Positions 1-47,001 of a DNA stretch of 47,001 nucleotides are shown piece by piece. The translations under genes were made by a program, and so were the position numbers. Source of the DNA: Nitrosopumilaceae archaeon AB1(1) (GTDB taxonomy: Archaea > Thermoproteota > Nitrososphaeria > Nitrososphaerales > Nitrosopumilaceae). Numbering within the stretch: position 1 is the first letter of the stretch; each line of letters starts with the position of its first letter. Below the pieces are notes generated by a model. That model ran no database searches. It worked only from the letters and a program-made list of their open reading frames with translations, and was not told the DNA's origin. The DNA lies in assembly GCA_033471095.1 (NCBI GenBank), contig CP136752.1:730937-777937 (forward strand), in the 5' to 3' direction.

Positions 1-977
1 ATGACATACTCCCACAATCTTCCCTCATGTATTGCCTGCTTTGCCCTGTCAACTTCTAATTTTATGGCGTATAGATTATGTAAAGCGATACTACTAATTC
101 TGTCCTCCTCTGACATGTCTAATATTTCCCTAGGTGTATGATTTGAGCACACCTGGCAACTGCACCCAAAGTATTCAATCTCTGAAATTAATTTTGTAGC
201 GTCCTCTGTGATGTACCTTCCGTATCTAGCATACAGAACATACGATGCAGAATCGAATGTATCGCATCCTAGTGATATGGCTAAAGGAATGGTAAGTGGA
301 TGACCTGCACCGAATAGATGTAATGGAATGGACGCAGGTATATTTTTCTTTACTGATAGAATCATCTTTGCAAGTAGATTATACCTGTACGATTCCATAA
401 ATTCTACAGGGCTTCCCAACGCTAAAATGTCGTAACCATACTCTACCAACTCTTTTGATGATTTTATCACCAACTCTTCATGCTCGCCTCCTTGGATTGG
501 TCCCATCCACATCTGCCCGTTGTCTTTTCTATTCTGTATCGTTCTCTTTGAGACGTCAAGTGTGTGATTTACATACTCATCTGCCTTTTCATACTGCAGA
601 CCAAATCCTGTGGGTTTGTCAAGTGGAATTGGTATATCTGACAGAATACCAGTCTCGAATTTTGCCATTGCATCTGGGGTGACATCCACATCTCCATACT
701 CTAATACCTGATATCCGCCAGAGTCTGTCATTACACTACCATCAAATCCTATGATATCGTGTATGCCACGTTTAATCGCCTCATCACCATAATGTTTCAT
801 GGTGATATACGCATTAGTAATTACCATCTCAAAACCCATCTTCTTGAAAGTATCAGTTGGGATTGTCTGCTTGTAGGGATGAATTACAGGTACAAACGCC
901 GGTGTCTCGACTATTCCGTGATTGGTATGCAATATCCCAATGCGTCCTGCCAGGTCTGTCTTTTTTATCTCAAACAA
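1..977 (-). CDS. tgtA: Archaeal tRNA-guanine(15) transglycosylase, 3' end outside window
   Basis: Archaeal TGT exchanges guanine 15 of tRNA for preQ0 on the way to archaeosine. Reading the minus strand from 977 gives an open frame to the left edge. The N-terminus carries the family's KKTDLAGRIG and ETPAFVPVIHP stretches, followed by the catalytic-barrel motif MTDSGGYQVLEYG. Further on there is the LGSPVEFMESY region and the zinc-site CSCQVCSNH cluster. The only plausible start is a TTG at 975-977 (product MFEIKK...), since no ATG lies in frame upstream. The C-terminal part, including any PUA-type RNA-binding domain, is cut off. It lies 30 bp behind the AK6-like kinase gene on the same strand, so the two probably share a transcript. 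Confidence 0.93.
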   Translation of the reverse strand, partial: MFEIKKTDLAGRIGILHTNHGIVETPAFVPVIHPYKQTIPTDTFKKMGFEMVITNAYITMKHYGDEAIKRGIHDIIGFDGSVMTDSGGYQVLEYGDVDVTPDAMAKFETGILSDIPIPLDKPTGFGLQYEKADEYVNHTLDVSKRTIQNRKDNGQMWMGPIQGGEHEELVIKSSKELVEYGYDILALGSPVEFMESYRYNLLAKMILSVKKNIPASIPLHLFGAGHPLTIPLAISLGCDTFDSASYVLYARYGRYITEDATKLISEIEYFGCSCQVCSNHTPREILDMSEEDRISSIALHNLYAIKLEVDRAKQAIHEGRLWEYV

Positions 978-1007
978 TGATATATCGTAATTTACATGTA
1001 ATAATAA

Positions 1008-1538
1008 TTAATATTTGAAAAATTCCTGTAAATCTCCCTTTTGCTTGATCATTTCCAGCCAGTCTACATCACAGGGTATCTCTTTGCCATCTAGTAGATT
1101 GATTATCATCGTAGCTGTATCATCTGCTGTTATCTTTGTGGTATCTATCTGAGATGTCTTTACATTAGAGATTTGCGTCACATCACTAGTAATGGTACCG
1201 AGTATCTCGCTACCTAAATTTGCAAGAGTCTTCTGCTCTGTGTATCCTCTACTCTGATAAATCTCTCTTAAATCATAGGGGTTGCGTCGTAGTATGATGA
1301 TGTGTGTGATGTCTAAATTATTAATGACATACGGTAAAAGGTGCCCTACCAGAATCATATTATTTACAACTTTTTCCTCTACCATTCTTCCCAGTGTATC
1401 AGTATCCACATTATCTGCATCCAGATTCGATTCCAAAACTAGTTTTGTTAAATCTAAGATGGAATGGTCTAATCGCTTTGATATGAGATTCGTGACGGTG
1501 TGTTTCCCAACCCCTGGCGTGCCTGTGATTCCTATCAA
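1008..1538 (-). CDS. AK6/Fap7-like adenylate kinase family NTPase
   Basis: A 176-residue P-loop kinase of the AK6/Fap7 (hCINAP) type, which in archaea and eukaryotes acts in late small-subunit ribosome maturation with uS11. The Walker A loop GTPGVGKHT is at residues 5-13. It has His where most kinases have Ser/Thr, a variation I associate with archaeal members. The RRNPYDL stretch followed by RGY fits the LID region. The length matches the family (about 170-190). The ATG start directly precedes the P-loop strand. It is upstream of tgtA with a 30-bp gap, suggesting an RNA-maturation operon. Confidence 0.85.
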   Translation of the reverse strand: MIGITGTPGVGKHTVTNLISKRLDHSILDLTKLVLESNLDADNVDTDTLGRMVEEKVVNNMILVGHLLPYVINNLDITHIIILRRNPYDLREIYQSRGYTEQKTLANLGSEILGTITSDVTQISNVKTSQIDTTKITADDTATMIINLLDGKEIPCDVDWLEMIKQKGDLQEFFKY

Positions 1539-1656
1539 TAAATTATTATTATTAATATATCATAAATTGCTTCTGTAATGATTAATGAATAATAACGTTT
1601 CATCATATCTTGTTTAATTATATGATTAATCATACTTTGTATAATGGTGAAAATTT

Positions 1657-2352
1657 TTGTCTGATGTATGTTGTGAATTGCATCAATTATTGGACAAATT
1701 ACCAATGGTTCACTATCCCACAAATCGTTATAGCATGCCTAATAGCGGAATATACTTTTTTTATGAAAAAGGAGAATTGTGGGGTCATGGAAAGTCAAAG
1801 TTGAGAATAGTCAGAGTTGGCACTCACTATAAAACAAACTTTGCCTCCAAGATGAATGATCACTATGTAGAAAAAATAAAGATATTCAAAAATAAAGCAG
1901 CTCCGAAAGACAGAAGTATATTTAGAAAAAATCTTGGTAGAGCTATAATTATTAATGAAAAGATTAATTATCTGAATACTTGGAATGTATCGTTTGCCTC
2001 GAAAATTAATCAGAATATTCATAACTCCATACGTAATGTATCTTTGGAGAAAAGAATAGAGGAGCAGATAGGCGATATGTTGAAAAGAAATTTTTCGTTT
2101 AGATTTATTATTCATGATGATAAGAAACTAGAGCGCGATTACATGGGGCTAGAGTCAAAATTGATTGGAACACTGGCACAGTGCAAAGAATGCACACCCT
2201 CAAAGCATTGGCTTGGGAATCACTCCCCAATCAAATCAATTAGAGAATCTGGATTGTGGCAGAGCCAGTACATCACTCATCATACACTGACCAGTCTAGA
2301 TATCAAGAGATTAAAACGACACATTACCAGTACTATAGATTTTTTTAGATGA
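1657..2352 (+). CDS. GIY-YIG nuclease-like protein
   Basis: The N-terminal half shows GIY-YIG-like pieces: SGIYFFYEKGE, then RIVRVGTH in place of the YIG strand, and the later SIFRKNLGRA helix. This order matches a prokaryotic group annotated as GIY-YIG nuclease family proteins, which also keep a C-terminal WLG and SGLW segment, both visible here. The product is 231 residues if the TTG at 1657 is used; no ATG occurs in frame until just before the domain. The role is unknown; DNA cleavage or repair is inferred from the fold. The neighbour at 2360 follows after 7 bp in the same direction, implying co-transcription. Confidence 0.62.
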   Translation: MSDVCCELHQLLDKLPMVHYPTNRYSMPNSGIYFFYEKGELWGHGKSKLRIVRVGTHYKTNFASKMNDHYVEKIKIFKNKAAPKDRSIFRKNLGRAIIINEKINYLNTWNVSFASKINQNIHNSIRNVSLEKRIEEQIGDMLKRNFSFRFIIHDDKKLERDYMGLESKLIGTLAQCKECTPSKHWLGNHSPIKSIRESGLWQSQYITHHTLTSLDIKRLKRHITSTIDFFR

Positions 2353-2359
2353 TGAATTT

Positions 2360-2671
2360 ATGACAACCATGGATGAAAAACGTATACTACAAGAAGACTG
2401 CTCAGAGGATACACTGGGTTCGGGCATCTTGACTCTGACCAGTCAAAGAATTGCGTTTGATAAAACACGGGGGAGAATTGCAGACTTTAGCAAGAAATTC
2501 GGTGATACTATACTTGACGTCTCCCTGGATGATATTGATAGTGTGTGGAAAGAGGGTTGGCTGATGAAAAAAGTATGCATACGTGTGAAATCAGATGAAA
2601 ACAAGACGTACAAGTTTGGTGTGTTTAGTAATCGTAAATGGCTGAAAACAATACAAAAGGCATTACCCTAG
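2360..2671 (+). CDS. Small PH/GRAM-like domain protein
   Basis: A 103-residue soluble protein with a beta-rich pattern: GILTLTSQRIAFD, then DVSLDDIDSVWKEG, then VCIRVKSDENKTYKFGVF and a final helix KWLKTIQKALP. This succession resembles bacterial PH or GRAM-like domains, a fold used for lipid or protein contacts. No enzyme motif is present. It starts 7 bp after the GIY-YIG gene and ends convergently with Kae1. The two stop codons share the palindrome CTAG at 2668-2671, each strand reading TAG. Confidence 0.55.
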   Translation: MTTMDEKRILQEDCSEDTLGSGILTLTSQRIAFDKTRGRIADFSKKFGDTILDVSLDDIDSVWKEGWLMKKVCIRVKSDENKTYKFGVFSNRKWLKTIQKALP

Positions 2672-3640
2672 TAGGATATTTTTACCGTATCTAATCTCCA
2701 TGATTGTCTGACAAATGTATCTTGTATTCTACTCCCCTTGTCATTTTTTGCTTGTTGAAGCGCAGTACATGCAATTTGTGAGCCGCAATCCCCAGCATAC
2801 TGTGGCGGAGCTGCATAAAATTTACACTTGTATCTTTTGGATATTATTCCAAACATCTCTACTAGTCTTTTATTCGCTACCACTCCTCCGACGATTAGTA
2901 TCTCTTTTTTAGCAGTTAGAGCTATAGCTCGCTCTACCACTTCGCAGATCATGGCAAACGCTGTCTCTTGAAGTGAGAAACAGGCAGCTTCTCTTCCCTG
3001 AGGTGTAATCTTTTTTGTGGCAGATAGTAATCCGGAAAATGATACATCATTTCCGTGTATGGTATAGGGGAGAGGAATGTATGTGGAGCTTTTCTGTGCC
3101 AATTGTTCAATTTGTGGGCCGCACGGTGATGCAAAGCCCAGACTTCTGCCGAACTGATCTAACAATTGTCCCAAAGTAATGTCTAGTGTTTCACCGAATA
3201 TTCTCCAATGATTCATTACAAAGGCAAGTATCATGGTATGACCCCCCGATACGAGTAAAATTAGTGGGTCTTTAGCGCCTGTCAGCATTTTACCCAGTTC
3301 AATATGTCCAATGGCATGATTAATGGGATAGATTGGTATATCGTGATGTATGGATAATGATCTTGCAACAACTGCTCCTACTCTAAGGCAGGGTCCTAAA
3401 CCGGGACCTGCAGCGTATGAAATCAAATCTAAATCCTTGACTGTTAATCCTGATTGTTTAAAGCACTGTGATAATACATTCGTTGCATGATTAATGTGGT
3501 GTCTTGACGCTTCCCGTGGATGAATGCCACTTCCTTTCTTTGGTCGGTATATCTTTCTGACGTCTGCGAGAATTTCTTTATCATTAATTATGGCACAAGA
3601 AAATGTATGTGCGGTACTCTCTATTCCCAGACAGAATCAT
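2668..3640 (-). CDS. kae1: Kae1/TsaD-family tRNA threonylcarbamoyltransferase, frameshift at codon 3
   Basis: Kae1 is the catalytic subunit of KEOPS and transfers the threonylcarbamoyl group to A37 of ANN-decoding tRNAs. Seen here: LGIESTAHTF at the N-terminus, the metal-binding HAIGH (HxxxH), the LLVSGGHT loop, and a C-terminal GDCGSQIA corresponding to the usual GDNG segment. No Bud32 kinase domain is fused to it. The reading frame has no ATG, GTG or TTG before the TTG at 3426, which would remove the active core. The ATG at 3638-3640, in a TAATG overlap with the GTPase stop codon, is one base out of frame: ATGATTCTGTCTGGGA has one base more than a frame encoding M-I-C-L-G-I-E. Either the assembly has an extra base near 3634 or an unusual start (CTG 3628-3630) is used. 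Confidence 0.9.
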
Positions 3641-4812
3641 TATCCTCTACTCTTTGTCGATACAATCTTGATAATATCTAAATCTTGTAGTGTGTAATCT
3701 GCACCTACTCGTTGTCCTGTCTTTATGTTAATTCCGTGCAAAAATCCACTTCCTATATCTTGATGAATGGTAAATGCCAAATCCTTTGCCGTGGAGCCAG
3801 TTGTTAGTAATCTTGCATCCGGTAGTATGACCCCGTCTTTGTTTGATAATTTTTTCTCATCCTCTACCGGGTATACCGTTATTCTCTTTAATTTTTTAAA
3901 TACAGCTATATTCAGTATATTTTGAATTCCAGTACCGTTGAATTTATTCAATACCTCTTTTGCCATGTTTAATGCGTTTTTTTGTGCATCAGATATCTCT
4001 GATGTTATAACAAATGATAATCCCCCTAGTGTGTAATTGATTAATTTTGCACTTGTCGCCTTTGAGAGTAATAGTTCAGTCTCTGCACTACACGGATTAG
4101 CATCAAGTTTCTTTGGGATTGTATCTGCGTATAGATCCGCCTTGTTTGCAGCGTTAATTATTGGTTTGATTCTTTTTCGCAGTGCCGTGACGAATGATTC
4201 TCTTTCGTCCTCACTCCACTCAGCTGGTTTGCGTCCTGCAAGATTTGTGTCCTGCAAAGTAGATTGTACATCAAAATCTTGTGCGCCAAGTCCGCTGAAG
4301 CGTTTTGTAATTCCCTCTATTAGGCTAATCTTTTTCTGCCCTACCTCTTTGATTAGTCTAGACCATTCACGATCTAGAATGTTTAGAAACCATTTGTCAA
4401 ATTCTTGCTCTACGAATGTTATGTCCTCTTTTGGATCGTGTGATCCTAGAGTTGTTGGTTGTCCTTGGATATCAGTAGAGCCGGATCCGTCTATTACGTG
4501 TATTAGAATATCTGCCTGCCGTGCATCATCTAGAAATTGATTTCCCAATCCCTTTCCTTCATGCGCTCCTGGGACTAGTCCGGCGATATCAATAATCTTT
4601 ACTGGTATGTAGCGTGTACCGTTTTTGCATGCAGGTATATCATGAGATAGATTCATCTCTTTGCATACACATTTTGTAGTTACATGTGTCACCCCTACAT
4701 TGGGTTTTATGGTGGTAAATGGAAAGTTGCCAATCTGCACGCTAGTGTTTGTTGCTGCTGAGAAGAATGTGGATTTGCCAACGTTTGCTTTTCCTAATAG
4801 TCCAATCTGCAT
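3640..4812 (-). CDS. YchF/OLA1-related archaeal GTPase with TGS domain
   Basis: A 390-residue Obg/YchF-type P-loop GTPase. G1 is GLLGKANVGKST at residues 4-15, and G3 is DIAGLVPGAHEGKGLGNQF. A NKAD motif matches G4. The C-terminus (LAFTIHQDIGSGFLHGINIK onwards) is a TGS domain. Archaeal members are thought to bind ribosomes or tRNA, but the exact role is open. The ATG at 4812 is the only sensible start. Its TAA overlaps the ATG that should start Kae1, so the two genes form a translationally coupled pair linked to tRNA and ribosome function. Confidence 0.88.
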   Translation of the reverse strand: MQIGLLGKANVGKSTFFSAATNTSVQIGNFPFTTIKPNVGVTHVTTKCVCKEMNLSHDIPACKNGTRYIPVKIIDIAGLVPGAHEGKGLGNQFLDDARQADILIHVIDGSGSTDIQGQPTTLGSHDPKEDITFVEQEFDKWFLNILDREWSRLIKEVGQKKISLIEGITKRFSGLGAQDFDVQSTLQDTNLAGRKPAEWSEDERESFVTALRKRIKPIINAANKADLYADTIPKKLDANPCSAETELLLSKATSAKLINYTLGGLSFVITSEISDAQKNALNMAKEVLNKFNGTGIQNILNIAVFKKLKRITVYPVEDEKKLSNKDGVILPDARLLTTGSTAKDLAFTIHQDIGSGFLHGINIKTGQRVGADYTLQDLDIIKIVSTKSRG

Positions 4813-4986
4813 GATTTATGGTGTAAATGTATTGTATTTTTGTATTTTTAAATATCGTATTGTCAAGTTAGAGGGACTTGTAGATAATGTCAAGTTATCG
4901 ATAAGTAAGTATAACATTCCTGATATAATCGGATAAATCATGATTCTCTTGTGATCAGAACTATGCTGATAAACTCTTAATTTAAT

Positions 4987-5475
4987 ATGTTATATAGTGA
5001 GCATGAAATGTATGATATGTATGATATGACTGGTGAAATTTTATTATCCATCATAACTATTCTAGTTCTGATCGGTACAGTCCTTGTACATGCACATTAC
5101 AGTAATAAATTGGTTAAGCGCATAGATGATGAAAAAGTTCATAATGCAATTCCTTATCTTTCATTTAGAACTAACTTCGTAAAAAATGATTGTCAACGGG
5201 ATTCATATATAGTAAATTTAATAATTCAGAATCATGGCGGTCTAGCAAAAAATATAGATATAGAATTATGTTCAGACAAACTTACATTTAAAACAAAAAA
5301 CATTAAAATCTCATATTTAAAATCCAGTAAAGATTACACCTATTGCCCTTTTCAAGGAACTTGGAACGATAATAATGAAAATCATGATTCTAATATGGCT
5401 ATTATTTTTTCATACGAGGATATTTATAAAAAAGAATATCATTATGCTGTTACAATTAAATACGCACCAATATGA
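4987..5475 (+). CDS. Membrane-anchored protein of unknown function
   Basis: 162 residues. One hydrophobic helix (GEILLSIITILVLIGTVLV, about residues 16-34) is followed by a basic, charged stretch and a roughly 110-residue soluble domain rich in beta-strand patterns, including LIIQNHGGLAKNIDIEL. That pattern is common in single-pass proteins with an Ig-like extracytoplasmic or cytoplasmic domain. No catalytic motif is seen and the family is not recognised. It is the first gene of the accessory region and stands alone, with about 170-210 bp gaps on both sides. Confidence 0.55.
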   Translation: MLYSEHEMYDMYDMTGEILLSIITILVLIGTVLVHAHYSNKLVKRIDDEKVHNAIPYLSFRTNFVKNDCQRDSYIVNLIIQNHGGLAKNIDIELCSDKLTFKTKNIKISYLKSSKDYTYCPFQGTWNDNNENHDSNMAIIFSYEDIYKKEYHYAVTIKYAPI

Positions 5476-5685
5476 TTTTATCAACTTTAAAACTAAATCA
5501 AATTATCAATTATTCATATTTGGTTTATACTAGAATTCTGCGCTAATATTTTCTATCGGTTCTTACCATCAGTGACAATCCCTGAAACTTCTGATGGTTT
5601 ATTCTCAAGTATAAATCACATATTTAATAAAAATAATTTATTATATACTATAAATTAATTAAAGAGGTTCTCACCACCATACACT

Positions 5686-5889
5686 ATGACATACAAACAA
5701 GTTGATCTAATTCACAGACAAAGATATAATAAATCGGTTAAGCCTTGTTGGATAGCAGATGTTCTTAGAAAATATGGAAAAACTACACGTAAAGCGCCAA
5801 ATCGAATAGATATAGAACCGACAAACCCATGTCCTGATTGTTATTTTTCTAATGTTGAAAAAATTCTTAGAGAATTATGTATGATTTGA
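5686..5889 (+). CDS. Small basic Cys-containing protein, unknown
   Basis: 67 residues, basic in its first half (HRQRYNKSVKPCWIADVLRKYG), then a CPDC pair near the C-terminus and another Cys in ELCMI. Together with the first Cys these could bind zinc. The composition and KTTRKAPNR stretch suggest a nucleic-acid-binding small protein, but this is inference. A short leader after an AT-rich stretch (about 5625-5660) may hold its promoter. The family is not recognised. Confidence 0.45.
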   Translation: MTYKQVDLIHRQRYNKSVKPCWIADVLRKYGKTTRKAPNRIDIEPTNPCPDCYFSNVEKILRELCMI

Positions 5890-6082
5890 AACTGAGTAGT
5901 TTTAATGAAATTCTCTATTTATGAATAAGTCCCGATAACTTGACAATACCTGATGTCACTCTTCGTTCTTTAGTTTGGATTAGACCTGAATGACCACACA
6001 AGAAAAGTGGTAACGGGTTACTATGAGAGAATTTTCAATTTATATAATATGAGAGAATGATTAAGGTAAATTATGAGCAGAG

Positions 6083-7447
6083 ATGGGAAATGTGAATACG
6101 AAATCGAATATTCGATTATGTCAAACGGCAGAATATAAAACGTATGAATGCAATAGGAAGTGCCTAGACGATGGAAATTTTTGTTTATTTCATCATAAGA
6201 ATTTCAAATTAAATGAAGATAGAATTAGGGAAGAATTTGAAAAAGAGTTAGATCAAGTAATCATCTTAGGTGGAACACTTGAATTTATTGGATGTAAGAT
6301 TCCATCTATTACTCTACGTGAAAAGGAATATGATAACATATCCATATTTTTTAATTTTGCAGAATTTCGAGGTAGTGTCAAATTCATTGATGTAAAGTTT
6401 AAAGCAATGGATTTTTCCCATGCTAGATTTTCTGAAGGTATGTATGGTAAGAAACTTGATGTTGCAAATAGCTTTCGTTTTAACAATGTTAAATGTAAAG
6501 ATGAGATATCAGAACTTAAATTTGAAAATTGTAGTTTATCAGAAAATGATTTTATCGGTGGGAATTTTAAATCACTTAAATTTATAGATTGTGAATTAAA
6601 GAATACAAATTTTCAAGCAACACAATTTGTCGAATTGCGTGTACAAAATTGCACATTTGTAGGTAAAACAAATTTTTCTGAATGTGTGTTTTCAACAATT
6701 GCAGAATTTAGAAATGCTGATTTCAAAGAACAACATCTCATTAACTTTGGAGAAGATTTATCAAAAGTTTCTTTTGTGGATACGGATATTACACGGATAA
6801 AATTTAATGAATTTACATCGTGGGATGAAAATCATGGTTATACAATATTTGATGAAAGAAAATTTTTTGCTGATCCTGATAAACATAAATTATCTGTAGC
6901 TCTTACGGTTTATAGAAATCTTCGAGAAAATTATGAATTTCGGCTTATGTATGAGGAGGCTGGGAAATTTTTTATAGGAGAGATGAATTTGAGAAGAAAA
7001 TATATTGGATATATCAAAAATGATGACAATACAAAGTATAGAAGACGGCATGGATGTGTAATATTATCAAAATGTTATAGTATACTAGCAAAGTCTAGAA
7101 GACGTCATGGATATGTAATATTATCAAAATGTTATAGTATACTAGCAAATTATGGTGAGAGTCTACACAGAATTTTCTTATGGACACTTGGAATATCTGT
7201 TTTAACTATAATTTTCTTTTATATAGAATTAGACAGCTGTATGATAGATGAAATGATGTCAGGGAACGCAAATGTGGTATTTGATTCTAATAAATTATTT
7301 ATGGCGTTGAACAGGTATTTTGCATTGTTTTCTTATACCAATGAATTTAATCTGACCGATCATTTCTTTCGCCTTTTATTAATACCTATTTTAGGAATTT
7401 GGTTTATTACATTACGAAGAAAATTTGAAAGAAGATTTAGGCACTAG
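6083..7447 (+). CDS. Pentapeptide-repeat protein with C-terminal membrane helices
   Basis: 454 residues. The N-terminus has a Cys-rich zinc-type segment (CNRKCLDDGNFCLFHH), then a long series of A(D/N)LXX-like pentapeptide units (about residues 90-230, such as KLDVANSFRFNNVK and LKNTNFQATQF). A helical region follows, then two hydrophobic segments (LWTLGISVLTIIFFYIEL and FRLLLIPILGIWFIT) at the C-terminus. The architecture resembles pentapeptide proteins with a two-helix pore-like module. The true start may be the ATG at 6073 in another frame: that frame encodes KCEYEIEYSIMSNGR, which would complete the zinc site if one A near 6133-6140 were removed. It precedes the GTPase/GAP1 pair in the same direction and could be its membrane effector (inference). 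Confidence 0.72.
   Translation: MGNVNTKSNIRLCQTAEYKTYECNRKCLDDGNFCLFHHKNFKLNEDRIREEFEKELDQVIILGGTLEFIGCKIPSITLREKEYDNISIFFNFAEFRGSVKFIDVKFKAMDFSHARFSEGMYGKKLDVANSFRFNNVKCKDEISELKFENCSLSENDFIGGNFKSLKFIDCELKNTNFQATQFVELRVQNCTFVGKTNFSECVFSTIAEFRNADFKEQHLINFGEDLSKVSFVDTDITRIKFNEFTSWDENHGYTIFDERKFFADPDKHKLSVALTVYRNLRENYEFRLMYEEAGKFFIGEMNLRRKYIGYIKNDDNTKYRRRHGCVILSKCYSILAKSRRRHGYVILSKCYSILANYGESLHRIFLWTLGISVLTIIFFYIELDSCMIDEMMSGNANVVFDSNKLFMALNRYFALFSYTNEFNLTDHFFRLLLIPILGIWFITLRRKFERRFRH
7039..7152 (+). repeat. Tandem 57-bp duplication inside the pentapeptide-repeat gene
   Basis: Two adjacent 57-bp units (7039-7095 and 7096-7152) differ at only a few bases. They keep the frame and encode two copies of a 19-residue segment beginning SRRRHG and ending YSILA. 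It lies just before the membrane helices, so it lengthens the linker between the sensor part and the membrane part. Confidence 0.9.
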
Positions 7448-7567
7448 ATTCGATTGTTTAAATATATATGGTGATTATCAGATAACGTGAACAGGTAAAC
7501 ATCGACGCAGTTTTGATTATATACATTAGAGTAATATTTATTGGATAGACAATTAATAATTTTAGAT

Positions 7568-8524
7568 ATGAGTACACCAGAATTATTACAACAAATTCAA
7601 AATGGAATAGAAAAATATAAAGATTCAAAAATGGTGGCATTCCTTGGAGTAGCCGGATCTGGTAAAACTGTAATTAGTGCTATAACTGCTCGTACATTAT
7701 TTAAATCATTTATTCCAAATAGTAATGGAAAATGGTTAGGTGTATACACGAGTGGAGATCAAAAAATTAATGATATAATTCGCGATATGAAACGTGGCAA
7801 GTTTCCACCACATACTCCAGGAGAGGAGTACCCCGATCTTACTATTGAGATACACAATACGGAAGGTGTACCGGTGAAATTTGAATTAAAATTGAACGAT
7901 ATGTCCGGAGAGAATTATGAAACATTTTTGGTCGATGCATATCCTGATATCGATGAAAGACTAAATACGATTCTCTCATGTGGTGCTGATTATCTTGCAT
8001 TTGCAAAAAAATATGTGATTATAATTGACTGCGCAAAGATAGAAGATTGGGATACAGATATTGCATCTGTAAATAAGATGATTATGAATATTAGAAAAAT
8101 AAAGAACAAAATACACCATTTCGATGAAGATGAAAAGATGAAGGAAACTATTGCGATAATTTTTAACAAATCAGATTTATTGTCTAGAGATAAACAAACG
8201 ATTGCAGTAGTAGATGAATTATCTACAGACAAACAAGAAATTACAGTAGATGAATTATCTACAGACAAACAAGAAATTACAGTAGATGAATTATCTACAG
8301 ACAACCAAGAAATTACAGTAGATGAATTGGCTGATTTATATCTTGGTTTAAAATCAAGTTTAACTATAAATGTACCAAAAAATAATTATACATTCTTTAA
8401 ATTGTCAGTTCAATCGACTTCAATCGCCTCAAACAAATTAAAAGTAAAATTACCTTTATCATATACTGAATCAGAATATAATAAATTTATTTCATGGATT
8501 TTTGATGTAGATAGTAATGAATGA
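7568..8524 (+). CDS. P-loop GTPase of a GTPase/GAP1-type conflict system
   Basis: 318 residues from the ATG at 7568 (a TTG at 7541 would add nine). The Walker A loop GVAGSGKT is at residues 27-34, NDMSGE near 110-115 fits the switch II/DxxG position, VIIIDCAK is a further core strand, and FNKSD at about 199-203 is the G4 base-recognition motif. The set indicates a TRAFAC-type GTPase, probably of the group found with GAP1 proteins (double-GTPase-like, DO-GTPase). After G4 there is a 12-residue repeat region. The stop codon overlaps the start of the next gene by 8 bp, so the two are translationally coupled. Confidence 0.7.
   Translation: MSTPELLQQIQNGIEKYKDSKMVAFLGVAGSGKTVISAITARTLFKSFIPNSNGKWLGVYTSGDQKINDIIRDMKRGKFPPHTPGEEYPDLTIEIHNTEGVPVKFELKLNDMSGENYETFLVDAYPDIDERLNTILSCGADYLAFAKKYVIIIDCAKIEDWDTDIASVNKMIMNIRKIKNKIHHFDEDEKMKETIAIIFNKSDLLSRDKQTIAVVDELSTDKQEITVDELSTDKQEITVDELSTDNQEITVDELADLYLGLKSSLTINVPKNNYTFFKLSVQSTSIASNKLKVKLPLSYTESEYNKFISWIFDVDSNE
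8213..8328 (+). repeat. 36-bp tandem repeats inside the GTPase gene
   Basis: Three in-frame units of 36 bp (8213-8248, 8249-8284, 8285-8320) plus an 8-bp partial copy encode the 12-residue unit DELSTDKQEITV. A degenerate unit precedes them. The repeats sit directly after the G4 motif and give an acidic, probably exposed insertion whose length can change by slippage without loss of frame. Confidence 0.93.
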
Positions 8525-9584
8525 ATTAAATATAGAACAATTTATTTATACAAGCACACATATTAAAAAAAGTGGATATCAGATTGTTGCACAAAGTGAA
8601 GGCATCACACGGAATATTATATCTCAATTAAAATTATATATGTATCCAATTGGGGTGGAACTAAAATTTTTTAAAGAATCAAGATCTTTGGTTTTACTTG
8701 AAGATGATCTAGTAGCATATAGTAGAATTAAAAATGTGGGGATTGGTCACGATGGTAGAAGCAATACATTGTATAATCACACAATGATTATTTCAAAAAA
8801 TGATTTCAAAAAATGTAATAATGATAGTAGAATATTTGATGAGTATTATAGAGAAGATAGAAGAATTCGAAAATTATCAACACTAAGAATTGATTCTAAA
8901 CAAGTACTAAATCCAACAAATCTAAATATAGCAATACCATTATTGAATGAAATTTTATATTCTATATTCACTGATAAAAAGATCGCCATTTTATTAGATG
9001 ATCCAGAACTACCACAAAAAATTATTGCGTTTTTACCAATATCCATGCGTCTGATATCTTTCTCAACACATGTCGTAGATCCAAATAAACAATCAAAGTA
9101 CAATTTTATTTTAAATGCTAAATTAAACAAATTTATAGTAAATGAAGATTACAAAATAATCTCTCCAGATAAAATATCACAAAATTATGAAGAGTCATCA
9201 TTGAAGAAGAGTGTCTCAGATTATGTAAATTGGATTATACAATATGATCATAAAAAAATACAAGAAATCCATGATTTGTTTGAAAAAAATCCCGGTGATT
9301 CAAATAAAAATAAATTGATACTCGCAACTAATTACATACAATTTAAAGAATCTCTTGATAAAGAACAGAAATCTCAGTGTGCAAATAATATACTTGAAAT
9401 ACTAAAAGAATTTAACCCAATTATATTTAAAGAATATTTTGATAAAATTAAAAATTCATTAGAAAAATATCAAAAAATCGAAGACATGAAATTACCTCAA
9501 ATAGATAGTTTCGAAAATTTTAACGAGGCACTATTTTATTATAGTAAATATTTAAAAAATATTGTCATATTGTTTGAAAAATAA
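8517..9584 (+). CDS. GAP1-like GTPase-associated protein, short form
   Basis: 355 residues. The N-terminal part (IEQFIYTSTHIKKSGYQIVA, then LVAYSRIKNVGIGHDGRSN and LYNHTMIISKNDF) matches the pattern I recall for GAP1 N-terminal domains: an initial (F/Y)T(S/R)xxxxxSGYQxVAxS strand, a later G-RDGR-N segment and an HT(L/M)(I/L)I strand. The rest is alpha-helical with no recognised motif. It appears short compared with many GAP1 proteins, which have extra middle and C-terminal domains. The 8-bp overlap with the GTPase gene fixes the start and supports a two-protein complex. Confidence 0.62.
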   Translation: MNELNIEQFIYTSTHIKKSGYQIVAQSEGITRNIISQLKLYMYPIGVELKFFKESRSLVLLEDDLVAYSRIKNVGIGHDGRSNTLYNHTMIISKNDFKKCNNDSRIFDEYYREDRRIRKLSTLRIDSKQVLNPTNLNIAIPLLNEILYSIFTDKKIAILLDDPELPQKIIAFLPISMRLISFSTHVVDPNKQSKYNFILNAKLNKFIVNEDYKIISPDKISQNYEESSLKKSVSDYVNWIIQYDHKKIQEIHDLFEKNPGDSNKNKLILATNYIQFKESLDKEQKSQCANNILEILKEFNPIIFKEYFDKIKNSLEKYQKIEDMKLPQIDSFENFNEALFYYSKYLKNIVILFEK

Positions 9585-10095
9585 AAAGCAAGAATGTCGA
9601 TCAAAACTTAATTAATACTTGCATATAGAATATGTAAAAGATTATGCTCAAGAACTAGTAAACTAGTACTCTAAGCAATGGGCAATAGAGATTAGATATT
9701 CAGTACACAACATAGTAAGATCTCAAACTATTAGTAGTGATCCAGCCGTCCGAATATTTTATTTTCTGTATGGATTGCTGGTATGTAATGTGTGCACTGT
9801 TCAAAATGAGGGGCATTTGGCAGGGATGTTAAATCAGGGTTCATGAAAATTAAATTATTATGACTCTTATTCGTATACATATGTCCCGAGTTTAACACTA
9901 GACTGAAAAGTCCCGAGTTTTAATCAGTGTAATATTTTATCATCCTCTTGCAAAGACGCTAGATTCTTGAAGAGTATGTTTTGACTCCTTCCTTTGCAGA
10001 TTTGAGGTAATTTAACTAATTTTTATAACCCCGTTGACTATAAGTTAACTAATGGTTAGTCTTAAATAACTAAATATGTATATAATTAGTTAATT
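9585..10095. other. Intergenic region before the first Fic gene
   Basis: 9585-9798 shows no convincing gene. From 9799 on it is the conserved leader of the duplicated Fic unit, nearly identical to 13511-13807. It contains a GTCCCGAGTTT direct repeat (two copies about 30 bp apart, the second decayed in the other unit) and, next to the gene, a set of TTAACTAA boxes. Confidence 0.7.
10012..10095 (+). promoter_or_regulatory. TTAACTAA box array at the Fic gene 1 promoter
   Basis: TTAACTAA occurs at 10012-10019 and 10045-10052, with related AATAACTAAA at about 10065-10074. The inverted form TTAGTTAA lies at 10086-10093, ending two bases before the ATG. The array covers the expected TATA and initiation region, so a protein bound there would block transcription. 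Copy 2 has the same boxes plus one more. An operator role is inferred. Confidence 0.55.
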
Positions 10096-11205
10096 ATGAC
10101 TCTAGTGAAAAAAACCATTAAAGGAAAAGTTTACTACTATTTTCAAGATTCTGTCAAACTTGATGGAGTCTATAAAGTGATCAATACTTGTGTATGCAGG
10201 GCGGATGCATCACAACACAAATTAGCAGAAGAAAAACATTCTGCACTTGCAATTCATTTACCAAAAATTTTCAAATTAATGTCTACTACATGGAAAAATC
10301 AATACAAATTTGATTTTTTTGCAGATTCTACCGATATGGATTATTTGAATAGTAATTTAGTTTTACAATCATTTCTTTTTACACATTTAAAAAAATTACT
10401 TGATCCACAAGAATTAGATGATTTTGAAAAAATATTGTTTGTAAAATATGTATATGGAACCACCGCAATTGAAGGAAATACATTGACAGAGGCTGAAGCA
10501 TCTAAACTACTTGCAAGTAACCTTACTCCAAAGAATAAAACTATAAATGAAATATTTGAAGTTGGAAATTACAATCATATTAAAAAGTATATGAATGAAT
10601 ATTCTGGAAATATTACTGAAAAAATGATTTTACAAATTCATAAACTTTTGATGACTGGAATTTGTGGATATGATGGAAAATTAATCAATGCAGGAGAATA
10701 TAGAACGAGTAGAGCAATACTTTTGGAAATTGAACATACTCCATCTCCGCCAGAAATGATTTCTTCCCAACTAAAACTCCTTGTTGCTGAATATACAAGT
10801 AAATTAAAGGATGGAATTCACCCATTTGAGGCTGCCTCGTATTTCCATCAGAAATTTGAAGAGATTCATCCATTTCAAGATGGTAATGGTAGAGTGGGAA
10901 GAGAATTACTCAATTATATGTTGGTAAAAGAAGGATTTCCACCAATCTATATTACTCCAGAATATCGAACTGAATATCTAAATTCATTAGTTCAAGGAAA
11001 TACTGATAAGTATATTCCATTATTTACTTTTTTGTTAACACGAATGGGTGCAACATTTTCATATTTTTTTACTAAAACTAACCTGTATTCACTTTTCAAA
11101 AATGATAATATGAGAAAAATTATGAACGATATGGTTGGAGAGGAAACATACAAAACAATTTTGGCTGAGTTGGAAGAAACATCAAAGAAAATAAAACTAC
11201 CTTGA
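10096..11205 (+). CDS. Fic-domain AMP-transferase, class II type, copy 1
   Basis: 369 residues. Fic enzymes transfer AMP or similar groups from nucleotides to hydroxyl side chains of target proteins. The catalytic motif HPFQDGNGRVGR starts at residue 258 (HPFx[D/E]GNGRxxR complete). An inhibitory-helix motif TTAIEGN lies at 122-128 and matches (S/T)xxxE(G/N), so this is an N-terminal-inhibited (class II) Fic whose Glu126 would keep the enzyme off until released. The first 60 residues (YYYFQDSVKLDGVYK) form an extra N-terminal domain with no known function. It ends with SKKIKLP and is directly followed by a MITE-like palindrome. Regulation probably runs through the TTAACTAA boxes. Confidence 0.9.
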   Translation: MTLVKKTIKGKVYYYFQDSVKLDGVYKVINTCVCRADASQHKLAEEKHSALAIHLPKIFKLMSTTWKNQYKFDFFADSTDMDYLNSNLVLQSFLFTHLKKLLDPQELDDFEKILFVKYVYGTTAIEGNTLTEAEASKLLASNLTPKNKTINEIFEVGNYNHIKKYMNEYSGNITEKMILQIHKLLMTGICGYDGKLINAGEYRTSRAILLEIEHTPSPPEMISSQLKLLVAEYTSKLKDGIHPFEAASYFHQKFEEIHPFQDGNGRVGRELLNYMLVKEGFPPIYITPEYRTEYLNSLVQGNTDKYIPLFTFLLTRMGATFSYFFTKTNLYSLFKNDNMRKIMNDMVGEETYKTILAELEETSKKIKLP

Positions 11206-11208
11206 TGA

Positions 11209-11286
11209 GGTTCTGTAACATCTTTGGGAATTATTCATAGAACCATAGAGAAGAAATAGTTGAAACACTTGATAATGTACATAACC
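11209..11286. mobile_element. MITE-like palindromic repeat, copy 1
   Basis: A 78-bp element beginning GGTTCTGTAACATC and ending ATGTACATAACC, imperfect terminal inverted repeats. It starts 3 bp after the Fic stop codon. The internal part (ATTCATAGAACCATAGAG...) is shared with copies at 14921, 27267 and 31734. There is no coding capacity, so it is non-autonomous. Confidence 0.85.
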
Positions 11287-12057
11287 GCTAGTTCGAACAT
11301 TTATTAATGAGATGGTCATTTAATATACATGGGATATTATGTAAAGGGTGATTGATATCATAAAGACCCACCCAAATGTAATTTAAGCACATCTAATGCT
11401 AAATACACATCAAGTACGCCTAGTGGAAAAGAAAAATGTAATATTTGCTTTGGTCTTATAACAAGGTAAATTCATTCTAACATATTTATATTATTTTTTG
11501 TCAATAAATAACTAATCTTTGTTTATTATCTTTACAAAGTGGTTTAACCGAAATCATGATATTATTGGCTATTGTGTATTGTAAACAATAAAAAATAAAC
11601 CTCCAAAAATCAAAAATGTTGGAATATACTTTGCTAGACACGGAATATTGCATACAATTGCTATCCATGATATAGAGCAAAAATCTGATCTTACCAAGAT
11701 TGTAAAATGGTTTGAATCGATTGCAGAACAATTAAAAAAAATGGAAAATAATTAATCAAATACGTAGAGATTACAAATATGAATTGCGATATGTGAAGTA
11801 CGAGATTGTTCTATAGGTGTTTCTGCCAATCTGAACGAACACTATTCTGTTCACAATTTGGGTGATTTCACAAGGGAGTTCAATTAGGATATGTCTTGAA
11901 TAGTTTATGTGTTCAACTAGTTTTGTTTTAGTAAAATGTATGCTGTCATATTTAATTAGGATTTTATTAACTCATAACAATAATTTTTCATTGGAAAGAA
12001 GAACAACACCACCACTCACACATAATCTTATAAATCAAGAATTTACGAATGTAATGG
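11287..12057. other. Intergenic region with gene remnants
   Basis: About 770 bp without an intact gene. A reading stretch around 11360-11466 encodes a Cys-containing fragment (CNLSTSNAKYTSS...KCNICFGLITR) ending at a stop but with no start. A second remnant is at 11585-11755. Upstream of 12058 a frame continuing into the HEPN-TPR gene may be an N-terminal extension separated by a frameshift. Confidence 0.5.
11585..11755 (+). pseudogene. C-terminal remnant of an unidentified gene
   Basis: An open stretch between two stop codons encodes about 56 residues that read like a genuine protein end: NVGIYFARHGILHTIAIHD, then LTKIVKWFESIAEQLKKM. No start codon or upstream continuation in frame is visible. 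The family is not recognised. It is best explained as the tail of a decayed gene. Confidence 0.45.
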
Positions 12058-13167
12058 ATGGAGTTTTTTTCGTTAAGAAATCTACTAAATACAGAGAAAC
12101 AACATGAAAAACATTATGTAATTATACGACTTGTTACTGTATTTGAACAATTTTGTAGACAAATAATATCTGAACAAATTAAAAATAAAAAATTTAAAAA
12201 ACTCCCTAATGAAATAACTTTAAAAAGTCAGTCTCTTGATAATTTAAAAATACTTTCAAAGGAACTTATAATTTCATCATCATACTCATTTCAAAGTGTA
12301 AATTCTATTTCTAATCTTAAAGATTATGATATACAAATTGTTGATGATGATCTATTAGCAGACATGGACAAATTGTTTACAAGTAGACATGATGTAGTAC
12401 ATACTGTAATGCCTACCAAATATAATATAAATAACGGCTATGATATAACTGAAAAACTTATTCTTGACATATTAGAAAAATCAGTTCTTGGATGTCAATC
12501 TTTTTATGCGTTTAAAGGAAATTATTTGTCTAATACTAATAGTAAAATGGCATTAGAATGTTATGATGAAGCCATTGCTTTAAATCCAAATTATGTTGAA
12601 GCATGGGTTGGAAAAGGCATCGTATTATTCTATACAGATAAATTTAAAGAAGCATTAAATCTCTTTGAGAACTCTCTTACTTTAAAACCAAATTATGTTG
12701 ATGCGTGGCTTTGGAAAATATATACATTATGTAAATTAGGCAAATTTGATGAAGCGTTAGAGAGTGCTAACAAAGCCATTGCTTTAGATCCAAATTATGG
12801 TGAAGCATGGGTTGGAAAAGGTATCGTGTTATACTATATGGATAAATTTAAAGAAGCACTAGAGATTTTTGAAAAATCTATTACTTTAATACCAGATAAT
12901 GTCGGACCGTGGCTTTGGGAAATAGATGTATTACGTAAATTAGGCAAATTTGATGAAGCGTTAGAGGGTGCTAACAAAGCTATTACTTTAAAACCAGATT
13001 CTGCTGAAGCGTGGAATCATAAAGGAATGATATTATCCAACCTTCAAAAATTTGAAGAGTCACTAAAATGCTTTGAGAAAGCTATTACCTTAAAACCAAC
13101 TTATGTTGAAGCAATACAAGGTCGGAATACTGCATTATCTAATCTTGGTAAACGTGATTCTATGTAA
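12058..13167 (+). CDS. HEPN-like domain plus TPR repeats
   Basis: 369 residues. Residues 1-130 are helical and hold SRHDVVHT (Arg110...His115), the Rx4-6H signature of HEPN ribonuclease domains. From about residue 150 there are roughly six TPR units (SKMALECYDEAIALNPNY, KFKEALNLFENSLTLKPNY and so on), including two almost identical 68-residue super-repeats. The likely role is RNA cleavage or a scaffold controlled by the TPR array. It lies between the two Fic genes. The ATG at 12058 follows a T7 tract. The frame before the tract (INQEFTNVMDGV) would join naturally to SLRNLLNTEKQ if one T were missing, so the N-terminus may be longer. Confidence 0.72.
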   Translation: MEFFSLRNLLNTEKQHEKHYVIIRLVTVFEQFCRQIISEQIKNKKFKKLPNEITLKSQSLDNLKILSKELIISSSYSFQSVNSISNLKDYDIQIVDDDLLADMDKLFTSRHDVVHTVMPTKYNINNGYDITEKLILDILEKSVLGCQSFYAFKGNYLSNTNSKMALECYDEAIALNPNYVEAWVGKGIVLFYTDKFKEALNLFENSLTLKPNYVDAWLWKIYTLCKLGKFDEALESANKAIALDPNYGEAWVGKGIVLYYMDKFKEALEIFEKSITLIPDNVGPWLWEIDVLRKLGKFDEALEGANKAITLKPDSAEAWNHKGMILSNLQKFEESLKCFEKAITLKPTYVEAIQGRNTALSNLGKRDSM

Positions 13168-13363
13168 TTATCGTACACTGTTCCCAATTCGACGCTTTTT
13201 GGAATCTTGCTCAACTAGGAATTTATTATAGAATATTTTGGGAGGGAATTGTTAAACATAAAGAGTCGAATTGAACATTAAATTGAAAAGATCTAAGTTT
13301 GGAAAAATATAAAAAATTACATATGCATATTAATAGTTGCATAATTTATTTTTAAAAAGAAGA

Positions 13364-13459
13364 TTACTTGTGTGGATTATCGCCTGATGGATTATCATTT
13401 TTACTAGCTCCACCAGAATTTCCGTCGCCGCCACCTTTGCCAGCTTGTAAACATTTCAT
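13364..13459 (-). CDS. 31-residue Gly/Asn-rich micro-protein
   Basis: A minus-strand ORF reads MKCLQAGKGGGDGNSGGA then KNDNPSGDNPHK. It is hydrophilic, glycine-rich and has one Cys. A TATA-like CTTATATAG lies about 30 bp upstream, as expected for an archaeal leaderless gene. Its composition resembles the second micro-ORF at 23073. Function is unknown; chance cannot be excluded for so short a frame. Confidence 0.4.
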   Translation of the reverse strand: MKCLQAGKGGGDGNSGGASKNDNPSGDNPHK

Positions 13460-13723
13460 ACTATATTTTATTACTATAACTATATAAGATTTTTTTTTAA
13501 GAATTATACCGTTCAAAATGAGGGGTATTTGGCAGGGGTGTTAAATCAGGGTTCATGAAAATTAAATTATTATGACTCTTATTCGTATACATATGTCCCG
13601 AGTTTAACACTAGACTGAAAAGTTCAGAGTTTTGAGCAGTGTATAATGTTTTATCATCCTCTTGTAAAGACGCTAGATTCTTGAAGAGTATGTTTTGACT
13701 CCTTCCTTTGTAGATTTAGAGCA

Positions 13724-13807
13724 TTAACTAATTTTTACAATATCGTTAACTAAAAGTTAACTAATGATTAGTCTTAAATAACTAAATATGTATATAATTA
13801 GTTAATT
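13724..13807 (+). promoter_or_regulatory. TTAACTAA box array at the Fic gene 2 promoter
   Basis: TTAACTAA occurs at 13724-13731, 13746-13753 and 13757-13764, with the inverted TTAGTTAA at 13798-13805 just before the ATG. The middle box is degenerate in copy 1 (TTGACTAT). The boxes stay conserved while nearby bases differ, which supports a binding function. Confidence 0.55.
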
Positions 13808-14896
13808 ATGACTCTAGTGAAAAAAACCATTAAAGGAAAAGTTTACTACTATTTTCAAGATTCTGTCAAACTTGATGGAGTCTATAAAGTGATCAATACT
13901 TGTGTATGCAGGGCGGATGCATCACAACACAAATTAGCAGAAGAAAAACATTCTGCACTTGCAATTCATTTACCAAAAATTTTCAAATTAATGTCTACTA
14001 CATGGAAAGACCAATACAAATTTAATTTTTTTGCAGATTCTATCGATATAGATTTTTATAATAATGTTTTAGCTTTACAATCATTTATTTTTACACATTT
14101 AAAAAAATTACTTGATCCACAAGAATTAGAGGATTTTGAAAAAATATTGTTTATAAAATATGTATATGGAACCACCGCAATTGAAGGAAATACATTGACA
14201 GAGATTGAAGCATCTAGACTACTTGCAAGTAACCTTACTCCGAAGAATAAAACTATAAATGAAATATTTGAAGTTGGAAATTACAATCATATTAAAAAGT
14301 ATATGGATGGATATTCTGGAAATATTACTGAAAAAATGATTTTACAAATTCATAAACTTTTGATGACTGGAATTTGTGGATATGATGGAAAATTAATCAA
14401 TGCAGGAGAATATAGAACGAGTAAAGCAATACTTTTGGGAATTGAATATACTCTACCTCCGCCAGAAATGATTTCTTCCCAACTGAAACTCCTTGTTGCT
14501 GAATATACAAGTAAATTAAAGGATGGAATTCACCCATTTGAAGCTGTCTCATATTTCCATCAGAAATTTGAAGAGATTCATCCATTTCAAGATGGTAATG
14601 GTAGAGTGGGAAGAGAATTACTCAATTATATGTTGATAAAAGAAGGATTTCTGCCAATCTATATTACTCCAGAGAATAGAACTGAATATCTAAATTCATT
14701 AGTTCAAGGAAATACTGGCGAGTATATTCCATTATTTACTTTTTTGTTTACACGAATGGATGCAACATTTTCATATTTTCTTACTAAAACTAGCTTGTAC
14801 TCACTTTTCAAAAATGATAATATGAGAAAAATTATGAGCGATATGATCGGGGAGAAAACATACAAAACAATTTTGGCTGAGTTGGAAGAAACATAG
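13808..14896 (+). CDS. Fic-domain AMP-transferase, class II type, copy 2
   Basis: 362 residues, about 90-95% identical to copy 1 by eye. Both the catalytic HPFQDGNGRVGR and the inhibitory TTAIEGN motifs are intact, so it should be active and self-inhibited. A TCA-to-TAG change removes the last seven residues (SKKIKLP) present in copy 1; this tail is outside the Fic core. Differences cluster around residues 75-90 (SIDIDFYNNVLA against STDMDYLNSNLV), which may alter partner or target recognition. It shares the leader and boxes of copy 1. Confidence 0.9.
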   Translation: MTLVKKTIKGKVYYYFQDSVKLDGVYKVINTCVCRADASQHKLAEEKHSALAIHLPKIFKLMSTTWKDQYKFNFFADSIDIDFYNNVLALQSFIFTHLKKLLDPQELEDFEKILFIKYVYGTTAIEGNTLTEIEASRLLASNLTPKNKTINEIFEVGNYNHIKKYMDGYSGNITEKMILQIHKLLMTGICGYDGKLINAGEYRTSKAILLGIEYTLPPPEMISSQLKLLVAEYTSKLKDGIHPFEAVSYFHQKFEEIHPFQDGNGRVGRELLNYMLIKEGFLPIYITPENRTEYLNSLVQGNTGEYIPLFTFLFTRMDATFSYFLTKTSLYSLFKNDNMRKIMSDMIGEKTYKTILAELEET

Positions 14897-14920
14897 AAGA
14901 AAATAAAACTACCTTGATGA

Positions 14921-15000
14921 TATTCTGTAACATCTTTGGGTGTTATTCATAGAATTATGGAGAAGAAATAATTGAAACATTTGATGAATGTTATGGAACC
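14921..15000. mobile_element. MITE-like palindromic repeat, copy 2
   Basis: An 80-bp element with ends TATTCTGTAACATC and GAATGTTATGGAACC. It lies between Fic gene 2 and the convergent KAP NTPase gene and abuts the KAP stop codon, so it could act as a two-way terminator hairpin. Same orientation as copy 1. Confidence 0.85.
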
Positions 15001-16386
15001 TCAAACCATATTATTTAAAATATTTGTTATTCTACGGTAATACTTAGTGATAGTATTGTATCTTGTACTTTTGTTAAATTCTAGTGGGAAATCTTTATTA
15101 AATTCTAACTCAAAATCATTGGCAAGCTCTGATAAAATTTTAAATAATTCTGACTCTTTTTCTATTTTTAGTAATAACTCATATACTTCATGTGTCATAA
15201 TTTCTGGTAGAATTTTTATATCTTGTAATTTGAAAGTATTCATTCCTTCTCTTCTTGGTTTAAAAGCAAACACTAATTTTTTTAAATTTTCAAATATTTC
15301 ACATTTATTACATAATGTGGATACTGTGATTAAATTACTCGGTTTGCGTTGAATCTCTCTAGCAAAATCTGGATGATATGATACCAATAATATCCAGCAA
15401 CATAATATCCTAAAATTAAATAAGAACTTTATGTTTATTACTTCCACCGAACTTCCTTCATCTGCCCAAGTTAGCAAATTAACATATACCAGATTTAACA
15501 TTCGTTTTATTTTTCGTGGGTTATATGGTAAAATATTTACTAAAATGTCAACATAAACCTGATCAAATGTGGGTATCAATTTAAAAATGAATGTTTCTAT
15601 TTGTGTAGGTGATTTTTCGGGTAATGGAATTATAAGTGGAAATAACTTTTCTAAGTATTCCCTACCTTCGTTCTTTCCCAAATCTGAACTATATCTTAAT
15701 TCTAATGCCCTTTCTAGTCTCAATATATCAACAGCAATTACAACAATAGTATTTTTAACAATCGTAAATAATTTAATAGATTCTAGAATTTTTATAATAT
15801 TTTCGGCAGAACATCGATCTAAATCATCTATGAATATAATTATTTTCTCGTCTCCGATTAATTCTTCCAATTGAGATGTTAACGTTTCAACATCAGTAAT
15901 ATTTTTTGCATAATCATCAAAATTTTTCTGTAAATCCTCAAGACTAATACTTAGAAAATTTCGAAGAGTTACATCTGTAACTAATTTAACAATATTAAAT
16001 AATTTTTTATTATTTTTATCTTTTTCTCCACCAACCTCATTTTTAATTTTTACGAATAATGAAATTGTAACATCCATTTTTTCATATTCCAATGGATTAA
16101 ATAAAATTAATTTTTGCTTTTGATTCTTTTCTTTGATTTCATCACGGATCATTTTCAAAACTGTAGTTTTACCCATGCCCCAAGGAGCATTAATTGCAAT
16201 AGTAAATGGAGTTATAGCCCCTTGATCCAGTAAATGTGAACAAATATTCTCCGCAAATTCTTGAGAACCAAAAGTATCTTTTGTTGTGCCAGGTTGATCA
16301 GATAGTAATTTCATACTTTCTAAAATCTGATCGATTTTTAGATTTAATCTCTTATTATTATAATGAGCTCGGCGTCTAGGTTGCAT
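15001..16386 (-). CDS. KAP-family P-loop NTPase
   Basis: 461 residues from the ATG at 16386 (a TTG at 16395 is possible). Walker A is APWGMGKTT at residues 67-75 and Walker B is IIIFIDDLDRC at 182-192, followed by IVVIAVD; this is the KAP pattern of the STAND/AAA-like group. The helical C-terminal half contains NILPYNPRKIKRMLN, typical of KAP proteins. There are no clear membrane helices between the Walker motifs, unlike many KAP proteins. KAP NTPases occur in prokaryotic defence loci; a defence role here is inferred from the surroundings. A GGTTCTGTAAC terminal-repeat fragment lies at about 16456, upstream of its start. Confidence 0.85.
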   Translation of the reverse strand: MQPRRRAHYNNKRLNLKIDQILESMKLLSDQPGTTKDTFGSQEFAENICSHLLDQGAITPFTIAINAPWGMGKTTVLKMIRDEIKEKNQKQKLILFNPLEYEKMDVTISLFVKIKNEVGGEKDKNNKKLFNIVKLVTDVTLRNFLSISLEDLQKNFDDYAKNITDVETLTSQLEELIGDEKIIIFIDDLDRCSAENIIKILESIKLFTIVKNTIVVIAVDILRLERALELRYSSDLGKNEGREYLEKLFPLIIPLPEKSPTQIETFIFKLIPTFDQVYVDILVNILPYNPRKIKRMLNLVYVNLLTWADEGSSVEVINIKFLFNFRILCCWILLVSYHPDFAREIQRKPSNLITVSTLCNKCEIFENLKKLVFAFKPRREGMNTFKLQDIKILPEIMTHEVYELLLKIEKESELFKILSELANDFELEFNKDFPLEFNKSTRYNTITKYYRRITNILNNMV

Positions 16387-16537
16387 TGACCTCAAATAAA
16401 ATCCAATTCTATTTAATTTTTGTCATAATTATAATTTAAAAATGGTTGTATTTGAGGTTCTGTAACTCTTCGACGCATATTCTCAAATGGAATTTATTTC
16501 AAAAATATGAAAACTTGTGTTCATAGTCTAATCAAAA

Positions 16538-17342
16538 TTAAATATATGGATATATTTTGTCAAAGTAATGTATATTATTTATAAATTTGAGTATATTAAC
16601 CAATTTATAATTTTTATTAATATTTACAATTTTTGGCTTATCTACCATTTCTAACTGTAAAGGATGTTTAGAACCATAAAACGGTGCAACCGCAATACGA
16701 AATTCATTTTCAAATTTGAATTTATTAGGTTTGGAAAATATATTCCTAAACATTTCATCATTACTAATACCACGTAATTTATCAAAGTCATTACTGTCAG
16801 TATTTATTTTTTTGTTACAATGTAATATTAAACTCTTTTCAGACACATATTTTATCTGTTCAGCAAAATATCCTACTTGGAATTCAGGATCATTCAACTT
16901 AAACAATTCTTTGTGTTTTGATTGAAAATCATCCTTTGTAAGTGACGCAGCATAAATTTCACGCAAGTATAGTGCAAATAACTTTATGAAATCATCAGTA
17001 ATTGTCCAGTATGAATTCGTGTTAAAATGTTTTTTATATGAATTCAAGATATCAGAATTAAGTACCGGACAGTAAGATAAGTCTAAATATGTGAATATTT
17101 GCATCTATAGAATTTGTAATGGTGTATCGTTTTACATTCTTATTCCAAGGTATATCGAATTTAGACGTATCTTTTTTATCTATAATTTTCATATTACGCA
17201 TTATTTTTTCCAACTTTCCTTCTGTAGGATCCTTTCGTATGTCTGACTCACACTTCTTTCTATATTCATGTAATGTACCAAATTTTATTGTGTTACAATT
17301 TTTAGTTATATCATATTCCTCATCACAAAACTTAACATACAT
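16538..17342 (-). pseudogene. DUF2971-like gene broken by a frameshift
   Basis: The first part (17342 down to about 17085) encodes MYVKFCDEEYDITKN, IKFGTLHEYRKKCE and DPTEGK. The second part, one base out of phase, encodes TYLDLSYCPVLNSDIL through FSKPNKFKFENEFRIAVAP to the stop at 16538. Together they give about 265 residues with the (I/L)KFGTLxxYR...EG start and the KFxxENEFR end seen in DUF2971-like proteins. The function of that family is unknown; members occur in defence regions. The shift lies within 17058-17104. Either the gene is dead or the assembly has one base too many. Confidence 0.65.
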
Positions 17343-17567
17343 GCAAACAACAAACTATCAGTGCTATAATTATTTTTCTAGCACATTCTAAAATCTCTGT
17401 GATGTTTGAGGAGTATGTGAAATTCGCTTCAAAAATACAAATTGAGTTTTATTTGTTGTTATAGAGAATGATCATATCTACGATTAAATTCCAGTCTTTA
17501 GGTTATACTTGAGATAAATTTTACAAATTCTTTGATATTCTAAATCTTACACAATCTCCATAATGTT

Positions 17568-17586
17568 CTGTTAAGATAGCAAGACC
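17568..17586 (+). promoter_or_regulatory. Shared upstream box, copy 1
   Basis: CTGTTAAGATAGCAAGACC ends 39 bp before the ATG at 17626. The same 19-bp sequence with one change lies 40 bp before the ATG at 19546. Sequence and spacing are conserved while the rest of the leaders differ, suggesting an operator or promoter element. Confidence 0.55.
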
Positions 17587-17625
17587 TTGGAAATGCTTAT
17601 TAGTAAATTTTGAAAATTACAAATA

Positions 17626-17958
17626 ATGAATATTGATGTCTTTTGGAATTATTGTAAAGATATTCCCCAAAACACAGAAATGAAGACAAAACCTCGCAAT
17701 AAATTGTTTTATTTTGTGAAATTACGTACAAATATCCATATTCAAACAGGTTCTACAAAAAGTGATTCCATAATTACTAGATCTCAATGTGAGTATCTGT
17801 GGATGAGAAGAAAAGGGCAGTCTATCAAATCATGGGAACATACTTTGGTCAATGAAAATAACAGCATAGGTGTAACACCTTACATACGTGTAACATCTTA
17901 CATACGTGGATTGGTGTTTTATGTAATGGATCATACAGAGGATCAAATAACTGAATAG
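17626..17958 (+). CDS. Small unknown protein, paralogue of the 19546 product
   Basis: 110 residues, no membrane helix. It begins MNIDVFWNYCKD, has a central ITRSQCEYLWMRRKGQ and ends near SYIRGLVFYVMDHTED. The product of 19546 shows the same order: MNFEKYWYKLKK, ITKQQFEKVWNDFK and PEIRVLVIKHLIEH. An 18-bp in-frame duplication encodes VTPYIR-VTSYIR. Together with the shared upstream box this marks a duplicated gene pair. Function unknown. Confidence 0.5.
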   Translation: MNIDVFWNYCKDIPQNTEMKTKPRNKLFYFVKLRTNIHIQTGSTKSDSIITRSQCEYLWMRRKGQSIKSWEHTLVNENNSIGVTPYIRVTSYIRGLVFYVMDHTEDQITE

Positions 17959-18549
17959 TAATTTATTTTTCAAGATATTCTAGTTTAAATATATTATGAA
18001 TGAGATGAAAAATAAGCTCTAACCATATTCAGAAACAAATATTATAAAATATTGTAACATGTCAAATAACACTCTAACTCGGAATGTAGAATACATACTA
18101 TCTTTATTGAAAAAATACTAAGTTTAATTCTCTAATCTTAATTTGTGTCACATAATAATATTATGGGACAAAAATGTATGATCTCATGTCTAATGACTCG
18201 CAACGTATACTTTTCCATTATTTACACATGAAATTTTGGTGGACCTGACATCATATCAAAAATATGGCATAACAACGAAGTCATTTATATGAAAATACAA
18301 AACTTCGTTAGAATGTGAACAAAATATAAATATTTGAAGAATGTATGTTTACTCGTTTACTCTATCTCTTGTCATAGGTAATTTAATACGGATACATTGT
18401 GTAAATCATCAGTCACCTTACAGTCATAGAGTTGGTTCTGTTGCATCTTCGGGTGCTATTAATGATTCTGATAAATATGCTATAAAATATAGGTTACTTC
18501 TAAAAACGTCATGTGTAATTTTAAATATATTGACTTTTTAAATTTAATC
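17959..18549. other. Intergenic region before the AbiV-like gene
   Basis: About 590 bp without an intact gene. It holds a terminal-repeat-like GGTTCTGTTGCATCTTC at 18434-18450. A 20-residue frame at 18059-18121 is probably chance. The stretch before 18550 is AT-rich and could carry the AbiV promoter. Confidence 0.5.
18434..18456 (+). repeat. IS-type terminal repeat, left copy
   Basis: GGTTCTGTTGCATCTTCGGG followed by TGC matches, in inverted orientation and with two or three mismatches, the sequence ending at 20223. Similar ends (GGTTCTGTTGCA) are known from IS6-family elements. A third, shorter copy (GGTTCTGTTACATCTTC) lies at 19424-19440. Confidence 0.65.
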
Positions 18550-19323
18550 ATGTCTGATGGTTCTAAAATTCATATTTTCCATAGAGAGATATGGGATGGT
18601 ATTAGACATAGTTCAAAATATGCAAAATCTTTAATGGATCATAGTGACATATTGCGTAAAAATTGTGAATATCAGTCAGCGATTTCATTAGCATGTTTAT
18701 CTTTTGAAGAATCATCTAAATGTGCACAGCTATGTAAGTTTCATTTTGAGAAAAAAGACATTACAAAAGATTACTGGGATAATAATTTGCATAGTCATAA
18801 AGGGAAAACAAAATACTTTACCGAGCAATTATTATCACAGCAATCTTTGACTCGTGATGAATATGAGCAAACAATTAAGGGATTGAAAAATACTGCTATT
18901 ACCTATGATCAACAAACGTCATCACATTATGCGAATTTATTCAAGAAATTAGATATCTATGCTCGTAATTTTCACAAATTGAAATTATTATGTTTTTATT
19001 CTAATTGGGATGAAACCAATAAGAAATGGATTAGTTTTGAGGATATACCTGATAAAGAACATCTTGCTGATTTTGTTATAGATCATAGTAAAATGTTTCG
19101 TTATTTGAGTATGTTTAATGTTGAACGACTTGTTGTATCCGATTTTACGTTAGTACCAGATATAAAATATTGTAGCAAATGTAACAAAATCTGTATGGAT
19201 ACTGACAAATGTAGTAATTGTAATATTGTGCAATTGGATTCTGATTCTGAGGACAAGGATCAGGAGCAGTGTAACAAAGCAATGAATGATTTTATTAAAA
19301 ATTTTGCCCCAAAAATTAAATAA
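18550..19323 (+). CDS. AbiV-family-like protein with C-terminal zinc ribbon
   Basis: 257 residues from the ATG at 18550 (an in-frame ATG at 18511 would add 13). The segment CEYQSAISLACLSFEESSKC, with HA-type helices before and HKGKTKYF after, matches the HEPN-like AbiV pattern ((Y)xSAxxLAxLAxEExxK). AbiV proteins cause abortive infection by blocking translation in lactococci. The C-terminus carries CSKC...CSNC (about residues 209-227), a zinc ribbon I do not know from standard AbiV, then an acidic tail. It lies inside a pair of inverted IS-type ends and between two paralogous small genes. Confidence 0.65.
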   Translation: MSDGSKIHIFHREIWDGIRHSSKYAKSLMDHSDILRKNCEYQSAISLACLSFEESSKCAQLCKFHFEKKDITKDYWDNNLHSHKGKTKYFTEQLLSQQSLTRDEYEQTIKGLKNTAITYDQQTSSHYANLFKKLDIYARNFHKLKLLCFYSNWDETNKKWISFEDIPDKEHLADFVIDHSKMFRYLSMFNVERLVVSDFTLVPDIKYCSKCNKICMDTDKCSNCNIVQLDSDSEDKDQEQCNKAMNDFIKNFAPKIK

Positions 19324-19486
19324 TACTATAATCATGCAAACTTACATTTTGTATCAGTCCTCCACTTGTTACGACCTTCAATAATTATCTTTTTTCCTCA
19401 AACGATCTTTTGCCACAATACTAGGTTCTGTTACATCTTCAGGATCTAAACGTAAACAATATTAATAAAGATATCTCGATCTGGTA

Positions 19487-19505
19487 CTGTTAAGATAGCG
19501 AGACC
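19487..19505 (+). promoter_or_regulatory. Shared upstream box, copy 2
   Basis: CTGTTAAGATAGCGAGACC lies 40 bp before the ATG at 19546, mirroring 17568-17586. Only one of 19 bases differs. Confidence 0.55.
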
Positions 19506-19545
19506 CGTTCACAAAATGTAAATAATATGATAATGTTGGGAAGTT

Positions 19546-19914
19546 ATGAATTTTGAAAAATATTGGTATAAATTAAAAAAAGATACGAATGGTGAACCAG
19601 TACAAGTCGATACATTTAATGGTAAACCCACTGCTTATGATTTTAAATCAAGTAATAAAATAACTGGACATCCTACGGAATCTGGTAATGACTTTCTGTG
19701 TTATTATAAATTTGTGTCAGAAGATGAAGTAGTATTTACAACTTCTGTTGATGGGGAAGTTTCGATTACCAAACAACAATTTGAAAAAGTTTGGAATGAT
19801 TTTAAAGTATCAGACAAGACAACACGGTATGATAAAATACCATCTGATCCTGAGATTAGAGTATTAGTCATCAAACATTTGATTGAGCACATAAAACCTA
19901 ACACGATAGAATAG
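19546..19914 (+). CDS. Small unknown protein, paralogue of the 17626 product
   Basis: 122 residues, soluble, no Cys cluster. The central part has alternating strands (DFLCYYKFVSEDEVVFTTS) followed by a helix ITKQQFEKVWNDFKVSD and a C-terminal helix EIRVLVIKHLIEHIK. No known domain was recognised. The gene follows the shared box at the same distance as its relative. Confidence 0.5.
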   Translation: MNFEKYWYKLKKDTNGEPVQVDTFNGKPTAYDFKSSNKITGHPTESGNDFLCYYKFVSEDEVVFTTSVDGEVSITKQQFEKVWNDFKVSDKTTRYDKIPSDPEIRVLVIKHLIEHIKPNTIE

Positions 19915-19957
19915 ATAGATTTCATTTCCCAACATCTGAATTCTGAATCATGATTTT

Positions 19958-20195
19958 TCATTTGTTTTTCTCTGTGATTTTAATTCCTGCAACTTCTGCG
20001 GGTGTCATACCATTCAATGCACTATGCTTTTTTGTGAAATTGTAATACACTTTCATTCCCTCTAAAACGGGTGTATTTATTTTCTTAAGACCACGAAACA
20101 TTTTTTCACTATCTCTAATTTCAGCATTAAATCTTACCATCTTGTTGTTGTTTCTGTCTCGATAGATTTTGAATTTGTAGGAGAATGTGCTTGGT
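19958..20195 (-). pseudogene. IS6-type DDE transposase, C-terminal remnant
   Basis: The minus strand encodes YRDRNNKMVRFNAEIRDSEK, GLKKINTPVLEGMKVYYNF and KKHSALNGMTPAEVAGI. These are the end of a DDE transposase of IS6/IS240-like type: the NNxMxRxNxxxRDxEK segment carrying the last catalytic Glu, then the YYNFxxxHxxLxGxTPAExAGI tail. The N-terminal two thirds are missing. An IS-type terminal repeat follows within 5 bp on the 5' side, so the element has a large internal deletion. Confidence 0.8.
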
Positions 20196-20199
20196 GAGT

Positions 20200-20223
20200 G
20201 GCACTCGAAGATGCAACAGAATC
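20200..20223 (-). repeat. IS-type terminal repeat, right copy
   Basis: Read on the minus strand it is GATTCTGTTGCATCTTCGAG then TGCC, matching the left copy at 18434 in inverted orientation. It marks the 5' end of the truncated transposase element. Confidence 0.7.
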
Positions 20224-20266
20224 ATAAAGTTATCTGTTTATAGGCAAGAAACTTCTTATTTTATGA

Positions 20267-20443
20267 ATGAGTAAATCTATGTTAAAAATAGTTTACGTAT
20301 CAGAAAAAGGTCAAATCACAATACCTAGAGAAATTCAAAAACTACTTGGCATTAAAAAAGGAGATAAATTAATCCTTACTGCGAAAAACGAAAAAATCTT
20401 GATTCAAAAAGCTTACAACCATAAAAAAACACATGATGAATGA
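20267..20443 (+). CDS. SpoVT-AbrB domain antitoxin-like regulator
   Basis: 58 residues. SEKGQITIPREIQKLLGIKK followed by GDKLIL is the swapped-hairpin AbrB fold typical of MazE/VapB-type antitoxins, which bind their own promoter. The start is the second of two overlapping ATGs (20267); the first runs into a stop at once. It overlaps the next small ORF by 11 bp. No classic toxin gene follows, so it may be a solitary regulator. Confidence 0.85.
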   Translation: MSKSMLKIVYVSEKGQITIPREIQKLLGIKKGDKLILTAKNEKILIQKAYNHKKTHDE

Positions 20444-20534
20444 TTTTGATGATCTCTTACGATATTCTGAATTATCAGTTGCAAAATTATGGAATAATAA
20501 GAAAGACAACATTTGGGAAAAATATCTAGCCTAG
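20433..20534 (+). CDS. 33-residue partner peptide of the AbrB gene
   Basis: The frame starts with ATGATG and reads MMNDFDDLLRYSELSVAKLW, then NNKKDNIWEKYLA. Acidic-aromatic peptides of this form often follow archaeal AbrB genes. The overlap with the AbrB stop supports coupled translation. Role unknown, perhaps a cognate partner. Confidence 0.55.
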   Translation: MMNDFDDLLRYSELSVAKLWNNKKDNIWEKYLA

Positions 20535-20611
20535 TACAAAAGAGAAATCTGTCTTGTAAATTACTTTCTTCAACATGTATAATTATACTTTGTAATTTAT
20601 CATACTCAATT

Positions 20612-21832
20612 TTATTCTGAGGTTTGTATCCATCCTCTATTTTCTAAAACTTGAACATGTAATAAAAACACACAAACCTCCTCACCACCAAGTCTTAGCA
20701 TCTGAATACAATCACCTCTGCATTTGTCCAATTCTACCCCTTGAGTAATTCTCAATAGTTTGTCATCTCCTTCTTGTGGAGTACCACGCGAGTCTCTGTT
20801 ACTTGTCAATATGTACAAATCCCCATCTGGTCCAATAGTAGCATCACGTAATCTGCCGAACTCATTCAATATTGGTATACTTGATTTTACTACCCCACTA
20901 GTATCAACATCTATCACTCTCAAGTGCTTGCCGTATAGTGTTGCAACAATAAATTTACCACTCAAGGATTCTATATTTTCAGAGGTGTAAAACACTGCCC
21001 CTGATGGTGCCCATGTCTCATCTTTGGTATCTAATACTGGACGTATGGTATCATCAAATTCGTCTGTGAATATACTAGGCCAGCCATAATCCTGTCCTGC
21101 ATGTATGACATTTATCTCATCATGTGCTCTTTTGCCAAATTCTCCAGACGGTCCGTGCTCTGTAATTAGTAGTGTACCGTTATGATTCCAGTCTAACCCT
21201 TGAGGATTTCTGTGACCATACGAGTATACTGGAGAGTTTGTAAATGGGTTGTCCTGTGGTATGGTTCCATCAGGATTTATTCGTAGAATTTTCCCTGCCA
21301 GTGAGTTTATGTCTTGAGATAATTGTGGCTTTTGTGCATCTCCAGTAGTGATGTATAATTTTCCATCAGGTCCGAATTTTATTCGTCCTCCGTTGTGTAC
21401 GGCTGACCCTGGTATATCATCAATGATTGTTTGTTCATCTGATATGGTATCATTGATGAGGGTGTATCTTGTTACTTTGTTTTTGATGTCAAATATTTCT
21501 TGATACGTCATGTAGATATAGATGTAATTATTTTGTTGGAATGTTGGACTAGATGTTATTCCCAACAGACCTCCTTCTGTTGTGAATGGAAATCCGAGTA
21601 CAGGTATTTTAATTATACTGGTTCGGGATTGATTGATTATTATTAAATTTCCTCCTCTCTCAGAAATTATTATTCTGTCATCCGGGGTAAAGACTACTGA
21701 CCACGGAGCTTTTAAATCATTCACAATAGTTTCTGTTTGATACTCTGCTAATACTGGTTGAGTCGTGATTGTATAAATTAGAATTATTACTAGTATACTT
21801 GAAATGATTTTGGATAAAGACATTTCAAACAT
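20612..21832 (-). CDS. Secreted PQQ-dependent sugar dehydrogenase-like beta-propeller
   Basis: 406 residues. An N-terminal signal peptide (ISSILVIILIYTITTQPVLA) precedes a six-bladed glucose/sorbosone dehydrogenase fold: LKAPWSVVFTPDDRIIISER, GGLLGI, HNGGRIKFGPDGKLYITTGD, AGKILRINPDGTIP, GHRNPQGLDW and EHGPSGEFG followed by HDEIN. The last piece and the conserved His/Arg residues fit a PQQ and calcium site. It acts outside the membrane on sugars or other alcohols; the substrate is unknown. The last 40 residues (after LLRITQG) carry four Cys residues and look unlike the family end. It seems a metabolic gene within the island. Confidence 0.82.
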   Translation of the reverse strand: MFEMSLSKIISSILVIILIYTITTQPVLAEYQTETIVNDLKAPWSVVFTPDDRIIISERGGNLIIINQSRTSIIKIPVLGFPFTTEGGLLGITSSPTFQQNNYIYIYMTYQEIFDIKNKVTRYTLINDTISDEQTIIDDIPGSAVHNGGRIKFGPDGKLYITTGDAQKPQLSQDINSLAGKILRINPDGTIPQDNPFTNSPVYSYGHRNPQGLDWNHNGTLLITEHGPSGEFGKRAHDEINVIHAGQDYGWPSIFTDEFDDTIRPVLDTKDETWAPSGAVFYTSENIESLSGKFIVATLYGKHLRVIDVDTSGVVKSSIPILNEFGRLRDATIGPDGDLYILTSNRDSRGTPQEGDDKLLRITQGVELDKCRGDCIQMLRLGGEEVCVFLLHVQVLENRGWIQTSE

Positions 21833-22030
21833 ATATGATATTATTTAATCCATATTCAATGATAAATATATCTCAGTTTCATTAGATACTGAATCATTCT
21901 ACCTATTGTCTAGCTAGTTTCTGATTAGACATACTGTATGATAATCTCAGAGAGATCTATTATCTCGGAGCAGGATAAAAGCACGTTGGGAATCGTTGGT
22001 ATTGAGTATAAAATTTATATTTTATGTAGC

Positions 22031-22055
22031 GATACTTCCCTTTTAAGGAAGTATC
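22031..22055. promoter_or_regulatory. Perfect palindrome overlapping the AbiEi-like gene start
   Basis: GATACTTCC at 22031-22039 and GGAAGTATC at 22047-22055 form a perfect 9-bp inverted repeat with a 7-bp spacer. It ends exactly at the ATG (22056). A TATA-like TTTATATTTTAT lies at 22014-22025. AbiEi proteins repress their own promoters by binding such repeats, so this is a good operator candidate. Confidence 0.75.
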
Positions 22056-22865
22056 ATGACACAAAATATTAATTTAGAACTGAAACTATTACTCACTTTG
22101 GAAGAGAAAGAATTATCATCATTTACCATTAATGATGCAAAGGATATCCTAAAAACCTCATCATCTTCTGTGTGGCATGTTTTGTATAGATTGGTACAAA
22201 AGAGAAGAATACATCGAATCGAACGTGGCAAATATCTGTTAATTCCTGCCAAAGCTGGTGTAGAGGGGAATTGGTCTGAATATTTTCAAATACTATTACC
22301 AAATCTTATTGATGTTTATTATATTGGATTTTACACTGCTATGGATTATTGGAATATGACTGAACAAATCCCTCAAACTGTTTTCGTTGCAACCACTAAA
22401 AGAAAACAAGATTTAGAATTTGGCTATCAAAATTATAAATTCATAACATTATCTGAAAAGAAATTTTTTGGTTTTGTACAAGAGAAAATATACAAAGATA
22501 ACTATTTCAATATCTCTTCTAAAGAAAAGACAATCATAGATGGTCTAACACATCCTGAATATTGTGGAGGATTAGTAGAGGTTCTCAAGGCTATGTGGAA
22601 TGCACGTGAAGAACTTGATTGGGGAATAGTTGTTAAAATGGCAGAACAGATAAAAATTGATGTTGTTTTAAAACGATTAGGATATCTACTCTCAATTCTT
22701 GATATTGAAAAAAATATTTCAGAGGAAATTAAAAATAAAATAAATAAAACTTCCTATCATTATCTTGATTATACGACTATTGCACCCAAAGTTGAGACTT
22801 CAAAAGATTATAAGTTAATAATAAATAAATCAAAAACTAGGTTGCTTGATTGGATGGATAATTGA
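22056..22865 (+). CDS. AbiEi-family antitoxin-like transcriptional regulator
   Basis: 269 residues. The N-terminal winged helix (FTINDAKDILKTSSSSVWHV then LVQKRRIHRIERGKYLLIP) and the C-terminal part (YYIGFYTAMDYWNMTEQIPQ, FVATTKRK, ISSKEKTIIDGLTHPEYCGG) match the AbiEi/COG5340 layout of type IV antitoxins. The usual AbiEii nucleotidyltransferase toxin is missing: the next ORF, starting at the overlapping ATG 22865, stops after 21 residues. The gene is nearly leaderless behind the palindrome at 22031-22055. Confidence 0.82.
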   Translation: MTQNINLELKLLLTLEEKELSSFTINDAKDILKTSSSSVWHVLYRLVQKRRIHRIERGKYLLIPAKAGVEGNWSEYFQILLPNLIDVYYIGFYTAMDYWNMTEQIPQTVFVATTKRKQDLEFGYQNYKFITLSEKKFFGFVQEKIYKDNYFNISSKEKTIIDGLTHPEYCGGLVEVLKAMWNAREELDWGIVVKMAEQIKIDVVLKRLGYLLSILDIEKNISEEIKNKINKTSYHYLDYTTIAPKVETSKDYKLIINKSKTRLLDWMDN

Positions 22866-22930
22866 TGAATACTCAATCCTTTAAATCATTAGAAACTAAG
22901 GTCAAGAGATTATACGATGAATTCTATTGA
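22865..22930 (+). pseudogene. 21-residue ORF where the AbiEii toxin should start
   Basis: The ATG overlaps the AbiEi stop codon (TGATG), as expected for a coupled toxin gene, but the frame (MNTQSFKSLETKVKRLYDEF...) ends at TGA. No nucleotidyltransferase GS-D motif follows in any frame. It may be the remains of a deleted toxin, or chance. Confidence 0.35.
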
Positions 22931-23042
22931 ACTTGTAATAAATTTGTAATTTTTATGCCCTGAATTTACGTGAAAACACTGTGATTGTGTCTATTTATAA
23001 ACAAAGTCGTAATGTGTTGTTATTTTATAAAAAACAATAATC

Positions 23043-23087
23043 AAAAAAAAAAAAAAAAAAGAAATGTGGTTATCAATCTTGATAACC
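23043..23087 (-). terminator. Hairpin plus T18 terminator of the 23073 micro-gene
   Basis: On the minus strand GGTTATCAAGATTGATAACC (23087-23068, perfect 8-bp stem) is followed after 7 bases by 18 T residues (A18 at 23043-23060 on the plus strand). The hairpin overlaps the last codons and stop of the micro-gene. This is a strong intrinsic-type signal and argues that the short gene is transcribed. Confidence 0.75.
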
Positions 23088-23192
23088 ATCATATTCGTCA
23101 TTGTTTGGATTACATTGGTCGGAATGGTTGTCTAGGTCATCTTGGTCCCCAGTTCCACCATAACCACCAATGCTAATGTTGGTATTAGTCAT
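23073..23192 (-). CDS. 39-residue Gly/Asp/Asn-rich micro-protein
   Basis: The product begins MTNTNISIGGYGGTGDQDD and ends in NPNNDEYDGYQD. It is very acidic, with a glycine patch, one Cys and no hydrophobic helix. A TATA-like ATATAAAAT stands just before the ATG and a strong hairpin/T18 terminator overlaps the stop. Composition recalls the 13364 micro-ORF. Function unknown; a peptide with metal-binding or structural use is possible. Confidence 0.5.
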   Translation of the reverse strand: MTNTNISIGGYGGTGDQDDLDNHSDQCNPNNDEYDGYQD

Positions 23193-23368
23193 AATTTTAT
23201 ATGAATTTCATTTTATTAAAACCAATTGAGGAATTGCCTACTAATTTTTGAATATAGATTATAGGCCAATTCTATAAACCGCCTACTAAACTTTCACCTT
23301 GTTCAAACTGTGTTAATTTAAATCTATAATACAAATGACCTATATTTGACCATTAAATTTTATGTACA

Positions 23369-24394
23369 TTGACACGAACAAATTCATCAATTGATCGTCA
23401 AGATTTCATAATACATTTAATTTTAAAATTACCGGGTATAAACCAGAGCCAAATAAGAGATGCGCTTAAAAATAAAAATACAAAAGCGCATGCCACAGTA
23501 GATAAGGAGATTACAACATTACTTAATCTGGGATTAGTCAAATGCGTCAATAGGGGCAAAAGTAATCACTACTATATTGTAGGTGCAGAGAATTATGATT
23601 CACATTTACATGATATTATTAGGAAAATTAATGATATAGTTGCTAAAATTAAACCAATTATTCCAAATCATCAAAATGATTCCAAAGAGATTCTTTATAA
23701 CAGCCTAACAAGTATTCAAGCAAATCTACAACGAGCATATGGGCGTTTGATAGAAAACAAGAATGAATCTGACATAAGCGAATCTGAAGATTATTACCTT
23801 CACGATATTAACGAATATTCAATATACGAAATCGATGAAATCCAACAGTATGTTAATAAATCACAAGATCTTAATAAAGAAATTAAATCTTTAAAAGACA
23901 AACTACAAAAAGAAATTAAATCTTTAAGAGACAAACTACAAAAAAATATTTCAAATAAATTACAAAATCAAACAAAGAATCCTTCATGTAATGATATTAT
24001 TGTCATTCAGACCAAAATTAACAAGAATCTTGAGGATTTAGTACATTATGTAGATGTCATTCCTCGTATCATGAGCATGGAACAAGAGTATATACTTGAA
24101 AAATTATTATGTGAAAGTGTCATACCACACGAAGTTATGAAAAATATAGCATCACTAGCCAAAATAAAAAAAATTATGCATGATAAAAATATTCCTATAA
24201 CACATGATTTTGAATCTCTATTATCATATTTTCATAAATCTCTAAAACCGATAAAAAAAGATATGTTTATCCAAAAACTTGTAGATACAAAAAAATTTAC
24301 CAAAGAAGACGCAATTAATCTATTACATCGACAATCATTATTTACAATTAATGGCAATAAAATTTATCCAACATTTTCTTGGTTATTCAGATAG
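23369..24394 (+). CDS. Winged-helix protein with long coiled coil
   Basis: 341 residues from a TTG start; no ATG fits. Residues 8-70 form a winged helix (HLILKLPGINQSQIRDALKN then TTLLNLGLVKCVNRGKSNHY), as in archaeal MarR/ArsR-like regulators. Residues about 75-240 are helical, with a coiled coil containing two tandem copies of KEIKSL(K/R)DKLQK. The C-terminal part has no known motif. It is probably a DNA-binding regulator or structural protein; no target is visible. Confidence 0.6.
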   Translation: MTRTNSSIDRQDFIIHLILKLPGINQSQIRDALKNKNTKAHATVDKEITTLLNLGLVKCVNRGKSNHYYIVGAENYDSHLHDIIRKINDIVAKIKPIIPNHQNDSKEILYNSLTSIQANLQRAYGRLIENKNESDISESEDYYLHDINEYSIYEIDEIQQYVNKSQDLNKEIKSLKDKLQKEIKSLRDKLQKNISNKLQNQTKNPSCNDIIVIQTKINKNLEDLVHYVDVIPRIMSMEQEYILEKLLCESVIPHEVMKNIASLAKIKKIMHDKNIPITHDFESLLSYFHKSLKPIKKDMFIQKLVDTKKFTKEDAINLLHRQSLFTINGNKIYPTFSWLFR

Positions 24395-25223
24395 CCAATA
24401 TGACTAATATGTGGAAAACACAGATATTTCTCTCATCAATAATATGTAATAAATTTATGTAGACATTTTTAAATCTTAAGTTTTTATTTTTACCCTCTCT
24501 AAAATTTGGATACGTATAGAGTTTCATTTAAATCTCTTACCTATGTACTGTTAGATGAAAGAATATTTATTAAAATATAGTAGGTCTAGCTGATTACAAT
24601 ATAACTTCGGCTCGGACTCACAGTGGGTTCTGGTCTACAATTGATGGTAGAGATTTATCGGGTGCTTACTAAACCACTCCATTATTTTTTTATATGAAAG
24701 ACATTTAGACACAGCCGTATCTACTATGAAAACAATAATTACAGTGGTAGTGATTAACAAAGAATTGTAAGGATTAATGGTATTGATCAATGGCAACAGC
24801 AAAAAATTTGTAATTATGATAGATGAGGGAACACTTGTAATGCTTGATAATGCTATTTCCTTTGATTTTTTATTGAATTTTTTTTTATGCTCAAATAATT
24901 TTGAAATGAAAAAAGCTAGAGCTGGTACAGTAAGAATTAATCCTGATTCATAATTTTCCGGTATATTTAAAAAATTAAAGCTGTAGAATTCAATTGTATC
25001 AGTCCTTCTACAACTACACTTAGAATTACTATAATACTTTGTGCCGTTATGCGGTGTTTTATATCAACTAAATTTATTTTTTGAAATGGTTTCTGATTCG
25101 ATCATAATAACATCTTCTTATATTTCTAAACGTGATATATTTTGGAGTGGATCCTCTATCTCATATATCATAACTACCCATTACGTTTGACTAATTTATA
25201 AACCTTTAATTGTATTATTAATT
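24395..25223. other. Long gene-poor stretch before the GmrSD gene
   Basis: About 830 bp. A fragment at 24580-24673 reads GLADYNITSARTHSGFWSTI before a stop and resembles part of a decayed gene. A 58-codon frame is at 24777-24953. The last 40 bp contain TTTATAAACC (25195-25204), the likely TATA box of the next gene. Confidence 0.5.
24777..24953 (+). CDS. Doubtful 58-residue ORF
   Basis: An ATG-started frame encodes GNSKKFVIMIDEGTLVMLDN, then a hydrophobic FDFLLNFFL segment and a basic end (KKARAGTVRINPDS). It is not recognised and lies in gene-poor DNA. Either a small membrane protein or chance. Confidence 0.2.
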   Translation: MVLINGNSKKFVIMIDEGTLVMLDNAISFDFLLNFFLCSNNFEMKKARAGTVRINPDS

Positions 25224-27266
25224 ATGGATGCAGATAATAAAAAATTTCATGAACTTATAGATAGTGGTTGCCAATTTTCTATTCCAATCTATCAACGAAC
25301 ATACAATTGGACTCACAAACAATGCAAACGTATGTTTGATGATATTTTAAAAATAGGAAAAGCTGACAAGGGGTCACATTTTATGGGTTCTGTAGCATAT
25401 GTTGGCAGTGCAGAACATGCATCGGTAGAAATTACCCCATATCAGATTATTGATGGTCAACAACGTCTAACCACATTAATGCTATTGTTAGCAGCCATGA
25501 AAGATTTTCTCGATAAAACTAAAACAGATATCACATCTCAAAAAATTGATTCGTTATTGTTTAATAGAAATCACGAAAATACTGAAGAATACTATAAATT
25601 AGTTTTAACGGACAATGATGATGAAACATTCAAGAGTATACTAAATAATGATAAAATAAAATACTCTAATAATATTACTACTAATTTTGAGTTTTTCAGA
25701 CAACAATTTTCAAACAATACTGGAATTCTAGATACAGTTTGGAATGGAATTCATAATCTGAATATTGTAAGTATAGTGATAGATAAAAATGGTGGTGATA
25801 AGCCACAAGAAATTTTTGAAGGTTTGAATTCCACAGGATTAGATTTTTCAACCACTGATCTCATAAGGAATTATGTTTTAATGAGATATGATACAAAAAA
25901 ACAAAAAAAAATTTACAAAGAATTTTGGAGACCAATGGAAATGTTATTTAGTGGAAACGATGACGATTTTGATGAGTTTATAAGAAATTATTTGATGGTT
26001 CAGAAAAAATTATTAATCTCAAAAAAAAATACGTATGATGAATTTAAAGAGTATACAAAAGATTTAATTATGGATATTGAAATAAAAAATATTTATAAAT
26101 ATTCAAAATATTATGCTATGATAATCTATGGAAATAATGATTCTGATACACTCGAAAAATATATTGCTAATATACGTGACCAAGGAACCAATGTAGCACA
26201 TTCATTGTTACTCAAAGTTTTAGTAGATCATGCTGATGAAAAAATTTCGTTTAATGACGTAGTATCTATCTTGTCACTAGTTGATAGTTATCTTGTTCGA
26301 GGTTTTGTTTGTAATACTCTTTCAAAAGGTGCCAATAAACGATTTCCTGAGTTATTAAATAAAATTATAGAAACAGATTATGTGAAAAGCATAGAAAAGA
26401 CGATTATGATTAATAGATCACTAGCTAGAGAGTTCCCTAGAGATTCTACATTTCGAGAAAAATTAGAACGCGTCCAATTATATTCCAATATAACATTGTG
26501 TAGATATATACTTTTTCGACTTGAACATGAGGGTAATAATGAAATTGTTGATTCTGAGTCACTTCAAATTGAACATATTATGCCACAAACGCTCACTGAA
26601 GAATGGGAACGTTATTTGGGAAATACCTGGAAAGACACTCATGAAAAATATCTTCACACAATTGGAAACCTTACACTTACAGGTCATAATCAAAAAATTG
26701 GTAATATTATATTTGCTGAAAAGAAAAAAGAATATGAGAAGAGTCATCTTAAAATTACTAAATCATTATGTAATTATGAAAACTGGAATCGGACATCTAT
26801 TAGTGAACGCACAAAAAATTTGATAGAGGACTCTATTAAAATATGGAAATGTCCTGAGGAACCAAACAGAACTTCGACGAATGAATTGGATGACACTTTT
26901 GAAGATGATTATCTTGAGGGAAAAGAAATTACAGATCTCTGGAACAAACTTAAAGAAAGAATTTTATCATCATTTAACTACATACAATTCAATATGACAA
27001 AAGTGTATGGATCTTTCACTATTATTTCAGAAGATGATAAGAGAATTGGTTTCTGTGGAATCATGGCGCTGAAAAATAAAATTTACTTAGCATATCATAT
27101 TAAAATAAATGATAAAATACTAAAACCATCTTCATTTGTAATAGATGTATCTAATGTTGGACGTTATTATAATATGGCAGAGCTTAAATTTACAATTTTT
27201 ACAGAAAATGATATAGACAAAGCTATTATTAATTTACGGCATCTATATAACAATAAACACAAATGA
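25224..27266 (+). CDS. GmrSD-type (DUF262/DUF1524) modification-dependent restriction enzyme
   Basis: 680 residues. The N-terminal DUF262 half has PIYQRTYNW (about residues 21-29) and DGQQRLTTL (77-85), the ParB-like nucleotide-using GmrS domain. The DUF1524 half has the HNH nuclease signature IEHIMPQ at about residue 450 and HTIGNLTLTGHNQKIGN. GmrSD-like enzymes cut DNA with modified cytosines such as glucosylated hydroxymethylcytosine, an anti-phage type IV system. A C-terminal region (about 575-680) resembles DUF5655, often attached to such proteins. TATA-like TTTATAAACC lies about 25 bp upstream. A MITE-like repeat follows directly after the stop codon. Confidence 0.9.
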   Translation: MDADNKKFHELIDSGCQFSIPIYQRTYNWTHKQCKRMFDDILKIGKADKGSHFMGSVAYVGSAEHASVEITPYQIIDGQQRLTTLMLLLAAMKDFLDKTKTDITSQKIDSLLFNRNHENTEEYYKLVLTDNDDETFKSILNNDKIKYSNNITTNFEFFRQQFSNNTGILDTVWNGIHNLNIVSIVIDKNGGDKPQEIFEGLNSTGLDFSTTDLIRNYVLMRYDTKKQKKIYKEFWRPMEMLFSGNDDDFDEFIRNYLMVQKKLLISKKNTYDEFKEYTKDLIMDIEIKNIYKYSKYYAMIIYGNNDSDTLEKYIANIRDQGTNVAHSLLLKVLVDHADEKISFNDVVSILSLVDSYLVRGFVCNTLSKGANKRFPELLNKIIETDYVKSIEKTIMINRSLAREFPRDSTFREKLERVQLYSNITLCRYILFRLEHEGNNEIVDSESLQIEHIMPQTLTEEWERYLGNTWKDTHEKYLHTIGNLTLTGHNQKIGNIIFAEKKKEYEKSHLKITKSLCNYENWNRTSISERTKNLIEDSIKIWKCPEEPNRTSTNELDDTFEDDYLEGKEITDLWNKLKERILSSFNYIQFNMTKVYGSFTIISEDDKRIGFCGIMALKNKIYLAYHIKINDKILKPSSFVIDVSNVGRYYNMAELKFTIFTENDIDKAIINLRHLYNNKHK

Positions 27267-27345
27267 GATTTTGTAACATTATCAGGTGTTTCAACTGTTT
27301 CTTCTCTGTGGTTCTATGAATAGCACCCCAAAATGTTACAGAACC
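27267..27345. mobile_element. MITE-like palindromic repeat, copy 3
   Basis: A 79-bp element with ends GATTTTGTAACATT and AATGTTACAGAACC, starting immediately after the GmrSD stop codon. It is in the opposite orientation to copies 1 and 2. No clear target-site duplication is seen. Confidence 0.87.
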
Positions 27346-27553
27346 GATATAATTACTCAAGTTAAACTAGCATAGAATGCTATTATGTATTAACACTCAA
27401 ATTGCTAATCACCGAATCATTCTCCAAGTATCTATTCATGTTCCCTAAAATGTTGTACGTAAATATTGAGAAATTTTGAATTGTTAGACATTGGATCTGA
27501 ACACATACTCCAATAAGATCAAACTTATAATAAATTGATAAACTAAAAAATAT

Positions 27554-27721
27554 ATGTCATGGGTTGCTGCAATAGGGGCATTAATTTTGGGGGCAGTTTT
27601 GCTAAAAGCAATATTTGATCCAGGTACAGAAATTTATCGTTGTCCATATTGTAACCTAGTAATTAAAAAATATACATCAGCTTGTCCTAGATGTAAGCGC
27701 ATGATAGGATGGGGCGTGTGA
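27554..27721 (+). CDS. Small membrane protein with zinc ribbon
   Basis: 55 residues. A hydrophobic helix (WVAAIGALILGAVLLKAIF) is followed by a four-Cys ribbon CPYC...CPRC and a short tail. Probably membrane-anchored with a cytoplasmic zinc knuckle. It stands directly before another small membrane ORF. Function unknown. Confidence 0.6.
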   Translation: MSWVAAIGALILGAVLLKAIFDPGTEIYRCPYCNLVIKKYTSACPRCKRMIGWGV

Positions 27722-27773
27722 GATTATAAAAAATAGACGTGCAGTACAAGTAACTGTTTTTCAAAAATATCTT

Positions 27774-27938
27774 ATGGCATTTGTGTTTTTGATTTGTGGT
27801 GGTTCATTTATTATGGTAATTTTACAAGCAATAGAATTTGTTCCTTCCAATATTAGAATTTTTGAAACAATAATTTATATAACTATATCTGGCATTATAG
27901 GATATTTATTTGGAAATAACAGTAGAACAAACATCTGA
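27774..27938 (+). CDS. Small two-helix membrane protein
   Basis: 54 residues with two hydrophobic helices (AFVFLICGGSFIMVILQAI and TIIYITISGIIGYLFG). The open frame extends upstream to within the stop of the preceding gene (EIIKNRRAVQVTVFQKYL) without a usual start codon. The gene could therefore begin earlier at a rare start or be read by coupling. It may form a membrane complex with the zinc-ribbon protein. Confidence 0.45.
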   Translation: MAFVFLICGGSFIMVILQAIEFVPSNIRIFETIIYITISGIIGYLFGNNSRTNI

Positions 27939-28001
27939 ATGTTTTCTATGCATAATACAACATAAAATATCTCCTATAATTTGAAAATTATTGAATTTTA
28001 A

Positions 28002-28292
28002 TTATTGCAGAAATTTAATTTTCATATTAATAAAATCCAATGAAAATTTTTTAAATTTGAGTGAGTAAATCAACTTCTTATCATTCAAATCATATTTTTT
28101 TATGAGGATATCAGATTCGTGCAGGCGCTCAAGTTCACGATAAATAGTTTCTCTTCTTATTTTAGAATCATATTTCCCTCTAAAAGTGTTATAACAGTCG
28201 AACGCGGTCGTCGTCCTATTTTCTCCAACAATTTTAATTATTTTTATTCTATTAGAATTACTTAGCATCTTTCCAATTTTTTCAAGTTGCAT
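28002..28292 (-). CDS. Winged-helix transcriptional regulator beside the R-M genes
   Basis: 96 residues from the ATG at 28292 (an upstream alternative would reach 28325). A helix-turn-helix order typical of ArsR/PadR-like regulators is visible: LEKIGKMLSNSNRIKIIKIV, RRETIYRELERLHESDIL, then KKYDLNDKKLIYSL as the wing. It diverges from the restriction endonuclease gene with about 105 bp between, so it probably controls that promoter like a controller protein. Confidence 0.65.
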   Translation of the reverse strand: MQLEKIGKMLSNSNRIKIIKIVGENRTTTAFDCYNTFRGKYDSKIRRETIYRELERLHESDILIKKYDLNDKKLIYSLKFKKFSLDFINMKIKFLQ

Positions 28293-28397
28293 TATTTGAT
28301 CCTCGACACAAATTACAAACAACATGTGTTTAAATCTTGCACTTTGTTGTCAAACTTTGGATACAATATTCTAAAAATTCAGATATATAATTATAGC

Positions 28398-29732
28398 ATG
28401 GATATAATTTGGATACTCACTGAAGAAAAACCAAAGAATAAAGTTGTAGCGATAATCCTAAAAGAATTATTAAAAGAGAAATACATAAAAGACAAATTTG
28501 AGAATTTAAAGATTAAACCAGTTATAGAAAATTGTAAATTCCAATTCAAGTATTCCATAGTGGGAATATCTTGTTGTATTATAATAAAACTCATCCAAGC
28601 AAAACAAGGAAGCTTTGTAGATTATCTGGTTTTTAAAAAAGCAGTAGAACCAAACAATGACGATCGTCCAATATATGTAATTGAAGAAACCAAAACAACT
28701 CCTGCAGAATCACGAAATGTATCTGTATATCAAAGGCTTTCAAAATTTGTGTTTGTTGATTCATTTCCCATCATGGAAAAATCTAAAAAAATTATGTTAT
28801 ACAATATACGACAAAAATATGACACAATTCCAAATACTTTTGTTTTTGGTGTGCGTTCAATGAAAACTTTAGATATAAATATTCTAGGTTTAGAAAATAT
28901 AGAACAATATGCCAAATTTGATAGTCTAAATGATTTAATGAACTCAAAAAATAAAATTTCTACAAAAAGAAAAGACAATGTACCAATACAATTGTTCAAA
29001 CAAAATAATACCACCGTTTCCATAACTGCAAAACTTGAAAAATCTAAAAAGTTAGGACATGATCCAAATATTGGTGCAGTTACAGCATTAGCAAAATTAG
29101 TAAAAATTACATCACCAGATATAACTAAAATCATAGTAAAAAACCATGGTCTAACACAAGATATGGTTAGAAACAAGAGCAGTAAGTTCATAAAATTAGC
29201 TACTCCATTAGGTATAGAACTAGATGGATTAACCATTGATTGTATTAGCATCAAAGAAGAATATTGGGAGTACAGTAAATGCAACGAAAAAATAGTAAGT
29301 ATACTTGTTCATAATATATTGGATTACAACAACTGTAAAGTAATTTATGATAATCATGCTGGCAGTGAACAAGGCTATTTTGAATTTCCAGATGGGACAT
29401 TAGAATCCATAAAGAAAAAAACATCTAAACCAGATTTAATATTTATGGATAAAACTGAACAAATTTTATACGTTATCGAAGCAGAAAAATCTAGCAATGT
29501 ATTTAAAAAAAGAAGTGGAGTTGATCAGCTATCTGATTTTGACGATGTAGAAAACATTTATTGTTCCAAATATGAAGGACATAGTTATGAAAGAAGAGTG
29601 ATTTGTCATGGTAATGAATTATCACAGAAAGAATTAGATGATAATTCCATTCTACTCCAATTAAAAACTGATGGTACTTTTATGTTTTCAAAAGACTGCC
29701 CAGACTGGTTCAAACAATGTTTTCAATCATAA
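28398..29732 (+). CDS. Putative type II restriction endonuclease, PD-(D/E)XK-like
   Basis: 444 residues from the ATG at 28398. A C-terminal nuclease core reads PDLIFMDKTEQILYVIEAEK (about residues 345-364), fitting PD-x(n)-(D/E)-x-K. A second, looser pattern lies near the N-terminus (FVDYLVF...IYVIEETK). The family is not named, but a nuclease convergent with two methyltransferases and divergent from an HTH regulator is best read as the restriction enzyme. Its end overlaps the methyltransferase end by 10 bp. Confidence 0.65.
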   Translation: MDIIWILTEEKPKNKVVAIILKELLKEKYIKDKFENLKIKPVIENCKFQFKYSIVGISCCIIIKLIQAKQGSFVDYLVFKKAVEPNNDDRPIYVIEETKTTPAESRNVSVYQRLSKFVFVDSFPIMEKSKKIMLYNIRQKYDTIPNTFVFGVRSMKTLDINILGLENIEQYAKFDSLNDLMNSKNKISTKRKDNVPIQLFKQNNTTVSITAKLEKSKKLGHDPNIGAVTALAKLVKITSPDITKIIVKNHGLTQDMVRNKSSKFIKLATPLGIELDGLTIDCISIKEEYWEYSKCNEKIVSILVHNILDYNNCKVIYDNHAGSEQGYFEFPDGTLESIKKKTSKPDLIFMDKTEQILYVIEAEKSSNVFKKRSGVDQLSDFDDVENIYCSKYEGHSYERRVICHGNELSQKELDDNSILLQLKTDGTFMFSKDCPDWFKQCFQS

Positions 29733-30764
29733 GTTTTAACAAAGAAGAGCCATTCCTCAAGATTATTATTTACTTTAGTATTTGAATGACTTTTGTATCG
29801 CCTGTATTCTTTTCTATAATGCTTAATTTTACCTCTAGACGAAAGAATATTTTTTATAGTGTCCAATGACATAATTCCCTCTGAATTATAGCTGAAATAA
29901 AATATATTTAGATTTAGCATTTTTGATGAGATTTTCAAATGTTTGAGCACATTTTGTCTTAGAACAAAATAATGACTTTTGCTTTTCATAATCTCGTAAT
30001 CCTGTTTTTGTATTTGTGATCGTTTTATCCCATACACTCACGCTTTCCCAAATATGGTAGTTTGCTGGGTACTGCCTATGATTATATGGTGGATCAATAT
30101 ACAAAATATCCATTTCAATGTTCTTTATTAAATTATTGGAATCTTCATTATAACATACGTTTGTAGAATTATTAACTATTAATTTTGGAACCTCGATTGT
30201 AAAAGGTTTAAACATTCTAGGATTGTTAATTTTTAGAAAAGCACCATATGTTCCAGATATGTTAGACACATATGGTATTCTTTCAATTATTGCACATAAC
30301 AGAACATAATATTCAATTTCTGTCAGACACCCCTTTTCTTCCCATTCTTCAATTTTTTCTCTTAGAGCATCAATTCTTTTAGCATTAGTCACAGAAAAAT
30401 AATTTCGCTGCCATATAGATTCATTTAAATGATTTTTTGAAAAATTTTTGAAAATAAAACCTTCAATACCATGTAATTCATTCAAATATTTTATTATTTT
30501 TGGCAATGATGGATTAGAAATTTGATCACTTAAATTTGAAAATTTTAATGTTAGAAGATTGTTTTCGACGTAAGTTTTCTGGAAAACGTAAGAATAACTC
30601 ATATTATCGTTTGATATTATATTATAGTTTTTCTTTTTAAAATATTTAGAAACATTTGTGGTTCCTGCAAAAATATCACAAAATACGCCATTTGTTATAT
30701 TATTATCAATCAATGGTTTTTCAATAAAATCTAGTAACTCTGTTTTATTACCAATATATCTCAT
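29723..30764 (-). CDS. D12-class adenine DNA methyltransferase, frameshifted near the C-terminus
   Basis: The first 292 residues begin MRYIGNKTELLDFIE, with AdoMet motif I CDIFAGTTNVSKYF and catalytic motif DILYIDPPYNHRQY (DPPY). The frame stops at 29886 after SKYILFQL. One base out of phase the other frame continues SYNSEGIMSLDTIKNIL and YRRYKS to 29723, which is the normal D12 end. Removing one base near 29893-29895 gives ILFSYNSEG and a product of about 346 residues. This is either an assembly error or a disabled modification gene. Its ATG overlaps the stop of the second methyltransferase by 4 bp (ATGA). Confidence 0.85.
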
Positions 30765-31630
30765 TGTGGTTCTTTCCTAAAAACTAATATGAATTGATGA
30801 AATTGATTTGCCACGAAAGTATAGGGATACCCTAATGGATAAAGATTTTGTGTTTTATCAAACCAAATTTTATATCCCCGAAAACTTAGATTCTCAATTT
30901 CAGATAGTTTCATTACAATATCTGCATGTAGTAAATTATGATGTGTTTTTTTTGGTTGCATATCTTTTGTGAATAAGATTAGATATTTCTTATCTTTCAA
31001 GTATTTTAAAGATTCTAAAATTATGATTTTTAATTCATCAAGGAATTCATTATATGATAAATTTCCAATATCTTTTTTTGAAGATGAAAATGGTGTTTGT
31101 GATTTTCCATTTTTTAATCCAATAGAGCGTTTTTTTATCATCATATTTGAGTATGGGGGATCAGTAACAATTAGATCAAATTGTTTAGGAATTTTTGATT
31201 GCTTTTTCTTTAATTTTTGTAAAATATTTGTTAAATTACGTGCATCTCCAGAATGAGTAAATTGTTGCGTAACCTGTTCTTTTTTACAAACTTTTTTATA
31301 AATTTGTATATATTTAGATTCAAGATCTATTCCTACTGCTTTTCTATTTGCTAGTGAACATCCCAACAAAGTGCCACCAACTCCCATAAATGGATTTAGA
31401 ACCCATTGATTTTTTTTTGTAAAAAATTCAATAATTTCTTTTAATAATATTGGAGGTTTGGGAGATGGATGTGCTTTTCTCAATTCATGCGAAAACCCAT
31501 TTACACCCTTAGTTGAATAGCTAGTGGCAAAAACAGAACATAAAAAATACAACCACTCTTTACCTGTTAAATTATTTAGGTTATTTTTCGAACTTGTTCT
31601 TGCTGTTTGTTTTTTGCCAACTACTGCCAT
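30761..31630 (-). CDS. DNA methyltransferase (N6-adenine/N4-cytosine, TDPPY type)
   Basis: 289 residues. LNPFMGVGGTLLGCSLANRK is the AdoMet motif I (FxGxG), followed by AVGIDLESKYIQI. The catalytic motif is FDLIVTDPPYSN. The N-terminal HPSPKPPILLKEIIEFFT is the region common in beta-type site-specific methyltransferases. Translationally coupled to the D12 gene by a 4-bp overlap. The pair may methylate the two strands of an asymmetric site. Confidence 0.87.
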   Translation of the reverse strand: MAVVGKKQTARTSSKNNLNNLTGKEWLYFLCSVFATSYSTKGVNGFSHELRKAHPSPKPPILLKEIIEFFTKKNQWVLNPFMGVGGTLLGCSLANRKAVGIDLESKYIQIYKKVCKKEQVTQQFTHSGDARNLTNILQKLKKKQSKIPKQFDLIVTDPPYSNMMIKKRSIGLKNGKSQTPFSSSKKDIGNLSYNEFLDELKIIILESLKYLKDKKYLILFTKDMQPKKTHHNLLHADIVMKLSEIENLSFRGYKIWFDKTQNLYPLGYPYTFVANQFHQFILVFRKEPQ

Positions 31631-31733
31631 CTGATTATATACGTTTTATACCTATTAATATTTGTAAAATGCGATCAAAAATTATTATTTTGATGAAATT
31701 ATATTTTGTCAGACAAGGTGATTTTCTAATTTA

Positions 31734-31811
31734 GATTTTGTAACATTATCGGATTTTCAACTATCTCTTCTCTATGGTTCTATGAATAACACTCCAAGAT
31801 CTTACAGAATC
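31734..31811. mobile_element. MITE-like palindromic repeat, copy 4
   Basis: A 78-bp element with ends GATTTTGTAACATT and GATCTTACAGAATC, 9 bp from the 3' end of tRNA-Lys. Same orientation as copy 3. It marks the right border of the accessory region. Confidence 0.85.
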
Positions 31812-31820
31812 AAATATAGC

Positions 31821-31893
31821 GGGTCTAGAGGGATTCGGACCCTCGACAGCCGGCTTAAAAGGCCGGTCCGCTACCTGGCTGCGCTATAGACCC
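31821..31893 (-). tRNA. tRNA-Lys(UUU)
   Basis: The minus strand folds as a cloverleaf: acceptor GGGTCTA/TAGACCC, anticodon arm CCGGC-CTTTTAA-GCCGG with anticodon TTT, T-arm GAGGG-TCCGAAT-CCCTC. The D-arm closes with three good pairs and one poor one. There is no intron and no encoded CCA. The 3' end faces the accessory region, a common integration site. Confidence 0.95.
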
Positions 31894-32046
31894 ATAACAA
31901 CATTTTTTCTATTTGTATAATTTAGGCGTTTATAGATCATATTTCACAACACTTCACTTTACATCAATAATCACTTTACAAATCACAATTTTTCACCCTA
32001 ATTCGTTCGCAAGCTTTAAAATAATAACCACAAATTATGAAATTAA

Positions 32047-32121
32047 GCCCTTGTAGTATAGCCCGGTCTAGAATTCGGCCCTGTCACGGCTGAGACGCGT
32101 GTTCAAATCCCGCCGAGGGCG
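32047..32121 (+). tRNA. tRNA-Asp(GUC)
   Basis: Acceptor GCCCTTG/CGAGGGC (one wobble pair), anticodon arm CGGCC-CTGTCAC-GGCTG with anticodon GTC and one G-T pair, T-arm GCGTG-TTCAAAT-CCCGC with a T-C mismatch in the stem. G at 32121 is the discriminator and CCA follows at 32122-32124. A TATA-like TTTAAAATAA lies upstream. The weakened T-stem and anticodon stem are unusual. Confidence 0.88.
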
Positions 32122-32207
32122 CCATTATTTTATTAAATTATGATACCAATGATCTTATACACAAACTGATAATCTATATTTTTAAATCCCAATGATTACT
32201 AAATTGT

Positions 32208-34076
32208 ATGAAATCCACAAATCATACCACTACATCAATAGTTAATTTTTCATTACGCAAAGAAGTATTCTTTATTGTAATTGGCTCAATCATTGGAGCG
32301 ACAATTATGGTTATTCCACCTAGTACTCTAAGTATTCTTCAGGGGAGTAGCGATACATTTTGGCTTGCAGCTGCTAGTGTTGTCGGCTCTACTATTCAAA
32401 CAGTCGGTATTATAATTCATCTTTTGGTTGCAATAGCGATTGGTACAGTTGTCGGTCTCATACTATATCTAACTAAATTGCTAGACATCTCTCGATTACG
32501 AAATGGAATCATATTTGGTTTACTTGCCGGTATCATAGTTGAAGTAGTATTCACCATACCTGTGTATCAGTTTCTATTAATTCCAAACATCATCTCTATG
32601 AATTTAACTGCAGATGTCATGTCTGCTCAAATTACTGTTGAGCAAATTCTAACTACACTAATCATTCATCTTATTTGGGGAGCAGTTTTAGGTTACACAG
32701 CATCCATCCTTACAACGAAATTTGGTGCAAATTACCGATGCCAAGAATGCGACATTGAATTTTCACGATTAGACGTATACCTTATTCATATGCAAAATAT
32801 ACACGATTCAAACTCATTTACCACAAATATTGTAATTCTAGGTGGCGGCTATGCTGGTGTCGGAGTATTAAATCATCTACAAAACAAATTTGATCACAAC
32901 CCGCAGATACATATCAGTATGATTAGTGAAACTAATTTTTTCCTACATACTCCAATGCTACCAGAGATGGCAACTGGAATAATCGAGCCAAGACATATCG
33001 CAACACCGCTGAGAAATTTTTGCAAGAGGGCCAGATTCTATCAGGCATCAGTGAGTGACATATCACTGAATGATAAAATGATTACCGCAAAGACCAATGA
33101 CGGTAAGATTAATACCATTAATTTTGATTATTTGGTAGTTGCTATGGGTAGTGAGACAAAATTTTGGAGTCAAAATGTAAAAAAACACGCATTGACAATA
33201 AAGACACTATCTGATGCATTATTCATTCGAAATCATATAATATCAAATTTAGAAAAGGCAGATCAAGAAAGTGATAAAGAGGTTCAAAAACATTTAACGA
33301 CATTTGTTGTGGTCGGCGGTGGTTTCTCTGGTGTAGAGATGGTAGGCGAATTAAATCATTTCGTACGTGAAGTTGTAAAAAAATATTATAGAAATATCAA
33401 TTATGATTACATCAAAGTAGTATTGATATCTGCCAATGACGGTATTCTTCCAGAAATTGGAAATCTTGGAATTTATGCGAAAAAAACATTAGAGAAAGCC
33501 GGTGTGAAAATTTACACAAAAACCAAACTTACAGATGCTGATGAAAACTCTGCTACACTAAGTGATGGTACTATAATACCGTGCAAGACATTGATCTGGG
33601 CAGGTGGTAACGCCATGAACTCTACAATAAGTAATCTTGATACTGAACACCACAAGAATGGTAGGTTAATTGTAGATGATTACCTCAGACTGCCAAAAAA
33701 TAAGAATGTGTTTGCCTTGGGTGACTGTGCAATGATCATTGATTCACGTAACAACACTCCATATCCTCCAACTGCACAACATGCAATAAGAGAGGCTAAA
33801 ACCGTATCTGACAATATCATTGGCATAATCGAGAAATCTGATTCTTTATCCAAATTCATTTATGATACAAAGGGGACTATGGCCAAACTCGGAGGCAGAG
33901 ATGGTGTTGCCATTCTACTAGGTCATGAGTTTAGAGGACTGATTGCTTGGTTTTTGTGGAAACACTACTATCTGTCTACCCTTCCTACTATGGAGAAGAA
34001 AATTCGTGTTGGTCTGGATTGGTCAATTGGGCAATTTTTCCCACAGGATGTGACCCATCTTTCTGGAATTAACTGA
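32208..34076 (+). CDS. Type II NADH dehydrogenase fused to a membrane domain and C2H2 finger
   Basis: 622 residues. Residues 1-170 hold about four hydrophobic helices (VFFIVIGSIIGATIMVI, IGTVVGLILYL and others). A C2H2 zinc finger (CQECDIEFSRLDVYLIHMQN then IH) follows at about 178-200. Then comes a flavoprotein of the NDH-2 family: NIVILGGGYAGVG (FAD dinucleotide fold, about 208-220), FVVVGGGFSGVEMVGE (NADH fold) and FALGDCAM near the C-terminus. It would oxidise NAD(P)H and reduce quinone at the membrane. Its end overlaps the convergent phosphatase gene by 8 bp. Confidence 0.85.
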   Translation: MKSTNHTTTSIVNFSLRKEVFFIVIGSIIGATIMVIPPSTLSILQGSSDTFWLAAASVVGSTIQTVGIIIHLLVAIAIGTVVGLILYLTKLLDISRLRNGIIFGLLAGIIVEVVFTIPVYQFLLIPNIISMNLTADVMSAQITVEQILTTLIIHLIWGAVLGYTASILTTKFGANYRCQECDIEFSRLDVYLIHMQNIHDSNSFTTNIVILGGGYAGVGVLNHLQNKFDHNPQIHISMISETNFFLHTPMLPEMATGIIEPRHIATPLRNFCKRARFYQASVSDISLNDKMITAKTNDGKINTINFDYLVVAMGSETKFWSQNVKKHALTIKTLSDALFIRNHIISNLEKADQESDKEVQKHLTTFVVVGGGFSGVEMVGELNHFVREVVKKYYRNINYDYIKVVLISANDGILPEIGNLGIYAKKTLEKAGVKIYTKTKLTDADENSATLSDGTIIPCKTLIWAGGNAMNSTISNLDTEHHKNGRLIVDDYLRLPKNKNVFALGDCAMIIDSRNNTPYPPTAQHAIREAKTVSDNIIGIIEKSDSLSKFIYDTKGTMAKLGGRDGVAILLGHEFRGLIAWFLWKHYYLSTLPTMEKKIRVGLDWSIGQFFPQDVTHLSGIN

Positions 34077-34863
34077 TGTATTGTATGATTTCTTTCATGA
34101 TATCATCGTTTGCCGCTGCAATGAATGATATTCGAGTAGAGTAATTTATTACTCCATCTAGGGACTTTTGATTTGTATCATGAATTATTCCCCCCGCCTC
34201 TTTTAGAATTATAAATCCTGCGGCTAAATCATGAACTCTAATTTTTCCCCTCAAGTCTACAAATCCATCTGCAACACCACAGGCCAACAGAGCCATCTCT
34301 AATGCATTTGCTCCAAAGTGACGTGTATAAGTATTCTCAAATAATGGCTGTAATTTTTTAGAATCCTCTGTTGTGGAACCGGATATGTTTAATAGAATTA
34401 CTCGATACAACTGTTCAGTATTTCCAACATGAATTCTATCATCATTCTTGTATGCCCCCTTGTTGCGTGATGCCCAATAGGTATCACCTCTGACCAAATC
34501 CGTTACAACTCCATCTGTAACATCACTGATATGATCACCGCGTGCAAATGCAAGTGAACAACAAAAGAATGGAACTCCGCGTACAGCATTGGTGGAGCCG
34601 TCTATTGCATCCATGATTATGCTGCCCTGCGGCTCATCACCTATCTGTATCTCACCGCACTCCTCACCCAATATTCTACAACTAAAACCACTACTCTTCA
34701 CATAATCAATTACTGTCTTCTCTGCAATCATGTCGATATTTCTAGACACGTCTCCGCCTGCACCAATGCCGAAATCGCCACCTGCATTTGTCGTGCCTGC
34801 TATTCCTTTTACATTCTGATATACTAGTTGTGATGCATTCTTGAGAATCTCTATAATCTCCAT
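34069..34863 (-). CDS. Inositol monophosphatase / fructose-1,6-bisphosphatase family protein
   Basis: 264 residues from the ATG at 34863; an alternative start at 34953 adds a poor N-terminus. The family motifs are ILGEECG (metal-binding Glu), MDAIDGSTNAVRGVPFF (DxxDGT-like) and VHDLAAGFIILKEAGG. In archaea such enzymes dephosphorylate inositol phosphate or fructose 1,6-bisphosphate, feeding gluconeogenesis. The start is 104 bp from the divergent gene at 34968. Confidence 0.88.
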   Translation of the reverse strand: MEIIEILKNASQLVYQNVKGIAGTTNAGGDFGIGAGGDVSRNIDMIAEKTVIDYVKSSGFSCRILGEECGEIQIGDEPQGSIIMDAIDGSTNAVRGVPFFCCSLAFARGDHISDVTDGVVTDLVRGDTYWASRNKGAYKNDDRIHVGNTEQLYRVILLNISGSTTEDSKKLQPLFENTYTRHFGANALEMALLACGVADGFVDLRGKIRVHDLAAGFIILKEAGGIIHDTNQKSLDGVINYSTRISFIAAANDDIMKEIIQYIS

Positions 34864-34967
34864 TACTCCCCTGATATAATTTCGTAATTTAAATTCATCA
34901 TGATGGAATGATTTGAGAATAATAATTTCAATACATAAATACACTAATAACAATTCTATCTATATCT

Positions 34968-36077
34968 ATGAGTGGTAAGGATCAATCTGTAGTTAGTAAG
35001 AATGCACTACTCAGTACCAAACCTGGTAAACAAATTCTAAAGCAAGGGCTAATAAAATCAAAGGGCTATAAATTATTTAAACAATACAAGGAAGAGGCAG
35101 AAAATAATTTTCCAGATTTCGCCCAACGATTTACCAACGATTTATTATCTCAGATAAAGTCTGACAATAATCCAAAATCTACCCAACAAGAATTTGCCAA
35201 AGAGGTAGGTGACTCTGTATTCATGTTGGAAGACTCTGAAATTCCTATTATAAAGTCAAAGTTGGAAGATGTTAACATTTTAAAAGATAGAGTGTTGCGC
35301 ATATTAGACTCGAATTTTGTAAAGATGACATTTCCAATATTCAATGCCTTATTTGATGCAGCATCCAATGACTCCACTGATAAATCACTGCGTCAGGATA
35401 TGGTAGACGGACACATTATTGCAATTGATCTGAGTGAGCCTATGGATAGAATAGTCGATAAAGATGAAGATCTAGACTATCTTGATGACTATAAATTGTT
35501 AAATCCATACATTCTAAAAATAGCAAGAGAGAAAATTGCCCGAGGAGGACAGACAGTATTGGAATCATTTGAAGATGGATTTGTCGATGCAAGATTGGGA
35601 CAGAATATTGATGTAGAGTTGAAATCAAAGAAATGGCTAACACTTGAGGACATGAATTTGTCATATAAAAAATACAGAGCAGTTATGGGCACAGCTGGAA
35701 GAAATATGGCACTTGACAATACCAGTCTTGGTGAAATATTCTATCTTGGAATGGCACGAGCATCTGAATGTGTAGGCTGTGGTAATGAGATTGAGGATTC
35801 CATAAAAAATGGATATGTAAAGATACCATCGTGGCCATTATACTATACACGTTGCTCAAACAGTGTGAAACAAGGTTTTCAATCCACCATTAATCATAGT
35901 ATGACATATCTTGATGAGGCCCGTCTTGCATTGGAACTGCTCCCAGATGATTTTACACACACTCCATTTCTTGATTTTCTGTTCCTAACTGTTGAGCATT
36001 ATAATAGATATTGGTATAACAAATTACAAAAAAGTAACATGTGGGATACCTTTGATGCAAAACTAGCTGGTGTCTGA
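34968..36077 (+). CDS. Conserved archaeal protein of unknown function, RFC-L operon
   Basis: 369 residues, mostly helical and acidic, without membrane segments. A CVGCGNEI pair near residue 267 may bind zinc with a later Cys (YTRCSNS). The family is not recognised. Its stop overlaps the GTG start of the RFC large subunit by 8 bp, so it is translationally coupled and likely works in replication or repair (inference). Confidence 0.7.
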   Translation: MSGKDQSVVSKNALLSTKPGKQILKQGLIKSKGYKLFKQYKEEAENNFPDFAQRFTNDLLSQIKSDNNPKSTQQEFAKEVGDSVFMLEDSEIPIIKSKLEDVNILKDRVLRILDSNFVKMTFPIFNALFDAASNDSTDKSLRQDMVDGHIIAIDLSEPMDRIVDKDEDLDYLDDYKLLNPYILKIAREKIARGGQTVLESFEDGFVDARLGQNIDVELKSKKWLTLEDMNLSYKKYRAVMGTAGRNMALDNTSLGEIFYLGMARASECVGCGNEIEDSIKNGYVKIPSWPLYYTRCSNSVKQGFQSTINHSMTYLDEARLALELLPDDFTHTPFLDFLFLTVEHYNRYWYNKLQKSNMWDTFDAKLAGV

Positions 36078-37542
36078 ATTGATGTGGTCTGATAAGTTTA
36101 GACCACGTCTCATATCTGACATGGTAGGAAATGAAAAAGCACGGGCCGGTGTATTGAAATGGGCTACCACTTGGCACCCTGGAATTAAACCACTACTTTT
36201 AGTTGGCCCTCCCGGTATTGGCAAGACAACCATATCTCAACTGCTTGCACAAGAGTTTGACTATGATATCATTGGAATGAACGCTAGTGACATTAGGAAT
36301 AAGGCAGGTATTCGTGAATTACTAGACCCTGTCATGGATGGGAATACCATCATGGGAACTCCGCTGATATTCATTGATGAGGTTGATGGAATTCATGGCA
36401 AATCCAATTTTGGTGGAGTCGAGGAGTTGATAAAAATTCTCAAAGAGCCGACTGTGAGAATAATTCTCGCTGCAAATTTTAATGATTCAGATAAAATGAA
36501 GAATTTGAATAAAGTTGTACAGACTATAACTTTCAAACCCATTCCGCCACGTCTTCTCCAAGTGTATCTCTCACACGTGTTGAAATCTGAGGGTGTCTCT
36601 CTTGGCCCCGGTACAACTATTCGCACTATAACCAAATCACGAGGTGATATTCGCTCACTACTCAATATAGCACAAACATTCAAGACTGGATTCTCTCCCG
36701 ACATGACAAAGTCCTCTGACAGTCTTGGTATCGAGCAAGGAGTAGAATTATTCTTCAAAGCCAAAACACTCTCTGATGCACGTGATATATTATCACTAAT
36801 CAAGACCGATCCACGAACAAAAATCTCTGCATTTTACTCTAGTGTTATCATGACATCGTCACTGTCCTCTGAGCAGTTGAAAATAATCCTTGGTGCCTTG
36901 TCTGATGCCGATGTACTGTATGGAAGAATAATGAGACATCAAGAGTGGAGGCTATTGCGTTATCTTGATAATATATTATTAAAGATGTACATCCCAAATC
37001 TTTCAATATCATACTCCAAGTATAATTTATCATGGAGCCTACTGAGTAAATTACGATGGAGGGCAGCTAGTGTGAGAAAATTGTTTGCGTATCTTGCACC
37101 AAAATTCCATGTATCTACTAGTGTATTTGCTACTTTGTATATGCCATATATTATGTATAATATCAAAAATGAAATCATTCAACTTGATCTAGATGAAGAA
37201 TATGCAGAAATCATAAACAAGGAGCTGAGAAGGATGAGCTGGCGTAAAATACCTATGAAATTTGCAGGCGTGTGTACTGTATGTAATAAAGAAATTGCTG
37301 TAGGGGAGCTTGGTATGTGGGCAAAGGAACTTGGTGTAAAGCATCTGGATTGTGCAAAAATTAAAAATTTTCCGTGTACTGTATGTGGTGAACCGGCAGG
37401 ATGTCCAAAATGTGAATATGCAGATGATTGCGATTTAGAATTAGTGTCTCAAATGTGCATATGTAAGACATGTCTTGATAAAGATTCGTATGATAATTAT
37501 CGTATCAAAGTTCAAAATAAATTTCTAAAACAAGTAAAGTGA
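36070..37542 (+). CDS. rfcL: Replication factor C large subunit (clamp loader)
   Basis: 490 residues, AAA+ ATPase. MWSDKFRPRLISDMVGNEKA is the RFC-L start, Walker A is GPPGIGKTT (about 46-54), and Walker B is LIFIDEVDG (about 98-106). The sensor region ILAANF follows. RFC-L with the small subunit loads the PCNA clamp. The start is a GTG at 36070 inside the previous gene. The last about 100 residues hold four Cys pairs (CTVC, CTVC, CPKC, CKTC), a zinc-binding tail in place of the usual basic PIP-like tail. Confidence 0.87.
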   Translation: MSELMWSDKFRPRLISDMVGNEKARAGVLKWATTWHPGIKPLLLVGPPGIGKTTISQLLAQEFDYDIIGMNASDIRNKAGIRELLDPVMDGNTIMGTPLIFIDEVDGIHGKSNFGGVEELIKILKEPTVRIILAANFNDSDKMKNLNKVVQTITFKPIPPRLLQVYLSHVLKSEGVSLGPGTTIRTITKSRGDIRSLLNIAQTFKTGFSPDMTKSSDSLGIEQGVELFFKAKTLSDARDILSLIKTDPRTKISAFYSSVIMTSSLSSEQLKIILGALSDADVLYGRIMRHQEWRLLRYLDNILLKMYIPNLSISYSKYNLSWSLLSKLRWRAASVRKLFAYLAPKFHVSTSVFATLYMPYIMYNIKNEIIQLDLDEEYAEIINKELRRMSWRKIPMKFAGVCTVCNKEIAVGELGMWAKELGVKHLDCAKIKNFPCTVCGEPAGCPKCEYADDCDLELVSQMCICKTCLDKDSYDNYRIKVQNKFLKQVK

Positions 37543-37592
37543 TTGTTTTTTTCCTTGAAACCTTTATATATAAAAATGCAGATACTATTGCA

Positions 37593-37760
37593 ATGGCTCG
37601 TTCTGCATATCCAGATGTCTTTACTTTGGAGGGTGAAGATTTGAAAAATTTCTTAGAATATGATAAAAGAGAATTATCCACTGAAGAAAAAAATATGTTA
37701 AAGGAAGCGGATGCTTTTTATCAAGAACAGTGCAAGAAAAATGCTGTCGATGAAATATAA
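37593..37760 (+). CDS. Small acidic protein, paralogue of the GNAT partner
   Basis: 55 residues from the ATG at 37593: MARSAYPDVFTLEGEDLKNF, then LEYDKRELSTEEKNMLKEAD. It is nearly identical over 45 residues to the product at 37908. The TATA element (TTTATATATAAAAAT) and leader are duplicated too. No GNAT follows this copy, so it may be a solitary partner or decoy antitoxin. Confidence 0.65.
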   Translation: MARSAYPDVFTLEGEDLKNFLEYDKRELSTEEKNMLKEADAFYQEQCKKNAVDEI

Positions 37761-37907
37761 TAAAATTAATTATTTTTAATACTAGTAATTTGTATTCTAT
37801 TGTTATCTGCTGATATTAACTAGACATACAATTTGTTCTCCCAACTGTCATATTTCAGCTGAGTTCACTTGTAACTATATATATATAAAAATATAGATAC
37901 CATTGTA

Positions 37908-38078
37908 ATGACGTGTTCTGCATATCTAGATATATTTACTTTAGAGGGCGAAGATTTAAAAAATTTCTTAGAATATGATCAAAGAAAATTGTCTGCAAAA
38001 GAAAAGGCTATTCTAAAAGAAGCCGTTGAATTTTATCAAGAGCAGTACAAAAAAAATCTCGTTTATGAATCACAATAA
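37908..38078 (+). CDS. Small acidic protein, putative antitoxin of the GNAT pair
   Basis: 56 residues: SAYLDIFTLEGEDLKNFLEY, then LSAKEKAILKEAVEFYQEQ. Its last 14 bp overlap the start of the GNAT gene, typical of toxin-antitoxin operons. It does not look like the ribbon-helix-helix (DUF1778) antitoxins usually found with GNAT toxins. The leader TATATATATAAAAATA closely resembles that of the upstream paralogue. Confidence 0.62.
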   Translation: MTCSAYLDIFTLEGEDLKNFLEYDQRKLSAKEKAILKEAVEFYQEQYKKNLVYESQ

Positions 38079-38592
38079 AATTGACAAAATTGATTTAAAA
38101 ATTCGGGAATTAAATAATTCTGATAATTTACAATCACTAGATCTTACTGAATCAAATAAATCTAATCCATTATCTGTAAATGATTTTTTTCATTCATCAA
38201 AGGTACAGAATTTTCAGAAAAATAATCTTGCTTCAACATGGGTTGTATATTACAATAATACACTAGTGGGATGTTTCTCTTTATCTATGTCTGTTATACG
38301 AAAAAATGAACTCAATGATTCTGAAATAGTACATGAAGCTGAATATATCAAAACATATCCTGCTATATTATTAGGACAATTTGGCGTCGATAAGAAGTTT
38401 CGCAGTATGGGTATTGGTTCTCATATTATACAATACATTACAGGATTAGCATTAATGATTGGAAAAAAAATTGCGTGTAGATACATTGTATTACAAACTG
38501 ATTTAGATCACATATCTATCTATAATCAATTTAATTTCAAATCTTCGAAAAAATCTAATCAAAGACTCATTTGGATGTATAAAAAATTATAA
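38065..38592 (+). CDS. GNAT acetyltransferase, TacT-like
   Basis: 175 residues from the ATG at 38065, inside the end of the small gene. The pattern is GNAT toxin-like: NPLSVNDFFHSSKVQNF, WVVYYNNTLVGCFSLS, AILLGQFGVDKKFRSMGIGS (acetyl-CoA loop RxxGxG/A) and a final IYNQFNFKSS. TacT/AtaT-type toxins acetylate aminoacyl-tRNA; this role is inferred from the order of genes and the fold. Confidence 0.75.
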   Translation: MNHNKIDKIDLKIRELNNSDNLQSLDLTESNKSNPLSVNDFFHSSKVQNFQKNNLASTWVVYYNNTLVGCFSLSMSVIRKNELNDSEIVHEAEYIKTYPAILLGQFGVDKKFRSMGIGSHIIQYITGLALMIGKKIACRYIVLQTDLDHISIYNQFNFKSSKKSNQRLIWMYKKL

Positions 38593-38719
38593 TTAAACAA
38601 ATCAACACCCTCGTAATATTTTAAATTTGATCTTTTTTGGCATTTATCTTTCCCGTTAGAGCTCGAGTGAACACATCTCAATCTAATACTATATATTCAA
38701 ATAAAATCGCCGACTTTAC

Positions 38720-39136
38720 ATGAGCGACTCTCTTGTAGGTCAGGGAAAACTTACAGATATTGTATTCTTTGGCATGAGAGCATCAATCGGTATTATATTC
38801 ATTATACATGGTATGGCCAAATTCTCACCGGGTTTTGCCGAGGTCCTACCACGAATGGGTCTGCAACCGGAATTACAAATTCCAATAGCACTAGCAGAAC
38901 TAATTCCTGGCATACTATTATTCATTGGTGTACTGACTAGACTCTCTGGAGCGTTATTATCAATAATTATGCTAGGGGCTATATTCATGATAAAAGGTGT
39001 AACATCACTTACTGGTGATATGGGCTATGAATTTGATCTAATCCTACTTGCCAGTTCTCTAGTCATTATGATAGCAGGTCCTGGCAGAGTGTCTATATCT
39101 CATATTATACAAAAGATACCACGACCACTACAATAA
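38720..39136 (+). CDS. DoxX-family membrane protein
   Basis: 138 residues with four hydrophobic helices. MRASIGIIFIIHGMAKF and ALAELIPGILLFIGVLTRLS match the DoxX family. These proteins are linked to thiosulfate:quinone oxidoreductase subunits and redox balance; the exact role is unknown. Preceded by a TATA-like ACTATATATTC about 30 bp upstream. Confidence 0.85.
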   Translation: MSDSLVGQGKLTDIVFFGMRASIGIIFIIHGMAKFSPGFAEVLPRMGLQPELQIPIALAELIPGILLFIGVLTRLSGALLSIIMLGAIFMIKGVTSLTGDMGYEFDLILLASSLVIMIAGPGRVSISHIIQKIPRPLQ

Positions 39137-39173
39137 TTCAAAAGTTAAAATTTAACCATTTTCACGTAATATC

Positions 39174-39608
39174 ATGTCAGATTCTACACCTGATGCAAAA
39201 GAGACAAAACCTGAAGATATAAAATCAGAGCCCAAAGTTGATGATAAAAAACCCAAATCCACAGATGTAGAAGTAGCCGAAGAGCCTCCAAAGCCCAAAG
39301 CGTATACTCCTGAAGAGATTGCCGAAATTGCACACAAAGTCACCACGCCTAGTAATCAAACTCCTACATACTCTCCTAAACATATTTTGACGCCTGAATT
39401 TGAGGGTACATCAAATTATGAACGTGGTCTTGACATAATTCTAGCGGAGACCCAGAAAAAATTAGCATCAACTCCAGATTCTGACTCTTTAGAGGTTCAG
39501 CGTATTAAAGAAGATCTCAAGATAATAGAAAATCTATATCAAAATTTTCATAAAGGAATGAATGTCTTTCGAACCGCCAAAGGTGGCCGAGACAAACTGC
39601 GTGTATAA
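39174..39608 (+). CDS. Charged conserved protein before the carboxylase operon
   Basis: 144 residues. The first 50 are acidic, lysine- and proline-rich and probably disordered (KPEDIKSEPKVDDKKP). The rest contains helices (NYERGLDIILAETQKKL). The family is not recognised. It lies 33 bp before the carboxylase beta gene in the same direction, so it may belong to the same transcript. Confidence 0.55.
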   Translation: MSDSTPDAKETKPEDIKSEPKVDDKKPKSTDVEVAEEPPKPKAYTPEEIAEIAHKVTTPSNQTPTYSPKHILTPEFEGTSNYERGLDIILAETQKKLASTPDSDSLEVQRIKEDLKIIENLYQNFHKGMNVFRTAKGGRDKLRV

Positions 39609-39641
39609 TTAATATGTGATAAATTATTCTGTTAAATCACT

Positions 39642-41189
39642 GTGCATTCTAAAGAACTTCAAGAACGCTCTGAAAAATCCAATGAATCTTTACAAGGTGG
39701 TGGAGATGACAGAATTAAAGCCCAACATAATAAAGGCAAACTCACAGCTCGTGAACGTATTGATCTCCTTTTAGACTCTGAGAGTTTTGTAGAGGTTAAC
39801 TCGTTAACGACCCATCATTATCATGAGTTTGATATGCAAAAAAAGAAATTTTATGGTGACGGTGTTGTAGGCGGTTATGGTACAATTGCAACAAGACGCG
39901 TATTTGTTTATGCTTATGACTTTACTATTCTAGGTGGCACACTGAGCAAAACGGGCGCACAAAAAATTACTAAATTAATGAGTCATGCAATACGTACTGG
40001 TTGTCCCATAGTTGGTATAATGGATTCAGGTGGTGCACGAATTCAAGAAGGTATACTTAGTCTTGATGGTTTTGCAGATATCTTTTATCATAATCAACTT
40101 GCATCTGGAATTGTTCCACAAATTACTGCAAGCATTGGTCCGTCTGCGGGAGGTTCAGTTTATTCTCCTGCAATGACTGACTTTGTAATAATGGTGGATA
40201 AATTAGCTACAATGTTTGTAACAGGACCTGATGTAGTAAAAACTGTTTTAGGAGAAGAAATTTCTGCGCAAGATTTAGGTGGCGTGCGAACACACAGTAC
40301 AAAAAGTGGTGTAGCTCATTTTATCGCTGAAAATGAATATGACTGTATGGATTATATCAAAAAATTACTATCATATTTGCCACAAAATAATACCGAGTTG
40401 CCCTCGGTGGTAAAGACCGGTGATGATCCGAATAGACTGGATAATAACTTGATAAATGTGATTCCTGATGTTATCACAGAGCCCTATGATATGAAAAAAA
40501 TCATAGAATCCATCGTGGATAATCACGAATTCTTTGAAATTCATGAGAATTTTGCTGAAAATATTATAGTGTGTTTTGCCAGATTGAATGGTAGGGTAGT
40601 GGGTATCGTGGCAAATCAACCTATGGTACTGGCCGGAGCCCTTGATATCAATTCCTCAAATAAAGCATCAAGATTCATTAGATTCTGCGATGCGTACAAC
40701 ATTCCGATAATTACTCTTGTAGATACACCTGGCTACATGCCCGGCTCTGATCAAGAGCATAGTGGAATAATTCGTCATGGTAGTAAATTATTATTTTCAT
40801 ACTGTGAGGCTACTGTTCCAAAGATTACACTAGTCATTGGGAAAGCTTATGGTGGCGCCTATATTGCCATGGCCAGTAAAAATCTAAGAACCGATGTAAA
40901 TTATGCATGGCCTACTGCAAGATGTGCAGTATTGGGTGCCGAAGCTGCAGTCAAAATTATTAATAGAAAAGATTTGAAAAATGCTAAAGACTCTACCAAA
41001 CTTCTCAAAGAATTAATGGATGACTTTACAGACAAATTTGATAATCCATACGTTGCTGCATCTCACGGTTCTATAGATACTGTTATAGATCCTGCTGAAA
41101 CTAGACCAATGTTGATCAAGGCCCTTACCATGCTTGAGAATAAACGAATTAAATCGATACCACGTAAACACGGAAACATCAATTTGTGA
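39642..41189 (+). CDS. Acetyl/propionyl-CoA carboxylase, carboxyltransferase subunit
   Basis: 515 residues from a GTG start. KGKLTARERIDLLLD, GGTLSKTGAQKITKLMSHAI, GGARIQEGILSLDGFAD and VDTPGYMPGSDQEHSGIIRH are the family signature. The enzyme carboxylates acetyl-CoA and propionyl-CoA in the 3-hydroxypropionate/4-hydroxybutyrate cycle of autotrophic archaea. It is followed after 6 bp by the biotin carboxylase. Confidence 0.95.
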   Translation: MHSKELQERSEKSNESLQGGGDDRIKAQHNKGKLTARERIDLLLDSESFVEVNSLTTHHYHEFDMQKKKFYGDGVVGGYGTIATRRVFVYAYDFTILGGTLSKTGAQKITKLMSHAIRTGCPIVGIMDSGGARIQEGILSLDGFADIFYHNQLASGIVPQITASIGPSAGGSVYSPAMTDFVIMVDKLATMFVTGPDVVKTVLGEEISAQDLGGVRTHSTKSGVAHFIAENEYDCMDYIKKLLSYLPQNNTELPSVVKTGDDPNRLDNNLINVIPDVITEPYDMKKIIESIVDNHEFFEIHENFAENIIVCFARLNGRVVGIVANQPMVLAGALDINSSNKASRFIRFCDAYNIPIITLVDTPGYMPGSDQEHSGIIRHGSKLLFSYCEATVPKITLVIGKAYGGAYIAMASKNLRTDVNYAWPTARCAVLGAEAAVKIINRKDLKNAKDSTKLLKELMDDFTDKFDNPYVAASHGSIDTVIDPAETRPMLIKALTMLENKRIKSIPRKHGNINL

Positions 41190-41195
41190 TGAATC

Positions 41196-42674
41196 ATGAT
41201 TGAAAAGTTACTAATTGCAAACAGAGGAGAGATTGCTCTGCGTGTTATTAAAACATGTAAAGCATTGGGAATAAAGACAGTAGCAGTATATTCAGATGAG
41301 GACACAAACTCACTTCATGTGAAACATGCAACAGAGGCTTATCATATAGGACCTGGTATACCATCTAAAAGTTATCTGGATCAGGAAAAAATCATCCAAG
41401 TAATTTTATCCTCTGGGGCAGACTCTGTGCATCCCGGATATGGTTTTCTCTCTGAGAATGCAGATTTTGTAAAAATGTGTGAAAAAAATAAAATCACATT
41501 TGTAGGACCCAGTGCTGATTCTATGACCTTGTGTGGGGATAAAATGCGCTGTAAATCGGTAATGGCAAAAGCCGGTGTTCCTACAGTACCGGGCAGTCTT
41601 GATCTTGTAAAGGATGCAGACGAAGCTGTGCAAATTGCCAATGACATACAATATCCTGTTTTATTGAAATCCGTTTATGGTGGAGGTGGTAGAGGCATAC
41701 GACTAGTTCGTAGCGATGCTGAACTTTTAGAACAATTTAAAATCGTAACTGATGAATCTATATCTGCTTTTGGAAAATCTGCAATTCTTGTTGAAAAATA
41801 TTTAGAAAATATCAGACATATTGAATTTCAACTTGCCCGAGACAGTCACGGAAATGGTGTTCATATATTTGAGAGAGAGTGCTCTATTCAACGAAGAAAT
41901 CAAAAACTCATTGAAATGTCACCATCGCCAGTAGTGGATGAGACAATTCGAAATCAAGTAGGTCAATTGGCCATAAAGGCTGCCGAAGCTGTCAATTATG
42001 AGAATCTTGGAACAGCAGAGTTTCTACGTATAGATGATGGCACGTTTTACTTTATAGAGATAAACGCACGTCTTCAGGTAGAACATCCGGTAACTGAATT
42101 AGTATCTGGATTGGATCTAGTAAAATTACAATTCGATATAGCAAATGGTGAAAAACTTCCATTCACACAAGATCAATTAAAACCAAATGGCTTTGCAATG
42201 GAGTGCAGAATAAATGCCGAAGACACATTCTTGGATTTTGCCCCCTCCACCGGTATACTTCCCAAAGTTGAGATTCCATCAGGACCTGGAATACGTTGTG
42301 ATACGTATCTATACTCTGGATGTAACGTGTCTCCATTCTATGACTCTCTTATGGCAAAATTGTGCAGTTGGGGAGATACATTTGAAGAGTCTAGATTACG
42401 TATGCTGCAAGCACTTGTCGATTTTCGTATTGATGGTGTAGAGACATCAATACCACTATACAAAACTATTCTGAAAACTGAAGAGTTTAAAACTGGCAAC
42501 ATGTCTACTGACTTTTTAGATTGTCATGATATACTGAATAGACTCAAACAGGATATCAATAATGATGTGAAAGATGTTATTACCCCTGCACTAGCTGCAT
42601 GTATCATTCATAATGAATACCTAAAGAGTCGTGTTGCTGAATCTGCTCAAGATACTTGGAGATATCCACTTTGA
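41196..42674 (+). CDS. Biotin carboxylase subunit
   Basis: 492 residues. The N-terminal LLIANRGEIALRVIKTCKAL and GYGFLSENADF, the ATP-grasp loop GGGGRGIRLV, ECSIQRRNQKLIE and EINARLQVEHPVTE are all present. It carboxylates biotin on the carrier protein using ATP and bicarbonate. The stop overlaps the ATG of the next gene by 1 bp (TGATG). Confidence 0.95.
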   Translation: MIEKLLIANRGEIALRVIKTCKALGIKTVAVYSDEDTNSLHVKHATEAYHIGPGIPSKSYLDQEKIIQVILSSGADSVHPGYGFLSENADFVKMCEKNKITFVGPSADSMTLCGDKMRCKSVMAKAGVPTVPGSLDLVKDADEAVQIANDIQYPVLLKSVYGGGGRGIRLVRSDAELLEQFKIVTDESISAFGKSAILVEKYLENIRHIEFQLARDSHGNGVHIFERECSIQRRNQKLIEMSPSPVVDETIRNQVGQLAIKAAEAVNYENLGTAEFLRIDDGTFYFIEINARLQVEHPVTELVSGLDLVKLQFDIANGEKLPFTQDQLKPNGFAMECRINAEDTFLDFAPSTGILPKVEIPSGPGIRCDTYLYSGCNVSPFYDSLMAKLCSWGDTFEESRLRMLQALVDFRIDGVETSIPLYKTILKTEEFKTGNMSTDFLDCHDILNRLKQDINNDVKDVITPALAACIIHNEYLKSRVAESAQDTWRYPL

Positions 42675-43186
42675 TGAATTTTAAAATTGATGCACAAGAT
42701 GGAGAATTTGCAGGTAGACTATTATCTAATCTTGGTAATGGCAATTATATTTTACAAATTAATGATAGAAAAATCAATTTGCAAATACAATCAATTACTT
42801 CTGACGGTATGGATATTCTACTAGACAACAAGTATCATCATGTACGGTTTGTACAAACTACAACTGCTAATATGACCTTAAACATAGATGGAATCCCCAT
42901 CTCTGTTTTACTAAATAATCACCTTGATGATATTGTGTATAAAAATTCTGAAACCAGTGGTGGTTCTAGAGGAAAACAAAATCTGCACAGCCAGATTCCT
43001 GGCAAAGTTGTCTCAATTGCAATATCTGAAGGCGATGATGTAAAGACTGATGATACTGTGTGTGTCTTGGAATCTATGAAGATGCAAGTCAAAATAAAAT
43101 CAATTCGTGATGGTAAAGTGACTAGTCTTAAAATTAAAGAAGGTGATACTGTGGCTAAAGGCGACACTATTGCTATCATTGAATAA
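42674..43186 (+). CDS. Biotin carboxyl carrier protein
   Basis: 170 residues from the ATG at 42674, overlapping the stop of the biotin carboxylase gene. The C-terminal biotinyl domain has ESMKMQ with Lys136 as the biotin site, preceded by PGKVVSIAISEGDDV and followed by IKEGDTVAKGDTIAIIE. The N-terminal half is a linker region. Last gene of the carboxylase operon. Confidence 0.95.
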   Translation: MNFKIDAQDGEFAGRLLSNLGNGNYILQINDRKINLQIQSITSDGMDILLDNKYHHVRFVQTTTANMTLNIDGIPISVLLNNHLDDIVYKNSETSGGSRGKQNLHSQIPGKVVSIAISEGDDVKTDDTVCVLESMKMQVKIKSIRDGKVTSLKIKEGDTVAKGDTIAIIE

Positions 43187-43200
43187 TTATTTTAATTGGT

Positions 43201-44031
43201 CTAGTCTTCTTTTTTAGATTTTTCATTCATATCTTCTTTTTTAGATTCTCTAGCACCATCTTCTTTTTTAGATTTTTCATTCATATCTTCTTTTTTAGAT
43301 TCTCTAGCACCATCTTCTTTTTTAGATTTTTCATTCATATCTTCTTTTTTAGATTCTCTAGCACCATCTTCTTTTTTAGATACTAGAGTGGTATCTTTTT
43401 TTTCTACCATTTTAGCATCTGTCTTTGTTGTAGGCCTTACCCCTGTTGCAACTTGAGCAGATTTTGCTGGCACCGATACATATGGGGTGTCACCTTCTTC
43501 ACTTGGGGGCTCTACCTTACGTTTTGTTTTCATCTTGCCAATATTTTTTTGTAAATTAGAACCAGACGCAAAGTGTATTTTATCTTCCTCATCTCTCTTT
43601 ACAATATATGATGGAACATCTATGATTCTGTCATCAATCATAACATGACAATGTGTAATTGCCTGTCGTGCCTGATATGCTGTAGTGAATTCTAATTTTT
43701 TGTGTGCAATGGTTTGTAGTCTTCTCTCAAGAAGATTTGTTATTTGTAAATTTAATACATTATCTAATGTCGATTCACTATCTACTAGTTTTATTTTTAT
43801 TAGTGATTTCATGAATATTGGTTCCTTTTCTTCTCTAATCTCTTTTCTCAAAGCTAATAGTGATCGTGCCTGTTTTCTCACTCGTGATAATTCTGTTCGT
43901 GCCTTCCACAACTCTCTCTTTGTCTTTAATCCAAATGTACCTAATAGTTTGAGTTCATCCATCTTTAAATCATAATTCAATGGACGCTTTGGTTTTTTCC
44001 AAATACGTCTAGAATACTTTGGATCTCCCAA
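43201..44031 (-). CDS. rps4: Ribosomal protein uS4 with a repetitive acidic-basic tail
   Basis: 276 residues from the TTG at 44029-44031 ([17 protein letters not shown]). The archaeal S4 core is clear: [27 protein letters not shown] and [19 protein letters not shown] (S4 RNA-binding domain). The core ends near residue 170. The remaining tail is low in complexity and ends in three 18-residue repeats (unit [18 protein letters not shown]). The family's usual length is about 180-200, so the tail is exceptionally long. Seven bases after the corrected uS13 stop. Confidence 0.93.
43207..43382 (-). repeat. 54-bp tandem repeats at the 3' end of rps4
   Basis: Three perfect 54-bp units (43207-43260, 43261-43314, 43315-43368) plus a 14-bp partial unit. 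In frame they encode 18-residue blocks of Lys, Glu, Asp, Ser. Near-perfect identity suggests recent expansion or active slippage. Confidence 0.95.
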
Positions 44032-44037
44032 TCACAC

Positions 44038-44654
44038 TCACTCCTTTTTCTTCTCTTCTGGTTTTGCAGCTGGTGGTGGAGCTTTGGTTGATCCTGCAGC
44101 TGGTGCATCTCCAGTCTTTGCCGGTGTTGCGCCTTCTGCACTACCTGCCTCTGTTGCACTTTCAGTGGTGCATCTCCTGTCTTTGCTGGCATTATTTTAC
44201 CACCCTTTGCAACTCCGACAGCTCCGCCTTTTCTTCCGGTTGTACGAGTTCGTTGTCCACGAACTTTTAATCCAAACATGTGTCTATATCCTCTCCAACT
44301 ACCTATTAATTTTTCACGCTCTACATCATTTCTAATTGTAAATGGAACATCCGATGTGATTAGATGTAAATCATTTCCAGTCTCAAGATTTTGTTGTCTG
44401 TTTAGAAACCATATTGGGAAACCTGCCTTTATTGGATCCTCCAATATACCTTCTATGTCTTTTACCTGTTTTTCTGTCATATTGCCAATATTCGAATCTG
44501 AACTCATTTCTAATTTATCTAAAATTGCATTTGCAAATGCTCTGCCTACGCCCTTTATCTGCTGTAATCCGATCAGTAATTTCTTCTCTCCGATAATGTC
44601 GTTGCCAACTATTCTAATAATATGTTCATATCCACTAATACTCAAGTATTCCAA
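44038..44654 (-). CDS. rps13: Ribosomal protein uS13, frameshift in the Ala/Pro tail
   Basis: The archaeal S13 core is intact from the TTG at 44652-44654: [20 protein letters not shown], then [28 protein letters not shown] and [15 protein letters not shown]. After PAKTGDAP the frame switches: as it stands it runs through Gln-rich, unnatural sequence to 43977, overlapping rps4. One missing base near 44161-44170 would restore [20 protein letters not shown] and a stop at 44038 right before rps4. The coordinates given follow the corrected reading. Confidence 0.88.
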
Positions 44655-44753
44655 CTAAAAAATACCTAGATAAAAACCATGCTTGAATTAGATGTTTTCT
44701 TTGTTTGAGATGATGATTCACTCATCAATAATGTTTAAGTCTAATGTATTGGT

Positions 44754-45059
44754 ATGATATCCATGAATGAAGATGATATTAATCGTCTATTTGATCCCAA
44801 AATCACCGAAATTCTTGCCATGCTTGAAGACTCTCCAAAACCAATTAGTGTAATTTCTGATCAATTGAATCTTGATGTGAATGAGATTAAAACACGTCTA
44901 GAACCATTAATCAAAGATGGATTTATCTCCTTTGATGAATCTGCTAATGATGTAATAGTGTCTGCCGATATAGATAAACTTACAAAGTTTTTTGAGAAAA
45001 ATATGAATTTTGATAGTACCATTGATGGTTTAACTGAGATGGATAGTTTTCTAAACTAA
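44754..45059 (+). CDS. Small winged-helix protein
   Basis: 101 residues (start at 44754 or the in-frame ATG at 44763). ITEILAMLEDSPKPISVISD, then QLNLDVNEIKTRLEPLIKDGFIS, forms a winged helix as in archaeal transcription regulators; the C-terminus is a short acidic region. Probably DNA- or RNA-binding; the target is unknown. It ends convergently with the next gene (4-bp overlap). Confidence 0.7.
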   Translation: MISMNEDDINRLFDPKITEILAMLEDSPKPISVISDQLNLDVNEIKTRLEPLIKDGFISFDESANDVIVSADIDKLTKFFEKNMNFDSTIDGLTEMDSFLN

Positions 45060-45556
45060 CGTTTTTTCATATTTCGTATTGTAATAATTCCAATTACTAC
45101 CAAACTTGCCAATCCGCCAATTAATAAATACACTCCCACTATGCTAACTGATATATCGTTATCATCTGGATAGTATGTGATTACTCCTATGACATTTATG
45201 ATTTGATCTGCTGTGTTTTCAACAACTAGTCTATACTCTCCTTTTGTATTTATGTCGAAACTCTTCTCTATTGGAACCTCGGAAATTAATTCTGTAACTA
45301 TTACATTATCAAATGGATCATACAATGAACTGTATAATGCATTTTTCACAAATGTAGGCGAGTCTATTACTATTACGCCAATCTCATTAATCATTGGATC
45401 TAGTTCTGCTTTGATCTCGATATTATCTCTAGCATTTACATCTTGATTAATTACTACTAAATCATTTACTATTATACTTACACCATAAAATATGACTGCT
45501 ATGCCAGAGCCACATAGACACATTGTGACTAACAGATATAACATAATTTTTCTCAT
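45056..45556 (-). CDS. Two-helix membrane protein with extracytoplasmic domain
   Basis: 166 residues. An N-terminal helix (LYLLVTMCLCGSGIAVIFYG), a beta-rich middle (about residues 35-125, including EYRLVVENTADQIINVIGVI) and a C-terminal helix (VGVYLLIGGLASLVVIGIIT) with a basic end. Similar proteins are common in Thaumarchaeota; some are annotated as emp24/gp25L-like. Function unknown. Confidence 0.6.
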   Translation of the reverse strand: MRKIMLYLLVTMCLCGSGIAVIFYGVSIIVNDLVVINQDVNARDNIEIKAELDPMINEIGVIVIDSPTFVKNALYSSLYDPFDNVIVTELISEVPIEKSFDINTKGEYRLVVENTADQIINVIGVITYYPDDNDISVSIVGVYLLIGGLASLVVIGIITIRNMKKR

Positions 45557-45666
45557 GTATCATTGGTGCCATTTCATGGTTAAAATATTATTCTTTTAAT
45601 ATTAGATAAGACTAAATTTGTTAGCATATACTAAATTTTAAATATACCGCGCAGAGTCATTATTCA

Positions 45667-46704
45667 TTGAAGATTGGTTCTCTAATGGGAATGGTACTAG
45701 TAATAGCCGTTGCAAGCTCAATTCTATACTTTTCTGTATCTAGTGTAATGGGGACTAGCCATGATACTAGTACATTCATTACTCATAATGGTGAGGTGAT
45801 AACGACGTATGGGGATATACTAAATCCGCAATATTCTACATCTACTGTAGAGTTTGATCCAAATCAATATCTTCGCAATTTCAATTATGGTACAGTATCT
45901 ACACTGCCTGATGGTACAACACTACGGGAATTTACTATAATAGCCGAAGATCATTTGATTCAAGAGATCTCCCCTGGAATATTTTATAATGTTTGGACAT
46001 TCAACGGAACTGTTCCTGGCCCTACCATTAGAGTGACAGAAGGTGATCTAGTACGTATACATTTCATTAATAATGGATCAAAACCACACACCATGCATTT
46101 TCATGGAATACACGAAGCTCAATTTGACGGTGTGTTTGAACCAGTAGGTGCTAATGGTGGACAATTTACATACGAATGGATAGCAGATCCCGTCGGTGTT
46201 CATCCATATCATTGTCATGTTATGCCACTTGAAGAGCACATTTTACATGGTTTGTATGGTGTTTATATCGTAAATCCAAAAGAGCCTCGAGAACCTGCTG
46301 ATGAAATGGTTATGGTATTGAATGGTTTTGATACAGACTTTGATACTGAAAATAATATTTATGCTGCAAACACTGTTCCATTTTATTATCAACATCATCC
46401 AATACAGATCAATGTAGGTGATCTTGTTCGAATTTATGTTGTGAATATGGTGGAATTTGATCCCATAAACAATTTTCATCTACATGGGAATCTCTATTTT
46501 TATTATCCAACAGGAACTAGTACTGTACCATCTGAATATACTGATATGATAACCTTATCTCAAACTGAGCGAGGAATTATGGAATTTTCCTATGATTACC
46601 CTGGCAAATATTTATTTCACGCACACAAGGTAGAATTTTCTGAAAAAGGATGGGCTGGCTTATTCCTAGTTAAAGGTAATGCGGATAGCGACTATGGAAC
46701 CTAA
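45667..46704 (+). CDS. Two-domain multicopper oxidase
   Basis: 345 residues from a TTG start. A membrane anchor or signal (LMGMVLVIAVASSILYFSV) precedes two cupredoxin domains. Copper ligands visible: HTMHFHG, HPYHCHVMPLEEHILHGLYG (type 1 site His-Cys-His-Met-like in domain 1), NNFHLHGN and LFHAHKVEF in domain 2. The domain-2 HxH is not flanked by Cys, so type 1 copper is only in domain 1. This is the NirK/2-domain MCO arrangement common in ammonia-oxidising archaea. Substrate unknown. The next gene overlaps the end by 11 bp. Confidence 0.85.
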   Translation: MKIGSLMGMVLVIAVASSILYFSVSSVMGTSHDTSTFITHNGEVITTYGDILNPQYSTSTVEFDPNQYLRNFNYGTVSTLPDGTTLREFTIIAEDHLIQEISPGIFYNVWTFNGTVPGPTIRVTEGDLVRIHFINNGSKPHTMHFHGIHEAQFDGVFEPVGANGGQFTYEWIADPVGVHPYHCHVMPLEEHILHGLYGVYIVNPKEPREPADEMVMVLNGFDTDFDTENNIYAANTVPFYYQHHPIQINVGDLVRIYVVNMVEFDPINNFHLHGNLYFYYPTGTSTVPSEYTDMITLSQTERGIMEFSYDYPGKYLFHAHKVEFSEKGWAGLFLVKGNADSDYGT

Positions 46705-47001
46705 CTTTTCAAAACCTAAATTAATTCTTGGTGGATTGGGACCACTCATCGCACTTGTATTTTTTGTATTTTACATATTGGGACCGGGCTCACTTTTGAA
46801 TGATATTGGTACACCTTTACCTGATATTACTTTTGATAGAATAGCATTTGAGGATACAGAAATCATTGCAACTATACGAAATACCGGACCTGTCCCTCTT
46901 AATGTGGTGATGGCAGATGTAAATGATCGCATTCAACCTGCGGCAATTGAACCTAACGGATACTTGGAGCGTTTTGAGACTGCAATTTTAAGAATACCGT
47001 T
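46694..47001 (+). CDS. Membrane protein, possibly ZIP-type transporter N-terminus, cut by window edge
   Basis: The ATG at 46694 lies inside the oxidase end. A basic start and a membrane helix (LILGGLGPLIALVFFVFYIL) lead into an extracytoplasmic stretch (FEDTEIIATIRNTGPVPLNV, then ADVNDRIQPAAIEP). I recall thaumarchaeal metal transporters of the ZIP family with such an extension beside multicopper oxidases, but the transporter part is outside the window. Coupling to the copper oxidase suggests metal handling. Confidence 0.5.
   Translation, partial: MEPNFSKPKLILGGLGPLIALVFFVFYILGPGSLLNDIGTPLPDITFDRIAFEDTEIIATIRNTGPVPLNVVMADVNDRIQPAAIEPNGYLERFETAILRIP

Follow-up and report, generated by a model that had tools for sequence, protein, structure and literature searches.

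Do a pentapeptide-repeat gene, a GTPase gene and a GAP1-type gene that follow one another in an archaeal genome constitute one system, in which a GTPase switch drives a membrane protein? In the window (the whole stretch of 47,001 nucleotides that was analysed), the arrangement on which the original prediction was built is confirmed. The ORFs encoding a pentapeptide-repeat/two-helix protein, a GTPase and a GAP1-type protein lie 5′ to 3′ in the claimed order, all on the + strand, as do all the features described below, and the GTPase and GAP1 frames share the predicted 8 bp (8517–8524), the GTPase stop codon (8522–8524) falling within the start of the GAP1 frame. The predicted span of 6073–9584 is correct at its end, whereas its start lies 10 bp ahead of the first ATG (6083). 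Since 120 bp separate the pentapeptide gene from the GTPase start ATG at 7568, the two genes may have separate promoters. By eye, TATA-like stretches are found at approximately 6039–6047 (5′ of 6083) and 7517–7524 (5′ of 7568), which have little meaning in DNA of 28% G+C.

The first gene (6083–7447) encodes a protein of 454 aa, regarded here as the variable partner and candidate effector on the basis of its ORF, its Pentapeptide_4 match and its homologues beside the GTPase/GAP1 pair in genomes G493 and G516. It comprises the two parts foreseen for it: a pentapeptide part, in which Pentapeptide_4 is matched above the Pfam cut-off at residues 146–212 (E 1.5e-11; 44.6 bits, cut-off 38) and Pfam and NCBIfam pentapeptide matches together delimit a repeat region at approximately residues 97–230 (6371–6772), and a membrane end with two hydrophobic segments. 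The putative membrane helices, both called from hydropathy, are located at residues 364–382 (7172–7228; hydropathy 2.01) and 424–442 (hydropathy 1.61), the latter forming a block with the basic C-terminus RRKFERRFRH (7352–7447), which is conserved in a seven-row alignment and somewhat altered in G096 and G156. A 57-bp in-frame tandem duplication (7032–7153; 2.1 copies; Tandem Repeats Finder) precedes the membrane part. An N-terminal C..C..CxxH motif (residues 13–38; 6119–6196), possibly metal-binding, is present in six of seven proteins of this pentapeptide-2TM type as read, and in the seventh it lies upstream in another frame. Ion_trans_2 (PF07885), a two-helix pore with a selectivity filter, is not among the Pfam matches listed at E up to 5, a list from which HMMER filters drop most weak matches, and no fold claim is drawn from the single-sequence model (mean pLDDT 35).

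The second gene encodes a DO-GTPase2 protein (PF19993; 34.3 bits, cut-off 27, for the ORF as listed, 7541–8524). That ORF opens with TTG at 7541; the start is most likely the ATG at 7568, which yields 318 aa (7568–8524) and is preferred because the closest homologues begin MSxxx. The homologue alignment, tree, plasmid search and motif reading used the protein from 7571, and thus without its first codon. Motif reading places the P-loop (G1) GVAGSGKT at residues 27–34 (7646–7669), with neither N-terminal zinc ribbons nor any Cys ahead of it, and the G4 motif NKSD at residues 200–203 (8165–8176). Between these motifs lies the G3/Walker B sequence DMSGE (residues 111–115; 7898–7912), in which D, S, G and E are invariant in the eight aligned GTPase rows; the GTPase of G413, outside that alignment, has DMAGE. 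The stretch from G4 to the C-terminal motif PLSY..Y...ISW varies from 55 to 171 residues across eight GTPases, and in the window it contains a 36-bp in-frame tandem repeat (8209–8328; 3.3 copies; Tandem Repeats Finder).

The third gene (8517–9584) was predicted to encode a GAP1, and the sequence profile bears this out: GAP1-N2 (PF20013) is matched above its Pfam cut-off at residues 6–94 (8532–8798; 25.7 bits, cut-off 24). At 355 aa, it is the shortest unbroken GAP1 found. It is 29–39% identical to its seven relatives, and the alignment of all eight has 21 invariant columns, including Arg81, Arg105 and Arg178. Past residue 94, no GAP1-M or GAP1-C match was obtained with Pfam at E up to 1. Residues 141–220 are modelled with block pLDDT values of 60–83 and are partly conserved in the relatives, residues 223–355 have a pLDDT under 50, and the C-terminus contains variable stretches in the relatives' alignment.

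From its model, the GAP1-N2 domain may have a longin-like fold. When a partial model of residues 1–123, built from three sequences, was used in fold searches, longin folds matched best. Foldseek matched FLCN-FNIP2 at E 1.1e-4 and Lst4 at 5e-4, with query TM-scores of only 0.20–0.21 and an rmsd of 31.9 Å for FLCN-FNIP2, and from E 0.02 on its list mixes Bcs1 AAA proteins with longin-type rows. In the VIA list, longin or roadblock proteins fill most of the top 20 rows, with Z at most 5.5 where the tool's telling level is 8; PAS/LOV domains, which belong to the same fold class, TagF and beta-lactamases come after (Z 3.4–4.6). No solved GAP1 structure was found, and the GAP1 profile searched against solved proteins gave four matches at E 0.1–0.8, mostly designed proteins by name, and none to any longin protein. 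The modelled domain may be said to resemble, weakly, the longin domains of GTPase regulators.

Comparison of related loci clarifies which of the three genes belong together. Nine core loci were collected: seven GAP1 loci in six of 250 genomes of the family, a GTPase at a contig end in G413, and one contig labelled Candidatus Paceibacter. An intact pentapeptide-2TM gene lies 5′ of the GTPase in three of the nine, namely the window, G493 (same order) and G516 (divergent). G413 retains a clear C-terminal remnant of such a gene just ahead of its GTPase (E 1.6e-6), and one further locus has a doubtful remnant at that position (E 0.019). Elsewhere, this position is occupied by a RelA/SpoT-like gene (one locus; PF04607, E 3.8e-20) or by a nucleotidyltransferase-like gene (two loci; 49% identical to each other, and so labelled from Pfam matches under cut-off), while L034 has 436 bases 5′ of the GTPase without any ORF of 60 residues. 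In addition, one GAP1 is fused to UvrD and PD-(D/E)XK, a helicase-nuclease. The RelA/SpoT-like protein and both nucleotidyltransferase-like proteins have a common C-terminal domain that occurs in no other frame of 14 stretches, as should be the case if these partners dock to a shared core. The pentapeptide protein lacks this domain. The GAAD adaptor (Kaur 2020, eLife, PMC7159879) was considered as an identity for this domain and rejected, as it gave no Pfam match. Some copies are broken: frameshifts affect the GTPase in G162 and both the GTPase and GAP1 in G528.

The association of the pentapeptide gene with the pair, as predicted, recurs elsewhere (in G493, in G516 and as the remnant in G413) and exceeds chance. 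Of the 250 family genomes, six have a match to the GAP1 profile and eight to the profile of the pentapeptide C-terminal part, with three genomes common to the two sets (hypergeometric P 4e-4, excluding G413, which was found via the pentapeptide search; the value of 1.5e-5 obtained with it was set aside), and in all three the genes are immediate neighbours. Fixed membership in a three-gene system does not hold: with an intact gene in three of the nine core loci, the pentapeptide protein is an optional member. Four of the eight pentapeptide-2TM genomes have no GTPase/GAP1 match in the 16–18 kb surrounding the gene and no GAP1 match anywhere in the genome, so that the protein can presumably work without the switch. 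The nine loci fit a pattern of a constant switch with a variable effector, in which the partners would be the effectors. The predicted membrane partner for a GTPase switch agrees with this pattern; the pentapeptide protein as a fixed component does not. In the GTPase tree (nine rows, long branches), the sole well-supported split separates the window, G413 and both G516 rows from the G493 side, and because G493 splits from the others in this way, the frequency of partner swaps is not readable from trees.

The distribution of the GTPase/GAP1 core is rare and patchy. In the phylum sample, GAP1-N2 was detected in 3 of 398 genomes by PF20013 and in 3 of 394 by the eight-row profile, all within the window's own family. 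DO-GTPase2 was detected in 22 of 398 genomes, with 2 above the Pfam cut-off; of the 22 rows under it, 18 end by profile position 69, in the P-loop region, and were dropped as generic, and the four longer ones belong to G356, G360, G284 and G258. This search missed G162, the GTPase of which is frameshifted. Three candidate GAP1 relatives (G192, G215 and G046) came from a single-sequence search with a looser limit (E 0.004–0.0095) and were dropped as noise. Viral contigs contained no relative of GAP1 or of the pentapeptide C-terminal part; plasmids matched neither GAP1 nor the GTPase, and one weak pentapeptide match (E 1e-5) came from a Halalkalicoccus plasmid. A scan of named genomes, which is not a census because it works via exact peptide patterns, yielded two loci out of 39 candidate stretches.

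The window locus is placed in an AT-rich island of defence genes, with two Fic genes, a KAP NTPase, AbiV HEPN, AbiEi, GmrSD and methylases as neighbours and a TPR gene that has a sub-threshold HEPN match. PADLOC gave no match for the pentapeptide protein, the GTPase or GAP1. An empty site was sought in G013, where four left-flank genes stay together; since the tested right-flank genes do not adjoin this block, that genome provides no empty-site junction.

Taken together, these observations make it somewhat probable that the locus belongs, as an archaeal variant, to the DO-GTPase/GAP1-N2 conflict systems, in which a constant pair fires an exchangeable partner on infection, and from this we infer an anti-viral function. 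A feasible model may be that GAP1 docks onto the GTPase with its N-terminal domain and controls whether the GTPase is in the GTP or the GDP state, that an infection cue alters this state, directly or via the variable C-terminal part of GAP1, and that the GTPase–GAP1 complex, once switched, frees the pentapeptide protein or drives its assembly, the two-helix end of this protein then disturbing the membrane and stopping the infected cell. In the relatives, the switch would act on another partner: a RelA/SpoT-like alarmone enzyme, a nucleotidyltransferase-like protein or a GAP1-fused helicase-nuclease. Several observations weigh against the conflict-system reading: the scan of island proteins detected no FNIII component, the GTPase has no zinc ribbons, the pentapeptide-2TM gene also occurs away from the pair, its product lacks the C-terminal domain common to the other partners, 120 bp lie between it and the GTPase start, some GTPase and GAP1 copies are frameshifted, and PADLOC recognised none of the three proteins. 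The roles may also be distributed differently. Pentapeptide repeats are binding surfaces without enzyme activity, and the membrane protein could be a sensor or anchor whose repeat domain responds to a ligand or to damage of the envelope and brings in the pair, leaving the damage to the C-terminal part of GAP1 or to an unlinked protein. This arrangement, which we consider possible with some reserve, would suit the variable stretches in the GTPase and the GAP1 C-terminus, and the fusion to a helicase-nuclease indicates that a GAP1 can carry an effector; GAP1-N2 systems are moreover located near the membrane in section 29 of Kaur 2020 (PMC7159879). It accords less well with the more effector-like proteins (RelA/SpoT-like, nucleotidyltransferase-like) that hold the same gene position in three other loci, or with the pentapeptide-2TM genes found without the pair.

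Rather than acting against viruses, the genes might serve these archaea as a signalling module for membrane stress or housekeeping. A 2024 survey places a DO-GTPase family protein beside some phage-shock-protein operons, with a predicted role in membrane-related stresses (PMC11237479), and the literature searched yielded no experiment in which an archaeal member was tested against viruses; such a module would nevertheless hardly be expected to be so rare and patchy (6/250 in the family, 3/394 in the phylum sample), to swap its partners, to leave broken copies and to reside in a defence-gene island, and this explanation appears improbable. Mobile islands also gather unrelated genes, so that an independent pentapeptide membrane gene could have landed here by chance, as the possible separate promoter and the four of eight pentapeptide-protein genomes without the pair nearby would allow. 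Its immediate adjacency in G493 and G516, where all three proteins are only 22–39% identical to those of the window, and the remnant just ahead of the GTPase in G413 largely refute such a coincidence, which we regard as very improbable.

The reading of the locus as a variant conflict system has consequences beyond this genome. No experiments on DO-GTPase/GAP1 systems were found in the literature searched, and the archaeal loci represent the simplest form found, with one GTPase, one GAP1 and one exchangeable partner, small enough for expression tests. They reveal which parts of the system are constant and which are swapped, add partner types not found among the GAP1-N2 partners in section 29 of PMC7159879, and suggest, from the model, which fold and activity GAP1 may have. 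Should the switch prove to gate the membrane protein, membrane effectors could be controlled by GTP as an alternative to nucleotide messengers. It is also tempting to speculate, although we hold this to be rather unlikely, that GAP1-N2 is a true longin-type regulator and the locus a minimal prokaryotic immune circuit, in which this regulator sets a TRAFAC GTPase and the GTPase in turn gates a pentapeptide channel resembling HalA, with an alarmone synthetase or a helicase-nuclease in place of the channel in sister loci; the logic of eukaryotic GTPase control by FLCN, GATOR and DENN would then be present in archaeal anti-virus defence.

The locus can be compared with several known systems. Qnr and MfpA are soluble gyrase-binding proteins. 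The repeat region is like theirs, with a match to NCBIfam QnrVC (E 1.4e-6) and profile matches to solved Qnr and MfpA structures, whereas the pentapeptide protein carries a Cys/His motif at its N-terminus and a pair of membrane helices as well. Its best NCBIfam match is HalA (NF051894; E 7.7e-8, residues 141–420), the effector of the Hailong system, described in passages on Tan 2025 (PMC12657230, PMC13275509) as an ion channel blocked by the poly-dA adducts of HalB (PMC13275509). This attractive identity was rejected: the score of 31.9 bits falls far short of the cut-off, which is 250, and because the C-terminal 230 residues alone have no HalA match and the Qnr model scores nearly as high (28.4 bits), the signal is mostly repeat composition. 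Among the homologues, that of G493 has no NCBIfam match and that of G516 reaches only 11.2 bits to HalA; a Pfam scan of ten proteins from the interval 4987–17104 revealed no HalB-like or nucleotidyltransferase gene. With the longin/roadblock regulators (FLCN-FNIP2, Lst4, GATOR1 Nprl2, DENN and the prokaryotic MglB), GAP1 has in common its pairing with a GTPase and, going by the weak matches of the partial model, possibly the fold, but the GTPase here is of the TRAFAC DO-type and not Rag, Rab or Arf.

The closest comparison is with the GAP1-N2-type DO-GTPase systems. The arrangement had been thought new for an archaeon; predicted GTPase-centric conflict systems are already reported from "a few archaea" (Kaur 2020, PMC7159879), and what stands is the pentapeptide partner, which is absent from the GAP1-N2 list in section 29. 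That list comprises tubulin, HSP70/GrpE, kinase/PP2C, SLATT, FGS and GYF, and the RelA/SpoT-like, nucleotidyltransferase-like and UvrD-nuclease partners are absent from it as well. In the main text of that paper, all three mentions of pentapeptides belong to other systems and UvrD does not occur; RelA, among the matches listed, is tied to MoxR-vWA systems. Unlike the described systems, the window has a single GTPase, a short GAP1 and no N-terminal zinc ribbons, which are usual there, not universal. An FNIII-repeat protein accompanies GAP1-N2 systems (PMC7159879); a Pfam scan of 20 proteins of the island gave no FNIII match above cut-off, and 4987–5475, with an E of 0.023 under the cut-off, was rejected as such a component. 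SLATT, a predicted pore-forming two-helix protein, provides a precedent for a membrane effector (PMC7159879). As in the described systems, a DO-GTPase with DxxGE is followed by a GAP1-N2 gene, and a constant core is combined with varying, often membrane-bound, partners (PMC7159879).

At the locus in the window, a tight pair of genes with established domains, encoding a DO-GTPase2 and a GAP1-N2 protein, is joined by an exchangeable partner gene within a genomic island. The pair occupies 7568-8524 (+; 34.3 bits to the Pfam DO-GTPase2 model, cut-off 27) and 8517-9584 (+; 25.7 bits to GAP1-N2, cut-off 24). All three genes were found as the original prediction described them, and the sequence bears out the 8-bp overlap of the GTPase and GAP1 genes. 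The GTPase, with the motifs GVAGSGKT, DMSGE and NKSD, should start at the ATG at 7568, because its closest homologs open with MSxxx; this ATG lies 120 bp beyond the end of the partner gene. The latter (6083-7447, +) encodes a 454-residue protein with a Cys/His-rich start, a pentapeptide-repeat region (Pfam Pentapeptide_4, E 1.5e-11), two hydrophobic segments located by hydropathy (residues 364-382 and 424-442) and a basic end after the second segment. Tandem repeats lie in frame in the pentapeptide and GTPase genes, namely a 57-bp duplication at 7032-7153, immediately before the membrane part of the pentapeptide protein, and a 36-bp repeat at 8209-8328, in a GTPase stretch that is 55-171 residues long among relatives; in the GTPase of genome G162, this variable stretch bears a repeat of another kind (ATPE units).

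With a GAP1 profile built from three proteins, matches were obtained at seven loci in 6 of the 250 family genomes. The search with the pentapeptide protein added the GTPase of G413, the contig of which stops just past that gene, and a ninth locus came from scanning named genomes, on a contig that bears the label Candidatus Paceibacter but may be mis-binned. In phylum samples, PF20013 matched 3 of 398 genomes and our own GAP1 profile 3 of 394, all from the family of the window. The 5′ neighbor of the GTPase differs among the nine core loci (window included). The window order of pentapeptide-2TM gene, GTPase and GAP1 recurs in G493; a pentapeptide-2TM gene lies divergently beside the second pair of G516; a fragment of 76 residues that matches the C-terminus of the pentapeptide protein (E 1.6e-6) lies directly 5′ of the GTPase in G413; and a doubtful remnant (E 0.019) accompanies the first pair of G516. 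The partner in G162 is a RelA/SpoT-like gene (PF04607, E 3.8e-20), and those in G362 and G528 are proteins, 49% identical to each other over 461 residues, labelled nucleotidyltransferase-like from Pfam matches below the cut-off. On the Paceibacter stretch (L034), no ORF of at least 60 residues was found within 436 bases 5′ of the GTPase; a membrane protein gene facing the GAP1 end (L034:2672-3370, −; MARVEL match under the cut-off) is a possible partner of that pair. In the first pair of G516, with its DO-GTPase just upstream, GAP1 belongs to a 1198-residue fusion protein (L046:1652-5248, +) that also carries UvrD-type helicase and PD-(D/E)XK nuclease domains; the GAP1 part matches our own profile and scores 15.3 against the Pfam GAP1-N2 cut-off of 24. 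Between a helical protein gene and the pentapeptide remnant with its GTPase, G413 carries genes for an 8xMP membrane protein and a ThsB-type TIR protein (both within L062:1380-2374, −), perhaps a replacement effector set. A gene for a 1077-residue protein with PLD and SNF2-type helicase parts (L045:7812-11045, −) lies near the G493 locus.

The claim of a three-gene system thus holds in part: the GTPase/GAP1-N2 core is supported and the pentapeptide gene recurs beside it elsewhere, in G493, G516 and, as a remnant, G413, but it is absent from some core loci. A profile of the pentapeptide C-terminus matched 8 of the 250 family genomes, and the gene adjoins the GTPase in four of them, once as a remnant. 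In the other four (G303, G096, G505 and G156), no GTPase or GAP1 match was found within the 16-18 kb fetched around the pentapeptide gene, nor GAP1 in the profile search of family genomes. In G505, the pentapeptide-2TM gene without the pair is followed by a short-peptide gene and, as judged by eye, a radical-SAM-maturase-like gene (L060:8264-11424, +). With GAP1 in 6 genomes and the pentapeptide protein in 8, co-occurrence in 3 has a hypergeometric P of 4e-4 over the 250 family genomes, and in all three the GAP1 pair and the pentapeptide gene are direct neighbors. In the GTPase tree (nine rows, long branches), the window, G413 and both G516 rows fall on one side of the sole well-supported split, and G493 groups with the RelA- and nucleotidyltransferase-linked rows; therefore, the pentapeptide partner is present in both GTPase groups, either kept or regained. 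The GAP1 tree (eight rows, likewise with long branches) has a single well-supported split, with both rows of G516 on one side and the remaining six on the other.

The RelA-like and both nucleotidyltransferase-like partners (L007:10125-11108, −; L012:290-1717, +; L044:6598-8721, +; each 5′ of its GTPase) have a common C-terminal domain, about 110 residues long, that is absent from the other frames of 14 stretches and matched no Pfam model, GAAD included. From its distribution, this is read as a putative docking domain for the GTPase-GAP1 core. The pentapeptide protein is devoid of it and therefore would dock otherwise or act as a non-effector. The top NCBIfam match of the PENTAPEPTIDE protein is HalA, the effector of the Hailong system (E 7.7e-8, residues 141-420), and it may have in common with HalA the layout of repeats followed by two helices; identity with HalA was rejected by the curated score test (31.9 bits vs a cut-off of 250). 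The Qnr model gave 28.4 bits on the same protein, its C-terminal 230 residues searched alone had no NCBIfam match, and the homologs from G516 and G493 gave 11.2 bits to HalA and no NCBIfam match, respectively. HalA is described as an ion channel blocked by the poly-dA adducts of HalB (PMC13275509).

The GAP1 structure model was built from three sequences and is fair over residues 1-110 and poor after 223. Only FLCN-FNIP2 and the longin domain of Lst4 (E 5e-4, probability 1.00) fell below E 0.001 in Foldseek; the former had an E of 1.1e-4, yet an rmsd of 31.9 Å and TM-scores of about 0.2, so that no single rigid fit exists. A second aligner returned Lst4, FNIP2, an Asgard roadblock-longin protein, an Asgard Rag-like GTPase, TRAPP, VAMP7 and DENND1B over 90-116 residues at Z 5.1-5.5, where values below 8 possibly reflect a common arrangement only, and PAS/LOV domains ranked shortly below. 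A 2012 paper traces eukaryotic longin domains back to prokaryotic MglB-type GTPase-activating domains (PMC3521125), which makes it plausible that a prokaryote would pair a GTPase with a longin-like regulator. A longin-like GTPase regulator is thus a lead for GAP1, as suggested by the model.

The host genome is a single contig of 1.46 Mb, and its family is presumably the one to which the marine ammonia oxidizers belong. In the window, G+C falls from 38-39% at 3-5 kb to 26-31% across 5-32 kb, except at 20-22 kb (33-36%), the site of a GSDH-like gene; tRNA-Lys (31819-31893) and tRNA-Asp (32047-32124) lie near the end of this stretch. Its content leads us to read it as a defense island. The two Fic genes of the island, at 10096-11205 and 13808-14896, have the same orientation and encode proteins that are 91% identical; the TPR gene between them (12058-13167) matches HEPN at a score below the cut-off, and recombination between the Fic genes could remove the intervening stretch. 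A KAP NTPase (15001-17104, −), matching the PADLOC models PDC-S20, QatA and PifA, adjoins a DUF2971-like gene (weak match) on the same strand. Farther on, 18511-19323, 22056-22865, 25224-27266 and 28287-31630 hold AbiV-type HEPN, AbiEi-type and GmrSD-type genes, two DNA methylases and a BsuBI/PstI-type nuclease match that is weak and under the cut-off.

An anti-viral role would have GAP1 control the GTPase, infection flip this switch, and the membrane partner then be released or assembled, so that the cell is stopped. That the locus is instead a membrane-stress module seems unlikely, but this reading gains some weight from a DO-GTPase described next to phage-shock operons, with a predicted membrane-stress role (PMC11237479). 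The anti-viral reading agrees in its general logic with the GTPase-centric conflict systems of Kaur 2020, where GTPase-GAP1 is proposed to be a regulating switch with variable effectors (PMC7159879). The GAP1-N2 partners listed there are tubulin, HSP70/GrpE, kinase/PP2C, SLATT, FGS, GYF and FNIII proteins (PMC7159879). In its main text, the three mentions of pentapeptide all concern other systems, and RelA, among the mentions listed, is tied to MoxR-vWA systems (PMC7159879); the main text mentions neither longin nor DENN. No pentapeptide partner of GAP1-N2 systems was found in that text or in the literature searched, and the supplementary tables of the paper may hold one. The locus is a variant of the known GAP1-N2 systems: it has their core, while searches found neither their FNIII component, among the island proteins scanned, nor the zinc ribbons on its GTPase.

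What the first reader, a model, noticed from the sequence alone, without database searches (positions are those of the whole stretch)
37593..38592. GNAT toxin-like gene with a non-standard small partner and a solitary duplicate
The small gene overlaps GNAT by 14 bp, as toxin-antitoxin pairs do, but its sequence is not ribbon-helix-helix. A second copy with the same promoter stands alone upstream. This may be a new antitoxin family.
Basis: partly seen in the sequence, partly recalled or inferred. Interest (0 to 1): 0.65.

Follow-up and report, generated by a model that had tools for sequence, protein, structure and literature searches.

The report
Archaeal toxin pair with pared-down antitoxin
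Ammonia-oxidising archaea carry a two-gene module, predicted to be a growth-stopping toxin that acetylates charged tRNA plus an antidote, in which the antidote is a 45-57 residue protein that resembles only the toxin-gripping tail of the known bacterial antidotes and lacks their DNA-binding part.

Summary
A 56-aa gene (37908-38078) overlaps a 175-aa GNAT gene (38065-38592) by 14 nt. A 71% identical copy with the same TATA promoter (37593-37760) stands upstream and is under purifying selection. The GNAT is TacT/AtaT-like: its best solved relatives, by sequence and predicted fold, are toxin-antitoxin GNATs, and catalytic tyrosine and acetyl-CoA motif are kept. The small gene belongs to a family absent from Pfam, NCBIfam and PADLOC. 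In 400 Nitrososphaerales genomes, 32 of 36 assessable copies sit in a GNAT operon. No intact GNAT of this clade with upstream sequence lacks a small ORF, whereas small genes without an intact GNAT occur. The pair also occurs in a Lokiarchaeota genome. A second small-partner family serves related archaeal GNATs; the two are homologous, and both match, weakly but beyond shuffled decoys, the toxin-binding C-terminal segment of DUF1778 (TacA/AtaR) antitoxins, not their ribbon-helix-helix half. A read-through model places the small protein confidently on the GNAT. Best reading: a type II-like GNAT toxin-antitoxin module with a 'headless' antitoxin, the neutralising segment alone. Toxicity and rescue are untested. 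A 2022 paper noted DUF1778-free, TA-like GNAT loci but left their short ORFs unexplained.

The parts
37563..37570 (+). TATA box of small1 (TTTATATA), 30 nt before the ATG; predicts a leaderless mRNA
   Evidence: position conserved in the family
37593..37760 (+). small1: extra copy of the predicted antitoxin gene, 55 aa
   Evidence: 71% identical to small2; dN 0.16, dS 0.98
37750..37779 (+). relic of a GNAT start (MKYNKI...) overlapping the end of small1
   Evidence: 15 of 18 nt equal to the true GNAT start
37876..37889 (+). TATA-like element of the small2-GNAT operon, homologous to that of small1
37908..38078 (+). small2: predicted antitoxin of the pair, 56 aa, class A family, no RHH
   Evidence: family found with GNAT; no known family; match to the DUF1778 C-terminal segment
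38065..38592 (+). GNAT, predicted tRNA-acetylating toxin, 175 aa; acetyl-CoA motif R113-S-M-G-I-G118, catalytic Y153

Best explanation
small2-GNAT is a type II-like toxin-antitoxin module. The GNAT is a TacT/AtaT-type toxin that, when free, acetylates the alpha-amino group of aminoacyl-tRNA and stalls translation (inferred from family). The 45-57 aa partner is a 'headless' antitoxin: essentially the C-terminal neutralising segment of TacA/AtaR-type antitoxins, an N-terminal strand followed by two helices, which binds the GNAT directly and blocks it (binding modelled, neutralisation inferred). It has no recognisable DNA-binding domain, so the classical RHH auto-repression of the operon is not expected; expression probably rests on a TATA promoter with a leaderless antitoxin start and, in many relatives, a weak TTG or GTG start for the toxin. 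small1 is a second antitoxin gene with its own promoter that raises the antitoxin dose.
For: Linkage: of 37 places with a small-family match at E<=1e-3 in 400 genomes, 27 are followed at once on the same strand by an intact-looking GNAT (gap -47 to +92 nt), 3 by a broken or partial one, 2 are tandem extra copies, 1 is at a contig end and 4 have none. Conversely, intact GNATs of the clade that have upstream sequence all follow a 45-59 aa ORF. Genome-contig scan: 11 of 12 GNAT loci carry the small gene, including Ca. Nitrosotalea, Nitrosarchaeum, Nitrososphaera and Lokiarchaeota; the twelfth starts at a contig edge. Small and GNAT distance matrices: Mantel r 0.84, 0 of 5000 permutations. Best PDB hits by sequence profile are TA toxins down to 1e-7, other GNATs only from 1e-5; top 30 fold hits are AtaT2, AtaT, TacT, GmvT and KacT-type toxins, some solved with only the C-terminus of the antitoxin. 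AtaT2 Y139 aligns with conserved Y153 (role of Y139: PMC7470980). Profile-profile: class A against class B P 6e-6, 0 of 200 decoys; A against DUF1778 0 of 200; A+B 0 of 200, on the C-terminal half only. Read-through pair model: pLDDT 89, pTM 0.85, antitoxin 94-96 in the core, with a strand at residues 6-9 that is coil in the model without the toxin. Acidic small (median pI 5.1), basic GNAT (9.2).
Against: No toxicity, binding or acetylation was tested. The DUF1778 match is short (17-24 columns) and hhalign's own probability is low (3-38%), so it rests on decoy counts and on the position of the match. Four small genes have no GNAT. In the tree the class A GNATs lie outside the DUF1778-associated clade, a region for which PMC9177977 left open that the enzymes have other functions. 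A few small proteins are basic (pI up to 10.1).
Confidence: 0.76

Rival explanations
1. The GNAT is a non-toxic acetyltransferase (protein, peptide or small-molecule) and the small protein is its obligate stabilising or regulatory subunit, so the pair is an enzyme complex and not an addiction module.
For: Tight linkage and a modelled contact fit any obligate complex; the GNATs lie outside the DUF1778 clade, and PMC9177977 allows other functions there.
Against: Closest solved relatives are all TA toxins. Loss is lopsided: small genes survive without the GNAT or with a broken one (L024, L036, L040, L051, L052), no intact clade GNAT with upstream sequence lacks a small ORF. Patchy distribution (34 of 400 genomes, several copies in G298) is typical of TA modules.
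Confidence: 0.15
2. The small protein is a DNA-binding repressor of an unrecognised type, so the antitoxin is of ordinary two-function design.
For: Two predicted helices could in principle form a small helix-turn-helix.
Against: No match to any DNA-binding family; fold search of the small model finds nothing; proteins are mostly acidic, median net charge -3; the profile match is to the toxin-binding half of DUF1778, not to its RHH half.
Confidence: 0.05
3. The small protein is the substrate that the GNAT acetylates (on its N-terminus or on a lysine).
For: Adjacent genes and a physical contact in the model.
Against: The N-terminus varies in length and sequence and no lysine is invariant; the invariant columns are L12 and Y43, with Y23 and E32 nearly so, a binding rather than a modification pattern.
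Confidence: 0.04

Closest known systems
TacA-TacT / AtaR-AtaT / KacA-KacT (DUF1778-GNAT type II toxin-antitoxin)
   Same: Same toxin fold and catalytic residues, same gene order (antitoxin first, overlapping or adjacent), antitoxin matches the C-terminal neutralising segment; several toxins were solved with only that antitoxin peptide (PDB 6gtq, 6gtr, 7ak8, 7ak9, 9ils).
   Different: Antitoxin is 45-57 aa against 88-104 aa, without the RHH DNA-binding domain; toxins form separate lineages; DUF1778 passed its cut-off in none of 121 genomes of the order.
DUF1778-free 'TA-like bicistronic loci' of GNAT homologues noted in PMC9177977 (2022)
   Same: GNATs outside the 'true TA clade' preceded by short divergent ORFs without a DNA-binding domain.
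   Different: There the ORFs were neither defined as a family nor explained, and no archaeal case was described in the passages read.
VcaA-VcaT (DUF4065-GNAT)
   Same: GNAT toxin with a replaced, non-RHH antitoxin (PMC9177977).
   Different: DUF4065 is a different domain; nothing here matches it.
PaaA2 of paaR2-paaA2-parE2 (from general knowledge, not tested here)
   Same: Short antitoxin without a DNA-binding domain.
   Different: Different toxin (ParE), separate regulator gene PaaR2; no regulator gene is seen next to the pair in the window.

Membership tests
GNAT type II toxin-antitoxin (DUF1778-GNAT) | Toxin of the TacT/AtaT GNAT group with acetyl-CoA motif and catalytic tyrosine | tested here: met
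   TA toxins are the top hits; R113..G116.G118 and Y153 present, Y153 aligned to AtaT2 Y139
GNAT type II toxin-antitoxin (DUF1778-GNAT) | Antitoxin gene directly upstream, same strand, short gap or overlap | tested here: met
GNAT type II toxin-antitoxin (DUF1778-GNAT) | Antitoxin with N-terminal RHH (PF08681) | tested here: not met
   no match; class A scores 6.4 (decoy level) against the RHH half of DUF1778; PF08681 over its cut-off in 0 of 121 genomes
GNAT type II toxin-antitoxin (DUF1778-GNAT) | Antitoxin C-terminal neutralising segment | tested here: inconclusive
   beats all 200 shuffled decoys and lies on the right segment, but is short and has low hhalign probability
GNAT type II toxin-antitoxin (DUF1778-GNAT) | Toxin falls in the DUF1778-associated clade | tested here: not met
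   13 bacterial GNATs of the DUF1778-partnered kind form one clade (100/100) that holds no archaeal sequence
Type II toxin-antitoxin in general | Direct protein-protein binding of antitoxin to toxin | tested here: inconclusive
   confident tethered model, antitoxin strand formed only with the toxin; no experiment and no scrambled control
Type II toxin-antitoxin in general | Toxin arrests growth and antitoxin rescues | not testable with these tools
   needs expression assays
Type II toxin-antitoxin in general | Antitoxin survives without toxin, toxin not without antitoxin | tested here: met
   4 solo small genes and 3 with broken or partial GNAT; no intact clade GNAT with upstream sequence lacks a small ORF

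The most novel reading that the evidence does not exclude
The RHH-less peptide is the ancestral antitoxin of the whole TacT-like GNAT family: archaeal modules keep the bare neutralising segment, and the bacterial DUF1778 antitoxins arose by joining an RHH DNA-binding domain to it. In the archaea, antitoxin dose is set by tandem amplification of the antitoxin gene instead of auto-repression.
Probability: 0.22. Interest if true: 0.75.

Novelty: new variant of a known kind. Interest (0 to 1): 0.62.

Why it matters
GNAT toxins and their RHH antitoxins are a well-studied bacterial TA family. This would extend tRNA-acetylating toxins to ammonia-oxidising and Asgard archaea and show that the neutralising segment alone can be a complete antitoxin. 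It would also explain the short ORFs reported in front of GNAT genes outside the known clade, and make the origin of two-domain antitoxins (fusion or loss) testable.

Tried and rejected
Known-family search for the small protein (Pfam, NCBIfam, PADLOC, PDB sequences, PDB folds): only chance-level hits; RnlA-toxin_DBD (4 members, best E 0.001) and CarD_C were judged chance. DUF1778 in the order: nothing over the cut-off. Viral contigs: no relative of the GNAT. Plasmids: no relative of the small protein. Empty-site synteny around DoxX: neighbours are not conserved in relatives, so insertion or loss at this exact site could not be shown. Weak small-family hits L044, L045, L047, L065 and L066 were dropped because they lie inside longer frames or are not real small ORFs. 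'Small protein as substrate' and 'as repressor' were considered and rated low. The L061/L062 small gene (another family of the phylum) has no GNAT next to it and is unexplained.

Full report
What is in the window. The window lies in a 1.455-Mb single-contig genome of an ammonia-oxidising-archaeon lineage; its relatives include Nitrosopumilus, Nitrosarchaeum, Ca. Nitrosotalea and Nitrososphaera records. Downstream of the replication-factor-C large-subunit gene (named from its sequence, not searched) lie small1 (37593-37760), small2 (37908-38078) and a GNAT gene (38065-38592), all on the + strand; small2 and GNAT overlap by 14 nt. The two small genes are 71% identical, differ mostly at synonymous sites (dN 0.16, dS 0.98), and share a near-identical promoter. 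After small1 there is a short relic of the GNAT start (37750-37779), so the extra copy stems from a duplication that reached into the toxin gene.

The small gene is a family tied to this GNAT. A profile of six homologues found the family in 34 of 400 genomes of the order. Of 37 places at E<=1e-3, 27 are followed at once by an intact-looking GNAT on the same strand, 3 by a broken or partial one, 2 are tandem extra copies in front of a complete pair, 1 is cut by a contig end and 4 have no GNAT. Searching with the GNAT instead gave the mirror picture: intact GNATs of the clade that have upstream sequence all follow a 45-59 aa ORF. In a named genome collection 11 of 12 GNAT loci had the small gene; the twelfth begins at a contig edge. 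Some of these are the same genomes as in the first search. One of the twelve is a Lokiarchaeota genome, so the pair crosses phyla. Small and GNAT divergences are strongly correlated (Mantel r 0.84, 0 of 5000), as for a unit that travels together, although shared descent alone contributes to this. The start of the small gene is marked by a TATA box 28-38 nt upstream in 23 of 39 members (shuffled mean 3.6), which predicts leaderless mRNAs; many of the GNATs start with TTG or GTG.

The GNAT is of the toxin kind. A profile of seven of these GNATs hits, in the PDB, first AtaT2, TacT, AtaT and KacT (E 1e-17 to 1e-7) and other GNATs only from 1e-5 (chain identities). The predicted fold gives the same list (top 30). 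The acetyl-CoA motif (R113-S-M-G-I-G118) is present, and conserved Y153 aligns with AtaT2 Y139, whose replacement abolishes toxicity (PMC7470980).

What the small protein resembles. No library holds it. More distant archaeal GNATs of the same order carry another small partner, class B ('MALRxVxPLxxxQWxxLxxxL..GPTxEQ'). Class A and class B profiles are clearly related (hhalign P 6e-6; 0 of 200 column-shuffled decoys). Against a profile of 12 bacterial DUF1778-type antitoxins taken from next to TacT-like GNATs on plasmids, class A (score 18.5, 0 of 200 decoys), class B (15.7, 1 of 200) and both together (19.8, 0 of 200, best decoy 12.7) match the same place: the start of the C-terminal segment that binds the toxin. 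The RHH half alone gives decoy-level scores. The match is short and hhalign's own probability stays at 3-38%, so homology is likely but not proven; convergence on a common toxin surface would give a similar result. DUF1778 itself passes its cut-off in none of 121 genomes of the order.

Structure. In L136 the two genes are in frame with one TAG between them, so that reading TAG as Q gives a natural-sequence tethered pair (this is a modelling device; there is no sign that the organism reads through). With an alignment of window and genome-contig proteins only, the model has mean pLDDT 89 and pTM 0.85; the antitoxin core scores 94-96 and contains a strand at residues 6-9 followed by two helices. 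Modelled alone, the small protein of the window keeps the helices but has no strand. A strand that appears only beside the toxin fits docking onto it. Several bacterial GNAT toxins have been solved with just the C-terminus of their antitoxin (6gtq, 6gtr, 7ak8, 7ak9, 9ils), so a peptide of this kind can be enough for binding.

Evolution. In a tree of 71 GNATs, the 13 bacterial toxins form one clade (100/100), which groups with the class B archaeal GNATs, and class A GNATs lie on both sides. The tree is unrooted; both loss of the RHH domain in archaea and its gain in bacteria remain possible. Tandem antitoxin genes in front of the GNAT occur at least three times: in the window, in G292 (L056) and, in class B, three copies in G009 (L016).

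How it most likely works. Shown: the gene pair, its conservation, the toxin-like GNAT with intact motifs, the absence of a recognisable DNA-binding domain, and lopsided loss. Modelled: binding of the small protein to the GNAT. Inferred from the family: acetylation of aminoacyl-tRNA and translational arrest when the antitoxin runs short, and neutralisation by covering the GNAT. Inferred from absence: no RHH-type auto-repression. small1 would then be extra antitoxin supply from its own promoter.

Prior knowledge. The 2022 study of GNAT toxins (PMC9177977) remarks that GNATs outside the 'true TA clade' sit in TA-like two-gene loci whose short ORFs are divergent and lack a DNA-binding domain, and leaves open whether these are antitoxins. 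The 2009 TA survey (PMC2701414) lists GNAT with RHH and with Xre partners and does not mention Nitrosopumilus or Cenarchaeum. No paper in the held library joins Thaumarchaeota, toxin-antitoxin and GNAT. The general idea is thus anticipated; the family, its archaeal range, its tie to the neutralising segment and the tandem copies are, as far as could be checked, new.

Noticed in passing
window 8517-31630: Low-GC stretch (27-29% for most of its length, against 34-39% outside) with a defence-island look: two Fic genes (10096-11205, 13808-14896) flanking a TPR gene with a weak HEPN match, GAP1-N2, KAP NTPase, AbiEi-like, GmrSD and a Dam-type methyltransferase. It ends beside tRNA-Lys (31819-31893) and tRNA-Asp (32047-32124).
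   Followed up: partly
window 10096-11205 and 13808-14896: Two Fic/DOC genes of similar size (369 and 362 aa) with the Fic domain at the same residues (173-276), apparently a second duplication in this window.
   Followed up: no
L016 (G009:C56) 626-1406: Three tandem copies of a class B small antitoxin-like gene in front of one GNAT.
   Followed up: partly
L056 (G292:C47) 2042-2457: Two tandem class A small genes, each with its own TATA box, in front of a GNAT: the same arrangement as in the window.
   Followed up: yes
L061, L062 (G463, G628): Class A-like small gene ('MCLEATRVQPQHIPTLENEDAKKFIKQDKKPLSKAQIEHLKHCLEIYNKNPIK') without a GNAT neighbour in another family of the phylum.
   Followed up: partly
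L002 (G007, Ca. Nitrosotalea devanaterra) 1022-1234: A 70-aa ORF with RHH-like sequence ('KDKPILLRLPEHYVIALDEIVRQSKGKYKSRNELATEIIGIFLSDLK') lies about 250 nt upstream of the small-GNAT pair; it could be a separate regulator or chance.
   Followed up: no
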